A stretch of 64,000 bases of DNA from Bacillus sp. 7884-1 (GTDB lineage Bacteria > Bacillota > Bacilli > Bacillales > Cytobacillaceae). Below, one piece after another: positions 1 through 64,000 of this stretch (position 1 is the stretch's first letter; every line of letters begins with the position of its first letter). Both the position numbers and the translations under genes were made by a program. The notes under the pieces were generated by a model. That model ran no database searches and was not told the origin of the DNA. It worked only from the letters and a program-made list of their open reading frames with translations. The stretch spans positions 1-64,000 of the forward strand of contig NZ_NPDD01000129.1 of NCBI RefSeq assembly GCF_002272245.1, read 5' to 3'.

Positions 1-16
1 GGAACCGTCCCCATGG
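1..16. repeat. Right arm of a palindromic REP-like repeat, cut by the window edge
   Basis: The first bases read GGAACCGTCCCCATGG, the right arm of the palindrome seen complete at six other places in the first 32 kb. The left arm lies outside the window. Confidence 0.7.
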
Positions 17-37
17 ACTCGTTAGGAGGAATGCATT

Positions 38-406
38 GTGAAAATGGAACATGTGGGGATTATGGTTAATGATATGGACGAGTCTTTAGCGTTCTATCAA
101 AACATCCTCGGTTTAGAGTTAAGAAATAGAGAGTGGTTAAATGACAGTATTGAGCTTGCCTTTTTATTTTTTCCAGAGCAGCCGAGTGTAGAGGTTGAAC
201 TTGTCTACGGCGGCCCGGTCGAAAACGAAGGAATCGTGAACCACTTGGCCTTTACTGTTGAAAACATTGAAGCTGAGCTCGTACGCTTTAAAGAAGCAGG
301 CGTCAAATTAATAGATGAAGAACCTCGAAGCATTTTAAATGGTACAGTAAAAATCGCCTTTTTCCAAGGTCCGAATGGTGAGAAGCTAGAACTAGTAGAA
401 AGATAA
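38..406 (+). CDS. VOC family protein (glyoxalase/bleomycin-resistance fold)
   Basis: The 122-residue protein starts MKMEHVGIMVNDMDESLAFY, the usual beta-alpha opening of the vicinal oxygen chelate fold. It ends in the typical FFQGPNGEKLELVE strand, with a metal-ligand-type Glu, and has a mid-protein VNHLAFTVENIEAE segment. One VOC domain of about 120 residues is the normal lactoylglutathione-lyase-like length, so it probably works as a dimer. The GTG start at 38 is preceded by AGGAGGA at 24-30 with 7 nt spacing; the ATG at 31 is out of frame. The family includes glyoxalase I, methylmalonyl-CoA epimerase and fosfomycin-resistance enzymes. Nothing here fixes the substrate, so only the fold is called. 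Confidence 0.85.
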   Translation: MKMEHVGIMVNDMDESLAFYQNILGLELRNREWLNDSIELAFLFFPEQPSVEVELVYGGPVENEGIVNHLAFTVENIEAELVRFKEAGVKLIDEEPRSILNGTVKIAFFQGPNGEKLELVER

Positions 407-516
407 GTGAATAGAGCAATAGGAGAACAAAAAAGAGGGGTATTTTCAATCACTAAACTAAGTAAGTGAGTGGTTCGCCGCTCTCTTTTTTTTGTGCTTT
501 TTTCGATCTGAGTGAA

Positions 517-608
517 GTCCGTGGAAGTCCGTGGGGACGGTTCTTGTGGACCAGATTAAACAAAAAAAGCCAGAAGAACCGTCCCCATGTCCCCCCATGT
601 CCCCCATG
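517..608. repeat. Palindromic REP-like repeat, copy 1
   Basis: The left arm GTGGGGACGGTTCTTGTGG (531-549) is mirrored by AGAAGAACCGTCCCCAT (about 572-588). Short tandem reiterations of GTCCGTGG precede it and ATGTCCCCCC follows it. It lies between the VOC gene and the first ger operon. Confidence 0.85.
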
Positions 609-658
609 CATAGGTTTTGCTCCTAAGATGAATAATATGGAAAAAAGGATATTGATAC

Positions 659-1747
659 ATGCAGAATACGTTAAGATTTATTTCTATCGTGTACACCATT
701 TTGCTTTCTGTGGGCTTGTTTGCACATGTGGAGATCATTCCTTTCCTGTTAACGACAGCGAAAAGAGATTCTTGGATTAGTATCCTCGTAACGATTATCA
801 TTCTACCTTTATGGATTTACGTTCTATACAAGATTATCGCGATTGTAAACAAACGTTCCATCATACAGCTATTAAAGGATAATGGGAGCAAGCTTAGTTA
901 TTACCTCCTGCTATTACCATTAGCCATTTATATGCTGATTGATGCTTTTGTGACGGCGCAGGATATCATTTATTGGTCACAATTGAGCTACATGCAAGGA
1001 TTTAACAGTTTTACACTGGCTCTTGTCTTACTCATTTTCTGTTTGCTATGTACGGAGTCTGGCTTGTTTTCCATTGGGCTCTTAAGCAGTATTCTTTGTC
1101 CCATCGTCATTTTTTTAGGATTTTTTATTTCGTTTGCCAATATGAAGAAAAAGTATTATGAACTGTTATTCCCATTGTTTACGGATGGCTATTTACCAAT
1201 GACGAAGGGGCTCCTATATACTTCTTTACCCATCTTAGAGTTATTTATCATCATTTTTTTAACTCCGGTATTACAAAAGGCTGTTTCAAGAAAGCAATTA
1301 TTCGTTGTTGGTTTATTAATCATAGGGTTAACGCTAGGACCTACGATGGCAGCGATTGTTGAGTTTGGACCTGAGCAGGCTTCTGATTATCGATATCCCG
1401 CTTATGAAGAGTGGCGCTTAATTTCCATTGGCCGATATTTTTCTCATGCGGATTTTTTTGCGATTTATCAGTGGCTTTCAGGTGGAGTGATAAGAATCAG
1501 TTTATTTGTATTCATCGCCTCTCGAATTCTTACGAAAGGAATGGCGAATGTAAAAATAGTAAGGATCCTATACGGTATCATTTTTATCGCTTGTATTTAT
1601 CCATTTGATCAAAGTACATTCTCTACCATTATCTATGGATATTTCAGACCTCTGTCGTTCTTTTTATTAACCATACAAATCTCAATCTTGGCGTTATTTG
1701 TTGTGAAGAATAAACAGAAGTGGTCAGGAGGCAGGATCGAATCATGA
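659..1747 (+). CDS. Spore germination permease, GerAB family
   Basis: A 362-residue very hydrophobic protein with about ten membrane segments, the size and pattern of the GerAB/GerBB/GerKB subunit (APC superfamily fold). In known receptors this subunit binds the germinant in the inner membrane of the spore. The start MQNTLRFISIVYTILLSVGL and the late ISILALFVVKNK segment fit the family. It is the first gene of a B-A-C operon. Its TGA stop at 1745-1747 overlaps the ATG of the next gene at 1744 (ATGA), which implies translational coupling. The usual order in Bacillus is A-B-C, so this order is a variant. The germinant cannot be inferred. The partner GerAA is frameshifted, so this receptor may not work. 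Confidence 0.88.
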   Translation: MQNTLRFISIVYTILLSVGLFAHVEIIPFLLTTAKRDSWISILVTIIILPLWIYVLYKIIAIVNKRSIIQLLKDNGSKLSYYLLLLPLAIYMLIDAFVTAQDIIYWSQLSYMQGFNSFTLALVLLIFCLLCTESGLFSIGLLSSILCPIVIFLGFFISFANMKKKYYELLFPLFTDGYLPMTKGLLYTSLPILELFIIIFLTPVLQKAVSRKQLFVVGLLIIGLTLGPTMAAIVEFGPEQASDYRYPAYEEWRLISIGRYFSHADFFAIYQWLSGGVIRISLFVFIASRILTKGMANVKIVRILYGIIFIACIYPFDQSTFSTIIYGYFRPLSFFLLTIQISILALFVVKNKQKWSGGRIES

Positions 1748-2184
1748 ATGAACATCTTTTCTCTTTTGAAAACCTGCAGAAGCTTTTCAACCATTCATCG
1801 GATATTGAAGTCAAAGAGGAGCATTCTGAGGGGAAATCCTCCATTTTTGTCTATTGTAAACCCTTAAGTGATACTAGTCTGATTCCCTCGTTTGTATTGC
1901 CCTCTATGGAAACTTCCAGCTCCATTTATCAATCTTTACAGATGGAGGTTATGAGTAAAAAGGAAGTCGATGCTGAAAAAATAGAGGAAGCAATTTTTTC
2001 AGGGAAGCTAATGGTGGTATCACCTGGAGATAAGATTATTTTTTATGATATTAGTAAATCTCCCACAAGACAGCCGGATGAGTCGGTGGCAGAGGTTTCC
2101 GTTCGTGGACCGAAGGATGGATTTGTTGAGGATATTACGACAAACCTTGGACTAATCCGCAAAAGGTTAAGACGAAATCTTTAG
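1744..2184 (+). CDS. Spore germination protein GerAA family, N-terminal part (split by frameshift)
   Basis: About 146 residues matching the N-terminal cytoplasmic part of GerA-type proteins, including the family signature VRGPKDGFVEDITTNLGLIR near the end. In the intact paralogue at 32601-34169 the equivalent VRGPREGFTEDVRTNTVLIR is followed directly by the rest of the protein. Here the frame ends at TAG 2182-2184, and the continuation lies one frame back in the next entry. Together the two parts make about 470 residues, normal for GerAA. The shift is what a single-base deletion near 2165-2180 would give. No classic slippery heptamer is visible. The ATG at 1744 is preceded by AGGAGG at 1726-1731 and overlaps the gerAB stop. 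Confidence 0.8.
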   Translation: MNEHLFSFENLQKLFNHSSDIEVKEEHSEGKSSIFVYCKPLSDTSLIPSFVLPSMETSSSIYQSLQMEVMSKKEVDAEKIEEAIFSGKLMVVSPGDKIIFYDISKSPTRQPDESVAEVSVRGPKDGFVEDITTNLGLIRKRLRRNL

Positions 2185-3155
2185 TGGTAGAAGATTACAC
2201 GATCGGCAAAAGAACGAATACAAGAATTTCTCTCCTTTATATAAAGGATATTATAAATGGTGAGATTCTAAGAGATATACAAGGACGTCTTACGGCTTTA
2301 GACATTGATATACTAACAAGCACATCTATGCTGATGGAACATATTTTGGATAATAAATTTACGCTTATTCCTCTAATTGACTATACAGGTAGGGCTGACT
2401 TCGTCGCGGAAGCCGTCAATCAAGGGAGGTTTGCCATTATCGTGGATGGAGCGCCGACAGCGTTGATTGCACCGGTCAATTTGTCTTTTCTTTTTAAGAC
2501 CCCTGAAGATGTTAATACGAGTTTTTATTATGCTTCAATGGAAAGAACCCTGCGTATTCTTGGTTTATTTACAACGACTTTTCTGCCTGGCTTTTATACG
2601 GCATTAATCACACATAATGTAGGGCAATTACCCCTCCCGCTCATTGCAACGATCACGGTTTCGAGATTAGGATTGCCATTTTCACCATTAATTGAAGTCT
2701 TACTCATGCTCGTCATGTTTGAGTTATTTAAAGAAGGGGGGGCACGCTTGCCAAAGGGAATTGGACAAACCGTTGCCGTTCTTGGAGGATTGATTATAGG
2801 TGATGCAGCCATTCGCGGTGGTATTACAGCACCGACCATGCTGGTTGTTGTTGGGGTTACAGCCATTTCTAGCTTTACTCTTGTTAATCAGTCTCTATCA
2901 GGTAACATTTTTCTCTTAAGAGTGTTCGTCCTACTCTTTAGCTACTTTATGGGGATTTATGGTTTTTTCATCAGCCTCATGTTCGTTTTTCTATATTTAA
3001 CAAGGTTGAGGTCCTTTGGGGTTCCTTTATTAGCGGATATCTCTTCGCCAAAAGGTAAAGATATCCTCTATACTTTTTTCCGCATTCCGTTTTCATTCAT
3101 GAAAAAACGGAATGCAGCTTTACATAATAAAGATGGCACGAGATCAGGTGAATAA
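2184..3155 (+). CDS. Spore germination protein GerAA family, C-terminal membrane part (split by frameshift)
   Basis: This 323-residue reading frame carries the second cytoplasmic subdomain (IGKRTNTRISLLYIKDI, then IVDGAPTALIAPVNLSFLF) and the C-terminal membrane domain of a GerA-type protein, with the conserved RLPKGIGQTVAVLGGLIIG. Homology extends upstream of the nominal GTG at 2184: the same frame reads KSLVVEDY just before it. The GTG is therefore probably not a natural start, and no ribosome binding site precedes it. TAGTG overlaps the stop of the N-terminal half, so coupled re-initiation as a two-part protein is possible, but a damaged gerAA (or a sequencing error) is simpler. Confidence 0.8.
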   Translation: MVEDYTIGKRTNTRISLLYIKDIINGEILRDIQGRLTALDIDILTSTSMLMEHILDNKFTLIPLIDYTGRADFVAEAVNQGRFAIIVDGAPTALIAPVNLSFLFKTPEDVNTSFYYASMERTLRILGLFTTTFLPGFYTALITHNVGQLPLPLIATITVSRLGLPFSPLIEVLLMLVMFELFKEGGARLPKGIGQTVAVLGGLIIGDAAIRGGITAPTMLVVVGVTAISSFTLVNQSLSGNIFLLRVFVLLFSYFMGIYGFFISLMFVFLYLTRLRSFGVPLLADISSPKGKDILYTFFRIPFSFMKKRNAALHNKDGTRSGE

Positions 3156-4316
3156 ATGAGAAAATTTTTATACATGATCTGTATTCTTACTGTTTTAACG
3201 GGTTGTGCTAAAATTCATGAAATTCAATTCCATGCCTATGCAGTCGGGATTGGAATTGACTATCAGAATGATGAATATCACGTGGTACTCCAGTTCCTAG
3301 ATTTTTCAAATGTTGCCAAAACCGATCAAGGGAAAAGTGACCAGCCTGGCATTGTTTGGCTTGGCGAAGGAAAAGGAAAAACCGTTGAAGATGCGATTAA
3401 TAAGATCTACCAGGGTATTCAAATTCCAGTAAATTACGACCAGTTAAGTGTATTTATTTTTGGAAAGTCTTTATTAGAAAACAGATTGAGTAGAACCGTA
3501 GAGGCGTTAGATACGAATTTCAATATCCGCCTAACGGGCTGGGTTTACGGTACGGAGGAACCGGTTGAAAAGATTTTTACCACGAAGGTTCCGTTTAATT
3601 ATGCCTATACAAACGCTAGGATTGTTCAGCCAGAATACATGCAGCAGCAAGATTCTTCTATTCCAGCTTTGTCGCTGCAAGGACTTGTTTACCAACTACA
3701 TGAACCAACCAAAACGATATTAGTGCCAAGTATATCTACAAATGATGCCATCATCTTGAAGGATCAAGATAAATTGCCTGTGACCATTTTTAATGGTGCT
3801 TATCTTTTGAAAGGGGAAAAATTGAAGGGGCACTTAACGGAAAAGGATCTTGAGGGTTTTATTCGGGTGAATAACAAATCAGTTCGGTCACCCGTCACTT
3901 TTAGTGAAAAAAATGCAGGCGAGGATGCATTGGTTCAAATCGAATTATTGAACCCAAAGATGAAAAGAAAGGTGAAGAAAGATCAAAATGGGGTACAGAT
4001 TGGTTTAGATATAAAAATCTCTGCCATTGTTAGAGAATCAAGCAAAGGGATTCTCGCCCCAAGCGTCAAGAGACAGATTCAAGAAGACATACGTAAAGAA
4101 GTATATGCTGCCTATTTAAAAAGTCAAAAAATCGGCGGGGATATTTATCAATTTGAGGACTATCTATACCGATTTATGCACGATGATTGGAAGTCGCTTC
4201 AAACCAGCAGGAAATTCCCCACATTAAATAAAAATGACATCCATGTGGACATTGCACCATTAAAAAGCATAAATAAAATCAATGCTGGGTTCGATACGCT
4301 GCTTAATAATAAGTGA
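3156..4316 (+). CDS. Spore germination lipoprotein, GerAC family
   Basis: The 386-residue protein begins with a lipoprotein signal, MRKFLYMICILTVLTGCAKI, whose lipobox LTGC marks Cys16 as the lipidated residue. The mature part shows the GerAC pattern: an N-terminal domain opening with AYAVGIGIDYQNDEYHV, and a C-terminal Ger(x)C domain with amphipathic helices (RQIQEDIRKEVYAAYLKSQK). Length is typical (370-400). GerAC subunits sit on the outer face of the spore inner membrane and complete the A/B/C receptor. The ATG follows the gerAA stop by one base, and AGGTGA at the end of gerAA serves as ribosome binding site. It closes the operon; a repeat and then a terminator follow. Confidence 0.92.
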   Translation: MRKFLYMICILTVLTGCAKIHEIQFHAYAVGIGIDYQNDEYHVVLQFLDFSNVAKTDQGKSDQPGIVWLGEGKGKTVEDAINKIYQGIQIPVNYDQLSVFIFGKSLLENRLSRTVEALDTNFNIRLTGWVYGTEEPVEKIFTTKVPFNYAYTNARIVQPEYMQQQDSSIPALSLQGLVYQLHEPTKTILVPSISTNDAIILKDQDKLPVTIFNGAYLLKGEKLKGHLTEKDLEGFIRVNNKSVRSPVTFSEKNAGEDALVQIELLNPKMKRKVKKDQNGVQIGLDIKISAIVRESSKGILAPSVKRQIQEDIRKEVYAAYLKSQKIGGDIYQFEDYLYRFMHDDWKSLQTSRKFPTLNKNDIHVDIAPLKSINKINAGFDTLLNNK

Positions 4317-4325
4317 GACAGATGA

Positions 4326-4420
4326 GACAGGGGGAAGGACAGGGGGACGGTTCTTGTGGTCATGTTTAGATATAATTGCCAGGAGAACCGTCCCCATGTC
4401 CCCCCCCATGTCCCCCTTTA
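4326..4420. repeat. Palindromic REP-like repeat, copy 2
   Basis: GGGGGACGGTTCTTGTGG (from 4342) pairs with AGGAGAACCGTCCCCAT (about 4381-4397). Runs of ACAGGGGGA lie before it and ATGTCCCCCC after it. It lies between the stop of gerAC and the operon terminator, so it is probably transcribed. Confidence 0.85.
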
Positions 4421-4422
4421 GT

Positions 4423-4456
4423 CCTCTACCATATTAATGGTAGAGGTCTTTTGTTT
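4423..4456 (+). terminator. Intrinsic terminator of the first ger operon
   Basis: CCTCTACCAT (4423-4432), loop ATTA and ATGGTAGAGG (4437-4446) form a perfect 10-bp stem followed by TCTTTTGTTT. Confidence 0.85.
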
Positions 4457-4654
4457 CATTTGGCCAAATCATAGTGTAGGAGAAAGGAACTGAAATTAGG
4501 AATTGCTAAAAATTGGGTGGAAATTTGAAATGCTTTGTCCATTCACTTCTCATAATCTCCTTCTTACCTGTCCTGCTGTAATAAAATTCAACAAAAAACT
4601 CACAAAACCCTGCAAAGAAATTTTCTTTTTTACAACTATTATAGCATTTGGTGG

Positions 4655-4735
4655 AGACCGTGGGGACGGTTCTTTTGGTCTCAAATGACCATGAGAACCG
4701 TCCCCACGGTCCTCGGTCCCCCACGTCCCCCTGGC
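4655..4735. repeat. Palindromic REP-like repeat, copy 3
   Basis: GACCGTGGGGACGGTTCTTT... pairs with ...GAGAACCGTCCCCACGGTC. GGTC/GACC pairs flank the loop, and C-rich reiterations follow. Short frames across 4503-4724 overlap this palindrome and are not credible genes. Confidence 0.85.
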
Positions 4736-4752
4736 GTAAATGCTAAGAAAAT

Positions 4753-4785
4753 CTTAAGATTTATATATAGAGTTTTTTAAGATTT
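4753..4785 (+). promoter_or_regulatory. Direct repeat upstream of the response regulator, candidate autoregulatory site
   Basis: CTTAAGATTT (4753-4762) and TTTAAGATTT (4776-4785) form a direct repeat with 23-bp period, about two helix turns, 46 bp before the response regulator start. OmpR-type regulators often bind such direct repeats in their own promoters. The role is inferred. Confidence 0.35.
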
Positions 4786-4830
4786 GATGGGTATGATGAT
4801 TTTAGTAGCAAAAAAGGGGAGATATGATTC

Positions 4831-5517
4831 ATGAACATATTGGTTTGTGATGATGATAAGGCAATTGTGGATGCGATTGGAATTTACTTGGAGAATGAAG
4901 GTTATCAAGTGTTTAAGGCTTTTGATGGCATTGAGGCTATCGAAATCATCGATCATCAGGAGATTCATCTTATTATTATGGATATCATGATGCCAAGGAT
5001 GGATGGAATTCGAGCTACGATGAAGATTAGAGAGGATAATAAAATACCAGTGATCATGCTTTCAGCCAAATCTGAGGATTACGATAAAATTTTAGGATTA
5101 AATATTGGAGCAGATGACTATATCACCAAGCCGTTTAATCCATTAGAGCTCATCGCAAGAGTTAAATCACAGCTTAGAAGATATACATCTTTTGGAGGGC
5201 TTGAAACCAAGAGTAATGTCTATCAAACGGGCGGACTCATGGTCGATGATGAAAGTAAAACGATTACCGTTGATGGAGAGATTGTCCATCTGACACCGGT
5301 ACAATATAAAATTGTAAGGCTTCTGACTGCCAACGCCGGAAGGGTTTTCTCCATCGAGGAGATTTATGAGAAGGTATGGAATGAAGCGGCTTTTAGTCCG
5401 GAAAATACGGTTACTGTTCATATCAGAAAAATTAGAGAGAAAATAGAAATCAATCCAAAAGAGCCAAAATATTTGAAGGTGGTGTGGGGAGTTGGATATA
5501 AAGTTGAAAAAATATAG
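4831..5517 (+). CDS. OmpR/PhoB-type response regulator
   Basis: A 228-residue two-domain regulator. The receiver domain (1-120) has the acidic pocket VCDDD, the phosphoacceptor Asp51 in IIMDIMMP, Ser/Thr in MLSAKSE and Lys in YITKPFNP. The C-terminal winged helix (about 130-228) has VHLTPVQYKIVRLLTANAGR and ends in VVWGVGYKVE. It is VanR-like in overall sequence. AGGGGAGA precedes the ATG. The start of the kinase gene overlaps its 3' end by 26 bases, so the two are one operon. The target genes are unknown; the direct repeat just upstream suggests autoregulation. Confidence 0.93.
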   Translation: MNILVCDDDKAIVDAIGIYLENEGYQVFKAFDGIEAIEIIDHQEIHLIIMDIMMPRMDGIRATMKIREDNKIPVIMLSAKSEDYDKILGLNIGADDYITKPFNPLELIARVKSQLRRYTSFGGLETKSNVYQTGGLMVDDESKTITVDGEIVHLTPVQYKIVRLLTANAGRVFSIEEIYEKVWNEAAFSPENTVTVHIRKIREKIEINPKEPKYLKVVWGVGYKVEKI

Positions 5518-7564
5518 TCACTCGATTACAACAAAAATTATCGTTTTTATGATCATGATTACCTGTTTTACAGGTGTCATTAAAGCATTTGTTGATGTTG
5601 AGGAAGTAAATGGTGGCGACCTTGGTATCGTTTTTGAAGAAAACTACTTTTTAAGCCAGGCATATGTGCGGGAAACGGAGAGTATTGTTAGCAATCTAAC
5701 GAGACTTCTTGGGGAGTATAAGAGTGAGGAACATATTTTAAATGGCGGGAGTATTACGGAGGAAGAATTAAGAGCCGAAGAGGACCCCTTATTTTCAGAC
5801 TTCATGTATCAATCCAAAAGTTATAATCCAAATGCTAGTGAAGCGGAAAACTATGAAAAGTTTAAAACCGAATATGCCGATAAAATCGCGAAGGCAAGGG
5901 ATAGGCTGATAAAAAATGATTTAAGGGAATACCATTTACTAGTGCAGAGCCTAGAAGAGGTTGAGGCGCCAATGTATTATGCAAGTGATGGTGTGAATGA
6001 GTATACAAACACCAGTACAGCAAGAGAAAGGTTTAAAACGTATCCTTCCTATATGATGTTTGAGGAATATAAGAGAGACATATATCCAAAAGAAATAATT
6101 GAGAATGAACATTTCTATTGGATATCAGAAAGAATAGATGAGCTAGATCCGGAAGGCCATGTTGTTTCGATTGCTTTTACAAAGGGATTTTTAGATGAGA
6201 AAATAGAAGAATGGAAAGAAAATAAAGTCATTATTAAGGCTGTTTTTTACCGATTATTAGCGTTCTTAACAGGATTTATTTTTTCGTTTGTTTATCTGGT
6301 GCTTGTAACCGGAAGAAAGTCATTTAAGGATGAAGAGCTGCGCATGCATGCAGTTGATAAATTATATGTTGATTTGAATATCCTGCTTGGTATGGGTCTA
6401 TTAATTATTTGGGTTGTTATGTTGGATGAGTTCACTTCCCCAAACATCGAGAAAATGGTGATTCCGATTACGATCCCGATTGCGGCAGCAGTGTTCGTGC
6501 TGATTCTATCGCTCGTGAAGCATTTCAAGAATGGGACGTTCTTCAGGCATACGTTTATTTATCGAATGTTCAGTAGGCTGTTTCAATTTGTAAAAAATGT
6601 TTATGATAGCGGTAGTGTTGGGGTAAAGACGGTATTGATTGTCATTGGGTATCCGATAGTGGTTGTGGCAACGTTTTTTATATTCCCGATAACCTTGGGT
6701 CTGGCAGCATGGATTGCTTTTAGGAGAGTTAAGTCATTTCAGGCCATTAAAGAAGGGGTAGAGAAGATAAAAGATGGAGATATTCATCATACCATTGATG
6801 TGGGGGGAAAAGGAGAGTTCGCGAGACTAGCCGCTAATATCAACAGCATCACCGATGGGTTAAATAAGGCAGTTGATAGCGAATTGAAAAGTGAGCGGTT
6901 AAAAACGGAGCTCATCACCAATGTATCTCATGATATCAGAACGCCTTTAACCTCGATTATCACCTATGTGGATTTATTGAAGAAGGAAAAGCTTCCATTA
7001 AAGGCAGAGGAATATGTCGAAGTACTGGATCAAAAGTCCAAAAGGTTAAAAATCCTGACCGATGATTTATTTGAAGCGGCTAAGGCTTCCAGCGGAAGTA
7101 TTCCGGTTCAATTGGAGCGTATCGATATTGTCTCATTAATCACCCAGGGACTTGGGGAAGTCAGTGATAAAATAGAAGATTACGATTTAGCTTTTAAGTT
7201 CAATTATCCTAAGGAAAAGGTATACGTTGCAGCCGATGGAAAATTACTATGGAGATCCATCGAGAACGTCTTATCCAATATATTCAAATATGCCCTCAAA
7301 GGGTCACGGGTGTATATCGATGTCGAGGATTTAGGAAGTGAAGTGCTTCTCACCTTCAAGAACATTTCAGCGTACGAGTTAAATATTTCAGCAGACGAAT
7401 TAATGGAGCGATTTAAAAGAGGCGACGAATCCAGAACAAGTCAAGGCAGCGGATTAGGACTGTCCATTGCAGAAAGCCTCATCGATATCCAAAAAGGGAA
7501 ATTCACCATCCAAGTGGATGGAGACTTGTTTAAGTCGATGATCACTTTACCCAAATATAATTAA
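5492..7564 (+). CDS. Membrane sensor histidine kinase, partner of the preceding regulator
   Basis: A 690-residue kinase. One N-terminal membrane segment (about 12-30) is followed by an extracytoplasmic region of about 220 residues, then four more membrane segments near 253-272, 296-313, 323-343 and 382-407. Next come a HAMP-like linker, the H-box VSHDIRTPLTS with His480, the N-box NVLSNIFKYAL (about 592) and the G-box GSGLGLSIAES (about 651). The multi-membrane middle is more elaborate than a simple two-pass kinase. The TTG start at 5492 has AAGGTGG at 5476-5482 upstream; the in-frame TTG at 5504 is an alternative. The signal is unknown. Confidence 0.9.
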   Translation: MDIKLKKYSHSITTKIIVFMIMITCFTGVIKAFVDVEEVNGGDLGIVFEENYFLSQAYVRETESIVSNLTRLLGEYKSEEHILNGGSITEEELRAEEDPLFSDFMYQSKSYNPNASEAENYEKFKTEYADKIAKARDRLIKNDLREYHLLVQSLEEVEAPMYYASDGVNEYTNTSTARERFKTYPSYMMFEEYKRDIYPKEIIENEHFYWISERIDELDPEGHVVSIAFTKGFLDEKIEEWKENKVIIKAVFYRLLAFLTGFIFSFVYLVLVTGRKSFKDEELRMHAVDKLYVDLNILLGMGLLIIWVVMLDEFTSPNIEKMVIPITIPIAAAVFVLILSLVKHFKNGTFFRHTFIYRMFSRLFQFVKNVYDSGSVGVKTVLIVIGYPIVVVATFFIFPITLGLAAWIAFRRVKSFQAIKEGVEKIKDGDIHHTIDVGGKGEFARLAANINSITDGLNKAVDSELKSERLKTELITNVSHDIRTPLTSIITYVDLLKKEKLPLKAEEYVEVLDQKSKRLKILTDDLFEAAKASSGSIPVQLERIDIVSLITQGLGEVSDKIEDYDLAFKFNYPKEKVYVAADGKLLWRSIENVLSNIFKYALKGSRVYIDVEDLGSEVLLTFKNISAYELNISADELMERFKRGDESRTSQGSGLGLSIAESLIDIQKGKFTIQVDGDLFKSMITLPKYN

Positions 7565-7567
7565 AAA

Positions 7568-7640
7568 GACCGTGGGGACGGTTCTTCTGGTCCAATCTCA
7601 ATTGGACCATGAGAACCGTCCCTGTGGAAACCTGTGGAAA
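7568..7640. repeat. Palindromic REP-like repeat, copy 4
   Basis: GACCGTGGGGACGGTTCTTC pairs with GAGAACCGTCCCTGTGG. The centre TGGTCCAATCTCAATTGGACCA is itself self-complementary. It begins right behind the kinase stop codon. Confidence 0.88.
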
Positions 7641-7671
7641 CAAAAAGCTATAGTAATATTATTTAACAAGC

Positions 7672-7702
7672 GGGCGCTATTCTTTGAAATGGCGCCTTTT
7701 TG
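7672..7702 (+). terminator. Intrinsic terminator of the two-component operon
   Basis: GGGCGCTATT (7672-7681), loop CTTTGA and AATGGCGCC (7688-7696) run into TTTTT. It stands downstream of the kinase gene and repeat copy 4. Confidence 0.75.
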
Positions 7703-7967
7703 TATGGAAAGAAAGACAAGTAACCCTTATGATAGGATTCACTTATAGCAGAAAGGAAAATATCCCCTGAACGATTATCTTCAGCGTTAACAAGAGCTTA
7801 ATACGCTTTAACTCAAAGTTAACATTACCATAAAAAGAAAAATTGTTACTTATTCCTAGTTCAATCTCACTGAAATATTACCCCTAAATTTTTACATAGG
7901 AAAATGAAGCGGGGAGCGTTCCGTTGAGTTAGAATTAAGATCCGTCCCCATGCTTCTCTCTAAGAAA
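7703..7967. other. Gene-free stretch with half a REP-like repeat
   Basis: No credible gene is seen. GATCCGTCCCCATG (about 7939-7952) resembles the right arm of the repeat but has no partner arm, so it may be a decayed copy. Confidence 0.5.
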
Positions 7968-8447
7968 TCATCTGGTTCTATCCTCTTGTTTTACTGCAAT
8001 GATAAAATCAATCTCAATCGGAGTATTACTAGGGAGTTCCGCTACTCCAACAGCTGCACGAGCATGATGTCCTTTCTCGCCAAAAATCTTATATAATAAT
8101 TCAGAAGCAGCATCAAGAACTTTTGATGGTTCAAAAAAACCAGGTGCAGTCTGAACATAGCCTGTTACTTTTAATACTTGTTCAACCTTGTCAAGGCTGC
8201 CAATTGCAGCTTTTAAACTGCTAAGCCCTTTTAGCACACACATCTCTGCTAGTTCCTGAGCTTGTTCAATCGTAACCTCTCTACCTACTTTACCTTGAAA
8301 AGGAACTTCTCCATTTATTCTAGGTACTTGTCCACTAATGTAAGCTACACCTTGATGAATCATTACTGGTACATAATGGTAAAGAGGTGCAGTTGCTTCC
8401 GGTAATTCGATACCTAAATCTTCTAAACGTTGATCTATGTTATTCAA
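7968..8447 (-). CDS. RidA family protein (YjgF/YER057c/UK114)
   Basis: A 159-residue protein of the longer RidA-like class. It shows VAYISGQVPR after the first strand, the conserved Arg in HHARAAVGVAELP, and the closing IEIDFIIAV strand. RidA proteins are trimers that hydrolyse reactive enamine/imine intermediates released by PLP enzymes; paralogues have other deaminase roles. On the minus strand the TTG start has GAGGAG 7-8 nt upstream, which supports the unusual start codon. It is monocistronic, divergent from the small gene at 8617. The substrate of this subgroup is not fixed by sequence. Confidence 0.88.
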   Translation of the reverse strand: MNNIDQRLEDLGIELPEATAPLYHYVPVMIHQGVAYISGQVPRINGEVPFQGKVGREVTIEQAQELAEMCVLKGLSSLKAAIGSLDKVEQVLKVTGYVQTAPGFFEPSKVLDAASELLYKIFGEKGHHARAAVGVAELPSNTPIEIDFIIAVKQEDRTR

Positions 8448-8616
8448 TTTCTTGCTCCTCTCAAAATTGTTTTTTTCATGTAGATTTAAAAAAGTAATTT
8501 ACTCCTTATATTCAAGAGGCGTTGTCAGAAATCCTTCAATTTATCATGTTCAGCATGAATAAAAAAATAACAATTTCTAAAACTAGAATCGATACTTTCT
8601 TAAGGAGGATTAACGA

Positions 8617-8784
8617 ATGACTGACCAAAATCAATCTGCCATTGATCGGGGACGCAACATGACAAAACGTGGGGTTGAAGCAACAGGCGATGCAGCAAAA
8701 AATGTTATTGATACTGTTGAAGATGTTGGAAAAGCAGCAGTTGACCGTATTTCCAATGCCGTAAAGGATGTTACAGCAAGATAA
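8617..8784 (+). CDS. Small LEA-like amphipathic protein, 55 aa
   Basis: The ATG at 8617 is preceded by AAGGAGG at 8603-8609, and the frame runs 55 codons to TAA. The protein starts MTDQNQSAIDRGRNMTKRG and continues as an alanine/aspartate-rich amphipathic helix with reiterated GDAAKNVIDTVEDVGKAA. This resembles late-embryogenesis-abundant-like small hydrophilic proteins, which often go with stress or sporulation in Bacillaceae. No membrane segment or signal is seen. A terminator follows at 8850. I know no specific family name. The strong ribosome binding site, clean frame and terminator make it a real gene. Confidence 0.75.
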   Translation: MTDQNQSAIDRGRNMTKRGVEATGDAAKNVIDTVEDVGKAAVDRISNAVKDVTAR

Positions 8785-8849
8785 CTTGTTTTAGATTTCT
8801 GGTTCCTAGTATAGTAAATAGGTTCAAATAATAAAATCATACTAAGATT

Positions 8850-8889
8850 GGTAGTGCGGACCAAGGCATTGGTTAGCCTACCATTTTTT
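8850..8889 (+). terminator. Intrinsic terminator of the small LEA-like gene
   Basis: GGTAG (8850-8854) pairs with CTACC (8878-8882), with an inner ACCAA/TTGGT stem, followed by ATTTTTTA. Confidence 0.7.
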
Positions 8890-9077
8890 ATATAGTAGAA
8901 GTGAAGCTTTGGAGTGGTCTTCCATAGCTTGTTGCTTCATATCAGGCCTTGGCGAGATGGTTTCTGGGGTTTCGAAGTCCGTTTTGGGAGAATACTATCC
9001 CTAATAGGTAGTGATTTCTAAGGACTTTCCGCCAATAAGGACGTGCATTTCACCTAAGACGAAATCAAAAAAAGCAC

Positions 9078-9248
9078 CTATAAAGATGCTTTAATAGATA
9101 TTAATTGGTTAACTTTTTTCTTATGATATTCATATTTAATTTTTAATTTATCTTTTGTTTTATGATCGAGACAACTATTAAGTAACTCCAGATGATAGTT
9201 CTTTCTTACTTTATGCCAACTGTATAGAATCTTATATCTTAATGACAT
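9078..9248 (-). CDS. Small basic protein of unknown function, 56 aa
   Basis: On the minus strand the ATG at 9248 has AGGGGG about 8 nt upstream, and the frame runs 56 codons to TAG at 9078-9080. It starts MSLRYKILYSWHKVRKNY and continues with many Lys, Tyr, His and Leu residues (HKTKDKLKIKYEYHKKKVNQL), predicted mostly helical and possibly coiled-coil. No signal peptide or membrane segment is seen. The good ribosome binding site and a clean frame in an AT-rich gap support a real gene. Function is unknown; I recognise no domain. Confidence 0.6.
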   Translation of the reverse strand: MSLRYKILYSWHKVRKNYHLELLNSCLDHKTKDKLKIKYEYHKKKVNQLISIKASL

Positions 9249-9524
9249 ATTTACTGCCCCCTATCTTCGAATTCTATATTGTTCGTCCGTGAAAGCGCAA
9301 TCATGGGTGTCGTTTTTGAAAATTTACACCAAAAAACAAGGAGAAGACATATTGTAGCTTTTCTTTTCATTGCTCATTATTACGCCAATAAGCTGCACAA
9401 GTATTTATTTAAAAACAAGCCAGCAGGATCTAGTTCTTCTCGTATATGAAGGAAGGTATCTTATTATTAGGGACTAAAAAACTATCTGAAGTATAGGGAA
9501 ATAACTGATAGTAGAAAAAAGGAA

Positions 9525-9563
9525 TTAACCAATAAAGATTAATTCCTTTTTTTAATTTATACT
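9525..9563. terminator. Bidirectional terminator behind the PxKF surface protein gene
   Basis: AAAAAAGGAATTAA (9525-9538) pairs with TTAATTCCTTTTTTT (9549-9563). The A-run on one side and T-run on the other make it active on both strands. It touches the stop codon of the minus-strand surface protein gene, and a near copy occurs at about 12018-12056. Confidence 0.8.
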
Positions 9564-11538
9564 ATTTTAGACAAAATTTAACTTGTTGAGTTGTTTCGTC
9601 ATCAAGTTTAATTGTGATTAGATAAGATCCTGGTGTTAGCCCTTTTGTACTTAAGTTAAAGATATATTGATTAGAGATTGGGTCATATCTAAATAAGTTT
9701 CCAGATGTGGATGCACTTGTTGAAACAGCCTCTGCTTCATTTCCAAGAACTTGATTGCTGTATTTTGCATAATAAATTGTTGCATTGGCAGTTGAAATAA
9801 AGGCACCTTGGGAATCAGTTAATTGGAATTTGACGGGAACCGTGCTGCCGGCTTTAAAAATACTGGAGCCGTCTTTGTTTATCGGTTGAAGAATTCCACT
9901 GAAATTGTAAACCACCGAATAATTTTTCACAACGGTATTCCCTGCTTTATCTTTAGCAGTAATTTTGTAAGTGCCCACTTTACTTGTATCCACTGTACCA
10001 CTACTTTCAGTTGCAAGTCCGGATAAGTTATCACTTGCGCTCCAATTTACCACTTGATTTAGAGTAAATTGATCTCCATCATTAACGCTATCAAAAACAA
10101 TAACTGGAGCGGTTTTATCAATATTAATGCCATACACTGTAGTTAAGGTATCATTATCAGCTTTATCAATAGCTGTACCTGTAACAGATTGGTCTGCACC
10201 TTCACCAAGTGGAACTGAACCTGTGTAACTTGCTACGCCAGATAATGTATCATTTGCTAAAAAGCTAACAGTGACATCATCATTATACCAGCCGTAAGAA
10301 TTTGCCTCTCTATCAGGTTGGCCGCTAATAGTCGGATCAGTTTTATCAATATTAATGCCATACACTGTAGTTGAGGTATCATTATCAGCTCTATCAATAG
10401 CTATACCTGTAACAGATTGATTTGCACCTTCAACTAGTTTAACTGGATCTGTGAAACTTGCAACGCCAGATAATGTATCAGCTGCTTCAAAGCTAACAGT
10501 GACATCATTATTATACCAGCCGTAAGAATTTGCGCCCCTATCAGGATTGCCGCTAATAGTCGGATTGGTTTTATCAATATTGAGGGTAATACTACCGGAA
10601 CCAACATTACCTGCATTATCCTGGGCATTTCCAGTAATTATCTGATTCTCTCCTTCTGTGCTCACTGTTACAGGTGGATCAAATGATGCAACACCTGATC
10701 CATTTAAATCAGAAGCAGCAAAAGAAACTACCACATCTTTGTTATACCAACCGTGCGTGTTAGCTTCGCTATCCGCAATTGGAGTTACTAATGGGTTAAT
10801 AGTGTCATAGAAATAGGTAAAGATTACTGGTGTGCTTTCATTGCCGGCAGCGTCCTTTGCGGCAAGAGTTACAGAATTGATACCTTGTTTTGAAGCTGGT
10901 AAGGCTAAAACATGTGATCCAGATGTAAAGGAACCTTGTGATACGCCATTGACAAACACTTCAGCTGCTTCGTCGAGATTAAATTGAAACGTGCCGGGCA
11001 GAGTGTTGGCATTGTAAAAACCGTTAATTTGGTTAGTCAATGATACAATTGGTGCTATTGAATCTCCTGCTGGGGGAGCCTGGACGACATTAATTGTAAC
11101 AGTGTCATATTTTTCATCTACTACTTTGTCATTTCCAGATAAATCAGTAGAGGACATAACGACTCTCGGTGTAACAGTTGCGGCAGTGGTATTTGGAATA
11201 GTGTACTCAAGCTGTAACTGTTTTTTTACATTAAACTCATTGGCATTGAAGAAAACAGTTTTTACAGGATTGCCCTCAAAGTTAGCAGTTACGGTTACTG
11301 CACTTGTAGAATGATTTTCAGAGCCGAACTGAGATACATGAATGTTTACAGGCACTAAAATGGTTTCTCCAGGTTTTCCGGAAATTATCCCTCCTTGTTG
11401 AGCAACTAATTCGGCAACAAGTTCTCCTTGGGCAAATGCAGCCCCAATTGGTAATAAGCCAGATACTGAAAGAGTAAGAACAGTTACAGCACCGATTATT
11501 GCTTGCTTCTGAAACTTCTTCTTCGTTCTTTTTAACAT
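9562..11538 (-). CDS. Secreted multi-domain surface protein with OmpL47-type repeats and PxKF domain
   Basis: The 658-residue protein starts at the ATG at 11538 (GAGGAG 8 nt upstream; the GTG at 11547 would overlap that site). A signal peptide (KRTKKKFQKQ, then a hydrophobic core) probably cleaves after AFA. Next come Ig-like strands and three similar 65-70 residue repeats opening YGWYNNDVTVSF or close variants and closing NIDKT. The OmpL47-type family of such repeats is common in extracellular proteins. The C-terminal region has the PxKF signature SGILQPINKDG...STVPVKFQL. There is no LPXTG or S-layer anchor, so it is probably secreted or loosely wall-bound. Repeats two and three are nearly identical in DNA, showing recent duplication. 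Confidence 0.83.
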   Translation of the reverse strand: MLKRTKKKFQKQAIIGAVTVLTLSVSGLLPIGAAFAQGELVAELVAQQGGIISGKPGETILVPVNIHVSQFGSENHSTSAVTVTANFEGNPVKTVFFNANEFNVKKQLQLEYTIPNTTAATVTPRVVMSSTDLSGNDKVVDEKYDTVTINVVQAPPAGDSIAPIVSLTNQINGFYNANTLPGTFQFNLDEAAEVFVNGVSQGSFTSGSHVLALPASKQGINSVTLAAKDAAGNESTPVIFTYFYDTINPLVTPIADSEANTHGWYNKDVVVSFAASDLNGSGVASFDPPVTVSTEGENQIITGNAQDNAGNVGSGSITLNIDKTNPTISGNPDRGANSYGWYNNDVTVSFEAADTLSGVASFTDPVKLVEGANQSVTGIAIDRADNDTSTTVYGINIDKTDPTISGQPDREANSYGWYNDDVTVSFLANDTLSGVASYTGSVPLGEGADQSVTGTAIDKADNDTLTTVYGINIDKTAPVIVFDSVNDGDQFTLNQVVNWSASDNLSGLATESSGTVDTSKVGTYKITAKDKAGNTVVKNYSVVYNFSGILQPINKDGSSIFKAGSTVPVKFQLTDSQGAFISTANATIYYAKYSNQVLGNEAEAVSTSASTSGNLFRYDPISNQYIFNLSTKGLTPGSYLITIKLDDETTQQVKFCLK

Positions 11539-11547
11539 AAAATACAC

Positions 11548-12225
11548 TCCTCTTAATGATTTAGAGGGCCGGTTACACTAGTAGCTTCTTATAGCCAAAG
11601 TGTCCAATTAAAGGCTATAATTCAACGCTTCCCCATTATTGTAGGTGGTTAGACATATCACGGCTTGTTCAATATATCGAACACCTATCATGGGAATAAT
11701 TATAATTTAAACAATAGGTAAAAAATACTATTTCTATTCGACAATATTAAAATTAAATCGACAAAAATAGCTAAATTTAAAAATATTAGTTTTAAAAAGA
11801 AGAATGCTCAATGATCCGAAAAATGCGGAAATTACATCAAAGGCTATATAGATTTTTGAGGATGCCAAACCATATTTGACTAACGTCTGAAATGGTTAAA
11901 TAAAAACCGCCGTTTAACCTTGTGGGGTGAACCGTACCATAAGTAATTGAGGTTTTTTTTGATATGGATTTCAGATCAAAAGGAAGGAATCTTATCTTAA
12001 GGATAATTGATAGTGGAAAAAAAGGAATTAACCAATAAAGATTAATTGCTTTTTTTAATTTATACTATTTTAGACCAATTTGAATTTTTTGAGTTGTTCC
12101 GTCATATACCTTACACCATTCACTATCCTAAAAACTTTATAAAATACAAAACTGATTTTCTTTTCTGTTCGTTTCTATTAAATATAAAGGAATCAGAGAA
12201 AAAACGAGGAGGGTTTGCTTTCTTT
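11548..12225. other. Intergenic region with a repeated GGTGAAC element
   Basis: No gene of its own. At 11926-11957 the element GGTGAACCGTACCATAAGTA followed by a T-run matches about 27 of 32 bases with 14354-14385. The flanking AAACC...GGTTTTTT could pair, so a terminator or small structured RNA is possible. The remnant at 12000-12105 is listed separately. Confidence 0.4.
12000..12105 (-). pseudogene. Remnant of the 3' end of a second PxKF-type surface protein gene plus its terminator
   Basis: These bases match 9497-9602 almost throughout, including the AAAAAAGGAATTAACC terminator stem. On the minus strand they still encode a C-terminus DGTTQKIQIGLK-stop, against DETTQQVKFCLK-stop in the intact gene. 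The reading frame is lost beyond about 15 codons. The simplest account is a tandem duplicate of the surface protein gene that has decayed except for its end. Confidence 0.65.
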
Positions 12226-12801
12226 ATGCAAAAAAAGAGTGATGCAGAATTGATGCAGTTAATTAAGGAAAAATACCGACCTGCATTAGAAGAATTATAT
12301 GATCGTTATATTAAACTTGTATATTCCTTTAGTTTAAATTCGACGAAGGATCCCGATAAAGCCAAAGTCATCGTACAAGCTGTCTTTATGCGGATATGGA
12401 CCACTGAGAATGGCTACAAACCCGAGAAAGGTCAGTTTGTGAATTGGCTGCTAACGATTACAAGAAATATCACTATTGACCATCATCGTAAGGAAAAAAG
12501 GGAAAATGTCTTCGTCGCAATCGAACAGGAGCAATTGGAGCAAATACCAGAAAATCCAGCCAATAATCCTGCTGAAATCGTCTCAAGAAAGCTGCTTAGA
12601 GAACAAATACAAAAAACTTATCAATATCTTTCAAACAATCAAATCGAGCTTATTCAATGGCTGTATTGGGAAGGCTATACTCTTCGCGAAATAGCTGAAA
12701 TGAAACAGGAACCACTTGGCACGATTAAAAGCCGGCTGCATCAGACTCTTAAAATCTTAAGAAATCACATGGTAACGGAGATGGGAGGAATGAATAAATG
12801 A
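12226..12801 (+). CDS. ECF-type RNA polymerase sigma factor
   Basis: A 192-residue sigma-70 family protein. Region 2 spans about 10-80 (LYDRYIKLVYSF, then FVNWLLTITRNITIDHHRK). Region 4 spans about 130-185, with the helix-turn-helix EGYTLREIAEMKQEPLGTIK and SRLHQTLK. Size and the following gene place it in the SigK/RskA-like ECF class. The ATG at 12226 is chosen because GAGGAGGG (12206-12213) precedes it and homology starts there; the longer frame upstream runs through the surface-protein remnant. It overlaps the anti-sigma gene by 4 bases. It probably controls envelope or secreted-protein genes, plausibly including its neighbours, but no matching promoter was identified. Confidence 0.9.
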   Translation: MQKKSDAELMQLIKEKYRPALEELYDRYIKLVYSFSLNSTKDPDKAKVIVQAVFMRIWTTENGYKPEKGQFVNWLLTITRNITIDHHRKEKRENVFVAIEQEQLEQIPENPANNPAEIVSRKLLREQIQKTYQYLSNNQIELIQWLYWEGYTLREIAEMKQEPLGTIKSRLHQTLKILRNHMVTEMGGMNK

Positions 12802-13553
12802 CGATCGATTACAGCTGTTCATTTTCCAATGAAATAGTCTCTTATTTACTTGGAGAAATAACGGAAGAAGAAAAGATTCTATTCGAGGAACACCTTTTTC
12901 ACTGTTCGTCATGTCGTTTGGAAGTCCAAGAGATGCAGGAGGCGTGGAAATTGATCCCTTTTAAAATGAATGATGTGGAGGTACCGTCAGATTTAAAGGA
13001 AGAAGTGATGAATTTTATTTTTGAAGCCGACAATTCTCTTACTATCAATCAGATGGAGAAAACCCAAAAGGCTCAAATAAAACCTAACGGGCGTATTCGT
13101 AAATCCCTATATGGGGTCGCAGCAGCTGCCTTTCTTCTATCTTTTGGAGGGGTCATTTGGAATAATCTCCAGCTTAGGCAGGAGTTGACGGAAGTGAAAG
13201 AAAATACATTGTCCCCGACTGATGTGGTTCAAGTTTATTCATTAAAATCAGCTGACCCAAACGTAGATTCAGCCAAAGGAAATGCTTTGGTTTACATGCA
13301 TGGTGATCAACAACAGATCGTTTTTAAGCTTCAGGGCCTTTCCTCTACTAAAGGTTCTGAGGCTTACCAGGTATGGCTAATCCATGGTGGACAACGAAAG
13401 AGTGCGGGTACATTCCATGTTGATAAAAATGGAAACGGCTTCCTAACCTATGTGTTAAATGAACATGACCCAGCTATTGAGGCAATCGGAGTTTCGCTCG
13501 AACCAGATGCCAATGGTACCCAGCCTCGCGGAAAAAAGGTGCTAGGTTCATAA
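12798..13553 (+). CDS. Membrane anti-sigma factor, RskA-like with N-terminal zinc-finger
   Basis: A 251-residue protein. Its N-terminal anti-sigma domain has the zinc-binding pattern HLFHCSSCR (H-x3-C-x2-C). One membrane helix lies near 100-115 (LYGVAAAAFLLSFGGVIW). The C-terminal extracytoplasmic domain, from about 145, has the anti-sigma-K features YQVWLIHGGQRKSAGTF and AIGVSLEPDANGTQP. Such proteins hold their ECF sigma at the membrane until the extracellular domain is sensed or cleaved. Translation starts inside the sigma gene stop (ATGA overlap), so the pair is made in fixed ratio. The neighbouring secreted proteases raise the untested idea that extracellular proteolysis feeds into this switch. 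Confidence 0.9.
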   Translation: MTIDYSCSFSNEIVSYLLGEITEEEKILFEEHLFHCSSCRLEVQEMQEAWKLIPFKMNDVEVPSDLKEEVMNFIFEADNSLTINQMEKTQKAQIKPNGRIRKSLYGVAAAAFLLSFGGVIWNNLQLRQELTEVKENTLSPTDVVQVYSLKSADPNVDSAKGNALVYMHGDQQQIVFKLQGLSSTKGSEAYQVWLIHGGQRKSAGTFHVDKNGNGFLTYVLNEHDPAIEAIGVSLEPDANGTQPRGKKVLGS

Positions 13554-13560
13554 ACGGAAA

Positions 13561-13599
13561 TACCCATGATTCACGAAAATGAGTCATGGGCATTTTTTT
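13561..13599. terminator. Terminator between convergent anti-sigma and secreted-protein genes
   Basis: CCCATGATTCA (13563-13573) pairs with TGAGTCATGGG, closed by CATTTTTTTA on the plus strand. It serves the sigma operon and may also stop the minus-strand gene ending at 13617. Confidence 0.8.
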
Positions 13600-13616
13600 A
13601 GTATGATAGTCTTGGA

Positions 13617-14144
13617 TTATTTTTTGATGCTATTTGTAGGTGATGTAATCACCCAGCCAACAGGTGCACCGCCAATAGGATGTGTCAATGTCCTTCCTTC
13701 TATCACAGCAGGAACTGTATTTGGAACAATACTTCCGTTCGTACTTACATTATTGTAAATGCTTCCTTGGTTAACATCCTTATCTTTAAAGCTAAACATA
13801 ACTGGTTTATTAAATTTGGCAATAATCTCATTTGTCTTTGCATCTAATACTCTAAAGGCAAAATTCATGATAACAGTTTCTCCGGCAGGAGCATGAGCCT
13901 GGAAGTGATCGTTATCCCCCTCAAGTACTTGAAATATAACATCAGTCGTAAATGTCCCCTCTGGAATATCAATTTTTATCCCACTACGACTAATTTTTGC
14001 AGCTTCACCTGCTTCAATTTTCTTTTCAGCCACAACTTTAGCAAATCCGAATTGCGTAAAATCAGTTGCTGCAAGTACAGACACACCAAACAAAAGCATA
14101 GAAATTAATGACATAATTGTTACAAAGGTAAAACGATTTTTCAT
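13617..14144 (-). CDS. Small secreted protein of unknown function
   Basis: A 175-residue protein with a classical signal peptide (MKNRFTFVTIMSLISMLLFG, cleavage after VLA-A). The mature part is probably all-beta. One motif, SGIKIDIPEGTFTTDVIF, resembles the strand pair of ZU5-like domains (hydrophobic-x-P-x-G-x-F), but the match is weak. It ends PVGWVITSPTNSIKK with no anchor. Minus-strand AAGGAGA lies 8 nt before the ATG. It is convergent with the ECF sigma operon. A beta-sandwich extracellular accessory protein is the most I would say. Confidence 0.7.
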   Translation of the reverse strand: MKNRFTFVTIMSLISMLLFGVSVLAATDFTQFGFAKVVAEKKIEAGEAAKISRSGIKIDIPEGTFTTDVIFQVLEGDNDHFQAHAPAGETVIMNFAFRVLDAKTNEIIAKFNKPVMFSFKDKDVNQGSIYNNVSTNGSIVPNTVPAVIEGRTLTHPIGGAPVGWVITSPTNSIKK

Positions 14145-14815
14145 TTACTACATCTCCTTTTTCCCCAAATGGCCTTTCGTTAAAGGTAACGAATTATTGT
14201 CCAATTCGGTTCGACAGAAATTGTAATATTGTAAAAAAAAATATATTGAAAAATCCGCATAAATTGACCTATATCACAAAGGGAAAATTTTTAGAATTAA
14301 TATAACCACTTAATTCTAAACTAACAATTTTAAACCTTACTTTGTTACATCACGGTGAACTGTATCATAAGTAGATCAGGTTTTTCTATATTTTTTTTTA
14401 TTTAATTGTTGTTTAACCCCGTAGTGAGGGCAGACTGAGGAGGCTCACCGGTGAACCCCCTAAAAGGGAGAGGATTTCGCAAAAATCAACACTAAACAAT
14501 AATACAGCCATAAAATTAGTAATATACCAAAACACGAATTTTTCCCCAACTTTTATTTTTGTAAAAATCTGAGTGAAACAAAAGAAATAGGTAGAATTCT
14601 TAACTTTCTATCGTCCAATCCCCAAAAAATCCTATCATTTTGCACGAAATTCCCCCAATGTACTGTCCATTTACCCCCAAGTATAATTTAAGTAGAAAGG
14701 TAATTGTCGAAATATTTTAAAGTTTATTTAAATTTGTCTTATAAGAGGGAAGGTGAATGGAGGAAATAAAGTATTTGCTCTATCTATTAAAGTTATGAAA
14801 GGATATGAATCATGT
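14145..14815. other. Long leader region with repeated element and stacked hairpins
   Basis: No gene is seen. 14354-14385 is the second copy of the GGTGAAC...CATAAGTA...GGTTTTT element. At 14411-14495 three small hairpins follow each other: TCACCGGTGA, CCCT-AAA-AGGG, and GATTT-CGCAA-AAATC. They precede the giant protease gene and could be a structured 5' leader, but they match no riboswitch class that I recognise. Confidence 0.4.
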
Positions 14816-17800
14816 ATGAGGCATCGTAAAATGAACAAAATGTTCAAGTCAATATTGCTTTCAACTTTTATTCTGTTAAGCAATACCGTTCCGACGTTTG
14901 CCATGACAGGCGGAACATATGCTACCGAATCTTTAAACACTGGTCATTCTACCGAAATAGGTAGTAATAGCAACCTTGGCTTGGATCAGGCGCAACAATT
15001 ACAGAACTTATATTTGGAAAAGCTTCAGTTTGATCCGAAGCTGCTAGATTCGTCAAAACAACTAGATTTAATTGTACAATTTGATGTTGATCCGGCGGCA
15101 ATCCAAATGCTGAATCAAAAAGCTGGTGTTAACACAGTCTCTGTTAATCAACAAAGCACATCTGTTGTCACACTTGAAAGCGCTGAGGCAGCTGTCACTC
15201 AAACTCACAGCAATTTTAAGAGTTTCGTAACTAATGAGTCTAGAGCTTTGAAAGATGCTGGTGTAACTGAAACTATTAAAATAGGAAAAGAGTTTACTCA
15301 AGTATTTAACGGCCTAGCTGTTAAAATGCCTAGTAAAGCCCTTAATGATATGTTGGCACTGCCATATGTAAAGAGCGTTTATCTCAACGTTAAGTATGCG
15401 CCAATTCCTGCTACACAGGTGATTGACGCTCCAGCGAGCGTTACAGGTGACGGAAAGGTTTCTGAACAACAAAAGAACCCAGATTTGTTACCTGTTATAC
15501 CTAAGAATCGTAGTAACGTACAATCAACTAGCGCTACTTCTGATAGCCCTGCTATATCAGGAAATTCAATTCAGCCGCAAACTGTTCCTGTTCCAGCACC
15601 AGGTCCAGAAGGCCCACAATCGGGTGAAACAGCCGTTCTTGATTGGTTGAAAATCCACGATCTTCAAAATGAAAACATTACAGGGAAGGGCGTAAAAGTC
15701 GGCGTTCTTGACACAGGGCTCGACTATAACCACCCAGACCTTGCTGGTTTATATCAAGGTGGTAAAGATTTTATAGACAATGATAACGACCCGATGGAAA
15801 CGGTATATCCTGACTGGTTGGCTGCGAAGAATGCGAATGATGCGCTTCCGCCTGAACAGAGAGATCCAAACTTCCCGACAGATTACCGTCATTATATTAC
15901 TTCACACGGAACTCACGTTGCCGGTACCATTGCAGGCCAATCACGTAACAGCTCTCCATATGCTCTTAGAGGTGTTGCGCCTGAAGTGGAGTTATATGCT
16001 TATCGTGTTTTAGGTCCTTATGGTGGTAGTGATGAGTCTGTTCTGGGCGGAATCGAACAATCCTACAAGGATGGGTGTCAAGTGATTAACCTATCACTTG
16101 GTGCGAATTATAATGATTCGTTATCTTCTAATTCTGTTGCGATCAATAACATTACTGACCTTGGCGTAACGGCTGTTATCGCTGCGGGCAACGCCGGTCC
16201 AGGCGCTGGCACATTGGGAACCCCGGGTGCGGCTGCTAAGTCGATTACGGTCGGAGCGATTACGTACCCGAAACAAGTTCCAACATTCGATATTCATTCA
16301 AATGGTGCAACTGAACAAGATTCATTTCCAATAATTAATACTCGTTTGATTGGAAGGGATTTTACGGAATCCAATACTAAGCTTAGCGGTTCGACTCAGT
16401 ACGACATTGTCGATGCTGGATACGGTACTCCTGCTTGGTACGATAATCTTAAAAATAAAAATATCAGCGTTGCAGATAAAGTTGTACTAGTAAAGCGTGG
16501 TGCTGCGTCTGTCAACCAGCTTATGATGTATGCAGCTGAACAACAGGTTAAAGCCATGATTTTGTGGAATCCGGCCGACAATCCTGATCTTCTCGTGGAT
16601 GAACAAGGCTACTATCCATTTTATCCGGGTCCAGTAGGCGGTACAGTCTACACGTTGCAAATAAGCAAGAATGACGGAACAAACTTCTATAATGCTGTTA
16701 AAAGCGGTACGATTAAGAAGATCTCTGTTACGAATGCAGGCAACTACATGATGGGCGGAAATACGCTTGCTGCCTTTAGCTCGACAGGTCCAGTTTCAGG
16801 TTCGTTGGCAATCAAGCCTGACGTTGTTGCGCCAGGTGTCGATGTTTTCTCGACTGCGCCTTTTGATATTGTGGAACCAACTAACACAGACTATACGAAT
16901 GCCTACCAAACGATGTCGGGTACATCAATGGCAACTCCTCATGTTGCCGGAATGGCTGCATTGATTTTGTCGGCTCATCCGAACTATAAGCCTGAGGATG
17001 TTAAAGCCGTATTGATGCAAACCGCAGACCCTATTAGCACTCAGCAAAGTCTATTTCAAATCGGTTCTGGTAAAACGGATCCTTATCAAGCTGTGCATAC
17101 AAATATGCTATTTAAGGTAAAGGACTTTATTCAATCACGCTCGTCAACTGATGAGTCATCCAGTTCTAATATTATTAGCGTAGAAAATACAACAGCTTCA
17201 TTTTCGTTTGGCTATACTGCGCGTGAAGAAGACGGCTCTGTTAAGAAGACAGGCGACTTGTATATCACCAATAACGGTGCTGCTGCTAAAACCTTCGACA
17301 CCAACAGCGTTTTCTTCAAGGATACGTTTTTGAAAAACGGACAAGATGGTGCAAAAGAAGGCGCTAAAATTAGTTTAAGTGATGCGGCATCTCCTGCAAC
17401 AGAATTAACTTCGATCACTGTTCCAGCAGGTGGCACGGTTCATCTTCTAGCAAAATTCACTATGCCTGCTTCGGCTGCAAGTGGATACTACGAGGCGTAT
17501 ATTAATTTTGATAATCCAGCTAGCTCTACTGAAACCTATCGTATTCCTCTTGCGATTAACGTTCAAAGTAGAGGTATAGATTTCAAGGTTGAAAGAAAAG
17601 CATTTACACTTGGCGGAAAGAAGAACTTTAATCCTAATACGTACGCCGTTCTACCGGCAGCCTTTGCAGGAGTTAGAGTGAAAAGTCCGATTGACCCAAC
17701 TTACGGCCTTAGACTTTATGTTATGGACATAACAGGCAGTAATTATATAGGTTTTGCCGGTTCCTATAGCGCTTCTAGCTTTATTCTTGGGGATTTAAGA

Positions 17801-20800
17801 CATTTAGCTTTTATGCTAAACGGAGTTTACAACCCATATCCGGCTCCTATTTCCAAGGATGATCCGAATCTGACAGTGAAGCTGACCCAACAATCGTCAC
17901 AGACAAAAGTAACGGATGAAGGCGGATACGTCATTCAGGCTCGTGCCATAGACGCTTCTACTGGAAAGCTTTATGAATTAAACAGCTCAGTTTACGTTGA
18001 TAATACAGCCCCGACAGTGCAAATGGATGCAGGAAGCGAACCGGGCATTTATGAGATTGACCCTAACGGTCCTTTGACAGACGGCGGGTTAAAATGGTTC
18101 TCAGGAAAAGCTTACGACTCAAACGTTGATTATATGAAGAATGTTGGTAAGGAAACATCCGTTCCTAAACCACCAGTCTATGACACCGATACGAACGTGA
18201 GCCAATCTTTGGGTAGAATTGACGGTATGCTAGGAGATTCAAACTCTGCACCGTATGTCAATTACTTCCTGGACTTAAATGAGGACGGAACATTTAAATT
18301 TGGTATATCCAAAGATGACGTCGTGAATACGGATGCTGACCCTGAAAAAGAAAACTGGGGGACAATGTTCAGAATTTACCCTGAAGATTATTCGTATGCA
18401 GGAAATCTTGAAACACAAGGAAAATATTATTACTTTGTGAAAAAAGGCAACGAGTACGTCGTAAACAGATTTAAACGTTTGGAAACACCAGGATCGACAA
18501 CATTAAATGGGATTGATCCTGCTTTCCTTGTTGACAAAACATTAGTCTCCAAAGGAGATAACTTTCAATCAACGTTGTCCATTAAATATCCTAAAAATGT
18601 GGTAGGCGCGAAGTTCTATATCGATGAGCTTCCGTTTACAGAAATTAAGAATATTGACTTTAGTGCACCATACAAAGCATTTTTAGCATCTAAAGGAATT
18701 ACAACAGATAAAAGTTGGATTCATCAAGACCTAGACATCAATGGTGATTTTATGTTCCATTTCAATCTACCTGCAGCTGTTCAAGCCCAAGGTGTATTGA
18801 ATACAGCAGATACTATTGAAGAGGGCATTGCACAGGAACTGCCTATCCTAGATATCACTTACAAAGTGACGAACGATGCCGGATTAGATACCGTATGGCT
18901 TCAAGGATCGGCTAATATTCCGGAAATCACCACGTACAGCGGTGGTACGACAGGAATTGATCGTGTCCCAACCTTCCTTGATAAATTTCTTTACGTTAAA
19001 GGCGGGGCATCAATCAGCGGCAATATTCAACCAGAAGGATTCCAATCCTATCCGACATCTAGTGTATACGGTAGAACGACACCGATAACGGCTGATGGCT
19101 CAGGCGTCGAGATTACATTTGAGGATCCGAATGCAGGCGGTATTACAACCGAATTGCCAATAGCGCAAGATCCTACTGGCAGTGCTTCAAGGGAAAACCC
19201 AGGCATCAATCACGTTGGCATATTTACAACAGAACTTCCGATGCCGGCTGGTAGTAAGCCGTACAATTTTACAATGAAAATGCCGGGGCATTTAACTTAC
19301 TATGGAACTTTAGCGATGAACAGCTCAGGACAATATGGTTATGCAGCAGGAGGAAACTTTAAAGTTCCTTATGGTGTTATGCTTGCGGGTGATGTGAACG
19401 GCGATGATGTGATTGACATGAAAGACATCGAGGCGGAAGGTGCTGCTTACAATGCCTATGTGGCGACACCGTCAACTTACACAAGAGCAGCCGATTTAAA
19501 CTTTGACGGCGTCATTGATTACAATGACTTTGCTTACATTGTCAAAAACTTCGGCAAATACAATACAACGGCTCCTAATGCAGCAGCTTTAGCAGGAACT
19601 ATAGTAACAACTACGAGTGCAGAGATTCAGTTAACCGGATTTAATACGATACCAAGCGGTTCGGATTTAACTGCGTTTAACTCTGTCGTAAAACCAGTAC
19701 CATATATCAAAACAAACGATCCAAATGCTTTCGTAAATTACGGAAAAGTAAATCCGTTTCAATTGTTTTCTGTCGTTTACAAAACGCCAGACCCAGCAAC
19801 AGGCGCTTCTACAGTTACACAAATAGAAGATGCCGCTTGGAGGGCTGCTTTAGACGGCGCTGGCGGACAAATCCTTATTGATGGCGTTGACCGTAAAGCA
19901 GCTACGAATGTATATAATGGCGCTACCGTTAATTCGATTGTTAGCAAAGTTGTATCTGGCAAAGGACAATACGAATTTGATCCATCGTTGTTCGCAACAT
20001 CTGGAGTTCACACGATTGTGTTTAAAGCTCCGGGCTACATGGATCGCACTTTGAAATTTAAAATGCAAGATGGTATCGGTAATAGCTTTAACCTATTTGC
20101 ACCGAATAATGTTGCAACAATTGGAAAAGCGTTAACATTTAGTCGTACGGATGGAACAGGATCAACAGCTGCCCACTGGCGTGATATTTGGCAGCCGAAT
20201 ATTACGTCAATAACTGTAACAGATCCAGACAATAATGTTGTTGCAACCTATAAGGGAACTGAACTTGCAGCGCTCTTTAACCAAGTGACGCCGCCAAACG
20301 CAACAACATTTAACTTTACCATCCCGGCAGGGGTTTTCTCGACACCTTCGAAACAGGTCGGACCATATATGTATGATTGGAATATAAAAATAGAAGCGAA
20401 CAATTACTCATCGTATACATTTGCACAAAGAATTAATGCTGTCGCGGCTCCATCGTTGACAGCCGAACCGAATCGATATTTTAATGATAGCAATTCAAAC
20501 CCAATTTCTATTGGAGTTGGAACTACAAACGATTCACAAGCGTGGAGAGATGCGATTACAGCCGTGCAAGTTGGCAGTACTACGATTACGAGAGAGGAAT
20601 TTGTAACAAAAAACATCACGATAGGTGCTCCTGGAACACCTATAAAGATTGATAAATCGCTGATTACAGCTCCAGGGAGCATCACGATCAACGTGATCGC
20701 AACAAATTACCAAACTGTGAAAGTAGATCAGCCTTTCTACAAGCAAGGTATAGCACTTACAAAACCGGCAGGTACAATCTACGCAGGACAAGAACTAGTG

Positions 20801-22987
20801 ATGACATTTACTCCTGGTACAGCAGCATCTGATTGGCTATCTGCAATAAAGACTACTGGCAATATTAAATTTAGCGGAAATACAATCAAGACTAGAGTTG
20901 TCATTGATGAAACAGCAGGAACAGTAACGATTCCATATGATTTGGTAAGAACTGATGGTGGTGGTGCAGTTTCAAGGAGTTTAGTTGTTACAGCTCCAGG
21001 TTATGCTGACAATAGTGTGACTGCAACTGTTACACCGCAAACAGCGCCTGCACTTACGCTTTCCACACCTGCAGGAACACCGCAGTATGGCGACACCATT
21101 TCTTACACGATAAACGGTGATGATAATCCGTTGTGGAGAAGTTCAATTTTCCTTGCGTCAACGTCAGATCTAACGATAGACAATGGCGATGTTACAATTC
21201 AAAATACAACGGTAAAACCTTTTGTAACAACATCTGTAACAAATGGTACAGGGGCAGTAACGATTGACGGAAATGCTACACAGTCGAATACGGCTGCAGG
21301 TAATAAGAGCATAAAGTTCAAATCGCCTTATTTTACACCTATTACCATTGCTCAACCATTTGCTCAAAGAACAGCACCAACGCCTACTTTGACACCAAGT
21401 GGTGTTAGCAAGCCGGTCATTATGACTGTACCGAACAATGCTGAAAACATGAGATGGGCAACTGCTGCAAAGGCAGTTTCAGGTGATATTACGGTAGGAG
21501 GAGTATCGGTTAAAGCGGATACAACAATATCGTCAGATGATAGCAATATCACGCTTACACTACCAGGTACGGCGTTTCCAGCGACAGGAAATATTGAGAT
21601 TAAATTTAAAGCGTATTGCTATCCTGATACGACCGTAACTCAAGTAGTTAAGAGCAACCCGCCAGTGTTTGCTTCAAAAATTGCTTATATTCAAGAATCA
21701 AAACCAATTACTATTAAGTATGGACAGGATTCAGCATGGCTTGCAGCCGCGCCAGTTATTTCGATGAATGGCAAAGTAGTTGATCCTAGCAAATACACGC
21801 TTTCAGCTACGGAATTTACCTTTGTTGACAGATCATTGTTCGATGCACTAGGTGATTATAAGTTTACCATTTCCGCGCCTGGTTATCTCGATGCCACATT
21901 TGATATTTTCGTAAGTGACGAATTGGCATACTTGATCAGGGCAACAACGGACAGCAATGGTTCGATTAACCCGAACGGCTGGGTTTCTGTGGATCACGGA
22001 AAAGATCAAACGTTCACGATTACACCGAATATCGGTTATGAGGCTGCTACGTTGAAGGTTGACGGTGTGGATGCAACGCTAACAAGCGACACGTACACGT
22101 TAACTAACGTAACTGGCAATCATACGATCGATGTAACGTTCAAGCTTCAAAAATTTAAAGTTAACTTCGATAAACAGGATGGTAGTTCAGTAGAAAGTGC
22201 GACAGCAGAATATAACACTACCATTACAGCTCCAACAGTACCAACCAGAACTGGATATGCATTCCTTGGTTGGTATAAAGATTCTGCAGGTAAAACAGCA
22301 TGGAATTTTACGACAGATCAAGTGACAGAGGTTACAACACTTTACGCGAAATGGGCAGCTGGTGTAGAAAACAATGGGCATTACAACAAGGATGTGATCA
22401 TTACCTTTAATGAAGCAACTGCTAAATTAAATGACAAAGATTACACAAGCGGAGCGGCAGTTACGAGCGAGGGTAGCCACACATTAGTCGTAACGGACGC
22501 AGCTGGAAATGAAACAACTATCCAGTTCACCATTGATAAAACGGCTCCAGTTGTAACGGGCGTAAGCAACAATGGTCTATATAATCATGATGTAACTGTT
22601 TTATTCAGTGAAGGAACGGCAACATTAAATGGTGATGCCATATCAAATGGAACCGTTGTAAGTAAGGAAGGAACCTATACTGTAAAAGTAACAGATAATG
22701 CTGGAAACGTAACAACTGTGAAGTTCACGATTGACAAAACAGCTCCGACTGCACCAATAGTAAATAAAGTAACTACAAAGACTACAAAAATAACTGGTAA
22801 AGCTGAAGCAGGCTCCACAGTTGTAATCAAAGTAGGCACAAAAATAATTGGAACTGCAACAGTTAATAAAGATGGCAATTACACTGTATCCATTGAAAAA
22901 CAAAAAGCAAGCACAATCCTATACGTAACAGCGAAAGACGAAGCTGGCAACGTAAGTGCTGCTACAAAAGTAACTGTTACGAAATAA
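14816..22987 (+). CDS. Giant secreted S8 subtilisin-like protease with dockerin-like, DUF1533 and Ig-like modules
   Basis: About 2723 residues. From the ATG at 14816: signal peptide, I9-type propeptide (to about 200), then a Vpr/C5a-peptidase-like S8 domain with Asp299 (GVLDTGLDYNHP), His364 (HGTHVAG) and Ser704 (GTSMATPHVAG). A PA-type insert lies at about 540-590. Fn3/Ig-like modules follow, then a dockerin-like pair of calcium loops (GDVNGDDVIDMKD, DLNFDGVIDYND; about 1526-1582). A run of DUF1533-like repeats covers roughly 1640-2370. An InlB/Flg_new repeat (about 2445-2515), two Ig-like repeats ending TIDKTAP and a Big_6-like terminal domain close the protein. It has no wall anchor. Upstream GTG 14753 is in frame but lacks a spaced ribosome binding site. 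The long perfect frame argues for selection. Confidence 0.88.
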   Translation: MRHRKMNKMFKSILLSTFILLSNTVPTFAMTGGTYATESLNTGHSTEIGSNSNLGLDQAQQLQNLYLEKLQFDPKLLDSSKQLDLIVQFDVDPAAIQMLNQKAGVNTVSVNQQSTSVVTLESAEAAVTQTHSNFKSFVTNESRALKDAGVTETIKIGKEFTQVFNGLAVKMPSKALNDMLALPYVKSVYLNVKYAPIPATQVIDAPASVTGDGKVSEQQKNPDLLPVIPKNRSNVQSTSATSDSPAISGNSIQPQTVPVPAPGPEGPQSGETAVLDWLKIHDLQNENITGKGVKVGVLDTGLDYNHPDLAGLYQGGKDFIDNDNDPMETVYPDWLAAKNANDALPPEQRDPNFPTDYRHYITSHGTHVAGTIAGQSRNSSPYALRGVAPEVELYAYRVLGPYGGSDESVLGGIEQSYKDGCQVINLSLGANYNDSLSSNSVAINNITDLGVTAVIAAGNAGPGAGTLGTPGAAAKSITVGAITYPKQVPTFDIHSNGATEQDSFPIINTRLIGRDFTESNTKLSGSTQYDIVDAGYGTPAWYDNLKNKNISVADKVVLVKRGAASVNQLMMYAAEQQVKAMILWNPADNPDLLVDEQGYYPFYPGPVGGTVYTLQISKNDGTNFYNAVKSGTIKKISVTNAGNYMMGGNTLAAFSSTGPVSGSLAIKPDVVAPGVDVFSTAPFDIVEPTNTDYTNAYQTMSGTSMATPHVAGMAALILSAHPNYKPEDVKAVLMQTADPISTQQSLFQIGSGKTDPYQAVHTNMLFKVKDFIQSRSSTDESSSSNIISVENTTASFSFGYTAREEDGSVKKTGDLYITNNGAAAKTFDTNSVFFKDTFLKNGQDGAKEGAKISLSDAASPATELTSITVPAGGTVHLLAKFTMPASAASGYYEAYINFDNPASSTETYRIPLAINVQSRGIDFKVERKAFTLGGKKNFNPNTYAVLPAAFAGVRVKSPIDPTYGLRLYVMDITGSNYIGFAGSYSASSFILGDLRHLAFMLNGVYNPYPAPISKDDPNLTVKLTQQSSQTKVTDEGGYVIQARAIDASTGKLYELNSSVYVDNTAPTVQMDAGSEPGIYEIDPNGPLTDGGLKWFSGKAYDSNVDYMKNVGKETSVPKPPVYDTDTNVSQSLGRIDGMLGDSNSAPYVNYFLDLNEDGTFKFGISKDDVVNTDADPEKENWGTMFRIYPEDYSYAGNLETQGKYYYFVKKGNEYVVNRFKRLETPGSTTLNGIDPAFLVDKTLVSKGDNFQSTLSIKYPKNVVGAKFYIDELPFTEIKNIDFSAPYKAFLASKGITTDKSWIHQDLDINGDFMFHFNLPAAVQAQGVLNTADTIEEGIAQELPILDITYKVTNDAGLDTVWLQGSANIPEITTYSGGTTGIDRVPTFLDKFLYVKGGASISGNIQPEGFQSYPTSSVYGRTTPITADGSGVEITFEDPNAGGITTELPIAQDPTGSASRENPGINHVGIFTTELPMPAGSKPYNFTMKMPGHLTYYGTLAMNSSGQYGYAAGGNFKVPYGVMLAGDVNGDDVIDMKDIEAEGAAYNAYVATPSTYTRAADLNFDGVIDYNDFAYIVKNFGKYNTTAPNAAALAGTIVTTTSAEIQLTGFNTIPSGSDLTAFNSVVKPVPYIKTNDPNAFVNYGKVNPFQLFSVVYKTPDPATGASTVTQIEDAAWRAALDGAGGQILIDGVDRKAATNVYNGATVNSIVSKVVSGKGQYEFDPSLFATSGVHTIVFKAPGYMDRTLKFKMQDGIGNSFNLFAPNNVATIGKALTFSRTDGTGSTAAHWRDIWQPNITSITVTDPDNNVVATYKGTELAALFNQVTPPNATTFNFTIPAGVFSTPSKQVGPYMYDWNIKIEANNYSSYTFAQRINAVAAPSLTAEPNRYFNDSNSNPISIGVGTTNDSQAWRDAITAVQVGSTTITREEFVTKNITIGAPGTPIKIDKSLITAPGSITINVIATNYQTVKVDQPFYKQGIALTKPAGTIYAGQELVMTFTPGTAASDWLSAIKTTGNIKFSGNTIKTRVVIDETAGTVTIPYDLVRTDGGGAVSRSLVVTAPGYADNSVTATVTPQTAPALTLSTPAGTPQYGDTISYTINGDDNPLWRSSIFLASTSDLTIDNGDVTIQNTTVKPFVTTSVTNGTGAVTIDGNATQSNTAAGNKSIKFKSPYFTPITIAQPFAQRTAPTPTLTPSGVSKPVIMTVPNNAENMRWATAAKAVSGDITVGGVSVKADTTISSDDSNITLTLPGTAFPATGNIEIKFKAYCYPDTTVTQVVKSNPPVFASKIAYIQESKPITIKYGQDSAWLAAAPVISMNGKVVDPSKYTLSATEFTFVDRSLFDALGDYKFTISAPGYLDATFDIFVSDELAYLIRATTDSNGSINPNGWVSVDHGKDQTFTITPNIGYEAATLKVDGVDATLTSDTYTLTNVTGNHTIDVTFKLQKFKVNFDKQDGSSVESATAEYNTTITAPTVPTRTGYAFLGWYKDSAGKTAWNFTTDQVTEVTTLYAKWAAGVENNGHYNKDVIITFNEATAKLNDKDYTSGAAVTSEGSHTLVVTDAAGNETTIQFTIDKTAPVVTGVSNNGLYNHDVTVLFSEGTATLNGDAISNGTVVSKEGTYTVKVTDNAGNVTTVKFTIDKTAPTAPIVNKVTTKTTKITGKAEAGSTVVIKVGTKIIGTATVNKDGNYTVSIEKQKASTILYVTAKDEAGNVSAATKVTVTK

Positions 22988-23002
22988 AATCATTTAATTG
23001 TA

Positions 23003-23046
23003 AACAAATAGGCATCCGAATGATTCCATTCGGATGCCTATTTGTT
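23003..23046 (+). terminator. Strong intrinsic terminator of the giant protease gene
   Basis: AACAAATAGGCATCCGAATG, loop ATTC, then the exact 20-base complement ending in CCTATTTGTT. Confidence 0.9.
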
Positions 23047-23253
23047 GTGTAATAATGATTCAAGTTTTTTAAAATAATCTATCGAAATATGCGTTTTTTT
23101 AATAAATTATTCAATTTTACCCCAATTTACAATATTACGAATAAATTGGATAATTATAAATACATAAGTAATTTGTTATGGAAAAACAATTTAAACATCG
23201 TTTCGTTATTCATCAGCACTTACATATGTAATAAAGTGACCTGGAGGAAAAAA

Positions 23254-26200
23254 ATGAGAAAAAAATCGTACAAAAGTAGAATTGTCAAAAGCTTAGCTGT
23301 TGCTACTATATCATCTAGCTTTATTTTAGGTTCTATTGGACAAGTACCAATTACTACGAAAGCGGTTAGTTATTCGAATTCTGAAAATTTGCTTGCTAAT
23401 TTAACATCTGAACAAAGAGCGGCTCTTCATCAACTTTCTACGACTGAGACATCTGGGCTCCAAATTTCATCGGATATTGACTTACAGTCTACCAAACAAA
23501 CATCTGTTATTGTGGAATTTGCCAATAAGCCTGCTAAAGTGGCCAAAATAAAGGCAAGTGCAGAAGGTCAATCATTATCAGAAGCGGAAGCAGCAGGTTT
23601 AGTACAAAAAGATCATGAAACCTTTAATCAGGATTTAGGACAAATTTTAACCGACGAAAACAGTAAAGCGGTAGATTATAAGATTCACCATTCCTATAAA
23701 CATGCATTTAACGGTGTATCGATGAGCCTTCCAGCTAACCAAATTAATAATCTATTAAAATCAAAAGCAGTAAAATCAGTTTGGAGCAACGAAACATTTT
23801 CAATCGACCCGCCTGCCGCAGATAGCGAGCAATTAAAAGCGGATGAAGCAAATGTGGCGAATTATGCGCCTTATGATGGACTAGATCGTCTGCATGCAGA
23901 AGGCTTTACTGGTAAAGGAATTAAAGTAGGGATACTCGATACAGGAATGGATTACAACCACCCTGATTTAAAGGATGCCTATAAAGGCGGATTTGATTTT
24001 GTCGATGATGATAATGATCCAATGGAAACAACCTATGCCGATTGGAAAAAATCAGGTAAACCAGAAATAAGTAGTGGTCGTGCCTACTATACAGAGCATG
24101 GTACACATGTTGCGGGTATTATCGGAGGCCGAGGTGTAGCGGATAGTGAATATAAAACATTAGGTGCAGCACCAGAAGCTGATCTTTTTGCTTATCGTGT
24201 TCTTGGTTCTTATGGATCGGGTTCAAGTGATGACATTATTGCCGGAATCGATCGCGCTGTGAATGACGGTATGGATGTCATTAATATGTCATTAGGCAAT
24301 TCTTTAAATGACCCACTTTACGCGACTTCGATTGCTGTAAACAATGCCGTTTTAAGTGGGGTAACCACCGTAGTTGCAGCGGGGAATAGTGGAGATAAAA
24401 TGTATACGCTAGGTTCACCAGGAGCTTCGGCATTGGCACTAACGGTTGGTGCATCCACAGTTGCCATTGATATCTATCAATTTGCTGGCGTACAGAATGG
24501 GGTTAATTATTCATTAAGACAGCTAGCAAGAAACTATAAGGATGATTTAACGCAATTAAAAGGAAACACCTATCAGCTGGTTGATGTTGGACTAGGTAGA
24601 CCTGCTGATTTTAATGGGAAGATTGTAGATAAAAAAATCGCTCTCATTAAACGGGGTTCGAATTCCTTAATAGAAAAAATTAAAAATGCAAAAGCAAAAG
24701 GTGCCATTGGGGTACTTATATATAATGATGAAATAAATAGGGCAGAAGGTCCCATCCAAGCATTTGTAGGCGAGTTAGTCGATGCGGTTCCTTCATTCAC
24801 TGTCACAAACGCGGAAGGACTAGCTATCTTAGCAGCCGTAAAAGCGGGTAAAACAGATATTACTTTTGGCGATTATACGAAGGTAAAAACGTCTGGCAAT
24901 GAATTAGCAGCTTTCAGTTCAAGAGGGCCTTCACGTGTAAACTATGATATTAAACCTGAGGTAGTAGCACCTGGAGCTTCTATTCTATCCACTGTTCCAT
25001 TTTATATAAATGATAAAACAGTCGATGGGTCTAAACCAGAGGACTATAAATATGGCTATTCACGTTTATCCGGTACGTCGATGGCAACACCTTATGTGGC
25101 AGGTGTATCAGCGTTACTATTACAAACGAACGACAATCTTGAACCAGCTGACATTAAATCTATTTTAATGAATACAGCTGATCCGCTATCAAAAGATTAT
25201 AGTGTATTCGAAATCGGTAGTGGTCAAGTGGATGCCTATGAAGCCATTCATTCGAATGTTGAGATCCAAGTAGACGATCGAACATCTACTCTTAATCATA
25301 GAAATGAACAAACAATAAGAGAATTAACGGGTGGATTTAGCTTTGGAACGATTGGGTTTGATGACCAGGATATTTCAGAGGGTAGAAATATTATCTTAAA
25401 AAACCGAAGTGAAAAAGCAAAAACATTTAATGTCAATGTGAAATTCCAAACTGGAATACAAGGCTCTAAAGATGCAGCTTTAAATAATGTCACATTGGAT
25501 GCCCCAACTTCAGTTAATATAGAAGGAAATAGCCAGCATGTAATCAAATTTAATCTGTCTATTCCAAAGACAGCTGAAAAAGGAACATATGAGGGATATA
25601 TCGTTTTTACAAATAATGAAGATCCAACGGAAACCTACCAAATCCCATTTGGTGGTCGAGTAGTAAATGAAGGAATAGATGCATTTAAGATTTCTAATCC
25701 TATGTTTTCGGCTGATACCGCTTGGCCGGAACAAGCAATGCCTTACATGCCATTCCAATTCTCTTTAAAGTCACATATGAAGACTATAGATGTAGTATTA
25801 CAAGATGGAACAACCGGTGAAGATCTTGGTATATTAGGATCTTACAATGGGCATTTATTGCCTGAAAACCAACTATTAACTAATACTAGTGGATTTAATG
25901 GGTCTTACTATCCGTTCACAGGTGATGCGAAAAATCCGGTAAGCAGTCAATTTGTCATTGCCAAAACGGGTCATTACAAATTAAAAATGGTTGGTACGAA
26001 TAATCAAGGGAAAACATTCTCTAAAGAAGCTTCTTTCATCTACGAGGTTGGAGCACCAACGATGACTTCTACCTTTGATTCGTTAGATCAAAAGGTTATT
26101 GAATATAATTTAAGTCAGCTTGATTCAAATGGACAATTTTTATATGACTTTAACATTAATTTGAAGGATCCTGAAACGGAAGAGGCAAGCCGCTTAGGTA

Positions 26201-27432
26201 TTCCTGTTGATCAATCAAACAATTCAGTTGTTTCCTTTTACAATGGACCATGGCCATATGAGCCAATCTATACTGATAAAAATGGAGATTACAAGGATCA
26301 AATCCTTGTTAAACAGCAAGCGGCACCTTTAAAAGTTCAGTTCTATGGAATGGATGCTGCGAGAAACTTTACTGCAGATGCTACGGCAATGCTACGGGTA
26401 GCATTTGTTACTGATACTAGACCATATTATTATTTAAAAGCAAATAAACAATCTATTTCGACTGGAGATACAGTCAATTATTCGATACGTTCGAATAATA
26501 TTAAAAACTTAAAAACTGCCAAGATGACGATTCCAGTCATCAAGGACAATGGTGACTTAGCTACCATAAAAAATGTCGTTGTAAGCGATGCAGTGAAGCA
26601 ATATGGTAATGCAGAAGTAATAGTAACAACCACATCAGATACATTAAATACGTATTATACGATTACATTTAACTACTTAGGAACTAAGGCTTTACCAGAA
26701 GATATGCAGTTAGTAAATTTCGACTTACAAACATCTAACATTTATTCGAAAGGTACTCCTGTCAATTGGTATGATATGGAGATGAAAGGAACGACCATTG
26801 ATCAATTAAATGTACAAACAAATAATGTTTATACTTATATGGAGACTTTTAAACTGAAACCAACCTACTCAAGGTTATGGGGTTCATTACAATTTGAGGG
26901 CATGCTTAATCCTTTAACAGGCGGGCGAAACAACGCATTAGACCACAGAACCATTGGTGCAAAAGTTACAGTTACGTCTTATGATGGAAAAACAGTTGTT
27001 GATGCTCCTTTGATAAACAAATCTGGTAGTTACGTTGCTGGTGGAATGAAAGCTGATATAAATCCTTATACAGTGACTCTTGATGTACCAGGTCATTTTA
27101 CGATTTCTAAGTCTTTAGTGTTATCGTATGACGTTCGAGGTGAAATAATTGGAAGGGACATGAGTTATTTATTATCTCCAGCTAAAGCAGGAGATGTTAA
27201 TAAAGATCATGTCATTGATGTATTAGATGCAATCGAACTTCAAAAAAATTGGGGTAAAAATACATCAGGGTCCGACTTGAACTTCGACGGCACTGTTGAT
27301 AAAAAGGATATGGACTATGTCATTAAAAACTATGGATTACAAAATGACTCCGTTCCAGATGCCCCTAAAGCGAAAGATACTTACAAGGGTATAACGTTGG
27401 ATATGGTGTTAAGTCAGTTAGGTTTAAAATAA
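23254..27432 (+). CDS. Secreted S8 subtilisin-like protease with C-terminal dockerin-like module
   Basis: A 1392-residue Vpr-like subtilase: signal peptide (MRKKSYKSRIVKSLAVATIS), propeptide to about 205, and catalytic Asp229 (GILDTGMDYNHP), His282 (HGTHVAG) and Ser609 (GTSMATPYVAG). A PA-type insert lies near 453-492. C-terminal beta-sandwich modules are followed by a dockerin-like calcium-loop pair near 1310-1365 (GDVNKDHVIDVLDA, DLNFDGTVDKKD). The ATG at 23254 has TGGAGGAAAA just upstream; the longer in-frame start at 23089 is rejected. It resembles the first half of the preceding giant protease (DDDNDPMETTYADW and the same domain order), so the two are paralogues. There is no wall anchor. 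It likely digests extracellular protein, with the calcium loops aiding stability or docking. Confidence 0.9.
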   Translation: MRKKSYKSRIVKSLAVATISSSFILGSIGQVPITTKAVSYSNSENLLANLTSEQRAALHQLSTTETSGLQISSDIDLQSTKQTSVIVEFANKPAKVAKIKASAEGQSLSEAEAAGLVQKDHETFNQDLGQILTDENSKAVDYKIHHSYKHAFNGVSMSLPANQINNLLKSKAVKSVWSNETFSIDPPAADSEQLKADEANVANYAPYDGLDRLHAEGFTGKGIKVGILDTGMDYNHPDLKDAYKGGFDFVDDDNDPMETTYADWKKSGKPEISSGRAYYTEHGTHVAGIIGGRGVADSEYKTLGAAPEADLFAYRVLGSYGSGSSDDIIAGIDRAVNDGMDVINMSLGNSLNDPLYATSIAVNNAVLSGVTTVVAAGNSGDKMYTLGSPGASALALTVGASTVAIDIYQFAGVQNGVNYSLRQLARNYKDDLTQLKGNTYQLVDVGLGRPADFNGKIVDKKIALIKRGSNSLIEKIKNAKAKGAIGVLIYNDEINRAEGPIQAFVGELVDAVPSFTVTNAEGLAILAAVKAGKTDITFGDYTKVKTSGNELAAFSSRGPSRVNYDIKPEVVAPGASILSTVPFYINDKTVDGSKPEDYKYGYSRLSGTSMATPYVAGVSALLLQTNDNLEPADIKSILMNTADPLSKDYSVFEIGSGQVDAYEAIHSNVEIQVDDRTSTLNHRNEQTIRELTGGFSFGTIGFDDQDISEGRNIILKNRSEKAKTFNVNVKFQTGIQGSKDAALNNVTLDAPTSVNIEGNSQHVIKFNLSIPKTAEKGTYEGYIVFTNNEDPTETYQIPFGGRVVNEGIDAFKISNPMFSADTAWPEQAMPYMPFQFSLKSHMKTIDVVLQDGTTGEDLGILGSYNGHLLPENQLLTNTSGFNGSYYPFTGDAKNPVSSQFVIAKTGHYKLKMVGTNNQGKTFSKEASFIYEVGAPTMTSTFDSLDQKVIEYNLSQLDSNGQFLYDFNINLKDPETEEASRLGIPVDQSNNSVVSFYNGPWPYEPIYTDKNGDYKDQILVKQQAAPLKVQFYGMDAARNFTADATAMLRVAFVTDTRPYYYLKANKQSISTGDTVNYSIRSNNIKNLKTAKMTIPVIKDNGDLATIKNVVVSDAVKQYGNAEVIVTTTSDTLNTYYTITFNYLGTKALPEDMQLVNFDLQTSNIYSKGTPVNWYDMEMKGTTIDQLNVQTNNVYTYMETFKLKPTYSRLWGSLQFEGMLNPLTGGRNNALDHRTIGAKVTVTSYDGKTVVDAPLINKSGSYVAGGMKADINPYTVTLDVPGHFTISKSLVLSYDVRGEIIGRDMSYLLSPAKAGDVNKDHVIDVLDAIELQKNWGKNTSGSDLNFDGTVDKKDMDYVIKNYGLQNDSVPDAPKAKDTYKGITLDMVLSQLGLK

Positions 27433-27507
27433 CGTAATTAGCTATGGTGTCGCGTATAAGGACAATGGTGTCCGGTACCGACAAAGGACAAAATTCATAC
27501 CAAGAGG

Positions 27508-27541
27508 ACAGGGGTTTTGAGACTCTCTGTCCTTTTTTGTT
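27508..27541 (+). terminator. Intrinsic terminator behind the second large protease
   Basis: GGACAG pairs with CTGTCC across a short loop, followed by TTTTTTG. Confidence 0.65.
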
Positions 27542-27554
27542 CCCATAGCTAAGT

Positions 27555-27895
27555 TTGTTGGCAAAATGGAACTCAGCTTCAGATGACTGGCACACACCAA
27601 TTGCTGAGAATGATTTAAGAGCAGGAGGGAAATTCCATTCAAGAATGGAAGCCAAAGATGGCAGTTTTGGTTTCGATTTTGGTGGAATTATGATGAAGTG
27701 AAATTACATGAGGTTATTGCGCATACACTGGGTGATGGAAGAAAAGTTAATATCACTTTTAATGGTCAAGATAACGTAACCGAAGTAATTGGAACTTTTG
27801 ATGCTGAAACTAAGAATTCAATTGAGTTACAACAACAAGGATGGCAGGCGATTCTAGATAATTTCAAAAAATATTCAGAGCAAACAACCATTTAA
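27555..27895 (+). pseudogene. Broken SRPBCC/AHSA1-family gene
   Basis: Conceptual translation gives KWNSASDDWHTPIAENDLRA and GGKFHSRMEAKDGSFGFDFG, the Trp-rich start and beta-hairpin of the SRPBCC (activator of Hsp90 ATPase homologue 1-like) fold. The frame then breaks near 27689: one missing base turns GIYDEV into GIMMK-stop. The next frame continues KLHEVIAHTLGDGRKVNITF and ends with the C-terminal helix GWQAILDNFKKYSEQ. The first 20-25 residues and the start codon are missing, replaced by sequence next to the protease terminator. It is truncated as well as frameshifted, so it is not functional. Confidence 0.75.
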
Positions 27896-27929
27896 TAAAG
27901 GCACCAAAATAAATTAGTGGCGTGTGTCT

Positions 27930-28006
27930 GGGGGACCATGGGGACGGTTCTTTTGGTCCAATCCCAATTGGACCATGAGAACCGTCCCCATGGCGCCCAT
28001 GGCGTT
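27930..28006. repeat. Palindromic REP-like repeat, copy 5
   Basis: GACCATGGGGACGGTTCTTT pairs with GAGAACCGTCCCCATGG. The centre TGGTCCAATCCCAATTGGACCA is self-complementary. Confidence 0.9.
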
Positions 28007-28036
28007 AAAAAACCACTGAGATTAAACTCAGTGGTT
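28006..28036 (-). terminator. Intrinsic terminator of the third subtilase gene
   Basis: Read on the minus strand, AACCACTGAG, a short loop and CTCAGTGGTT are followed by TTTT. It lies just downstream of the minus-strand protease stop at 28047. Confidence 0.85.
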
Positions 28037-28046
28037 CTTCAAATTA

Positions 28047-29507
28047 CTACTTAGAAGTATCCTTTGACAAGAAGTTATAAATATTTGCTTCGCCTGACCC
28101 ATATAGTGGATCTACTCCAACTTTTCCAAAATCAATGGCACTTTGTCTGATGGCAGCTGCTACTTGTGCAGGAGTATACTCAGGGTGAGCGGCTTTAATG
28201 ACTCCAGCAACTCCAGCTACTTTCGGTGCTGCCATGGAAGTACCATGCAAATATGAGTAACCATGCCATTGTCCGTCGCTAAATTGCGTTGTAGCATTTC
28301 CCCCTACTGGATAACTAGGATAAGTAGATAATGTACGATACGTAAAATCACGTTTATTTAAATAGTTTCCTGTCGGATCTTGACGGTAAAGACTGTCGTA
28401 CAATGGGCCATTATCACCTCCAGGAGCAGCAACATCAATGGCATTCCCGTAATTGGAGTAGAATGCGATTCCATCTGTTGACCACTCATTAGATGAAGAC
28501 ACGGTAATCACTCCAGGAATTTGTGCTGGAACTACACGAGAAGGACCCTTAATATCTAATCCATAAGTAGCTTTCCAATAAGCTTGCATATCATGTAAAT
28601 TGTTCAGGTCTTTTGAGTCGTTACCAGAAGATACGACCACTGTAACTCCTTTTTGAATTGCGTATTGAATGGCACGGTGATAGGCAACCATTGAAGCGGA
28701 ATCACCTTTCTCTTCTAGGTTATGAGCCATCCAGCGCCAGCCGCCAATGGACATATTTATAACTTCAACGCCATCGTTTGCTGCGGCTACAATGGCATTG
28801 GTAATCCATGATTGCTGTGCTCCTCCAGTTGCTCCAAAAACACGGTAAGCTCTGACAGTTAAATCCGGACCAACACCCTTTACCTTTCCATTAGCTGCTA
28901 TCGATCCAGCAACATGTGTGCCGTGGCCATTTTGGTCCCAAGCATCTGTAGTTCCCGGTACAAAGGTTTTAGAGCCTTTCAAATCAGCATTATCCTTCAA
29001 GTCCGGATGGCTAAAGTCAATACCAGTATCAATTACCGCAACAACTGTATCTTCATCTCCGTCATTTAATTTATAAGATTCCCCATTATTAGTAAGACGC
29101 TGCATGTCCCATTGTTTATCCCAATAGCTGACTGAGTTTGCATCTAAAGTAACTTTCACTCCATTTGGAGTTCCTGGGGTAAAATTAACTTTGGTATCGG
29201 GATCTGTTTCTAAGTATGCTTCAAGTTCTCTGCCTGCTGATTGTACGTTTGCATCTTTTATTACATTTGTAAGGAAAGTAGGATTATTGGATGCTACTTC
29301 TACGATGCCAATTTCTTCTATGATTCGTTCTACTTTCCCGCCTGATTTTTCAATTCTCTCAGAGAAATTAGATGGCAGTTTCCCCTTATAGGCTACAACA
29401 TAATGTTCCAGCTCTGGTGAAGCCTTTGCTTTGTTCGGTTGGACCCCAACAAGTAGTGAAAATGATAGAGCAGAACAAATAGATAGTACAGCTAGTTTCT
29501 TCTTCAT
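28047..29507 (-). CDS. Secreted S8 subtilisin-like serine protease
   Basis: A 486-residue subtilase of ordinary size. The signal peptide (MKKKLAVLSICSALSFSLLV) cleaves near KAKA. A propeptide runs to about 110. The catalytic domain has Asp160 (VVAVIDTGIDFSHP), His195 (HGTHVAGSIAA) and Ser424 (HGTSMAAPKVAG). An insert between His and Ser carries GWRWMAHNLEEKG. Minus-strand GGGAGG precedes the ATG, and a terminator follows. Unlike the two large proteases upstream it has no accessory modules and runs the opposite way. It is probably a scavenging exoprotease. I would not give a named gene such as aprE: the inserts differ. Confidence 0.92.
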   Translation of the reverse strand: MKKKLAVLSICSALSFSLLVGVQPNKAKASPELEHYVVAYKGKLPSNFSERIEKSGGKVERIIEEIGIVEVASNNPTFLTNVIKDANVQSAGRELEAYLETDPDTKVNFTPGTPNGVKVTLDANSVSYWDKQWDMQRLTNNGESYKLNDGDEDTVVAVIDTGIDFSHPDLKDNADLKGSKTFVPGTTDAWDQNGHGTHVAGSIAANGKVKGVGPDLTVRAYRVFGATGGAQQSWITNAIVAAANDGVEVINMSIGGWRWMAHNLEEKGDSASMVAYHRAIQYAIQKGVTVVVSSGNDSKDLNNLHDMQAYWKATYGLDIKGPSRVVPAQIPGVITVSSSNEWSTDGIAFYSNYGNAIDVAAPGGDNGPLYDSLYRQDPTGNYLNKRDFTYRTLSTYPSYPVGGNATTQFSDGQWHGYSYLHGTSMAAPKVAGVAGVIKAAHPEYTPAQVAAAIRQSAIDFGKVGVDPLYGSGEANIYNFLSKDTSK

Positions 29508-30042
29508 TTAAATTCCTCCCATTATATGTAGTATTACGTGATACACGTAGAATTAAATTTTATTACAAGCTCTTAAATATATTTGTCGAAGTATATATTG
29601 TAATGGAATGAATATTCCGACAAAAAATATCGTTTCCTGTAAATACCGGTGCTGTCACTTCTCGAACCATACTCCTTTGTTTCACCATTTTTTAAAAGAA
29701 ATACAAACTTCCATTTAAAGCTACTGCCAGAATTTCTTCTAAAACCATCACTCGAAATATAAAAAAACAGTCTAAAGGGACTATCCAGACTACGAGGCGC
29801 CATTCCTAGTTGAAAAAGTGAGTAAAAATCCGAAAATAGTAGTTTATATCAGTGTAAATGTGGGTAATTAAAAAGGAGATTAGAAACTTCCCTAACTCGC
29901 AGCTCTAATCTAGTATTTAATAGGTAGGTGTAATAGAGTGTTGGAATTTTTCAAGATTGTAACCATTGAACTATTTTTTAGAAAATAGGGAACATTTTTA
30001 ATTCTAAATCGTTTTATATGTACAGGATAATTTTGGGAGGTA
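29508..30042. other. Gene-free gap of about 0.5 kb
   Basis: A 76-codon minus-strand frame here (29573-29803) has no ribosome binding site and no recognisable domain. I see no convincing feature apart from the divergent protease promoter region. Confidence 0.4.
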
Positions 30043-30528
30043 ATGAAAAAGATGTAGCAAGGTTTAATTTTGATCATTTTTTGATGTTAATGGCTGCATG
30101 TTCTTCTGAAGATGTTTCTCAGAGAAAGGTAGATACTACCGATGAATTATCTCCAGAAACGATGACCTTAGAACCAACCCAATTGATAACTGAAAATGAA
30201 ATGATGGAGAGCAATCAAGATATTCAACTGATAAACGGTGAAAATAATAGCAATGTTGAAACGCAATGTTTACTTTCTTCTCAGTCGGTAAAGGAAAGGG
30301 AAAATGAAATCTAAACCCTATCAAAGGAACCTACGGAACCCCAAGTGGAGGAAAAGGAAGAAACACCTGCCGAGGATTCTATTATGATATATTAATATGA
30401 AGCAGGAAGAAAAGTTTCAGGATTGGAAAATGTTGCAGTGAATCAGTATGAATCGTAATGAAAAGGAAACAAATGAATTTGATGTTTATTTTCCATCATT
30501 GGTTATTGAAGAAAGATTAAAAAAATGA
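30043..30528 (+). pseudogene. Decayed lipoprotein gene
   Basis: GGGAGG then ATG at 30043 starts MKKM, but TAG follows at once. The reading resumes as QGLILIIF, shifts frame, and gives LMLMAACSSED, a clear lipobox with Cys. A hydrophilic Glu/Thr-rich stretch follows to a TAA at 30312. The same frame then continues as TLSKEPTEPQVEEKEETPAE, with more in-frame stops, to a GRKVSGLENVAV segment. A lipoprotein with an acidic linker and a small C-terminal domain is the likely ancestor. Multiple nonsense and frame changes rule out function. Confidence 0.65.
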
Positions 30529-30536
30529 TTAATTAC

Positions 30537-30560
30537 GCATCCTTATTTAGGATGCTTTTC
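30537..30560 (+). terminator. Intrinsic terminator
   Basis: GCATCC (30537-30542), loop TTATTTA and GGATGC (30550-30555) are followed by TTTTCTTT. A group II intron-like 5' end begins directly behind it. Confidence 0.8.
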
Positions 30561-30563
30561 TTT

Positions 30564-30616
30564 GTGTGCCAGGCATGGCAACTATCTAGGTGGTGAAAGT
30601 CCACTGTGGGGGTACA
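30564..30616 (+). mobile_element. Remnant of the 5' end of a group II (probably class C) intron
   Basis: GTGTGCCAGGCATGGC followed by TAGGTGGTGAAAGTCCACTG looks like the 5' end and domain I of bacterial group II introns, which open GUGYG and carry the GUGAAAGUCC segment. It starts right after a terminator stem, where class C introns insert. Only about 50 bases remain. The identification is from memory of the family. Confidence 0.5.
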
Positions 30617-31688
30617 CATCGACCAACCACTAAAAACACCAACCATGATTGTCCGAAAAGGAAATGAAACACTTGAAATCCGTGATGAGGCAGAAGCCAT
30701 TAATCAGTATACGGATATTCTTAAAAAACAAGGAATTGAAGCGATTGTCGTTCTAGCGCATAATCCTACACTTCAAACAGGTAAGGCAGATATATTTGAT
30801 GCATCTGAGATGGCAGAAAAAGTAGATGATGAAGTAGACGTCATTTTTGCAGCTCATAATCACGTATATGTTGATAAGGAAGTAGATAATAAATTAATCG
30901 TTCAAGCTTATTCTTATGGCTCCGCATTTTCAGATGTTGATTTAGAGCTGGATGCAGTAACAGGCGAAATCGTTAAAAAGGAAGCTGAAGTCGTAACTGT
31001 ATACCAAAAAGACTATACACCAGATCCTACCGTTTCTGCGATTATGAAGAAATATGAAGATTTAATTGCTCCAATTAAAGCAGAGATCGTTGGAGATTCG
31101 ATGGCAACTTTACCAAAAGGTTATCCCTCTACAGATACATTCGGTGATTTTGCACTGGGAAACTTAATAGCTGACGGAATGAAAGCTTCAATGAATGCTG
31201 ACTTTGCCATGATGAACGGTGGTGGAGTTCGAGCACAACTTGATGCTGGTGAAGTTACGTTTGGCGACTTATTTGCCATTCAACCATTTGGAAATGTACT
31301 AAATAAAGTATTACTTAGTGGTGCAGATATCGAGACCGTATTAAATAATCAAATTACTGATAAAGGTCTTGATTTCCATATTGCTGGATTTAAATATACG
31401 TGGGATTCTGCCACGAACAAAGTGGTAGATATCGTATTACCAAATGGTAATAAAATCGATCCAAACCAAGAATACTCCGTTGTTGTGAACAACTATATGT
31501 ACAGAAATCTCAAATATGGTATTGGTGCACTTTCAACGAATCTAGAAGTAGGTCCAGAAGACCTACAAGCAACAGTAGATTATGTTAAAACACTTCCAAA
31601 ACCTTTCAGTTACGAAGTTGAGGGACGAATTCAAAAAGAGAGTGACCATGGGGACGGTTCTTTTGGTCCAATCTCAATTGAACCATGA
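30606..31688 (+). pseudogene. 5'-nucleotidase / UDP-sugar hydrolase family gene, truncated at both ends
   Basis: The 360-codon frame covers the last part of the N-terminal metallophosphatase domain (IEAIVVLAHNPT, VIFAAHNHVY) and the whole C-terminal 5'-nucleotidase domain (DFALGNLIADGMKAS, FAMMNGGGVRAQLDAGEVTF, VLLSGADIE). The metal-binding start of the catalytic domain (DxH and GNHE motifs) and the signal peptide are missing. The apparent GTG start lies inside the group II intron-like fragment, so the 5' half was replaced. The 3' end also runs from EVEGRIQKE into REP copy 6, which supplies the last residues and the stop. Close relatives are about 500-600 residues or longer. It should be inactive, although the frame is still open. 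Confidence 0.75.
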
Positions 31689-31709
31689 GAACCGTCCCTG
31701 TGGAAACCC
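31642..31709. repeat. Palindromic REP-like repeat, copy 6, inside a gene end
   Basis: GACCATGGGGACGGTTCTTT pairs with GAGAACCGTCCCTGTGG. The first half is read through by the 5'-nucleotidase frame and provides its stop at 31686-31688. Confidence 0.88.
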
Positions 31710-31720
31710 TTAATAAGTAT

Positions 31721-31749
31721 AAAGCCACTTCATAATGAAGTGGCTTTAA
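31721..31749 (+). terminator. Intrinsic terminator behind the 5'-nucleotidase remnant
   Basis: AAAGCCACTTCA, loop TAA and TGAAGTGGCTTT form a perfect 12-bp stem. A second inverted repeat without a T-run, GATACCGTT...AACGGTATC, lies at 31820-31845. Confidence 0.75.
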
Positions 31750-31880
31750 TTCAGTTATTATCTAACACGGTTATCTAGTAGGATCGCTTTACCATAGTCA
31801 TGTTTCATTGATCATCACAGATACCGTTATTTAAAAAACGGTATCCAAATTAAGTTAATAATAAAATATCACTAATGCCA

Positions 31881-32138
31881 CTAAATAAAAAAATACCTGT
31901 ACGGAATCGTTAAAATCTTATGTACCTGTATTTTAAGTATAAAGAAAAAGTCAAGATCATTATTTAGGGGTTTAGAATATTTATCGTTCAATAATAACCT
32001 ATTATAATCATTAAGCAGTTTGTCTAGTTCTTGGCTGCAATGGATGGTTTCTTCATTTTGAAGTCCTTTTGTCATTCCTAAATTAATCATTTCGTTTTTT
32101 TTCACTTTTATAGCAGCTTCACATTGTTCTAGTCTCAT
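31881..32138 (-). CDS. Spo0E-like sporulation regulatory protein (aspartyl-phosphate phosphatase)
   Basis: An 85-residue protein whose N-terminal half has the Spo0E family pattern: a first helix IKVKKNEMINLGMTKGLQNE, then the signature SQELDKLLNDY. Spo0E, YisI and YnzD dephosphorylate Spo0A-P and so delay sporulation. The ATG at 32138 is chosen because GAGGTG stands 9 nt upstream on the minus strand; an in-frame upstream extension to 32309 has no family similarity. The C-terminal tail (about 35 residues, hydrophobic and aromatic, ending IPYRYFFI) is longer than in small Spo0E proteins and could reflect loss of the original stop or a regulatory tail. It lies next to the second germination operon. 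Confidence 0.75.
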   Translation of the reverse strand: MRLEQCEAAIKVKKNEMINLGMTKGLQNEETIHCSQELDKLLNDYNRLLLNDKYSKPLNNDLDFFFILKIQVHKILTIPYRYFFI

Positions 32139-32338
32139 TGCAGAATACACCTCGTCAAATTTCAGTAAACTGATTCTAATAGAGTTGGATTGAATTATAG
32201 CATCTTTTAACATATATGGAATAGATTCGATAAAACAAGATAAAAGGAGACAAAAATAGACGAGGCTAGTAGGTTTTCGACAAAAGGGCCAGTTTATTCT
32301 GGTTTCCACTCAATTCCAAAATCAACTAAATTAATCAA

Positions 32339-32371
32339 ACACCCTTGACTTACAGACAAGGGTGTAATTTT
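32339..32371. terminator. Stem-loop between spo0E-like gene and second ger operon
   Basis: ACACCCTTG and CAAGGGTGT form a 9-bp stem followed by AATTTTTAT. There is no plus-strand gene just before it, so its role is uncertain. Confidence 0.5.
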
Positions 32372-32600
32372 TATCTATTAGAAGCTTAGAGAGAGGAGGA
32401 TAAAAAAGAAGCCCCCCCACGAAACACAACAGATTTTCTATACAAGATTTGAGGAGAATATCTAAAAATACGATTATTCTTTGACAGAGCATTTTTACTT
32501 TATAAATGCGTTTTTTTGCATAGTTAACAGTATTTATCACAAACTAAAAAAAATTCGTGTTAAAAATTGGTTACTTTGCGTTTTAGAGGGGATGCATGTG

Positions 32601-34169
32601 ATGTTTCGCTTTTTAAAAAAAAGAATCCTGCAACAGATGAAGCACGAAGTAAATAAAAAGAAGCAAAATCACGAAAATCCAAATCAAATCTTTCCTACGC
32701 TTATGGAAAATATTGAACAAATTAAAAGGCTGCTGCATTCTCCCAATGATCTTATCATTCGAATCGTTACAATCGGAAATTCCAATCATCGTTGTGCGAT
32801 TGTTTATATTGATGGCTTAGTTGAAAAGGATATTGTAAATACGCAAATTCTTAATAATATTCAGCTTGGTATGGCGCAAGCAAATAAAGAAATTCCAGCC
32901 AATGAGAAGGAATTGTTAATCGAACTGGAGAATGAGATCCTCTCAATAGGTGAGCTGAAAAAAGTTCAAACTCTCGATGCTGTGATGTTAGCTGTTCTTT
33001 CGGGAGAAACCGCCATTTTTGTAGAGGGAACAACGGATGTATTACTGATTGGTACGAAGGGTTGGGCAAGCAGAGGAATTGAAGAGCCAGTTTCAGAAGC
33101 ATTAGTGCGTGGACCAAGAGAAGGGTTTACTGAAGATGTGCGGACAAATACAGTACTTATACGAAGACATATTCGAGATCCGAATCTTCGTTTTGAAAAC
33201 TTTCAAGTTGGAAGGCGTTCGAAAAAAGATCTTTTCCTTGTCTATATCGATGGTATTGTTCATCCTGAAATTGTAAAGGAAGTTAAAAAGAGATTGGATT
33301 CAATCGATATGGATGATGCACCAGAGTCTGGGTTCATTGAACAATGGATTGAAGACAGTTTTATGTCTCCTTTTCCTCAGGTTCTTCATACGGAAAGGCC
33401 AGATAAAGCTTGTGCCTCGATTTTAGAAGGAAAAGTCGTAATTCTCTTAGATGGAACACCTTTTGTTTTAATCGCACCAGTGACGTTTGTAGCTTTAATT
33501 CAATCCCCAGAGGATTATTATGAACGCTGGATGATCGGTTCCCTCGTTAGAATCTTAAGATATATTGGAGCTTTTATTTCCTTGTTTCTTCCAGCACTTT
33601 ATATATCTCTTGTTTCCTTTCATCAGGGAATGATTCCGTCAAAACTGGCATTTTCCATCGCTGCTTCACGTGAAGGTGTGCCTTTTCCGGCAGTGGTGGA
33701 GGCATTCATGATGGAAGTTACGTTGGAGTTGTTAAGAGAAGCAGGACTACGCTTACCAAAGCCAATTGGTCAGACGATTGGTATTGTAGGCGGTTTGGTT
33801 ATTGGTGAATCTGCAGTTCAAGCCGGTATTGTCAGTCCTGTCATGGTAATAGTCGTTTCTGTTACTGCGATTGCTTCTTTTGCGGTTCCTTCCTATAGTG
33901 CGGGAATTGCATTTCGGATGCTTCGCTTTGTGACAATGCTTACGGCAAGTATTTTCGGTCTTTATGGCATTATTTTAACGTATATTATGATCAATGTTCA
34001 TTTGGCGAGGCTTAAAAGCTTCGGGTTGCCATATACAGCTCCATTTTCACCAAACTTTAAACATGATTTAAAGGATTTGGTTATCCGGGCCCCTCTTACC
34101 ATGTTATCGAGAAGACCTCAATTTATGCAAACTGAAGATGATAATAGGATGGATACAAAGGAGGAGTAG
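32601..34169 (+). CDS. Spore germination protein, GerAA family
   Basis: A 522-residue intact A subunit of a germinant receptor. The N-terminal cytoplasmic part has LVRGPREGFTEDVRTNTVLI and FQVGRRSKKDLFLVYIDGI. The membrane domain starts near 320 with VILLDGTPFVLIAPVTFVAL and contains RLPKPIGQTIGIVGGLVIG. The start at 32601 is set by GAGGGG at 32586-32591; in-frame ATG 32592 and the longer frame to 32481 are less likely. It is the first gene of an A-B-C-(D) operon, 3 bp before the permease gene. It gives the reference for the frameshift in the copy at 1744-3155. Expression is expected in the forespore under sigma G; I did not pick out a promoter with confidence. Confidence 0.93.
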   Translation: MFRFLKKRILQQMKHEVNKKKQNHENPNQIFPTLMENIEQIKRLLHSPNDLIIRIVTIGNSNHRCAIVYIDGLVEKDIVNTQILNNIQLGMAQANKEIPANEKELLIELENEILSIGELKKVQTLDAVMLAVLSGETAIFVEGTTDVLLIGTKGWASRGIEEPVSEALVRGPREGFTEDVRTNTVLIRRHIRDPNLRFENFQVGRRSKKDLFLVYIDGIVHPEIVKEVKKRLDSIDMDDAPESGFIEQWIEDSFMSPFPQVLHTERPDKACASILEGKVVILLDGTPFVLIAPVTFVALIQSPEDYYERWMIGSLVRILRYIGAFISLFLPALYISLVSFHQGMIPSKLAFSIAASREGVPFPAVVEAFMMEVTLELLREAGLRLPKPIGQTIGIVGGLVIGESAVQAGIVSPVMVIVVSVTAIASFAVPSYSAGIAFRMLRFVTMLTASIFGLYGIILTYIMINVHLARLKSFGLPYTAPFSPNFKHDLKDLVIRAPLTMLSRRPQFMQTEDDNRMDTKEE

Positions 34170-34172
34170 TTC

Positions 34173-35279
34173 ATGAAATCCTTTGAATATGGTGACGAGG
34201 AAATTGGAAATAAGGAAGTCACATTCCTGGTCGCTAATTATGTGATTGGATTTGGGATTCTTACTCTTCCACGTGCCATTGTAGATATCACAAAATCAAT
34301 AGATGGCTGGATATCCATTTGTCTTGGTGCATTCGTTGCACTTTTTTTTACCGGAGTGGTTGCACGATTAATTACAAGATTCCCTAAGAAAAACCTTTTT
34401 GACATTTCGAAGTCCATTTTTAATAAGCCAGTTGCAATGGGTATCACCTTTTTATTTGCCTTCTATATGATGCTCTTTGTTAGTTATGAAATGAGGGGGG
34501 TCGCGAGCATTGCCAAACTATATTTGTTTGATGTCACTCCTGTCGAAGTCATTTGTTTAGTTTTTCTGTTAGTGGTTGTTTATGGAGTAGCAGGTCCAAG
34601 CACTGGATTATTACGATTAAATATTATGTTTATACCTATCATCCTGTTTATTATATTAATCTTAATCGTTTTTAATATCACATTTATCAAAATGGAAAAT
34701 ATCAAGCCTTTTTTTATTACGGGGTGGTTAGACGTCATTAAGGCTTCAAAGGAAACCGTATTCTCTTTCTTAGGCTTTGAGATTTTATTATTTTATAATG
34801 TGCATAATAACCAACCGAAAAAGACTTTGAAAGCTTCACTAATTGGAATGACAATAGCCTTTCTTTTATATCTGATTGTGTTTTTGGTTGCCATTGGTGT
34901 GTTTGGCGTCGAAGTAACGAATAATCTCAATTTTCCAACGGCAGAATTAGCAAAACAAGTGGAAATACCAGGTGGATTTTTTGGAAGATTTGAATCGATA
35001 TTTTTCACGATATGGGTTATGACATTATTTAGCACAGCTGCCATGGCATTTGATGTCGCTCTTTTGGCACTTTGTGCAATCTTTAAAAGGATAAAGAGAA
35101 TGACGTTCATCTTTGTCTTAACACCCATCATTTATATAATCGCGATGACACCTCAAAATTTTAATGAATTTTCAACATTTGGATTATATATCAGTTATTT
35201 AGGTATCGTGTTCAGTATGATTATTCCTTCTCTATTGCTCATTTTCGCAAAAATAAGCGGGGTGAAGGGGAATGTATAA
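34173..35279 (+). CDS. Spore germination permease, GerAB family
   Basis: A 368-residue integral membrane protein with about ten helices. It opens with EIGNKEVTFLVANYVIGFGI and LTLPRAIVDITKS, the first helix pattern of the GerAB/APC fold. AAAGGAGGAG stands just before the ATG. The downstream gerC-type gene starts 8 bases inside its 3' end. In characterised receptors this subunit contains the germinant pocket; the ligand here is unknown. It differs clearly from the GerAB protein at 659-1747, so the two operons are not recent duplicates. Confidence 0.92.
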   Translation: MKSFEYGDEEIGNKEVTFLVANYVIGFGILTLPRAIVDITKSIDGWISICLGAFVALFFTGVVARLITRFPKKNLFDISKSIFNKPVAMGITFLFAFYMMLFVSYEMRGVASIAKLYLFDVTPVEVICLVFLLVVVYGVAGPSTGLLRLNIMFIPIILFIILILIVFNITFIKMENIKPFFITGWLDVIKASKETVFSFLGFEILLFYNVHNNQPKKTLKASLIGMTIAFLLYLIVFLVAIGVFGVEVTNNLNFPTAELAKQVEIPGGFFGRFESIFFTIWVMTLFSTAAMAFDVALLALCAIFKRIKRMTFIFVLTPIIYIIAMTPQNFNEFSTFGLYISYLGIVFSMIIPSLLLIFAKISGVKGNV

Positions 35280-36465
35280 AGGTTTATTATATGTCAGTTT
35301 ATGTTTGCTTCTAACTGGATGCTGGGATCAAGTGGAGAGTGAAGAACGTGGATATGTGATAGGAGTGGGTATCGATCCTTCAGATCATGACAATTTAGAG
35401 GATCGAGATGAGGCAGAGGTGACCGAGGATTCCATTGGTAAAGAGAGATTTAAGGTGACATTTCAATTTGTGGTTCCAAGTGCTTTACAAGGGGGGGGAG
35501 ATCCCAGTCAATTGCAAGAACCGTTTCTTAATACTGCAGCCAGTGGTAATACAATGTTTCAAATTGTCCGTGATATGTCGAAAAAAATTGCACGGTCCCC
35601 TTATTTCCAGCATATTAAGATGATCATTATCTCAGACGAGGTAGCGAAAAAGGGTTATTTTGCTGAGGTATTAGATATTTTCTTGCGAGATCATGAAATG
35701 CGGCGGTCAACAAAATTGATGATTTCCAAGGATACAACCAAGGATATTTTAGAATCAAAGACAAGAGTAGAGAGATTACCTGTTATGTATATTGATTCGA
35801 TAACAGAAAATGCTTACAAAAATGGTGAGATATTACCTCCTATGAATATTGGTAGGGTACATAAATCCTTACTTGGAACAAACAGCTTCCTCATCCCTTT
35901 CATAAAGTCGAATGGTCAAAAAGTAGATCTGTCTGGTTCTGCTATTTTTAAAGGAGATAGTAAAAAAATGATTGGAACTCTAAATGGAAGGGAAACAATG
36001 GGAGTCAATTTTATTACAGGTGAACTAAAAGGAGGGGTTATTGAAGTCATTATTGATGGTCAATTGGTCGTATTTGAAATTAGTGATGCAAAAAGAAAAA
36101 TACATGCGAATGTCACCAATAAAGATCAAATAGACTTTACGATTGATGTTGTGGTTGAAGGTAATTTGGGTGAGGAATTTGGAGATTATCATATATTTGA
36201 ACCTAAAACGGTTGCTAAATTGGAAGAAAAAGTGGCAAAAGAAATTGAGAAAATAACAGCAGGAATGATTGAAAAAACGCAAAAGGAATATAATGCCGAT
36301 GTTTTAGGATTAGGCTCCTATTTACATCAAGAACACTATGATAGTTGGAAAACCATTAAAAATGATTGGGAGAGTGGTTCACATTATTTTTCAAAAAGTA
36401 ACATACGCGTTAATGCCAAGATCATTGTACGTAGTATCGGGACGATCATGGAAACCCAAAAATAA
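35272..36465 (+). CDS. Spore germination lipoprotein, GerAC family
   Basis: A 397-residue lipoprotein with signal MYKGLLYVSLCLLLTGCWDQ (lipobox LTGC, Cys17). The mature start EERGYVIGVGIDPS and the C-terminal Ger(x)C domain (EKVAKEIEKITAGMIEKTQK, then WESGSHYFSKSNIRV) are typical. The first domain carries an acidic insert (EDRDEAEVTEDS). It overlaps the permease gene by 8 bases, indicating coupled translation. It is followed after 12 bases by a small membrane protein gene with its own strong ribosome binding site. Confidence 0.93.
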   Translation: MYKGLLYVSLCLLLTGCWDQVESEERGYVIGVGIDPSDHDNLEDRDEAEVTEDSIGKERFKVTFQFVVPSALQGGGDPSQLQEPFLNTAASGNTMFQIVRDMSKKIARSPYFQHIKMIIISDEVAKKGYFAEVLDIFLRDHEMRRSTKLMISKDTTKDILESKTRVERLPVMYIDSITENAYKNGEILPPMNIGRVHKSLLGTNSFLIPFIKSNGQKVDLSGSAIFKGDSKKMIGTLNGRETMGVNFITGELKGGVIEVIIDGQLVVFEISDAKRKIHANVTNKDQIDFTIDVVVEGNLGEEFGDYHIFEPKTVAKLEEKVAKEIEKITAGMIEKTQKEYNADVLGLGSYLHQEHYDSWKTIKNDWESGSHYFSKSNIRVNAKIIVRSIGTIMETQK

Positions 36466-36477
36466 AGGAGGTAAACC

Positions 36478-36630
36478 ATGTGGGACTTTATAATAGGAAG
36501 ACTTCCTTCGAAGTTCATCCTCATAAATGCAGTTTTCTCTTTGTTAATCCCACTAGGAATTTATAAGTTAAATAAAGTGCTCCATAAATTTGGTGATCCC
36601 CCATGGAAAAATAATCAAAATCCTAAATAA
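36478..36630 (+). CDS. Small single-pass membrane protein, possible GerD-type receptor accessory subunit
   Basis: A 50-codon gene, ATG at 36478 with AAAGGAGGT at 36464-36472. The protein begins MWDFIIGRLPSKF, has one hydrophobic helix (FILINAVFSLLIPLGIYKL) and a short charged tail ending NNQNPK. It follows gerC in the same operon. Small D subunits are known beside some receptors (GerKD, GerUD and GerVD in Bacillus) and modulate germination, but they usually have two membrane helices and are somewhat longer. The assignment rests on position and topology, not on sequence similarity. Confidence 0.65.
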   Translation: MWDFIIGRLPSKFILINAVFSLLIPLGIYKLNKVLHKFGDPPWKNNQNPK

Positions 36631-36702
36631 AATTCTAAGGTCTGTGTTGAGGAAGTAGTATAGACATTAACATGCGTCCATAAAGGGACGAGGATATGAG
36701 TA

Positions 36703-36725
36703 GGTTGCTGAGGCAGCCTTTTTCT
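36703..36725 (+). terminator. Intrinsic terminator of the second ger operon
   Basis: GGTTGC, loop TGAG and GCAGCC (one G-U pair) run into TTTTTCTCTT. Confidence 0.7.
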
Positions 36726-36870
36726 CTTGTGTGTTGAAAAAAATGACTGGAATTGTTGATCTGTTCATACATAATTACCCCTAATCACTAAGCAAGTAAA
36801 TGATACTCACCTATTTTGACGCACAAGTATCATAACTATCAATATTCATCATGTTATACAAAGAAAAATA

Positions 36871-36911
36871 GTGTAAAAAAAACTTGCGCTTTTGGTTTGG
36901 TTTTTTTACAC
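36871..36911. promoter_or_regulatory. Candidate activator-binding inverted repeat upstream of the first sigma-54 promoter
   Basis: GTGTAAAAAAA (36871-36881) and TTTTTTTACAC (36901-36911) form a perfect 11-bp inverted repeat ending 50 bp before the -24 box. The same half-site occurs upstream of the second sigma-54 promoter. An enhancer site for the NtrC-type activator encoded at 43804 is inferred. Confidence 0.6.
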
Positions 36912-36961
36912 GAAATCTCCTTAACCTTCTTTATCCCTTGAAACGTCCCCTTTTAAAAGAG

Positions 36962-36978
36962 TTGGCATGAAAATTGCT
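36962..36978 (+). promoter_or_regulatory. Sigma-54 (-24/-12) promoter of the DUF6282-glcD-glcF-nitrilase operon
   Basis: TTGGCAT GAAAA TTGCT has the GG and GC dinucleotides exactly 10 bp apart, as sigma-54 holoenzyme requires. It differs from the TTGGCAC-N5-TTGCA consensus at two positions. It lies 44 bp before the first start codon. Confidence 0.8.
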
Positions 36979-37022
36979 TACTAATCTTATAAGAAAGTGA
37001 ATTTATTTAAGGAGTGACGAAT

Positions 37023-37904
37023 ATGAATCATGAATTTCATCCATTGCTTAAAGGGGCCATTGAATTGCATGTTCATAGTTCACCTAGTTTGTTTCCACGG
37101 AAGCAAACAGATTGGGAACTTGTCGAGGATGTGAAAAAGTCACAAATGGCGGGTGTTGTCTTAAAAGCCCATGAAGCGCAAACGGTCGACCGGGCAAGTC
37201 TTATTCGTGAGAAGGAACCGGGGTTACATGTATACGGAGGATTAGTATGTAATTACTTTACCGGTGGCCTATCCGCCACTGCAGTTGATGCCGCGATCCG
37301 GTTAGGGGCGAAAATCATTTGGATGCCTACATTTTCGGCTGAGGAGCACCAGCGATATTTTGGCAAGAAAAAAACGAAATTTTTCAATAGTAAACGTGCC
37401 ATGACCCATCCAGCTGCTGGAATTGAAATATGGGATGAAGACAAAAACCTCCTTCCAGAGGTTTATGAAATATTAGAGTTAATTGCTGAGGCGAACATTG
37501 TTTTGGCCACAGGGCATTTGGCGGCAGAAGAAGTTCTTGTTTTAGTAGAAGCAGCGAAAGAAAGAAAGGTAGAGAAAATATTAATCCAACATACCGATTT
37601 AGGCATTGCAAGGGTACCTTTTGAATTAGAAAAACAGTTAGTAAAACAAGGCTGTATTCTGGAAAAATGTTATTTAGCCTGCAGCGAAGATTTTGATGAT
37701 ATCACAGCCCAGGAAATGGCGGAGAGTATTAAGCTGCTAGGTGCCGAGTCCTGTGTAATGGTGACTGATTATGGACAGCGCCATAATGTGCCGCCTATTA
37801 AAGCGTTAAGCAATTTTATTGAGGAGATGTTAGCAAACGGCATTTCAGAAGAAGAAATTACCACAATGGTCAATTACAATCCTAAAAAACTGTTAGGGAT
37901 TTAG
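37023..37904 (+). CDS. DUF6282 family protein (metal-dependent hydrolase-like)
   Basis: A 293-residue protein opening with LKGAIELHVHSSPSLFPRK; the HxH pair (His16, His18) is the metal-binding start of amidohydrolase/PHP-like barrels. Further candidate ligands are His in VVLKAHEAQTVDR, ATGHLAAEE and ILIQHTDLG. I assign DUF6282 from this opening and length; no reaction is known to me for the family. The ATG at 37023 has AAGGAG at 37009-37014; the in-frame GTG at 37014 would overlap that site. First gene behind a sigma-54 promoter, so it belongs to the inducible pathway with GlcD/GlcF and the nitrilase. Confidence 0.75.
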   Translation: MNHEFHPLLKGAIELHVHSSPSLFPRKQTDWELVEDVKKSQMAGVVLKAHEAQTVDRASLIREKEPGLHVYGGLVCNYFTGGLSATAVDAAIRLGAKIIWMPTFSAEEHQRYFGKKKTKFFNSKRAMTHPAAGIEIWDEDKNLLPEVYEILELIAEANIVLATGHLAAEEVLVLVEAAKERKVEKILIQHTDLGIARVPFELEKQLVKQGCILEKCYLACSEDFDDITAQEMAESIKLLGAESCVMVTDYGQRHNVPPIKALSNFIEEMLANGISEEEITTMVNYNPKKLLGI

Positions 37905-37919
37905 AAAGGAAGTAAAGGA

Positions 37920-39323
37920 ATGGAAGCTGTTATAGTAAAAGAAATCGAGCAAATTGTCTCTGCCAATCGGATGATGACTGGGCTGGAAGATCTTTATTCT
38001 TATAGCTATGATGCTTCTTTTGGTGAGTATTTACCTGAACTAGCTGTTCAACCTGAAAACGCTTACGAGATTAGTCAAATTATGAAGTTAGCAAACAAGT
38101 ATCGGATTCCCGTCTATCCAAGAGGTTCGGCTACCTCATTAAGTGGAGGTCCACTGCCTGTTGAGGGCGGAATTGTCTTAGATATGACGAGGATGAATAA
38201 AAAACTCATTATTGACCGTGAAAACTTGTTGGCCATTGTATCTCCAGGGGTTACGACCGGTGAAATTCATCGAAAAGCAGAAGAAGTGGGGCTGTTTTAT
38301 CCTCCTGACCCAAGCAGTTCAAAGATATCTACGATTGGCGGGAATTTATTAGAGAATTCAAGCGGGCCAAAAGGGCTTAAATATGGGACCACGAAAGAAT
38401 ATGTCATTGGCTTAGAAGTGGTCACGCCAGAAGGGGAAATTGTTCGAACTGGCGGGAAAACAGTTAAAAATGTAACCGGGTATGATTTAACAAGATTAAT
38501 TGTTGGCTCGGAAGGAACGCTCGGGATCGTAACCGAAGCGACATTGAGGTTAATCCCAAAACCAATTGCACAAAAAACCTTATTGGCAACCTTTAGTAGA
38601 TTAGTTGATTCCGGGTATGCGATCACGAAAATTTTATCTTCTGGTATTTTACCTGCTGCAATGGAATTGATGGATAATCCTTGTATTCGGGCAGTGGAGA
38701 ACTTTAGTCCATGTGGTCTTCCGATTGATGCTGAAGCACTCATTATCATTGAAGTAGACGGACATCCTTTGGCGATCCAGGAAGAAATTGAAAAATGTGA
38801 GGAGATCTGCTGGCAAGCGGGGGCAACCAGTGTTAGAACCGCCAAAACAGACCAGGAGCGGGAAGACATTTGGAAGGCACGCCGCATGGTGTCTCCGGCC
38901 ATTACGCAAATGGGACCGACGAAAATCTCAGAGGATGCTACCGTGCCCCGCAGCCAAATTCCGGCGATGATGGAGAAATTGAGTCATATCCGCAAAAAAT
39001 ATGATCTTAATTTAGTTGTTTTTGGTCATGCAGGTGATGGAAATTTGCATCCTAATATTATTACGGATAAACGAAATATTGAAGAAATGAAACGAGTTGA
39101 GAATGCGGTCAGTGAGATTTTTGAAGCTGCTGTATCACTCGGTGGAACCCTTTCAGGTGAGCACGGAATTGGGATCCTAAAAGCCCCATACATGGAAATG
39201 GAATTAGGGGAGGCGGGCCTTGGGTTAATGAAGAAGGTAAAAGAGGCATGGGATCCTCTCAATATATTAAATCCGGGAAAAATATTTCCGAAAGCAGGGC
39301 AAACAAAGGTGGTGCTCGTATAG
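37920..39323 (+). CDS. FAD-linked 2-hydroxyacid oxidase, GlcD family
   Basis: A 467-residue flavoprotein. The FAD-binding PCMH domain (about 40-215) has IPVYPRGSATSLSGGPLP, PDPSSSKISTIGGNLLENS and VKNVTGYDLTRLIVGSEG. The C-terminal oxidase domain ends with VVFGHAGDGNLHPNI, LSGEHGIGILK and DPLNILNPGKIFP. This is the glycolate oxidase GlcD / D-lactate dehydrogenase type. It probably oxidises a 2-hydroxy acid and passes electrons to the iron-sulfur protein encoded next. The ATG follows GGAAGTAAAGG and lies 15 bp from the preceding gene. No GlcE-like subunit is present, so it is a two-subunit version. The substrate may be a pathway intermediate, not glycolate. Confidence 0.9.
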   Translation: MEAVIVKEIEQIVSANRMMTGLEDLYSYSYDASFGEYLPELAVQPENAYEISQIMKLANKYRIPVYPRGSATSLSGGPLPVEGGIVLDMTRMNKKLIIDRENLLAIVSPGVTTGEIHRKAEEVGLFYPPDPSSSKISTIGGNLLENSSGPKGLKYGTTKEYVIGLEVVTPEGEIVRTGGKTVKNVTGYDLTRLIVGSEGTLGIVTEATLRLIPKPIAQKTLLATFSRLVDSGYAITKILSSGILPAAMELMDNPCIRAVENFSPCGLPIDAEALIIIEVDGHPLAIQEEIEKCEEICWQAGATSVRTAKTDQEREDIWKARRMVSPAITQMGPTKISEDATVPRSQIPAMMEKLSHIRKKYDLNLVVFGHAGDGNLHPNIITDKRNIEEMKRVENAVSEIFEAAVSLGGTLSGEHGIGILKAPYMEMELGEAGLGLMKKVKEAWDPLNILNPGKIFPKAGQTKVVLV

Positions 39324-39324
39324 T

Positions 39325-40674
39325 ATGAATGCTCCATTGAAGAAAACCGAGCCTTGTCCCTCCCCTCAGCCGCCTTCTCTCGTCCCAAAGAAGGGCAATC
39401 GATTATACGAATTAGCCTATGAAGCTACCAATCAGTGTATCCAGTGCGGATATTGTTTGCCTGCCTGTCCAACCTATGAATCCATGGGAAAGGAATCGGC
39501 ATCGCCAAGAGGGAGAATTAATCTAGTAAAAATGGCGGCGGAAGGAAAGATCGATATTTCCAAGCACTTGGCTGAACCGATTGACCTTTGCTTAGGATGC
39601 CGCGCGTGTGAAACCGCTTGTCCTGTAAGTGTTCCATATGGGCATATTTTAGAATCAGCAAAACAGGTCATTGCAGAAGAGCAAACGAACCAGAATGATA
39701 AGTTGAAAAAATTAATTTTAAAACAGGTTTTCCCTTATCCAAAGCGGATGAGATTAATCGGAAATTTAACGTGGTTTTATCAAAAATCCGGTCTCAGAAC
39801 CATGGTGAAGAAAACAAAGCTTCTTCACAAAATTTCAGAACCGATGGCAACATTTGAATCTGTGCTGCCAGAGATCGAGTCCCCAGCAAAACGGATCAAA
39901 CTAGGTACGATTATTCCTGCTAAGGGTAAAACAAAAGCAAGAGTTGCTTTTTTTACAGGCTGTATATCGGACGCATTACTGAATCGAACCAACCGGTTAA
40001 CGATTGAGCTGTTAACATTGGTTGGCTGCGAAGTGATTATTCCAAAATCGCAAAATTGTTGTGGTGCCCTGCATGCTCACCAAGGAATGATGGAACATGC
40101 CAAGGAGCTTGCGAAACAAAATATTGCTGCTTTTGAGGAAACAGAATCCGCCTATTATATTAACAATGCAGGCGGGTGCGGGGCTCTTCTGAAAGAATAT
40201 GACCACCTTCTAGAAAAAGAGGAAGAATGGGCGGAACGGGCAAAGAAATTTAGCTTTGCCTCCAAAGACATTAGTGAAGTCCTCGTTGAATTCGGACCGC
40301 TCCCGTTTAAGAAAGAATGGGATGGTGTGATTACCTATCAGGATTCCTGTCATTTACGAAATGTGCAAGGGGTACACCGGGAGCCAAGGAAATTACTCCA
40401 ATCCATACCCGGTGCTTGCTTTGTTGAACTTCCTGGAAGTGACAGCTGCTGTGCTTCAGGAGGAATCTATAATCTTCTCCATTTTGAGGAATCAATGAAA
40501 ATCCTGGATCAAAAAATGGAAAACGTCGAAAAGACGAATGCCGCGACCGTTGTCACAACGAATCCAGGGTGTTTGCTGCAAATGCGGGTTGGAATCGAAA
40601 GGCAGGGATGCAGCGGTCAGGTACAAGGGGTTCATTTAGTCGATGTCTTAGCTGATGCATGTGGAATCTCGTAG
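39325..40674 (+). CDS. Iron-sulfur subunit, GlcF family heterodisulfide-reductase-like protein
   Basis: A 449-residue protein with two 4Fe-4S clusters near the N-terminus, CIQCGYCLPACPTY and CLGCRACETACPVS (CxxCxxCxxxCP). Two CCG-type domains follow, with SQNCCGALHAHQG and GSDSCCASGGIYN. This is the GlcF/LldE/HdrD-like electron-transfer partner of GlcD and probably delivers electrons to menaquinone at the membrane. It starts 2 bp after the glcD-type stop. A near-tandem pair without a separate promoter means fixed co-expression. Nothing key appears to be missing. Confidence 0.9.
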   Translation: MNAPLKKTEPCPSPQPPSLVPKKGNRLYELAYEATNQCIQCGYCLPACPTYESMGKESASPRGRINLVKMAAEGKIDISKHLAEPIDLCLGCRACETACPVSVPYGHILESAKQVIAEEQTNQNDKLKKLILKQVFPYPKRMRLIGNLTWFYQKSGLRTMVKKTKLLHKISEPMATFESVLPEIESPAKRIKLGTIIPAKGKTKARVAFFTGCISDALLNRTNRLTIELLTLVGCEVIIPKSQNCCGALHAHQGMMEHAKELAKQNIAAFEETESAYYINNAGGCGALLKEYDHLLEKEEEWAERAKKFSFASKDISEVLVEFGPLPFKKEWDGVITYQDSCHLRNVQGVHREPRKLLQSIPGACFVELPGSDSCCASGGIYNLLHFEESMKILDQKMENVEKTNAATVVTTNPGCLLQMRVGIERQGCSGQVQGVHLVDVLADACGIS

Positions 40675-40715
40675 GTGACAGGCACCTCCGAAATATGAGC
40701 GAAAGGGGAAGATAT

Positions 40716-41558
40716 ATGAAACTAGGAATTGCTCAGGTGGCGCCTGTTTTTGGAAACGTGGAGGCAAACGTATCAGAAATGATTGACTTCATGCAATTGA
40801 ATAAAGAGAAAGCGGATTTGCTTGTTTTTCCTGAGTTATCTTTAACGGGTTACGATCTGAAAGAAGGGCTGTATGATGTAGCTTTAACGTTGGATTCCCG
40901 AGAAATTAGGCTCATATGCGAGTCATCAAAAGAGATTGGAATGAATGTCGTTTTCGGATTTGTTGAACAAGGGAAGGGCGACCAAATTTATAATTCCGCG
41001 ATGATGATCAAAGAGGGTAAGATTTGTTCTGTTCAAAGGAAGATTTATCCTACTAATTACGGTGTTTTTGAAGAGGGGAAATATTTTTCCAGAGGTAAAA
41101 AAGTTCAGGTCGAACCAATTGGCTCTTTTACCTCCAGCATGCTCATTTGTAATGATTTATGGCACCCGTCACTGCCACACATTGCAGCCCACCAGCATAC
41201 TTCACTGCTGATCGGATTAATTAATAGCCCAGATGGCGGTCTTGGCAGTCAGTATTCCAGTTCTAAGGGCTGGGAAACAGTAGGAAAGTTTTATGCAGGA
41301 ATTTATGGATGCTATGTAGCATTAGTCAATCGTGTAGGGATTGAAAACGACATCACGTTTTATGGAAATTCAAAGGTAATCGATCCATATGGCCGAATTA
41401 TTGCACAATGTCCATATGGAGAGCCGTCCGTCCAAATCTGTGAAATAGATACTAGCTTAGTGAAAGAAATACGAACGCTGCTCCCTGTTATAAGAGATGA
41501 GGATGTCCATGTAACCATGAGGCATTATCAAGAGATTGCAGAGCAGGAATTTGTATAA
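40716..41558 (+). CDS. Carbon-nitrogen hydrolase (nitrilase superfamily)
   Basis: A 280-residue nitrilase-fold enzyme. The catalytic triad is visible: Glu40 in LLVFPELSLTGYDL, Lys in SVQRKIYPTNYGVF, and Cys in SSMLICNDLWHP. The family hydrolyses amides, N-carbamoyl compounds or nitriles. The Cys-Asn-Asp context and length suit an amidase or carbamoylase more than a true nitrilase, but this is not decisive. The ATG at 40716 is preceded by AAAGGGGAAG; a longer in-frame start at 40659 would overlap the GlcF gene and is rejected. It is the last gene of the first sigma-54 operon and presumably acts on the same nitrogenous substrate. Confidence 0.85.
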   Translation: MKLGIAQVAPVFGNVEANVSEMIDFMQLNKEKADLLVFPELSLTGYDLKEGLYDVALTLDSREIRLICESSKEIGMNVVFGFVEQGKGDQIYNSAMMIKEGKICSVQRKIYPTNYGVFEEGKYFSRGKKVQVEPIGSFTSSMLICNDLWHPSLPHIAAHQHTSLLIGLINSPDGGLGSQYSSSKGWETVGKFYAGIYGCYVALVNRVGIENDITFYGNSKVIDPYGRIIAQCPYGEPSVQICEIDTSLVKEIRTLLPVIRDEDVHVTMRHYQEIAEQEFV

Positions 41559-41568
41559 GACCGATTTT

Positions 41569-41629
41569 AAACAGCCTTGCCATAGAGTATGGTTCAAAAC
41601 ACCTATACTTTAATGTAAGGCTGTTTTTG
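41569..41629 (+). terminator. Intrinsic terminator of the first sigma-54 operon
   Basis: AAACAGCCTT (41569-41578) pairs with AAGGCTGTTT (41617-41626) across a long loop, followed by TTG. Confidence 0.65.
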
Positions 41630-41692
41630 TTTCTCTTATTCTACTATAATATCAGATATACGCAAATTTTCTAAAAATTATGTATAGGAGAC

Positions 41693-43807
41693 ATGAACTT
41701 GAAACAATTATTGCAATCTAGAATAACAAAAAGATATGTACTGGTTACGTTTATAGTTGTATTTGGTTCTTTAGCCTCCATTTATTATGTTACGACGAAT
41801 GTCTTACATGATTCAGTACACTCAGAAATTAAATATCGAAATCAATTAATGGGAAAAACGATTAGTACCAAGACCAGCTTTTTGCTCGAGAAAATGATCA
41901 ATGATATCCGCATCATATCCGAGTATGTTTTAAGTGATTCCAACGAAAACACGGTTTTTTATCAGACCGAAATGGACCATGTTGTTTCTAAAAATCCACT
42001 GTATTTATTCCTAGAAGTTATCGACGTATCTAGAAATTCCATTGCCACCATCCCAAATGTAAATAATTCAAGTTATGATGAAGTCCATGATATTTTAGAC
42101 CGGTTAGAATGGAGCAAGACGTTTTATATTACGAATCTCCTAACTCTGGAGGATGGCCGGAAAACAATCGGAATTGCCTATCCTGTTCTTGATGAAAAAG
42201 AAAATTATCGAGGCGCCGTATTAGCCTATGTTAACTTAAACGTCCTATCAGATTACCTTTCTCAGGGGAAAATTGGAACGGAAGGGCTTAATGTATTAGT
42301 GGATCGCAATGGAACGATCATCGCTCATACACAGGAAAAATATATTGGAGAATCGCTAAAGGAGCATCCGTTAGGTCAAGGTTTAAGTAGATATCGAAGT
42401 GGTATTTGGGAAGGGGAATTGTTTCATGAATCACTGCTTACTTCGTACAGGCCGATTACCTTAGGGGGAATGGGTCTGATTATTGGTGAATCCACCGAAC
42501 AAGCAATGGCACCATCAAAACAGGTTCAGGTTCTCCTATTGAAAGGTTTTTTACTGGTGCTGTTTCTTACCTATTTATTAACCTTGTTCGGAGCTTTTAG
42601 AATCATTCATCCTGTAACCAAATTAACGAGACAGGCTAAGGAGTATTCTGAAGGGAAAAGGGATGACTTTGAAAAGCTTCAAACAGGGGACGAGATTGAG
42701 AACCTTGCGGACACAATGGCAAACATGGCGATCGAATTAAAAAATAAAGAAAGGCATTTGTTCTATATTTTAGAATCCATCCCCTACGGAATCATCACCA
42801 TCGATAAAGATGGAAGGATTGTGACGTTTAATAGGGGAGCAGAGGATTTATCAGGATATGCTCGCGAAGAGGTAATGGGCAAATTTATTATCGAGGTTCC
42901 CTTTAAAAGGTCTGAAGAAGAATTTCTATCATGGAAAACGATTAAGGAAGGAAGAGAAATTAACGAACAAGAAAGCTATATTTATGATAAAAATGGAAAC
43001 AAGCGTGATGTCCGTATTTATTCCTCGTTATTTAGTGATGAAAATCAAACGATTATTGGTTCGATTCTTATTATAAGAGACGTAAGTGATATGAAAAAAA
43101 TGGAGGATTATCTTAAGCAAAGTGAAAAATTGGCTTCATTAGGACAATTAACGGCAGGAATCGCCCATGAAATCAAAAACCCGCTAAGTATCATTCAAGC
43201 CGCAGCGGAAGCGATTCTACTAGATGTAAAGGATCCTGTTTATGTTCAAGAAATGAGTGAGGATATTTTAGAAACAACGGATCGCTTAAATCAATTATTA
43301 ACTGATTTTTTGAGTTTATCAAAAGGGGAATTCGAAGATGAATGGGAACAAGTTGATTTAGCTGCCGTATTGTACGAACTTCTCAATCTATTGAAAAATA
43401 AATTTTCTGAGCTCAATATTTCCGTTACAAAAATATTTGACGTTGATGAAGCGTTTGTTTTAGCGAAACAAGGGAAATTAAGTCAAGTGTTCTTAAACGT
43501 TATGATTAATAGTCTGCATGCAATGGAAGAGGGAGGAACGTTATCTGTTCGATTAATGGAGACAGATGCAAATTGGCTTGTAGAAATAAAAGATACGGGG
43601 ATTGGGATACCCGAATCTGAAATTAAGTGGATTTTTAATCCTTTCTATACAACCAAAAAAGAAGGGACGGGATTAGGGTTATCGATTGCCTATGAAATCA
43701 CCACGCAGTTTGGCGGGGATATTCTAGCTGAATCTGATTTAAGTGGTACAAATTTATCCATTCAGCTGCCTAAACTCATCGAAGAAAGGAGAGCATTTTG
43801 GTCATGA
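41693..43807 (+). CDS. Sensor histidine kinase with extracellular Cache and PAS domains
   Basis: A 704-residue NtrB/DctB-like kinase. Membrane segments lie near 17-36 and 279-300 and enclose a double-Cache-type sensor (LFLEVIDVSRNSIATIP; GLNVLVDRNGTIIAHTQ). Then come HAMP (300-352), a PAS domain (about 358-465; ITIDKDGRIVTFNRGAEDLS), the H-box GIAHEIKNPLS with His492, and the ATPase domain (NVMINSLHAMEEGG, DTGIGIPESE, GTGLGLSIAYE). An extracellular Cache domain usually binds a small carboxylate or amine. The gene lies between the two sigma-54 operons and its stop overlaps the ATG of the activator gene, so it most likely senses the pathway substrate outside the cell. Confidence 0.93.
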   Translation: MNLKQLLQSRITKRYVLVTFIVVFGSLASIYYVTTNVLHDSVHSEIKYRNQLMGKTISTKTSFLLEKMINDIRIISEYVLSDSNENTVFYQTEMDHVVSKNPLYLFLEVIDVSRNSIATIPNVNNSSYDEVHDILDRLEWSKTFYITNLLTLEDGRKTIGIAYPVLDEKENYRGAVLAYVNLNVLSDYLSQGKIGTEGLNVLVDRNGTIIAHTQEKYIGESLKEHPLGQGLSRYRSGIWEGELFHESLLTSYRPITLGGMGLIIGESTEQAMAPSKQVQVLLLKGFLLVLFLTYLLTLFGAFRIIHPVTKLTRQAKEYSEGKRDDFEKLQTGDEIENLADTMANMAIELKNKERHLFYILESIPYGIITIDKDGRIVTFNRGAEDLSGYAREEVMGKFIIEVPFKRSEEEFLSWKTIKEGREINEQESYIYDKNGNKRDVRIYSSLFSDENQTIIGSILIIRDVSDMKKMEDYLKQSEKLASLGQLTAGIAHEIKNPLSIIQAAAEAILLDVKDPVYVQEMSEDILETTDRLNQLLTDFLSLSKGEFEDEWEQVDLAAVLYELLNLLKNKFSELNISVTKIFDVDEAFVLAKQGKLSQVFLNVMINSLHAMEEGGTLSVRLMETDANWLVEIKDTGIGIPESEIKWIFNPFYTTKKEGTGLGLSIAYEITTQFGGDILAESDLSGTNLSIQLPKLIEERRAFWS

Positions 43808-45171
43808 AGAACATCTTACTTGTGGACGATGAATCCAAAATTTTAAAAATCTTAAAATCTTCGCTTACGAAACAAGGCTATACCGTCTATACCGCTGCAA
43901 ACGGTCAGGAGGCACGAAAAAAAATATCAGATCTCCCTGCTAACCTAGTATTTTTAGATATGAAACTGCCTGATGCTTGTGGTTTAGAGCTTTTACAAGA
44001 ATTTAGCGGGCTTTATCCTAACAAGATTTTTATAATGATGACGGCGTATGGAAATATTGACAACGCCGTAGCGGCAATGAAGGCGGGAGCTTTTGATTAT
44101 ATGGTAAAACCTGTTCGGTTAAACGAAATGCTTGTTACCATTGAAAAAGGATTTGAATGGCTTGGAGTAAAAGAGGAAAATAAGCGATTAAAAGAAAAGC
44201 TTCAGCAATCAGAGGTGAATGGGGAATTAGTGGCTAACAGCAGTGCAATGAAAGATATCCTTAGGCTGGTAGAACGGGTTTCCTCTACAGAAGCCAATAT
44301 CATGATTCAAGGTGAAAGTGGAACGGGAAAAACAAAAATTGCCCAAATGATCCATATGCTTAGCGAGCGAAAACAGTCCCCTTTTATTCCAGTAAATTGT
44401 GCAGCGATTCCAGAGCAATTGCTTGAGAGTGAGCTGTTTGGTCATGAAAAGGGTTCTTTTACTGGTGCCGTTTCCAGCAGGAAGGGGAAATTTGAAGCCG
44501 CTAACGGAGGCACGATTTTTTTAGATGAAATTGGCGAGATTTCACCTGCTTTCCAGGCGAAGCTTCTCCAAGTCACGCAGGACAAGACGTTTATGAGGGT
44601 TGGCGGTGATGTTTTAAGAAAAGTAGATGTTCGGATTATTTGTGCAACCAATCGGGATTTAAAGAAGCTTGTAGAAGAAGGGAAATTTAGAGAAGACTTA
44701 TATTATCGCTTAAACATTGTAGATATTTATATCCCTTCCTTACGAGAACGACAGGAGGATATTCCCCTGTTAGTGGAAAAATTCTTGGACAAGTATCGGA
44801 TCAAACATCAAAAAAATTATCAAACAAACAGAGAATTATTGAACCATTTAATGAATTATCAATGGCCAGGAAACGTTCGCGAGCTCGAAAATGCGATCGA
44901 AAGGGCCGTCGTTTTATGCCATGGGGATTCCATTACGATTGAGGATTTCACAAGGGAGATCCGCGATATTAAAAATCAAAGTTTTACAGATTTTTTGGAT
45001 GAAGACACCTATATTCCATTGCCAGATCTCTTGGATGAGATGGAAAAGAAATATATTTTAAAGGCACTTGATGACTCGCTCGGACAACCTTCCAAAGCAG
45101 CAAGAAAACTAGGAATCTCTAGACAAAGCCTTTTATATAAAATGAACAAGTATTTCACAGAGGAGCTTTAA
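43804..45171 (+). CDS. Sigma-54-dependent response regulator, NtrC family
   Basis: A 455-residue activator. The receiver domain has Asp52 (NLVFLDMKLPD). The AAA+ domain has Walker A GESGTGKT (about 170), the sigma-54-contacting loop GSFTGA (about 217; the usual motif is GAFTGA, with Ser at the second position), Walker B GGTIFLDEIGE and VRIICATNRDLK. A Fis-type helix-turn-helix ends the protein (SKAARKLGISRQSLLYKMNK). ATG 43804 overlaps the kinase stop (ATGA); the in-frame TTG 43798 is the alternative start. It is flanked by two operons with sigma-54 promoters and common upstream motifs, its likely targets. Confidence 0.94.
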   Translation: MKNILLVDDESKILKILKSSLTKQGYTVYTAANGQEARKKISDLPANLVFLDMKLPDACGLELLQEFSGLYPNKIFIMMTAYGNIDNAVAAMKAGAFDYMVKPVRLNEMLVTIEKGFEWLGVKEENKRLKEKLQQSEVNGELVANSSAMKDILRLVERVSSTEANIMIQGESGTGKTKIAQMIHMLSERKQSPFIPVNCAAIPEQLLESELFGHEKGSFTGAVSSRKGKFEAANGGTIFLDEIGEISPAFQAKLLQVTQDKTFMRVGGDVLRKVDVRIICATNRDLKKLVEEGKFREDLYYRLNIVDIYIPSLRERQEDIPLLVEKFLDKYRIKHQKNYQTNRELLNHLMNYQWPGNVRELENAIERAVVLCHGDSITIEDFTREIRDIKNQSFTDFLDEDTYIPLPDLLDEMEKKYILKALDDSLGQPSKAARKLGISRQSLLYKMNKYFTEEL

Positions 45172-45178
45172 ATAAGAG

Positions 45179-45220
45179 GCGGATTCAAAAGTTTATTGCT
45201 TTTGAATCCGCTTTCTCTTT
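45179..45220 (+). terminator. Intrinsic terminator of the kinase-activator operon
   Basis: GCGGATTCAAAAG, loop TTTATTG and CTTTTGAATCCGC form a perfect 13-bp stem followed by TTTCTCTTT. Confidence 0.85.
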
Positions 45221-45240
45221 GGGAGAGTATTTTGTAAATA

Positions 45241-45272
45241 TTTTTTTACACGATTGGCGGGTTTTTTTACAA
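45241..45272 (+). promoter_or_regulatory. Candidate activator-binding direct repeat upstream of the second sigma-54 promoter
   Basis: TTTTTTTACAC (45241-45251) and TTTTTTTACAA (45262-45272) repeat with a 21-bp period, two helix turns, ending 38 bp before the -24 box. They match the half-sites at 36871-36911. Confidence 0.6.
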
Positions 45273-45310
45273 AATTTTTAGAAAATTACATAAATATCTT
45301 TAATTCTGTG

Positions 45311-45327
45311 TTGGCACGGTACTTGCA
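45311..45327 (+). promoter_or_regulatory. Sigma-54 (-24/-12) promoter of the ABC transporter-mmgE-hydrolase operon
   Basis: TTGGCAC GGTAC TTGCA is a full match to the sigma-54 consensus, with GG and GC 10 bp apart. It lies 38 bp before the first start codon. Confidence 0.9.
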
Positions 45328-45365
45328 AGATATATAGATAAATAGTTTGCAAGGGGGTGCAGAAG

Positions 45366-46016
45366 TTGGAGATTCTAGATTTCGTCTCAACCAATTGGTC
45401 AGAAATGCTTAGGATGACGTTAGAACATATTCAATTAGTTGGTTTAGCAGTTGGAATTGCTATTTTTACTGGGGTACCATTTGGAATTTATATTTCACAG
45501 CGGGAATCCTTGGCTGAATTGGTTCTGGCTGTAGCAGGTATCATCATGACGATACCGAGTATCGCATTATTTGGGATCATGATTCCTATTTTCTCACTTA
45601 TTAATCAAGGAATTGGATTTTTACCAGCGATTGTGGCGTTAATATTGTATTCCCAATTACCGATTATTCGAAACACCTATATTGCGATTAAGAATGTGGA
45701 TCCGAATGTAAGAGATGCAGCAATTGGAATGGGAATGACCACCTTTCAGCGTTTAGTAAAAGTAGAGCTTCCACTGGCCTTTCCGGTCATTATGGCAGGT
45801 GTACGAATGGCGATTGTTCTTACCATTGGTATAGGGGCCATTGCGGCTTACATTGGAGCAGGCGGGTTAGGCGGTTACATTGCCCGCGGTATTTCAACTA
45901 GCTATGCAGCGATGATTCAAGCAGGAGCATTAGCCGTTTCCATTTTAGCCATTTCTGTGGATTTATTGTTAGGGAAGTTGCAGAAGAAAGTAGCAGGGAG
46001 AAGTGCTAGATCTTAA
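45366..46016 (+). CDS. OpuC/Yeh-type quaternary-amine ABC transporter permease
   Basis: A 216-residue permease with about five or six helices and the binding-protein-dependent EAA loop (RDAAIGMGMTTFQRLVKVEL, then PLAFPVIMAGVRMAI). This is the OpuBB/OpuCB/YehW type that moves glycine betaine, choline and related compounds. The TTG at 45366 has AAGGGG at 45351-45356 with 9 nt spacing; the GTG at 45357 would overlap that site. It is the first gene of the second sigma-54 operon, ordered permease-ATPase-permease-binding protein. Inducible sigma-54 control suggests uptake for catabolism, not osmoprotection. Confidence 0.88.
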   Translation: MEILDFVSTNWSEMLRMTLEHIQLVGLAVGIAIFTGVPFGIYISQRESLAELVLAVAGIIMTIPSIALFGIMIPIFSLINQGIGFLPAIVALILYSQLPIIRNTYIAIKNVDPNVRDAAIGMGMTTFQRLVKVELPLAFPVIMAGVRMAIVLTIGIGAIAAYIGAGGLGGYIARGISTSYAAMIQAGALAVSILAISVDLLLGKLQKKVAGRSARS

Positions 46017-46049
46017 AACGTAACTAAATGAGGAGGATGGTGAAGTCGA

Positions 46050-47048
46050 ATGATTGAATTTAAAAATGTCACAAAGGTTTATGAAAGCGGTAACAAAAAA
46101 GTGACCGCGGTTAATGATATTAATTTTCAAGTTGAACAAGGTGAAATCTGTGTTTTCCTTGGACCATCCGGATGTGGAAAGACGACTTTGCTTCGAATGG
46201 TCAACCGCTTAATTCCCATTACCAGCGGTATGATTGAAGTAGAAGGTAAAGATATTCATTCCATGGATATGATTAAGCTTCGAAGATCGATTGGATATGT
46301 CATTCAGCACAATGGATTATTTCCAAATATGACGATTGAAGAGAATATTAATGTTGTTCCGAAAATGCTGGGCTGGGATCAGAGTAAAATGAAAAAACGA
46401 TATAGTGACCTTATGGATATGATGGGATTGGACGCTGGTCAGTTTCAAAAGCGTTTTCCATATGAATTATCAGGGGGGCAGCAGCAACGGATTGGTATTG
46501 CCCGTGCTTTAGCGGCAGATCCGCCCGTAATGCTAATGGATGAACCGTTTGGGGCACTGGATCCCGTTATTCGGGACCACTTACAAAATGAATTTTTGAA
46601 GATTCAAAAAGAAATGAAAAAGACGATTCTTTTTGTCAGTCATGACATCGATGAGGCCATTAAATTAGGAGATAAAATCGCTATTTTTGATACAGGGAAG
46701 CTCATGCAAATCGGTACATCTGATGAAATCTTGTCTAAGCCAAAAAATGATTTTGTCCGTGATTTCGTCGGAGACGACCGCTCCTTAAAGCGATTAACGC
46801 TATTAACCGTTCGAGATTTGATTGTTTTAGTTGATGGCTTTAAAAAGAACCGATTGAATAATGAGTGGCATGGGCAGGTCATTTCAGTTAACGAGAACCT
46901 AAAGTCCGCTTTAGCCGCCTTGTTAATGGCTCCAAATGGAGAGGCGTGTGTAGTCGATGATCATAACCGGAAAATAGGCGTATTGCGTGTCTCTGATTTT
47001 AGTTTATTAACGGAAGTCCATCCGAAAGATATCTCGATTGTAAGATAA
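46050..47048 (+). CDS. OpuC-type ABC transporter ATP-binding protein
   Basis: A 332-residue ATPase with Walker A GPSGCGKTT, signature LSGGQQQRIGIARAL, Walker B VMLMDEPFGALD and the H-loop FVSHDIDEA. The C-terminal extension from about 250 resembles one degenerate CBS pair (VSVNENLKSAL is close; CVVDDHNRKIGVLRVSDF is clear). OpuCA/ProV proteins use two CBS domains to sense ionic strength. This region is shorter and may not sense osmolarity, in line with a catabolic role. AGGAGGATGG precedes the ATG. It lies between the two permease genes. Confidence 0.92.
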   Translation: MIEFKNVTKVYESGNKKVTAVNDINFQVEQGEICVFLGPSGCGKTTLLRMVNRLIPITSGMIEVEGKDIHSMDMIKLRRSIGYVIQHNGLFPNMTIEENINVVPKMLGWDQSKMKKRYSDLMDMMGLDAGQFQKRFPYELSGGQQQRIGIARALAADPPVMLMDEPFGALDPVIRDHLQNEFLKIQKEMKKTILFVSHDIDEAIKLGDKIAIFDTGKLMQIGTSDEILSKPKNDFVRDFVGDDRSLKRLTLLTVRDLIVLVDGFKKNRLNNEWHGQVISVNENLKSALAALLMAPNGEACVVDDHNRKIGVLRVSDFSLLTEVHPKDISIVR

Positions 47049-47061
47049 GGAGGGAGGCATT

Positions 47062-47799
47062 TTGACAGGTAAAAAAACGGAACAAATCGTAAAGATCAGT
47101 TTATATGTAATTGTGTTGGCGATTTTAAGCTGGGCATACTTTACCGGAGCATTTCAGTTCATTATTGATAATCCCGGTGACTTACTCTATTTAACTGGAC
47201 AGCATTTAAAGCTTGTAGGAATTTCGGCGGCTCTAGCTATTGCCACAGCTGTGCCTCTAGGTATACTGATCACACGTCCAAAATTTAAAAAATATGATTG
47301 GATCGTGATGAACTTTGCAAACATAGGTCAAACGGTACCAAGTTTAGCGATTCTTGCACTTGTGATGAGCTACTTTGGATTAGGCTGGCAAACAGCGATT
47401 TTCGCACTTTGGTTTAATAGCTTACTTCCCATCCTTCGAAATACAGTCGCAGGGGTTGAAAACGTCAATCCTCTCATTATCGATGCCGGAAAAGGAATGG
47501 GAATGACTTCAAAGCAAATCTTTTTTAAACTTGAATTTCCCAATGCCATGTATGCAATCATGGCGGGGATTCGAACCTCAGTGGTCATAAATATTGGAAC
47601 TGCTGCTTTATCCTTTCTTATTGGAGGCGGTGGTTTAGGAGATTTAATATTTACTGGAATTTCCCTCTATGATACTGGGATTATGCTTTCTGGAGCTGTC
47701 CCTGTCATCCTGTTGGCCATCCTGATTGATTTTTTATTGGGAAGATTCGAAAAGGTGCTCATTCCAAGGGGACTTCAAAGAACACTCGAAGCAGCTTAA
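47062..47799 (+). CDS. OpuC/Yeh-type quaternary-amine ABC transporter permease, second subunit
   Basis: A 245-residue permease, paralogous to the one at 45366: EAA loop IIDAGKGMGMTSKQIFFKLE, then FPNAMYAIMAGIRTSVV. The N-terminal membrane helix KISLYVIVLAILSWAYF is extra. The TTG start has AAGGAGGGAGG directly upstream, which makes the rare start convincing. Two different permeases plus one ATPase are normal for OpuB/OpuC-like importers. Confidence 0.9.
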   Translation: MTGKKTEQIVKISLYVIVLAILSWAYFTGAFQFIIDNPGDLLYLTGQHLKLVGISAALAIATAVPLGILITRPKFKKYDWIVMNFANIGQTVPSLAILALVMSYFGLGWQTAIFALWFNSLLPILRNTVAGVENVNPLIIDAGKGMGMTSKQIFFKLEFPNAMYAIMAGIRTSVVINIGTAALSFLIGGGGLGDLIFTGISLYDTGIMLSGAVPVILLAILIDFLLGRFEKVLIPRGLQRTLEAA

Positions 47800-47826
47800 T
47801 TTTTACTAAAAGGGGAGGAAATACCA

Positions 47827-48759
47827 ATGAAGAAATTTGTTTATCTGTTATGCGCTGTCATGATGCTCATCTCTTTAGCAGCATGTAACAGTTCAAGTGC
47901 AAGTAATAATGGAGGTGGTTCTGGCAAAGGTAAGGGGAAAGTGACGGTAGGAGGAAAGGATTTCACGGAGCAGCAAATTCTATCTAAAATTACTTCTATT
48001 TATTTAAAAGACAAGGGGTATGATATTGAGGAAGCGAGCAATATGGGAAGTACTGTCGTCCGCTCTGCCTTAGAAAATGGACAAATTGATGTTTATTGGG
48101 AATATACCGGTACTGGGTTAGTCGTGTATCAAAAACAAGCGGTGGAAACAGATTCCGATAAAGCCTATGAAAAAGTAAAGAAAAACGATAAGGAAAACGG
48201 AATTGCTTGGTTAGATAAAGCCAATTTTAACAACACTTATGCCATCTTGATGAAGAAGGACACAGCGGAAAAATTAGGGATAAAATCCGTTTCAGACTTA
48301 TCGAAGCTTGTAAATGATGATTCAAAGAAATTAAAGTTTGCTTCTAATGCAGAATTTTATGCCCGACAAGATGGAGTAAAGGGTTTACAGGAGCATTACG
48401 GTTTTGAATTCCCTTCAAAGAACGTAGTGAAAATGGATTCTGGGCTGCTTTACAATGCGTTAAAGGATGGACAGGTCGATATTTCAGTTGGTTTCGCAAC
48501 GGATGGCCGTATTAAAGGCTTTGATCTCGTTGTTCTTGAAGATGATAAGCAATTCTTCCCAGCCTATAATGGGGTTCCTGTTGTAAGACAGGAAGTAGCA
48601 GATAAAAATCCTGAAATCTCTGAGTTGCTTAATAAATTGGCGGATCTTCTCGATAATGAAACGATGATGACCCTCAATTATTCCGTTGATGTAGATCATA
48701 AGGATGTGACAGAAGTAAGCCGTCAATGGTTAGAAGAGGAAGGGTTAATTAAAAAATAA
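47827..48759 (+). CDS. OpuC-type substrate-binding lipoprotein
   Basis: A 310-residue lipoprotein: MKKFVYLLCAVMMLISLAAC with lipobox LAAC, then a Gly/Ser linker. The OpuAC-type domain starts VTVGGKDFTEQQILS and has the strongly conserved NGQIDVYWEYTGTGL. Another conserved stretch is FPAYNGVPVVRQEV. Relatives bind glycine betaine, choline, carnitine or similar through an aromatic cage; which residues form it cannot be told by eye. GGGGAGG precedes the ATG. The match of family and operon implies a quaternary-amine-like or small carboxylate substrate. Confidence 0.92.
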   Translation: MKKFVYLLCAVMMLISLAACNSSSASNNGGGSGKGKGKVTVGGKDFTEQQILSKITSIYLKDKGYDIEEASNMGSTVVRSALENGQIDVYWEYTGTGLVVYQKQAVETDSDKAYEKVKKNDKENGIAWLDKANFNNTYAILMKKDTAEKLGIKSVSDLSKLVNDDSKKLKFASNAEFYARQDGVKGLQEHYGFEFPSKNVVKMDSGLLYNALKDGQVDISVGFATDGRIKGFDLVVLEDDKQFFPAYNGVPVVRQEVADKNPEISELLNKLADLLDNETMMTLNYSVDVDHKDVTEVSRQWLEEEGLIKK

Positions 48760-48786
48760 CGTTCTCTACTAGGGAAGTGAACTGGA

Positions 48787-50133
48787 TTGCAGATGGTTTC
48801 TGGAAAATTAGTGAAGTATATGATGGAAGAATCTTATTCTTCGATTCCCATCCATGTTAAGCAAGCTTTAAAAGAAGCCCTTACAGATATTATTGCCTGT
48901 ACGATTGCAGGAACCAAAACAAATGTATTTGAAATCGTGAGGAAATTTTCCAGAAGTCAATGGGGAGCTGGAGCAAGCTCAATTCTCATGAGTTCTTATA
49001 AACTCAGTGCTTCAGGAGCTGTCCTTGTCAATGCAACATCAGCCAATGCCCTGGATATGGATGATGGTCATCGCCTTGTGAAAGGACATCCAGGTGCCAT
49101 TGTTTTCCCCGCCGTATTTGCTGCTGCGGAAGAGTACAATATTTCAGGTGAAGAATTTCTGACTTCGTTGCTAATAGCATATGAAGTAGGGATTAGAGCT
49201 GGGATTCTCGCCCATCACCTTCGTTCTGAATACCATTGTACTGGTTCTTGGGGAGCCATTGGGGCAGCCGCTGGGGTAGGCAGGGTAATCGGATTATCTG
49301 AAGGTGAAATGCATCATGCGCTTGGCATCGCTGAATACCAATCGACCTATTCACCAATGATGCGCTGCATTGAAAAGCCATCCATGCTGAAGGACGGGAT
49401 CGGCTGGGGAAGTATGACAGGAATCAGTTCTGCTTACTTAGCAAAAGAGGGTTTTACGGGGATTCCATCTCTTTTTGAAATGGAGGAAGCCCATGCTTAC
49501 TTACAAGAATTTGGGCAAGTTTATAGAACAGAAGAACTCTACTATAAGCCTTACGCCTGTTGCCGGTGGGCCCAGCCAGGTATCGAAGCTTTGCGAGAAT
49601 TGATAGAAAAGTATAATTTATCAAAGGAAAATGTTGAAAAAATAACCATTTATACTTTTACCGAGTCTGCCAGTTTGAGTCGATGCTATCCAAAAAATAC
49701 GGAAGAAGCGCAATATAATTTAACCTTTCCAGTTGCCGCTTATCTGTATGCGGGTGAAGTCGGTCCCGATCAAGTATTAAATGAGTTAGAAAATCCAGAG
49801 ATTCTAAAAATCATGGATAAAATGGAAGTTTATGGAAGTGAAGAATGTAATCGTGAATTTCCTAAAAAGGCTCTAAGCAGAATCGAAATTGTAGATTCTG
49901 AGGGGAACTTATATGCTTCTCGCATCCATCAAGCAAAGGGTGACTATGATTATCCGCTTACATCCACGGAAAAGAGGCAAAAGTTTACTAGTTTAGTAGC
50001 TCCGATATTAGGAGCAGCGCGTTGCGATGATTTATTTGAATGTATTCAAAATGTAGAAAACCTAAAAAACATTCGCCACTTAAGCGAATTAATAAACCTT
50101 GGAGGGATTAAACATGAAAGAACGCCAAATTAG
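48787..50133 (+). CDS. MmgE/PrpD family protein
   Basis: A 448-residue protein of the 2-methylcitrate dehydratase/iminodisuccinate-epimerase-like fold. Typical features are LTDIIACTIAGTK, the ANALDMDDGHRLVKGHPGAI metal-free active-site stretch, and WGAIGAAAGVGRVIGLSEGE. The family performs dehydration or epimerisation next to a carboxylate, including PrpD, cis-aconitate decarboxylase and iminodisuccinate epimerase. The TTG at 48787 has GGGAAG 9 nt upstream; ATG 48793 is possible. The next gene starts 20 bases inside its 3' end. Together with the transporter it points to breakdown of a carboxylated compound. Confidence 0.88.
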   Translation: MQMVSGKLVKYMMEESYSSIPIHVKQALKEALTDIIACTIAGTKTNVFEIVRKFSRSQWGAGASSILMSSYKLSASGAVLVNATSANALDMDDGHRLVKGHPGAIVFPAVFAAAEEYNISGEEFLTSLLIAYEVGIRAGILAHHLRSEYHCTGSWGAIGAAAGVGRVIGLSEGEMHHALGIAEYQSTYSPMMRCIEKPSMLKDGIGWGSMTGISSAYLAKEGFTGIPSLFEMEEAHAYLQEFGQVYRTEELYYKPYACCRWAQPGIEALRELIEKYNLSKENVEKITIYTFTESASLSRCYPKNTEEAQYNLTFPVAAYLYAGEVGPDQVLNELENPEILKIMDKMEVYGSEECNREFPKKALSRIEIVDSEGNLYASRIHQAKGDYDYPLTSTEKRQKFTSLVAPILGAARCDDLFECIQNVENLKNIRHLSELINLGGIKHERTPN

Positions 50134-51016
50134 TTTTTATAGTGAAGGATTAAAATTAGATGGGACGATCTATTTGCCAGATGATTATCAGCCTGGTGAA
50201 AAAAGACCAGCTATTATCCCTAACTCTGGATACCAGGGCTTTAATGAATTTTATCCGCGTTTGTTTGCCCGTAATTTAACTGAAGCAGGCTATGTTTGCC
50301 TCGGATTTGATTACCGTGGATTTGCAAAAAGTGAGGGGCAGCAAGGTAGAGTTATTTTAGATGAGCAAGTACAAGATATCAAAAATGCGATTACGTTCCT
50401 GCAGCTTCAAGAAGAAGTAGATCCTGAAAATATTAGCTTAATCGGCTGGGGAATGGGTGCCTCGAACGTTGTGCGCGTCGCAGCATCCGATGACCGCGTG
50501 AAGGCAGTTGCCGCACTAAACGGTTTTTTTAACGGTGAAAGATGGTTAAAATCCATCCATTCCTATGTTGAGTGGGTAGAGATTAAAAAGATGATCGAGG
50601 AAGACCGTATTCTTCGTGTCACAACTGGAAGTTCAAAATACGAGGATCCATTTATTCATTATCCATTAGACCCTGCCACTAATGATTATGTCCAAAAAGA
50701 ACTTGCACCTTTATCACCATTTGGGAAGCTAACACAATTACAATTTACTGAATCGATTATTGAGTTGAATGCTGAAAAAACGGCGAAAGACATTAAATGT
50801 CCATTATTTGTAGCACATGGAAAGGATAATCTACTTCATCCAGTCGATGAATCCCTTAAATTTTACGATGCAGCAGCAGAACCTAAACAGCTGTACATCA
50901 TTGATGGGAAACATAACGACTTCATGTATCATGAACACCCAGTATTCCAGGATTTAATTACTCAACTAAACACTTTTTTTGGAGCTTGTCACTTTCCTAA
51001 TTTAGTCGAAGTTTGA
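50114..51016 (+). CDS. Alpha/beta hydrolase fold protein lacking the serine nucleophile
   Basis: A 300-residue dienelactone-hydrolase/YcjY-like protein. The oxyanion region (PNSGYQGFNEFYPR), strand 5 and the C-terminal Asp (HGKDNLLHPVDES) and His (DGKHNDFMYHEHP) are in place. However, the nucleophile elbow reads ISLIGWGMGASN, where the family has G-x-S-x-G: the Ser is replaced by Gly. So it either uses another chemistry, binds without hydrolysis, or is inactive. GGAGGG lies 7 nt before the ATG, and the gene overlaps mmgE by 20 bases. It is the last gene of the operon. Confidence 0.85.
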   Translation: MKERQISFYSEGLKLDGTIYLPDDYQPGEKRPAIIPNSGYQGFNEFYPRLFARNLTEAGYVCLGFDYRGFAKSEGQQGRVILDEQVQDIKNAITFLQLQEEVDPENISLIGWGMGASNVVRVAASDDRVKAVAALNGFFNGERWLKSIHSYVEWVEIKKMIEEDRILRVTTGSSKYEDPFIHYPLDPATNDYVQKELAPLSPFGKLTQLQFTESIIELNAEKTAKDIKCPLFVAHGKDNLLHPVDESLKFYDAAAEPKQLYIIDGKHNDFMYHEHPVFQDLITQLNTFFGACHFPNLVEV

Positions 51017-51107
51017 TAGCTGTTTGTGCTTATTGATGCTTATATGGAAAGACAAGGTATGTAAGGTTCACTGAGGAAATTAAAGTAAATTAATAAAGTT
51101 TAGGAAG

Positions 51108-51137
51108 AGAGAAGTGTTAAAAGCACTTCTCTTTTTT
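51108..51137 (+). terminator. Intrinsic terminator of the second sigma-54 operon
   Basis: AGAGAAGTG, loop TTAAAAG and CACTTCTCT are followed by TTTTTT. The remaining gap to 51407 shows no gene. Confidence 0.88.
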
Positions 51138-51407
51138 GTCATTTAGACAATTTAATTGCCTAGTAAATACTTTTTGCAAATGCTTGAACAAAAATCTGGG
51201 TACCAGGGGCAAAATAGAATTTATCATTTGAAAATTCAAAAATTTTTACAGAATATTTGCAAAACATTAATCCCACCTTTACCTTCATTAGGTACTATTT
51301 TCATAGGAAACTCAATTATTTCTTCTCTCTCTTTCTATTAAAAGTGACAGAAGAACACTCGCACGATCAGTCACTATGTTTCTACTAATTTAAAAGGGAG
51401 ACTAGCA

Positions 51408-53738
51408 ATGACAATGAAATTCAAGGGGAAATCAAAGAAGGTTGCAGCTATTCTAGTATCGGCAAGTATTTTCGGAAGTATATGGATGGCTCCGGTTGAC
51501 CGTTCAACCAAGGTTCATGCTGCGGAGCAAACACTCACACAGGAGAATTTTGAGGAAATCGCTAACGGGCTGCTGCCTGCCGGCTGGAAGCTGGTCCAGG
51601 GAGATGCCAAGGTCATAGAAGGCAAGCTAGTATTAACTTCTCCATCTTCTGCCTCTCCTGCTAGAGTAGTGATTCCTTTAGGAAATCAATCAGGGAATTA
51701 CGTTTTTGAAGCGGATATGACGTTTAAAAGCGCGGTGGAAGACAGCCGATGGGCTTCGTTGATGTATCGTGTACAGCCCAATTCTTATCCGTATTATCAA
51801 TTCGCTATGCGCAGAGGCACTACGGCAATGAACGGGCTGGAGTTTGCGATTCGGAATGAAAGCAATCAGTGGGTTGTGCCGGAAACAAATTTTTATCCGG
51901 AAAATATGGCTTTCAATAAAACCTATCATATCAAAGTGATCGCAAGCGGCAATCGTGTCCAGCAGTTCATCGACTGGCAGCTTGTGGTTGATACGGATCA
52001 AGCCGGGAAATGGGCGAATGGGGATGTTGGCTTTCAAGCGAACGGTACGACGGTTCAATTCGATAATGTAAAGGTAAATGAATATCTGAATGCGCTTCCT
52101 CCTTTAGCGAAAACGAACGCTTTTCTTCCGAAAGAAACGAAAACGAATATCGTAAACCCTCCTACGATCATTTCGCAAACCGTTGCGCAAGAAGGGGCAT
52201 CTTCGGTTCTCCTGCAGGCAAAGCGGAATGTACAGGGGCAATGGACTGTTGACGGAGCTCCTATTGAAAAATCTCTAGACAACATCAAAGGCAACTTCAT
52301 TCCGGTTGTTCAGGTGGAGGAACATGCGGATATTGTAGGTCTAGCGAATATCATGAAAGAAACACAGATGCTGGATTTTCAGATTTTATCCAGCAATCCT
52401 GCCATCGTGAAAGAAATGCGAAGCTTTATAAAAACGGCTCGCGGTGCCCTTCTTTACAATAAGTCATCCTTCAATAAGAATGATATGGCCGCTTTCGCGC
52501 GAGACATTCATGAAAGTGATGCGATGGTTGCGGTAATGCCACAAAAAAATCTGAGCCCTGATGCGGTACATTATTTACATAGCCGCGCAATTTCCGTTTG
52601 GGGTAGCGGCGCAGAGGATGTGCAAACCGCCCATACGCTCATTCATCTTGGAGTGGACGGTATTGTGACGGAGAACCCTGCAGCTTCCATTGAAGCGTTG
52701 AGGCAATATCCAGTGAATACGCTCGTGCAGCGCCCGGTCGTTGCAGCACATCGCGGCGTACCTTCCCTTGCGCCAGAAAATACAATAGCTTCCTATCGAA
52801 AGGCTTCTGAATTAGGAGCGGATATGATTGAGACGGACGTGCAGATCACGAAGGATGGCAAGCTGGTCATTATGCATGACTACAATGTGGATCGGACAAC
52901 GAACGGCACCGGTTATGTAAAGGATTTAACACTTGAACAGATTCGTGCATTGGATGCCGGCATCAAGTTCAGTCCCGAATTCCAAGGTGAAAAGGTGCCC
53001 ACCTTTGAAGAGTTTTTAAATGAGTTTAAAGGGAAAGATGTGGTCCTGCTGGTCGAGTTGAAGACGAGCGGCATCGAGAAGCAAGTGATGCAGGAAATTG
53101 AGCAAGCTGGAATGATTGATAACGTAGTGATTCAAAGCTTTGATGCCAACCATATCAGAAACGTTCGCAGTCTCAAACGAGAAGTCGGCACTGGTTATCT
53201 TTACTCGGCAGGCGCTCCGACCACGATAGACAGCAGGTTGAAAAAAGCCCAGCAAATGATGCAGTACGGCGCCAGCATGAACGCGACGCTAAACGCAAAC
53301 TACGGCAGTCTGTATCCGGAATTCATCCAGTACATGCGCCAGCGCGGATTTCTGAATATGCATTGGACGTTTAGGGACGAGGATCCATTTGGACAAGCCT
53401 TGCAGGCGGGCGTTGTCGGACCAATCACAGACAACACGCAGTGGCTGACGGACGCTCCGATTCGTCTGGAAATCCCGAACAAAAAAGTGAATCTGAAAGT
53501 CGGAAAAACAACGACTATACAAATAAAATCAAAAGTGAACTATCGAGGTGACATACGAGAGACGATTCCGACTACTCTATTTGTGAACAGCGGAGAAGAC
53601 AAAGTGAAAATTGAAGGCAATACCATTCAAGCATTGAAGCCGGGAATAATGAATGTGTTTGCGATGCATACTTTCCAAATGCTCGGGAAGGAATGGCATA
53701 TTGTAGCTGAGCCGATTGAAGTAACTGTTACAGAATGA
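51408..53738 (+). CDS. Secreted glycerophosphodiester phosphodiesterase with N-terminal beta-sandwich
   Basis: A 776-residue exported protein. After the signal peptide (cleavage near VHA-A) comes a LamG/DUF1080-like jelly roll (about 45-225). A degenerate GDPD-like segment follows (about 250-440). The full GDPD barrel has catalytic His448-Arg (VVAAHRGVPSLAPENT), Glu and Asp in MIETDVQITKDG, and His in LVIMHDYNVDR. GDPDs release glycerol-3-phosphate from deacylated phospholipids or teichoic acids. A small beta domain ends it. AAGGGAGA precedes the ATG. The gene is richer in G and C than its neighbours (many GCG, CGC, GGC and CTG codons), which suggests transfer, possibly from a Paenibacillus-like donor. 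Confidence 0.88.
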   Translation: MTMKFKGKSKKVAAILVSASIFGSIWMAPVDRSTKVHAAEQTLTQENFEEIANGLLPAGWKLVQGDAKVIEGKLVLTSPSSASPARVVIPLGNQSGNYVFEADMTFKSAVEDSRWASLMYRVQPNSYPYYQFAMRRGTTAMNGLEFAIRNESNQWVVPETNFYPENMAFNKTYHIKVIASGNRVQQFIDWQLVVDTDQAGKWANGDVGFQANGTTVQFDNVKVNEYLNALPPLAKTNAFLPKETKTNIVNPPTIISQTVAQEGASSVLLQAKRNVQGQWTVDGAPIEKSLDNIKGNFIPVVQVEEHADIVGLANIMKETQMLDFQILSSNPAIVKEMRSFIKTARGALLYNKSSFNKNDMAAFARDIHESDAMVAVMPQKNLSPDAVHYLHSRAISVWGSGAEDVQTAHTLIHLGVDGIVTENPAASIEALRQYPVNTLVQRPVVAAHRGVPSLAPENTIASYRKASELGADMIETDVQITKDGKLVIMHDYNVDRTTNGTGYVKDLTLEQIRALDAGIKFSPEFQGEKVPTFEEFLNEFKGKDVVLLVELKTSGIEKQVMQEIEQAGMIDNVVIQSFDANHIRNVRSLKREVGTGYLYSAGAPTTIDSRLKKAQQMMQYGASMNATLNANYGSLYPEFIQYMRQRGFLNMHWTFRDEDPFGQALQAGVVGPITDNTQWLTDAPIRLEIPNKKVNLKVGKTTTIQIKSKVNYRGDIRETIPTTLFVNSGEDKVKIEGNTIQALKPGIMNVFAMHTFQMLGKEWHIVAEPIEVTVTE

Positions 53739-53749
53739 AAAGTAAAGAT

Positions 53750-53782
53750 AAATGCCTCTCTTTCAAACGGAGGGGCATTTTA
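53750..53782 (+). terminator. Intrinsic terminator of the GDPD gene
   Basis: AAATGCCTCTC pairs with GGAGGGGCATTT (G-U pairs allowed), ending in TTTTATCG. Confidence 0.7.
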
Positions 53783-54141
53783 TCGTTATGGGTCTATATT
53801 AATATTCTTTCAAAGAGGTTGTGAAGTTCATGGAAAAGAATCTATTATTCTTTCTGTAGAATCTTATGAAAGGATGGTGGTTTTTTTATGTGCGCCCTGC
53901 AACGGTGATATTTAAAGCACCTCTCGAGTTAAACGGGCTTTTAATCCTAATATAAAAGAGTATGAATACCGTTGAGATTGTATAGGTTTTCACTTAAACT
54001 ACTATGTAAATAAACTTCTGTAACATAGGTAAAATGGCAATACTAAAGAAGATGCAGCTCATTCAAATTTTTTTAAAAGAGAGCGCCTGATCCAAGGTGC
54101 CTAATTCTCGTAAGAAATATTAAAGGAAGGAAGTGGTGAGA
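53783..54141. other. Gene-free, probably decayed stretch
   Basis: Only short interrupted frames are present. One fragment at about 53820-53880 reads HGKESIILSVESYERM, faintly like the start of a Phd-type antitoxin, but it is too short to call. Confidence 0.35.
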
Positions 54142-54342
54142 ATGAAACCACAAAGAACTTTTTTTAAAATTAAAGATTTGATATTTGAAGTCCAGAAACC
54201 CGAAATTACACTAAAACAAATCAGAGTTTCGCAGATTAAAATTGAAAATGAGGAATATAAAGCACTTAGAAAAAAATTCGATGAAGATGTTTTTAATATA
54301 GAAAAAAAACCTGAAGGATGGTTTATAACTGAGAAAGAGTAA
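54142..54342 (+). CDS. Small hypothetical protein, 66 aa
   Basis: The ATG at 54142 is preceded by AAGGAAGG. The protein, MKPQRTFFKIKDLIFEVQKP and onwards, is charged, probably helical, without signal or membrane segment, and ends KPEGWFITEKE. A terminator-like hairpin follows at once. I do not recognise a family. The clean frame, ribosome binding site and terminator support a gene. Confidence 0.55.
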   Translation: MKPQRTFFKIKDLIFEVQKPEITLKQIRVSQIKIENEEYKALRKKFDEDVFNIEKKPEGWFITEKE

Positions 54343-54372
54343 GCCCATCTCGTTTTATGAGAGGGCTTTCAT
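54341..54372 (+). terminator. Intrinsic terminator behind the small gene
   Basis: AAGCCC-a-TCTC pairs with GAGA-GGGCTT (one bulge), followed by TC. Confidence 0.55.
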
Positions 54373-54544
54373 GTATAGATATGTAATACCTTATTGAACG
54401 AGGGGGTTGACCGAGGAGATTAATAGATAATGATTGTGTAGATTTGTCCGTACCCTGATACAAAAACAATCATAGTTTATCTAAAAGAATTAGAAAAATG
54501 TTTGCAAAAAGTAAATACCGAGGAACTAAAAAGATGGCGAAATT

Positions 54545-54822
54545 AATTCACAAGAATTGCCCAAACATAAAGAGCAACCATTTTTCGATAGTAGAGCGAA
54601 TCGGATCGATGATTTGTTTTTTGGCTTAAAAAGAAAAGAAACTGCGACCAGTACTCACACCACTCAAAATCAGATTGATAATCTTCTTAAAACGTAGAGT
54701 TAGAAATGCTTATGGAAACGATCGATATGTTTGTTACAACCTCTAAACAATTTAAACCATTATTTAAAGAAATCCCTCCTTTTTTACATCGATTTAGTAA
54801 AAAGTTCAAATCTAACGAATAG
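54545..54822 (+). pseudogene. Frameshifted remnant of an unrecognised gene
   Basis: One frame reads EQPFFDSRANRIDDLFFGLK and continues to NQIDNLLKT-stop at about 54696. The adjoining frame at once continues ELEMLMETIDMFVTTSKQFK and ends FKEIPPFLHRFSKKFKS-stop at 54820. The two join smoothly if one base is restored, giving a small helical protein of about 90 residues. The family is unknown to me. The surrounding 0.7 kb holds no other gene. Confidence 0.45.
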
Positions 54823-55070
54823 TATATACATTACTCTTAAGGATAGTGAATCAGGTTCTAGAGGGTAGATTATTGAGCAATAAAAGAATTTGCTGTGCTA
54901 AATTTATTACACCTACACCATAAAGAAGAAATGACCTGTAAAAGGTGTTTTTCTAACAGCATCTCCCAGTATGATTCCAAAAGCGAAAAGGACATATGAA
55001 GGTAATTGTTTCACTCAACGAAAATATGAATATAAAGAACACTCCAAAACTAATTTAAGGTGGCCTCAAA

Positions 55071-55748
55071 ATGGATAAAAGAGTTCAATTCGACTTTGAA
55101 ATCGAGTTTACTAATGGCGGTGGAATACAAGGGCAGGAATTTCGACTTGATATTGATGGAGATGACATTACTGACGAAGAGTTAGCTAAGTATATTGTAG
55201 AGGATATGAGGTTGCTAATGGTTGGTGAAGTAAGGATACTTAACAAAAAAATAATTAATGAAAAACATAAACGAAGACCTGTTGATGAGATTTTAGGTGG
55301 ATTTTTAGGTGATAAGTTTGGGAAGAGTAGTATTTTAATGACGGCCCTTGGGTTATCTGCCATTTTTTTAATTGCTATATCAGTCTTACCCATTACGATG
55401 CCTCACATGTACTTTAATGTCCTAGTCGTATTAATTGGATTAATGATTTATACCGTTAGAGGTCTTTACTGGTCGTTACTTGGTGACTGTAAGATTGATG
55501 AAAAGATACTCGGCCTCGCAATAGGTGTCATATCCTTTATAGGCTATACACCAGATATTATCATGCCTATCGTAAATATTGTGTTGTTTAAATCATTCGG
55601 TGATAACAGTGGATATAATGCCTACTTTATCTTTTGTGCATGTGCAGGTATTATTGCGATCTTAATGACTTTAATCTTTAGAAAGTCAGTGAAGAAAGAA
55701 GCTGGAAATTCCATTAAAACAGAAGATTTAATTGTGAAAAATGCTTAA
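55071..55748 (+). CDS. Deletion-fusion gene: small conserved protein joined to the C-terminal half of an MFS transporter
   Basis: A 225-residue chimera. Residues 1-68 (KRVQFDFEIEFTNGGGIQGQ, then MRLLMVGEVRILNKKII and NEKHKR) resemble a complete small cytoplasmic protein of about 65-70 residues that I recall from Bacillus genomes beside cyclase/kynurenine-formamidase-like genes; that recollection is not firm. From about residue 74 (LGGFLGDKFGK) the sequence is the second half of a major facilitator transporter: the DRxG-like loop, then four or five helices. No start region of the transporter is present. The natural reading is a deletion that removed the end of one gene and the first half of another, leaving an open frame. 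It is probably non-functional as a transporter; the small N-terminal protein may survive. Confidence 0.65.
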   Translation: MDKRVQFDFEIEFTNGGGIQGQEFRLDIDGDDITDEELAKYIVEDMRLLMVGEVRILNKKIINEKHKRRPVDEILGGFLGDKFGKSSILMTALGLSAIFLIAISVLPITMPHMYFNVLVVLIGLMIYTVRGLYWSLLGDCKIDEKILGLAIGVISFIGYTPDIIMPIVNIVLFKSFGDNSGYNAYFIFCACAGIIAILMTLIFRKSVKKEAGNSIKTEDLIVKNA

Positions 55749-55791
55749 TTTATTGTAGTAATATTCAATTCTACCAATTCCAATAAAAAAG

Positions 55792-55823
55792 AAAGAAGAT
55801 GAGTATATGCTCATCTTCTTTAC
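55792..55823 (+). terminator. Intrinsic terminator of the fusion gene
   Basis: AAAGAAGATGAG, loop TATATG and CTCATCTTCTTT form a perfect 12-bp stem. Confidence 0.8.
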
Positions 55824-55825
55824 AT

Positions 55826-55842
55826 GTGTGCCTAGCATGGGT
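55826..55842 (+). mobile_element. Short trace of a group II intron 5' end
   Basis: GTGTGCCTAGCATGGG starts four bases behind the terminator stem and matches the opening of the remnant at 30564 (GTGTGCCAGGCATGGC). Only about 17 bases are left. Confidence 0.35.
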
Positions 55843-55892
55843 TCAATTTTAAAAAGGCAGAGCTTAAAGAATAGAAATAATTATCAACAGGG

Positions 55893-55936
55893 GAAGCATT
55901 AATGAAGGCTGGGAAGCTTCGTTATGCTTCTTTTTG
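55893..55936 (+). terminator. Terminator-like hairpin
   Basis: GAAGCATTAATGAAG pairs with CTTCGTTATGCTTC (one mismatch and one bulge), followed by TTTTT. No intact gene precedes it; it may have belonged to deleted sequence. Confidence 0.6.
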
Positions 55937-56158
55937 TGCAAAGTAATGTAATAGGATGACTCTCTATTTGAACCATTAGAACAATTCCTGTGAAATTTAG
56001 CCTAGGATAGTATTCTAAAAATTTAGTATTATAGTAATATTTACAATAATTCAAAATATTCGATAAAATAAAACCAACCCATCAGACAGGTGAGACATGT
56101 AAGACGCATAAGAAAAGGAAGACGCATAAGATTAGAAAAAACGAATGGGGTGCTGAGC

Positions 56159-56899
56159 ATGTCGAAAAAAGTAAGTAGTATTGTAACTGAATATGTCCTG
56201 GAGGAAATTAAAAAGGGAACATTTAAGGTAGGTGATAAACTGCATTCGGAACGAGAGCTCATGGAAACATTGAAGGTAGGACGGTCATCCGTAAGAGAAG
56301 CTTTAAATAGCCTGGTCGATATGCAGATTTTAGAGAAGCGCATGGGAATTGGGGTATTTGTCAAAAAAACGGATATTAGCGGCATGGTTCACTCGCATGT
56401 CGTGTCCGCGCTGCTTGATCCGAAAAGTTCCAGAGAAATCATGGAGTTTCGTTTGATGCTTGAGGTTGAAATTTGCGGGAAGGCAGCGGAAGTTGCTACA
56501 GAAGAGGACTTTGTTCAAATGGAGCAATCTCTGGAAATGATGAAGAGAGCGATCCAATTCAATTTACCTATTTTGGAAGCGGACCAAAGATTTCACCAGG
56601 CCATCGTCCATGCAACAAGAAATCAGGTCTTGATGAAAGTCTATGAATCTATTAATGATTTACTTACCTCCGCCAAAAGAGAAATGGTTTTGATTTCTGA
56701 TAAAGTAACTACGTTTCAATTCCACAAGAACATTTATCAGGCGATCAAAGACCATCATGTAGAACGGGCGAGACAAATGATGAGGGAACATTTGTGTGAC
56801 GTAGCCATTCGATATGAAAAGCTACATGAAAAATGGGAGAAAGAAGAACAGGACCGGGAGAAAAATGGACAACTAATTTCACCTTCTTCGGATGGCTGA
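56159..56899 (+). CDS. FadR-type GntR family transcriptional regulator
   Basis: A 246-residue regulator. The winged helix (about 1-75) has KVGDKLHSERELMETLKVGR and SSVREALNSLVDMQILE. The FCD ligand-binding domain (about 90-235) has the metal/ligand His set in DQRFHQAIVHATRN, YQAIKDHHVERAR and MMREHL. It stands just before, and points towards, the peptide importer operon, so it probably controls it. ATG 56159 fits the domain start; the in-frame extension to 56090 contains two direct copies of AAGACGCATAAGA (56101-56113, 56119-56131) that could be its operator. The effector is unknown. Confidence 0.88.
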   Translation: MSKKVSSIVTEYVLEEIKKGTFKVGDKLHSERELMETLKVGRSSVREALNSLVDMQILEKRMGIGVFVKKTDISGMVHSHVVSALLDPKSSREIMEFRLMLEVEICGKAAEVATEEDFVQMEQSLEMMKRAIQFNLPILEADQRFHQAIVHATRNQVLMKVYESINDLLTSAKREMVLISDKVTTFQFHKNIYQAIKDHHVERARQMMREHLCDVAIRYEKLHEKWEKEEQDREKNGQLISPSSDG

Positions 56900-56998
56900 G
56901 TAGGTAGTGTGCTATTTTTTTGAATTAAAATTTCTGAAAATAATTATTTTTCAGTTTTATTTTTAAAAATTAGATCAATCAAAATGGGGGTTGAAAGT

Positions 56999-58561
56999 AT
57001 GTTTAGTAAAAAGGCTCGGTTTACTTTTGCTACAGCCATAATCGGTACGATGCTGGCATTGACGGGATGCAATGGCGGGAATGAATCTGCAACGAGTGGT
57101 AAATCTGAACAAAAGCCACAAGCTTCAGTACCTGGTGACAAAAAAGTGATTAATATCGGTCTTAAAGCGGATCCGCCAAGCTTAGATCCCAGCCAATCCA
57201 ATGCTTTAGTAGATCGCCAGGTTCAAAACAGCATCTATGATAAACTCTTTGACCTGGACAAGGATGGAAATATTGTACCTGTCTTAGTCGAATCCTATGA
57301 GGTTTCTCCGGATGGAAAGGTGTATACCTTGAAATTAAAGACAGGGATTACCTTTCATGATGGTACTGAATTTAATGCTGACGTTGTAAAATTCAACATC
57401 GAGCGTAATAGAGAAGATAATTCTCGTCGTAAGAATGAAATGAGTTTTGTTCAAAAAGTAGAGGTAGTAGATCCGCAAACGGTGAAGATTGAACTGTCCG
57501 AACCATTCTCTCCTTTTATTTCCATCCTTACCGATCGATCAGGGATGATGGTATCTCCTGATGCGGTGAAGAAATATGGCGAGGATTACTTGAACCATCC
57601 TGTCGGAACAGGTGCCTATGCTTTCGTGGAGCATGTTAAGGGCGACCATGTTACCTTGAAAAAGAATGAAAACTATTGGAATGGTGAAGTCAAAATTGAT
57701 GAATTAAATTACAAGGTGTTTACGAATGGCACAGCAGCGGTTCAAAACTTAAAATCGGGTCAACTTGATTTCATCGATGATGTTCCGACTAAAGAAATTA
57801 AGGGATTAGAAAACAATCCTGTTGGAAAAGTGGTTGCTGAATCCGGAATGGCTTACCAAGGGTTCTACCTGAACACCAAACAAGAGCCATTCACCAACAA
57901 ATACCTTCGTCAAGCTGTAAATAAGGCGGTCGACCGTGAAGCTTTCATCAAGGTAGTACTAGACGGCTATGGAGCACCTGCAAACTCTCCGTTCGGACCA
58001 GGTAATCTGGCACATGGAGACTCGGATAAAGTGAGCAAGCCGGATAAACAGGAAATTAAGGATCTGCTGGACAAGGGCGGTAAGCCAGATGGATTCAGCT
58101 TTAAATTACAAATCGGCACCTCTCCTGTCAATGAACAGTTCGGGGCTGTTATTCAAAGCATGTTAAAGACCTATGGTATCCAGGTAGAACTAGAAAAGGT
58201 GGAGTTTGGTACGATGTTGGAAAATGGGGCTAATCATAAATTCCAAGCTCTTCAGCTCGGATGGTCAGGACGTCCCGACCCAGACCAAAGCTTCTTCGAT
58301 TTCGTCGTAACCGATCAGCCAAACAACTATGCAGCTGTTTCAAACCCGGAATTGGACAAGCTCGCTAAGAAAGCTCGAACTGAATTGGATCCGGCGAAAC
58401 GTAAAGGACTCTATGATCAGGCGATGGAAATTGTCCATGATGAATCTGAGTACGTGTATATTTACCATGATTTCAACCGTTTTGGTGTATCTAAGAAGGT
58501 TACTGGTTTTGAATATATACCAGACGGCATCATCCATACACAAAAATTAGACAAGCAATAA
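56999..58561 (+). CDS. Peptide ABC transporter substrate-binding lipoprotein (DppE/OppA family)
   Basis: A 520-residue lipoprotein: MFSKKARFTFATAIIGTMLA with lipobox LTGC, then a Gly/Ser/Lys linker. The SBP family 5 domain begins INIGLKADPPSLDPSQSNA and contains VYTLKLKTGITFHDGTEFNA and FNIERNRED. Family 5 proteins bind di- and oligopeptides, nickel, glutathione and similar. The ATG at 56999 has TGGGGG 8 nt upstream; the in-frame ATG 56984 is less likely. It is the first gene of a complete five-gene importer. Confidence 0.92.
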   Translation: MFSKKARFTFATAIIGTMLALTGCNGGNESATSGKSEQKPQASVPGDKKVINIGLKADPPSLDPSQSNALVDRQVQNSIYDKLFDLDKDGNIVPVLVESYEVSPDGKVYTLKLKTGITFHDGTEFNADVVKFNIERNREDNSRRKNEMSFVQKVEVVDPQTVKIELSEPFSPFISILTDRSGMMVSPDAVKKYGEDYLNHPVGTGAYAFVEHVKGDHVTLKKNENYWNGEVKIDELNYKVFTNGTAAVQNLKSGQLDFIDDVPTKEIKGLENNPVGKVVAESGMAYQGFYLNTKQEPFTNKYLRQAVNKAVDREAFIKVVLDGYGAPANSPFGPGNLAHGDSDKVSKPDKQEIKDLLDKGGKPDGFSFKLQIGTSPVNEQFGAVIQSMLKTYGIQVELEKVEFGTMLENGANHKFQALQLGWSGRPDPDQSFFDFVVTDQPNNYAAVSNPELDKLAKKARTELDPAKRKGLYDQAMEIVHDESEYVYIYHDFNRFGVSKKVTGFEYIPDGIIHTQKLDKQ

Positions 58562-58597
58562 GATCATCTTGAAATAACTTTTGAGGAGGAGAAGGAT

Positions 58598-59551
58598 ATG
58601 AAATTCTTAGTAAGGCGTTTGCTGTTAACCATTCCGATTCTCTTCCTAGTGTCGATTCTGACATTTTCTTTGATCCATATGATCCCGGGTGATCCAGCCC
58701 GGGTCATTCTTGGTCAAGAAGCGACACCAGAAGCCTATGAATCACTTCGTGCAGAATTAGGATTGGATAAGCCTATTGTTGTTCAGTACGTTACCTGGGT
58801 TGGGAATGTTGTGACAGGAGATCTGGGATTATCGATCACGGATCGGGTGCCTGTCACCGAACTAATCTTCCAACGATTGCCCGCTACGGTTGAATTAACG
58901 ATTGGTACCTTTGTGGTCGCATTATTGATTGCTTTTCCTGCCGGTATCCTTGCAGCCGTTAGAAGAGGAACAGTTATCGACTATACCAGTACATTTATTG
59001 CTTTGGGCGGGATGAGTATCCCAAGCTTTTGGCTGGCTATGATGGCAATTATTTATTTTTCAGTAGAGTTAGGCTGGCTTCCGGCCTCGGGGTATGTTCC
59101 GTTTTCAGAAAATCCAGTCCAGAATTTGATGGCCATGATCTTACCTTGTTTGGCCACAGGTCTTCGTGAGTCGGCGGTGCTTATGAGAATGCTTCGCTCA
59201 TCTTTGCTTGAGGTCGTCAATATGGATTTTGTCCGTACAGCTAAAGCCAAAGGGCTAAATGAAGTGAAGACCATTTTAGGACATGTTCTCCGTAATGCCA
59301 TGATCCCGGTTGTGACTACCTCCGGCTTGATGATTGCCGGACTTCTTGGCGGATTGGTTATAACCGAATCGATTTTCTCCATTCCCGGCTTTGGCCGACT
59401 CATTGTAGAGTCCGTTTTTAAACGGGATTATGTAACCGTCCAGGGAGCGATCCTGGTATCTGCCGTATTGGTTGTCTTTGTAAATCTGATCGTGGATCTT
59501 CTTTATGCTGTCATTGATCCAAGAATCAAGGCGGAGAAGGGGGTATCGTGA
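58598..59551 (+). CDS. Dipeptide/oligopeptide ABC transporter permease, DppB family
   Basis: A 317-residue permease with six helices. It opens KFLVRRLLLTIPILFLVSIL, has the family motif HMIPGDPARVILG and the EAA loop FVRTAKAKGLNEVKTILGHV. It ends PRIKAEKGVS. GAGGAGGAGAAGG precedes the ATG. The next gene overlaps its stop (TGATG). Confidence 0.94.
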   Translation: MKFLVRRLLLTIPILFLVSILTFSLIHMIPGDPARVILGQEATPEAYESLRAELGLDKPIVVQYVTWVGNVVTGDLGLSITDRVPVTELIFQRLPATVELTIGTFVVALLIAFPAGILAAVRRGTVIDYTSTFIALGGMSIPSFWLAMMAIIYFSVELGWLPASGYVPFSENPVQNLMAMILPCLATGLRESAVLMRMLRSSLLEVVNMDFVRTAKAKGLNEVKTILGHVLRNAMIPVVTTSGLMIAGLLGGLVITESIFSIPGFGRLIVESVFKRDYVTVQGAILVSAVLVVFVNLIVDLLYAVIDPRIKAEKGVS

Positions 59552-60381
59552 TGAAGACGTTCAAAAAGTTTTTGCGAACAGGATTAGGGGTTTTAGGTGC
59601 CCTTATTATTTTAACAATGGTTGTGATGGCCATTTTTGCTCAACAATTGGCACCTTTTGATCCGAACGCCCAAGATTATAATGCTATTCTATTGCCCCCA
59701 GGCGGAGAGCATCTTTTTGGAACGGATGATTTAGGACGGGATATTTACTCCCGTGTCGTTTACGGAGCACAAATTTCAATTAAAGCGGCTTTATTATCGG
59801 TAGGGATTGCCATCCTCATTGGAGTTCCCATTGGACTTCTTTCTGGTTACTTTGGCGGATTCTGGGATGAATGGGTGGTCATGCGATCTGTTGATGCCAT
59901 GCAGGCTTTCCCTTTTCTTATCCTGGCGCTGGCGATTGCCGCCGTGTTAGGAAATGGATTTGGAAATGCCATGATCGCCATTGGAATAGGGTTTGCCCCC
60001 GCTTTTATCCGGATTACACGAGGACAGGTGTTGCAGCTTCGTAATATGGAATATATTCTTGCGGCCAAAGCGACAGGCGTGAAAGATCTTCGCATTATTT
60101 TCAGTCATATCCTGCCTAATGCACTTAATCCAATTATTATTCAATCTACTCTGGCTATGGCAGCAGGAATTCTTGCAGAAGCCTCCTTATCCTATTTAGG
60201 ACTAGGGGTGCAGCCGCCGACCCCATCATGGGGAAGTATGCTGAACCAGGCCCAAACATTAATGAATGTGTCTCCTTATGCAACTATTTTTCCTGGTATG
60301 GCCATTTTCTTGGTTGTTCTCGGATTTAATCTGCTAGGTGATGGATTACAGCAAACCTTGGATCCAAGAATCCGAAAATAA
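59551..60381 (+). CDS. Dipeptide/oligopeptide ABC transporter permease, DppC family
   Basis: A 276-residue permease. An N-terminal helix is followed by LAPFDPNAQDYNAILLPPGG and HLFGTDDLGRDIYSRVVYGA, the DppC/OppC signature. The EAA loop is EYILAAKATGVKDLRIIFSH. It ends DGLQQTLDPRIRK. ATG 59551 overlaps the dppB stop; GTG 59548 is the alternative. Confidence 0.94.
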   Translation: MKTFKKFLRTGLGVLGALIILTMVVMAIFAQQLAPFDPNAQDYNAILLPPGGEHLFGTDDLGRDIYSRVVYGAQISIKAALLSVGIAILIGVPIGLLSGYFGGFWDEWVVMRSVDAMQAFPFLILALAIAAVLGNGFGNAMIAIGIGFAPAFIRITRGQVLQLRNMEYILAAKATGVKDLRIIFSHILPNALNPIIIQSTLAMAAGILAEASLSYLGLGVQPPTPSWGSMLNQAQTLMNVSPYATIFPGMAIFLVVLGFNLLGDGLQQTLDPRIRK

Positions 60382-60399
60382 TGGAAAGGAGATGTGAAC

Positions 60400-61374
60400 A
60401 TGAGTGCTATCTTGGAGGTCAAAAATCTGAAAACAAAGTTTAAAACAGATTACGGTACCGTTAGTGTTGTTGATGGTGTAGATTTCTCCATTAAGCCTGG
60501 TGAGACGCTTGGCGTCGTTGGGGAATCTGGATGCGGAAAAAGTGTGACTAGCCTTTCGGTTATGAGGCTTCTGCCGTCCAATGCCAGCAATGAAGGAAGT
60601 ATAACCTTCCAGGGGAAGGAGCTGATATCCCTTCCGGAGAAGCAGATGCAGCAGGTTCGGGGAAATGATATCGCGATGATCTTCCAGGAACCGATGACAT
60701 CCCTTAATCCATTGCATACGGTAGGAAGGCAAATCGAAGAAGCTGTTATTCTCCATATGAACATTTCCAAGCAAGAGGCCAAGGAAAGAGCGATTAAGAT
60801 GCTAAATGCAGTTGGGATGCCGAGAGCACAAGAGATTTATGGTGAATATCCCCATCAGCTGTCAGGCGGCATGCGTCAGCGCGTAATGATTGCTATGGCG
60901 ATGGCGTGTGATCCCAAATTAATCATTGCGGATGAACCAACCACGGCCCTTGATGTAACCATTCAGGCGCAAATTTTGGATTTAATGAGAGATTTAAAAG
61001 ATAAAACAGGAACTTCCATCATGCTCATAACGCACGATTTAGGGGTTGTAGCCGAAATGTGTGACCGCGTAATCGTCATGTATGCCGGCCAAGTTGTTGA
61101 AGAGACAGATGTACAGACTTTGTTTGAAAATCCGAAGCATCCCTATACGATGGGGCTGATTGATTCCATTCCATCCTTTGAGGATGAAAAGGAATATTTG
61201 AATACGATTCCCGGCTCCGTTCCGCTTCCCTATGAGATGCCGAAAGGATGCCGGTTTGCTCCTCGATGCAGCTGGGCGAAGGAGATTTGTCATCAACATG
61301 CTCCAGAGCTGATGGAAATCGAAAGCCAACATAAATGCCGCTGCTGGCTTGTTACGAAGGAGGATGCATCATGA
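60400..61374 (+). CDS. Dipeptide/oligopeptide ABC transporter ATP-binding protein, DppD family
   Basis: A 324-residue ATPase with Walker A GESGCGKSV, signature LSGGMRQRVMIAMAMA, Walker B LIIADEPTTALD, and the C-terminal oligopeptide domain with the Cys-rich CRFAPRCSWAKEICHQHAPE. Such Cys clusters can hold an Fe-S centre in DppD-type proteins. AAAGGAG lies 8 nt before ATG 60400; the in-frame GTG 60394 is less likely. The next ATPase gene overlaps the stop by 4 bases (ATGA). Confidence 0.94.
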   Translation: MSAILEVKNLKTKFKTDYGTVSVVDGVDFSIKPGETLGVVGESGCGKSVTSLSVMRLLPSNASNEGSITFQGKELISLPEKQMQQVRGNDIAMIFQEPMTSLNPLHTVGRQIEEAVILHMNISKQEAKERAIKMLNAVGMPRAQEIYGEYPHQLSGGMRQRVMIAMAMACDPKLIIADEPTTALDVTIQAQILDLMRDLKDKTGTSIMLITHDLGVVAEMCDRVIVMYAGQVVEETDVQTLFENPKHPYTMGLIDSIPSFEDEKEYLNTIPGSVPLPYEMPKGCRFAPRCSWAKEICHQHAPELMEIESQHKCRCWLVTKEDAS

Positions 61375-62387
61375 GCGAAAACAAGCCTATTTTAGAGATC
61401 AAAGGGTTAAAAAAATACTTTCCTATTAAGACGGGTTTTTTCAATAAAGTAACCGGTCACGTCCAAGCTGTTGACGGGGTGGATTTTAGCGTGATGCCAG
61501 GTGAGACCTTAGGAATAGTGGGAGAATCAGGCTGTGGAAAATCGACCACGGGACGTACGATTTTGCGTTTATTGAATCCCTCTGCTGGAGAAGTGTTGTT
61601 CAATGGCAAGGATCTGGCGAAACTGTCCAAGGAAGAAATGCGGCAGATGCGCAAGGATATTCAAATGGTCTTTCAGGATCCCTATGCTTCTCTCAACCCG
61701 CGCAAAACGATTAGGCAGATTCTGCTTGAGCCCCTGAAAGTGCATGGGATTGGATCATCCCGTGGGGAACGGATGAAAAGAGTGGAGGAAATTATCGAAG
61801 TGGTAGGGCTGAGAAAAGAGCACTTAGACCGTCATCCCCATGACTTCTCCGGTGGTCAGCGCCAGCGGATTGGGATCGCGCGAGCTCTCATCCTTAAGCC
61901 GAAGGTAATTATTGCGGATGAACCGGTTTCTGCTCTTGATGTTTCCATCCAATCGCAGGTTTTGAATCTATTAAAGGATTTGAAGAAGGAGTTTAATCTT
62001 ACGCTGATCTTCATTTCTCACGATCTATCCGTTGTCAGGCACTTATGTGATCGTATTGCCGTGATGTATTTGGGGCGTGTGGTGGAGATTGCCGATAAAA
62101 AGCAGCTCTTCACTAACCCAAGCCATCCATATACGCGAGCTTTATTATCGGCTGTGCCCATTGCGAATCCGAAAGCCAAGCGGGAGCGGGTCATTCTTCA
62201 GGGAGATTTGCCAAGTCCGGCTAACCCGCCGTCAGGATGTACATTCCATCCTCGTTGCCCGGTCGCAAATGAAAGCTGTAAAACGAAAATTCCCATTCTA
62301 AAAGCCATTGATAGCGGACATCAGGTTTCCTGTCATCTCTTTACGGAGGGGAAGGTAAAAGAAAGCAAAGAAGAAATGATCGGATAA
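61371..62387 (+). CDS. Dipeptide/oligopeptide ABC transporter ATP-binding protein, DppF family
   Basis: A 338-residue ATPase. It has the DppF/OppF opening PILEIKGLKKYFPIKTGFFN, Walker A GESGCGKST, QMVFQDPYASLNPRKT, signature FSGGQRQRIGIARAL and Walker B VIIADEPVSALD. The C-terminal domain has GCTFHPRCPVANESC. AAGGAGG precedes ATG 61371. It completes the binding protein - permease - permease - ATPase - ATPase set. The gamma-glutamyltransferase gene follows after about 40 bases. Confidence 0.94.
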   Translation: MSENKPILEIKGLKKYFPIKTGFFNKVTGHVQAVDGVDFSVMPGETLGIVGESGCGKSTTGRTILRLLNPSAGEVLFNGKDLAKLSKEEMRQMRKDIQMVFQDPYASLNPRKTIRQILLEPLKVHGIGSSRGERMKRVEEIIEVVGLRKEHLDRHPHDFSGGQRQRIGIARALILKPKVIIADEPVSALDVSIQSQVLNLLKDLKKEFNLTLIFISHDLSVVRHLCDRIAVMYLGRVVEIADKKQLFTNPSHPYTRALLSAVPIANPKAKRERVILQGDLPSPANPPSGCTFHPRCPVANESCKTKIPILKAIDSGHQVSCHLFTEGKVKESKEEMIG

Positions 62388-62425
62388 ATCATCCAATTGC
62401 TAGAGACTAAAGGAGGTAACAAAAC

Positions 62426-64000
62426 ATGAATTTTGATGCTGGACATTATCCTTATCCATCACAACGAAATGTAGTATATGCCAAGAATGGAATGGTCGCT
62501 ACGTCTCAGCCCTTGGCTGCACAAGCAGGGTTAGATATTTTGAAACAAGGCGGAAATGCAATTGATGCAGCGATTGCAACCGCTGCTTGTTTGACCGTAG
62601 TAGAGCCTACCTCCAACGGAATTGGGGGAGACGCTTTTGCGCTTGTTTGGACAAAAGGACAATTACACGGACTAAATTCAAGTGGTCCGGCACCGATGAA
62701 GATCTCCATCGAAAAAGTAAAACAAGATGGACACGAAAGGATTCCAAAGTACGGCTGGCTCCCTGTAACTGTACCTGGTGCTCCGGCAGCTTGGGTAGAA
62801 TTATCAAAACGTTTCGGCCGTCTACCGCTGCTAGAGGTGATGAAGCCAGCCATTGAATATGCAGCAAACGGCTTTCCTGTTTCACCTACACTAGGACGCT
62901 TTTGGAAAAGGGCATTCGAACAATACAAGCAGCAATGTACAGGGGAAGAGTTCGAAGCATGGTTTGAGACCTTTGCACCAAAGGGACGAGCACCTGAAGT
63001 CGGAGAAACATGGTCCTCACTTGACCATGCTGACACACTGGAAGAAATCGCAAGGACAAACGGAGAAAGCTTTTACAAAGGGGCCATTGCAGAAAAAATA
63101 GCAGCAGCTTCCAAGGCTAACGGAGGCTATTTAACAAAAGATGATTTAGCCGCCTTTCAACCTGAGTGGGTAGATCCTATTAAGGTAAACTATCGCGGCT
63201 ATGATGTTTGGGAAATCCCGCCAAACGGGCAGGGTATTGTAGCTCTTATGGCTCTGAACATACTAAAAGGCTTTGATTTTACAGCAAAAGAAGCAACAGA
63301 CACATACCACAAACAAATCGAAGCCATGAAGCTTGCTTTTACATGCGGCAAGCAATATATTACAGACCCTAACCATATGGGGGTAAGTGCAGAAGAGCTA
63401 TTAAGTATTTCGTATGGCCAGCAGCGCCAAGCACTGATTGGAAGTGAAGCATCCACGCCTGCTCCAGGTGTACCACCGCGCGGAGGAACCGTGTACCTTG
63501 CAACAGCTGACGGAGAGGGCAACATGGTATCCTTTATCCAAAGTAATTACATGGGCTTTGGTTCTGGGATTGTAGTGCCAGGAACGGGAATTGGCTTACA
63601 AAACCGAGGACATGATTTCAGCCTTGACCCAACGCATTACAACTGCCTTAAGGGTGGCAAGAAAACGTACCATACGATTATTCCGGGATTTTTAACGAAG
63701 GGTAATCAACCTGTTGGACCTTTCGGTGTAATGGGAGGATACATGCAGCCACAAGGTCATGTTCAAGTCATTATGAATACCATCGATTTTCACTTAAATC
63801 CCCAAGCAGCTTTAGATGCACCAAGATGGCAATGGAAGAATGATAAAACAGTAGAGGTAGAAAAAACCTTCCCATTCCACATCGCAGAAGAATTGGTGCA
63901 AAAAGGACATGACATTAAAGTGATGGTAGACTCAGGTTCGTTTGGCCGCGGACAAATTATATGGCGAAATCCTGAAACAGGTGTACTGATGGGGGGCACA
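62426..64000 (+). CDS. Gamma-glutamyltransferase family protein, 3' end beyond the window
   Basis: ATG 62426 has AAAGGAGGT just upstream. The frame stays open for 525 codons to the window edge. Gln-Pro-Leu-Ala-Ala-Gln-Ala-Gly and GGNAIDAAIATAACLTVVEP near the start and NGIGGDAFALVW are gamma-glutamyltransferase features. The autoprocessing and nucleophile Thr355 lies in PRGGTVYLATADGEGN. No signal peptide is present, so it is probably cytoplasmic, like YwrD-type relatives of about 525-540 residues. Only a few C-terminal residues should be missing. Co-transcription with a peptide importer suggests cleavage of imported glutathione or gamma-glutamyl peptides. Confidence 0.9.
   Translation, partial: MNFDAGHYPYPSQRNVVYAKNGMVATSQPLAAQAGLDILKQGGNAIDAAIATAACLTVVEPTSNGIGGDAFALVWTKGQLHGLNSSGPAPMKISIEKVKQDGHERIPKYGWLPVTVPGAPAAWVELSKRFGRLPLLEVMKPAIEYAANGFPVSPTLGRFWKRAFEQYKQQCTGEEFEAWFETFAPKGRAPEVGETWSSLDHADTLEEIARTNGESFYKGAIAEKIAAASKANGGYLTKDDLAAFQPEWVDPIKVNYRGYDVWEIPPNGQGIVALMALNILKGFDFTAKEATDTYHKQIEAMKLAFTCGKQYITDPNHMGVSAEELLSISYGQQRQALIGSEASTPAPGVPPRGGTVYLATADGEGNMVSFIQSNYMGFGSGIVVPGTGIGLQNRGHDFSLDPTHYNCLKGGKKTYHTIIPGFLTKGNQPVGPFGVMGGYMQPQGHVQVIMNTIDFHLNPQAALDAPRWQWKNDKTVEVEKTFPFHIAEELVQKGHDIKVMVDSGSFGRGQIIWRNPETGVLMGGT

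Follow-up and report, generated by a model that had tools for sequence, protein, structure and literature searches.

A predicted two-component sigma-54 regulon linking an OpuC-type importer and a DUF6282 operon in Bacillus sp. 7884-1

Closest described systems

AtoSC and NtrBC are two-component sigma-54 systems. DctBD, a further system of this type, is named in PMC3162934. The locus that we describe here, in a 64,000-nucleotide stretch of DNA (the window), resembles all three in pairing a membrane kinase with a receiver-AAA+-Fis regulator, and differs from them in what it is predicted to control, genes for an OpuC-type importer and the DUF6282-GlcD/GlcF operon, and in the position of the kinase-regulator unit between those targets. 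The best NCBIfam match of the regulator is AtoC (PRK11361, 472.5 bits), a score below the curated cut-off of 714 and thus short of AtoC identity.

For B. thuringiensis HD73, eight sigma-54 activators and 16 operons are described (PMC4428206), and in the passages of that account devoted to them none of the eight is given with a receiver domain. SoxR of the HD73 sarcosine oxidase locus likewise lies between two target promoters (PMC4428206), in a locus for breakdown of a small nitrogen compound (PMC4941409), as may be the case here; it is described, however, as a one-component activator with a PAS domain (PMC4428206), whereas our locus has a two-component pair. The present genome holds one sigma-54 gene and eight sigma-54 activators, and a receiver domain is seen (by eye) only in the regulator of this locus. 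For Clostridiales, PMC6615313 reports a TGT-N10-12-ACA enhancer form for 15 activator groups, with most groups having several sites at a promoter; an activator there serves one to six operons, and 44 activators (about 10%) carry receivers. In that survey most enhancers are 100-250 bp upstream of their promoter (PMC6615313), whereas the frame described below ends 51 bp (P1) and 39 bp (P2) before its box.

Other kinase-regulator-OpuC modules of Bacillaceae (L152, L153, L154 and L156) have a regulator 44-49% identical to ours and a sigma-54 box before OpuC-type genes. In L152 and L153 the kinase and regulator genes follow the OpuC-type operon with its box, and a TGT-N12-ACA dyad is present, followed 22 bp later by another TGTAAA half (by eye); unlike our locus, neither has a DUF6282/GlcD/GlcF-like operon alongside. 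A TGTAA-N6-10-TTACA dyad was not found within 200 bp in L154 or L156. Among the matches listed from open-licence papers, we found no system with the make-up of our locus.

Sigma-54 boxes and their common enhancer frame

The initial annotation had placed sigma-54 boxes with GG-N10-GC spacing at 36962 and 45311, each 38-44 bp before the first gene of an operon. Both boxes are found there, exact to the consensus TTGGCAY-N5-TTGCW with GG and GC 10 bp apart, as expected of sigma-54 promoters, and lie 44 bp (P1) and 38 bp (P2) before the start codon (Table 1). The likely start codons were chosen by eye, and upstream GTG codons overlap the ribosome sites at both first genes (also by eye). P1 and P2 are the only zero-mismatch boxes in the window, where 0.058 would be expected by a first-order Markov estimate. 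If up to two mismatches are allowed, the window holds 29 matches against 22.7 expected, and at least 29 occur in 9 of 100 shuffles; imperfect matches in the window therefore carry no meaning. Genome-wide, the pattern YTGGCAYN5TTGCW has 26 matches and its reversed control 8. Mechanical sorting put 11 of these 26 sites within an open reading frame of at least 140 aa and 12, P1 and P2 included, outside such a frame with a start codon and a ribosome-site-like stretch downstream, while the remaining 3 have neither.

Table 1. Positions of the promoters, putative enhancers, genes and hairpins of the cluster in the window.
Feature	Position	Strand	Evidence
Enhancer (UAS) of P1, putative, TGTAAA-N27-TTTACA, two tandem dyads, 21-bp spacing	36872..36910	+	sequence motif
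Sigma-54 promoter 1 (P1), TTGGCATGAAAATTGCT	36962..36978	+	exact box match, kept in orthologs
DUF6282 protein, possible metal-dependent hydrolase; likely start ATG 37023	37014..37904	+	PF19799, 233.5 bits; HxH motif by eye
GlcD-like FAD 2-hydroxyacid oxidase/dehydrogenase subunit	37920..39323	+	TIGR00387 510.8 bits, cut-off 567.9
GlcF-like iron-sulfur subunit	39325..40674	+	best NCBIfam GlcF 228.5 bits, below cut-off 333
Carbon-nitrogen hydrolase, nitrilase superfamily (amidase); ORF open from 40659	40713..41558	+	PF00795, 139.3 bits
Probable terminator, hairpin then T-rich stretch, operon 1/kinase boundary	41569..41626	+	-27.5 kcal/mol, z -6.4 for 41563-41640
TATAAT, candidate housekeeping -10 for kinase-regulator pair	41645..41650	+	kept in 7/10 aligned sequences
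Sensor histidine kinase: dCache_1, PAS, HisKA, HATPase, weak HAMP; H-box residue 491	41693..43807	+	profile matches, motif check
NtrC-family response regulator: receiver, sigma-54 AAA+ (GSFTGA), Fis-type HTH	43804..45171	+	profile matches, motif check
Probable terminator hairpin downstream of regulator gene	45179..45211	+	-24.1 kcal/mol, z -7.9 for 45176-45222
Enhancer (UAS) of P2, putative, TGTAAA-N27-TTTACA; first dyad TGTAAATATTTTTTTACA perfect	45233..45271	+	sequence motif
Sigma-54 promoter 2 (P2), TTGGCACGGTACTTGCA	45311..45327	+	exact box match, kept in orthologs
OpuC/ProW-type permease; likely start TTG 45366	45357..46016	+	profile matches
ProV/OpuCA-type ATPase	46050..47048	+	TIGR01186 313.6 bits, cut-off 326.6
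Second permease	47062..47799	+	profile match
OpuAC-domain substrate-binding lipoprotein, most of ProX-type betaine pocket kept	47827..48759	+	profile match, residue comparison
MmgE/PrpD-family protein	48787..50133	+	profile match
Alpha/beta hydrolase	50099..51016	+	profile match

Upstream of both P1 and P2 lies a 39-bp frame, TGTAAA-N27-TTTACA, built of two TGT-N12-ACA dyads in tandem at a spacing of 21 bp. At P1 the outer halves are exact and the inner half-sites are degenerate and poor (16/24 bases over four halves). Among the genome's 26 sigma-54 sites, P1 and P2 match the outer halves at 12 of 12 bases and the next best site at 9 of 12; the frame is absent at all other 24. Searched for genome-wide, as the initial annotation had proposed for the upstream motif, frame plus box gives two matches, both in this cluster, and across 193 genomes of the family it gives 11, with 10 in this cluster and 0 for the reversed control. 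Dyads common to several targets are what an NtrC-family regulator would be expected to use.

Outside the cluster there is one match (G011), flanked by genes for a PAS-type activator and an aldehyde-dehydrogenase-type protein. These genes resemble rocR-rocA (by eye), and we rejected the match as part of the same regulon.

In orthologous clusters, the P1 box is kept in 9/9 distinct alleles and the P2 box in 8/8, counts that are not independent because the orthologs are close relatives (regulator identity 81-94% in L044-L051, 68% in L052). The exact frame with 27 inner bases occurs in 7 of the 9 P1 alleles and in 6 of the 8 P2 alleles. At P1, L049 and L050 have a frame with 26 inner bases, placed 135 bp (L049) and 129 bp (L050) upstream of the box; at P2, L046 and L052 are one base off. 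The transport operon is absent from the 10 kb after the regulator in L050 (L049 is visible for 2 kb only). A rearranged cluster, L082, has kinase and regulator between units that each carry a sigma-54-like box; a TGT-N10-12-ACA dyad was not found in the 200 bp at its importer promoter. A related enzyme core (L083) occurs without a sigma-54 box and with a GntR-like neighbour (by eye), and the enzymes of the cluster thus do not require sigma-54 control. DUF6282 was not matched in G134, a genome labelled as the same species.

The kinase-regulator pair and its probable target operons

The cluster is a 14-kb block with kinase and regulator between their two very probable target gene sets. The Cache/PAS histidine kinase named in the initial annotation is borne out by dCache_1, PAS, HisKA and HATPase matches above cut-off (HAMP is below), and the NtrC-type activator by Response_reg, Sigma54_activat and HTH_8 matches above cut-off and by the GSFTGA loop; Walker A (GESGTGK) and the receiver aspartates are also present. 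The regulator thus has the receiver, the AAA+ domain with a GAFTGA-type loop and the Fis HTH of the NtrC family, and the adjoining kinase gene overlaps its own (41693-43807 and 43804-45171).

The pair is probably a separate transcription unit between two terminators, as the strong hairpins predicted on either side suggest. Similar hairpins precede the kinase gene in orthologs (by eye). A terminator/promoter scanner reported neither the 41569..41626 terminator nor the TATAAT, and reported the 45179..45211 stem on the minus strand only. The TATAAT is missing in L049, L050 and L082, and its -35 is weak.

In the catabolic operon (operon 1), the GlcD-like subunit scores below the TIGR00387 cut-off for glycolate oxidase GlcD. 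For the DUF6282 protein, we found no solved relative by sequence, nothing in a PADLOC scan and no papers in the open-licence literature. PF19799 occurs in 27 of 398 genomes of the phylum. Its neighbourhoods in 20 regions, apart from L124, L125 and some of L123 and of L126, contain by eye PucR-like, racemase-like, dihydroorotate-dehydrogenase-like, xanthine-dehydrogenase-like, TRAP and citrate-lyase-like genes. We rejected naming a substrate from them because the regions seen show no single pathway. The pantothenate, allantoin, carnitine and ectoine pathways would fit the cluster in part. A Cre-box scan gave 10 matches against 6.9 expected, no excess.

In the transport operon (operon 2), the binding lipoprotein keeps 6 of 7 A. 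fulgidus ProX residues (K13, Y63, T66, Y111, R149, Y190, Y214), and the exception, Y190 to F, is still aromatic. We take these residues to form the aromatic cage and the carboxylate contacts. An OpuAC domain with both points to an OpuC/ProX-type importer, whose substrate would be a betaine-like carboxylated cation.

Proposed mechanism and rival explanations

We consider it very probable that the block is a self-contained two-component sigma-54 regulon, with the kinase-regulator pair driving both operons via common enhancers. The evidence at the level of sequence is the boxes, the enhancer frame, their conservation and confinement, the domains and the hairpins. This core of the initial annotation stands, backed by the common frame and by its conservation with the box in orthologs; its remark that sigma-54 control is rare in Bacillaceae falls, given eight activators in this genome and eight in B. 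thuringiensis HD73 (PMC4428206).

Phosphorylation, regulator binding, induction and separate expression of the pair are steps that we infer, and they would run as follows. The membrane kinase, with its dCache domain outside, would sense a small solute and phosphorylate the NtrC-type regulator encoded by the next gene, which would then bind the two tandem TGT-N12-ACA dyads before each box. The bound regulator would form an AAA+ ring and open sigma-54 RNA polymerase at P1, driving the DUF6282 protein, the GlcD/GlcF-like oxidase and the amidase, and at P2, driving the OpuC-type importer, the MmgE/PrpD protein and the alpha/beta hydrolase. The pair itself, enclosed by the two terminators, would probably have a housekeeping promoter of its own. 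Importer and breakdown pathway would thus be made only with the small nutrient present.

OpuC-type importers are classically osmoprotectant importers, and the regulon might instead answer osmotic or general stress, the importer serving a compatible solute and the enzymes an unrelated purpose. The betaine-like pocket fits such a role, as do L152 and L153, which have the importer with kinase and regulator but lack the enzymes. We nevertheless regard it as unlikely, since importer and catabolic operon have enhancer and promoter type in common, the MmgE/PrpD and hydrolase genes closely follow the importer genes, and the B. thuringiensis sigma-54 activators named in PMC4428206 are mostly catabolic. 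More improbable still is that P1 and P2 are real sigma-54 promoters of which at least one answers to a different activator among the eight, while the adjacent pair has other targets. Seven further activators are available and the inner half-sites at P1 are weak, but the same frame stands before both boxes, kept in orthologs and confined to these two boxes among the genome's sites, and kinase and regulator stay linked to the targets in L082 and to the importer in L152 and L153. That the boxes are chance matches or relics, with transcription from housekeeping promoters, finds a background in the reversed-control matches and the sites inside open reading frames, but we give it hardly any weight, as the intergenic DNA has diverged around a conserved box, spacing and enhancer, and a sigma-70 scan showed the + strand free of sites over 36640-37014 and 45172-45357.

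Beyond the regulon itself, we suggest tentatively, and with rather less than even confidence, that the block serves an undescribed catabolism of a betaine-like solute, in which the DUF6282 protein as a hydrolase, the GlcD/GlcF-type oxidase and the amidase would act one after the other, and that it is part of a broader family, likewise undescribed, in which Bacillaceae kinase-regulator pairs use sigma-54 to control OpuC-type importers, possibly with the binding protein as co-sensor. The regulon is of a known kind; the pathway attached to it is unstudied. For Bacillaceae, the locus would allow two-component sigma-54 control to be tested in a clean case, with a predicted enhancer motif open to mutation, and it links DUF6282 to a defined set of genes, the substrate of which may be found by an induction screen of two reporters.

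Conserved sigma-54 boxes and their upstream frame

Both -24/-12 boxes lie in the sequence where the initial annotation had placed them, and its distances of 38-44 bp to the first gene of each operon agree with start codons chosen by eye (44 bp from box 1, 38 bp from box 2). They are the only exact matches to TTGGCAY-N5-TTGCW in the 64-kb window, for which a first-order Markov model of the window predicts 0.058 by chance (5.4 per 6.0-Mb genome). The looser YTGGCAY form occurs 26 times in the genome, against 8 for a reversed control. Upon mechanical sorting, 11 of these sites fall within an open reading frame of at least 140 aa; 12, including both window boxes, fall outside such a frame and are followed by a start codon preceded by a stretch resembling a ribosome site; and 3 have neither.

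Using the window activator as query, we fetched 28 related loci from named genomes, in which L044-L052 are Bacillaceae with all or part of the cluster. Promoter mapping took in 29 loci (L044-L063, L073-L081), and repeats with identical promoter DNA were dropped (L073=L044, L074=L051, L076=L045, L077=L048). The exact box is in place in all nine distinct first promoters (window, L044, L045, L048-L051, L075, L081) and all eight distinct second promoters (window, L044-L048, L051, L052), alleles that come from related bacteria and hence are non-independent. Contig sequence starts too late to bring the first promoter of L046, L047, and L052 into view. The transport operon is absent from L050 within 10 kb 3' of the regulator gene, and the sequence after the L049 regulator spans only 2 kb. 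Of three more distant DUF6282 loci, L078/L082 carries the system in rearranged form; no sigma-54 box was found in the 20 kb read at the other two, L079/L083 and L080/L084.

Besides the boxes, the aligned upstream regions share a TGTAAA...TTTACA frame, a predicted enhancer that is exact (TGTAAA-N27-TTTACA) at both window promoters. It reads as two 18-bp TGTAAA-N6-TTTACA dyads with centres 21 bp apart, or two helical turns. Promoter 2 has a perfect first dyad and matches 19 of 24 bases over the four half-sites; at promoter 1 the outer halves alone are good (16/24). The exact 27-bp spacing recurs in 7/9 distinct first and 6/8 distinct second promoters. A 26-bp spacing is found in the first promoters of L049 and L050, 135 and 129 bp upstream of the box, and the second-promoter frames of L046 and L052 each carry a single mismatch in their final half-site. 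A Clostridiales study describes TGT-N10-12-ACA enhancers for 15 activator groups, mostly 100-250 bp upstream (PMC6615313); compared with these, the window dyads have the same form and lie closer to the box.

Positions of features in the window
Feature	Position	Remark
Frame, promoter 1	36872-36910	exact; ends 51 bp before box
Box 1	36962-36978
Likely start codon, operon 1	37023	ATG
Frame, promoter 2	45233-45271	exact; ends 39 bp before box
Box 2	45311-45327
Likely start codon, operon 2	45366	TTG
Kinase gene	41693-43807	plus strand
Regulator gene	43804-45171	plus strand
cre-like site	38054-38067	inside GlcD-like gene; one mismatch
cre-like site	46082-46095	inside ATPase gene; exact
GerA-type operon	659-4316	GerA-like part spans two short ORFs, 1720-2184 and 2184-3155
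GerA-type operon	32481-36465	GerA and GerAC confirmed by Pfam
Two very large ORFs	14753-27432	adjoining; 2744 and 1447 aa

A genome-wide search of the kind suggested in the initial annotation, run with frame plus box, gave two matches, both inside the window. In the 250 bp ahead of each of the 26 sigma-54 sites, 12/12 outer-half bases are matched at the two window sites and at most nine at any other, so that by the frame criterion the regulon comprises two operons. Without the box, the frame is found six times in the genome, the two window frames included (about 1.2 expected). A scan of 193 family genomes for the frame and box together (gap 25-55) gave 11 matches in seven genomes, with none for the reversed control among the matches listed. 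Ten adjoin genes of a window-type cluster, judged by coordinates. The eleventh match to the 39-bp frame with box (L135, genome G011) lies between PAS-type activator and aldehyde-dehydrogenase-type genes in a rocR-rocA-like arrangement of another genus, indicating that the window activator is not alone in having tandem TGT-ACA dyads.

The kinase-regulator pair and related modules

The domain make-up and GSFTGA loop first read from the sequence are borne out: the kinase has dCache_1, PAS, HisKA, and HATPase above cut-off (HAMP below), and the regulator matches receiver, AAA+, and Fis-HTH domains and contains Walker motifs. The kinase gene is preceded by a strong hairpin and its T-rich tail (z -6.4), and a second strong hairpin follows the regulator gene (z -7.9). 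By eye, the pre-kinase hairpins are kept in orthologs despite sequence change, and TATAAT follows in 7/10 aligned sequences. A consensus scanner, however, listed neither this hairpin nor the -10 element, and the post-regulator stem on the minus strand only. Weighing these results, we predict that the pair is likely transcribed separately.

Seven more distant relatives (L152-L158) were compared. In L152 and L153 (regulator 49% identical) a sigma-54 box stands before an OpuC-type permease-ATPase-permease-binding-protein operon, after which come kinase and regulator. A TGT-N12-ACA dyad lies 136 bp upstream of that box, and a second TGTAAA half can be made out by eye 22 bp beyond. OpuC-type genes and a sigma-54 box also accompany the regulator in L154 and L156, without a dyad of that type; an extra binding-protein gene adjoins the regulator gene of these two loci and could point to a co-sensor. 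In L155, L157, and L158 the regulator adjoins other genes. L082 (regulator 58%) has sigma-54 boxes before a hydrolase-amidase unit and before the importer; its DUF6282 gene is preceded by a variant, ATGGCAC. Its hydrolase-amidase promoter contains a perfect TGTAAA-N6-TTTACA dyad; none was found within 200 bp of the importer promoter. The GlcF-like gene of L082 (11436-12778, single-contig genome G066) consists of two overlapping ORFs and may thus be broken or misread.

Operon contents and neighboring genes

The products of operon 1 are DUF6282, subunits resembling GlcD and GlcF, and a CN hydrolase; those of operon 2 are an OpuC-type importer, MmgE/PrpD, and an alpha/beta hydrolase. We do not claim the names GlcD, GlcF, and AtoC because scores fall under curated cut-offs. 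In the betaine-binding protein ProX of A. fulgidus the pocket includes K13, Y63, T66, Y111, R149, Y190, and Y214; aligned to it, the operon 2 binding protein keeps all of these except Y190, which is F, and this favours a carboxylated cationic solute as the importer substrate. By sequence, the nearest solved relatives of MmgE/PrpD are B. subtilis IRG1 and IDS-epimerase. DUF6282 is named in no paper found in the open-licence literature. Its neighbors in other Firmicutes (L115-L134 without L124, L125, and parts of L123 and L126) look PucR-, racemase-, dihydroorotate-dehydrogenase-, xanthine-dehydrogenase-, TRAP- or citrate-lyase-like by eye, which suggests that DUF6282 takes part in breaking down N-heterocycles or hydroxyacids. 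Catabolite control through the cre-like sites is possible; such sites show no excess above chance in the window.

Elsewhere in the window, inspection by eye suggests that the two very large ORFs encode secreted proteases of the subtilisin type, extended by additional C-terminal parts, and two GerA-type spore germination operons were recognized by eye.

Sigma-54 activators and distribution in the family

Nine of the 193 family genomes contain a DUF6282 relative with an E-value of 1e-60 or lower. Genome G134, labelled the same species, aligns piecewise to the first 14 kb of the window at 92-97%, but for 34500-54400 the best 40 of 109 candidates contain 19 short matches (longest 393 bases, 65-87%); we therefore consider the block accessory. 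Cytobacillus oceanisediminis 13_TX harbors two diverged system copies (L046, L047), and by coordinates the same two occur in G045 (contigs C23, C25, C27, C30).

The genome that contains the window has one sigma-54 gene and 16 PF00158 matches, eight above 200 bits and the remainder below 45 bits. Upon inspection, only the window activator among these eight has an N-terminal receiver; the other seven look by eye like PAS- or CBS-type one-component proteins, two with a varied loop (GAFSGA, GSYTGA). B. thuringiensis HD73 likewise has eight activators, none listed with a receiver, and its SoxR is located between two target promoters (PMC4428206). With the best eight candidates per genome scored, at least 62/193 family genomes have a match to the regulator with an E-value of 1e-90 or lower, and all matches listed begin at query residue 1-4 and thus span the receiver. 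Two-component sigma-54 activators are therefore not unusual in the family, and the initial view that sigma-54 control is rare in Bacillaceae does not stand against these counts. Its core interpretation, a self-contained regulon of two operons around their own kinase-activator pair, is well supported by the comparative evidence.
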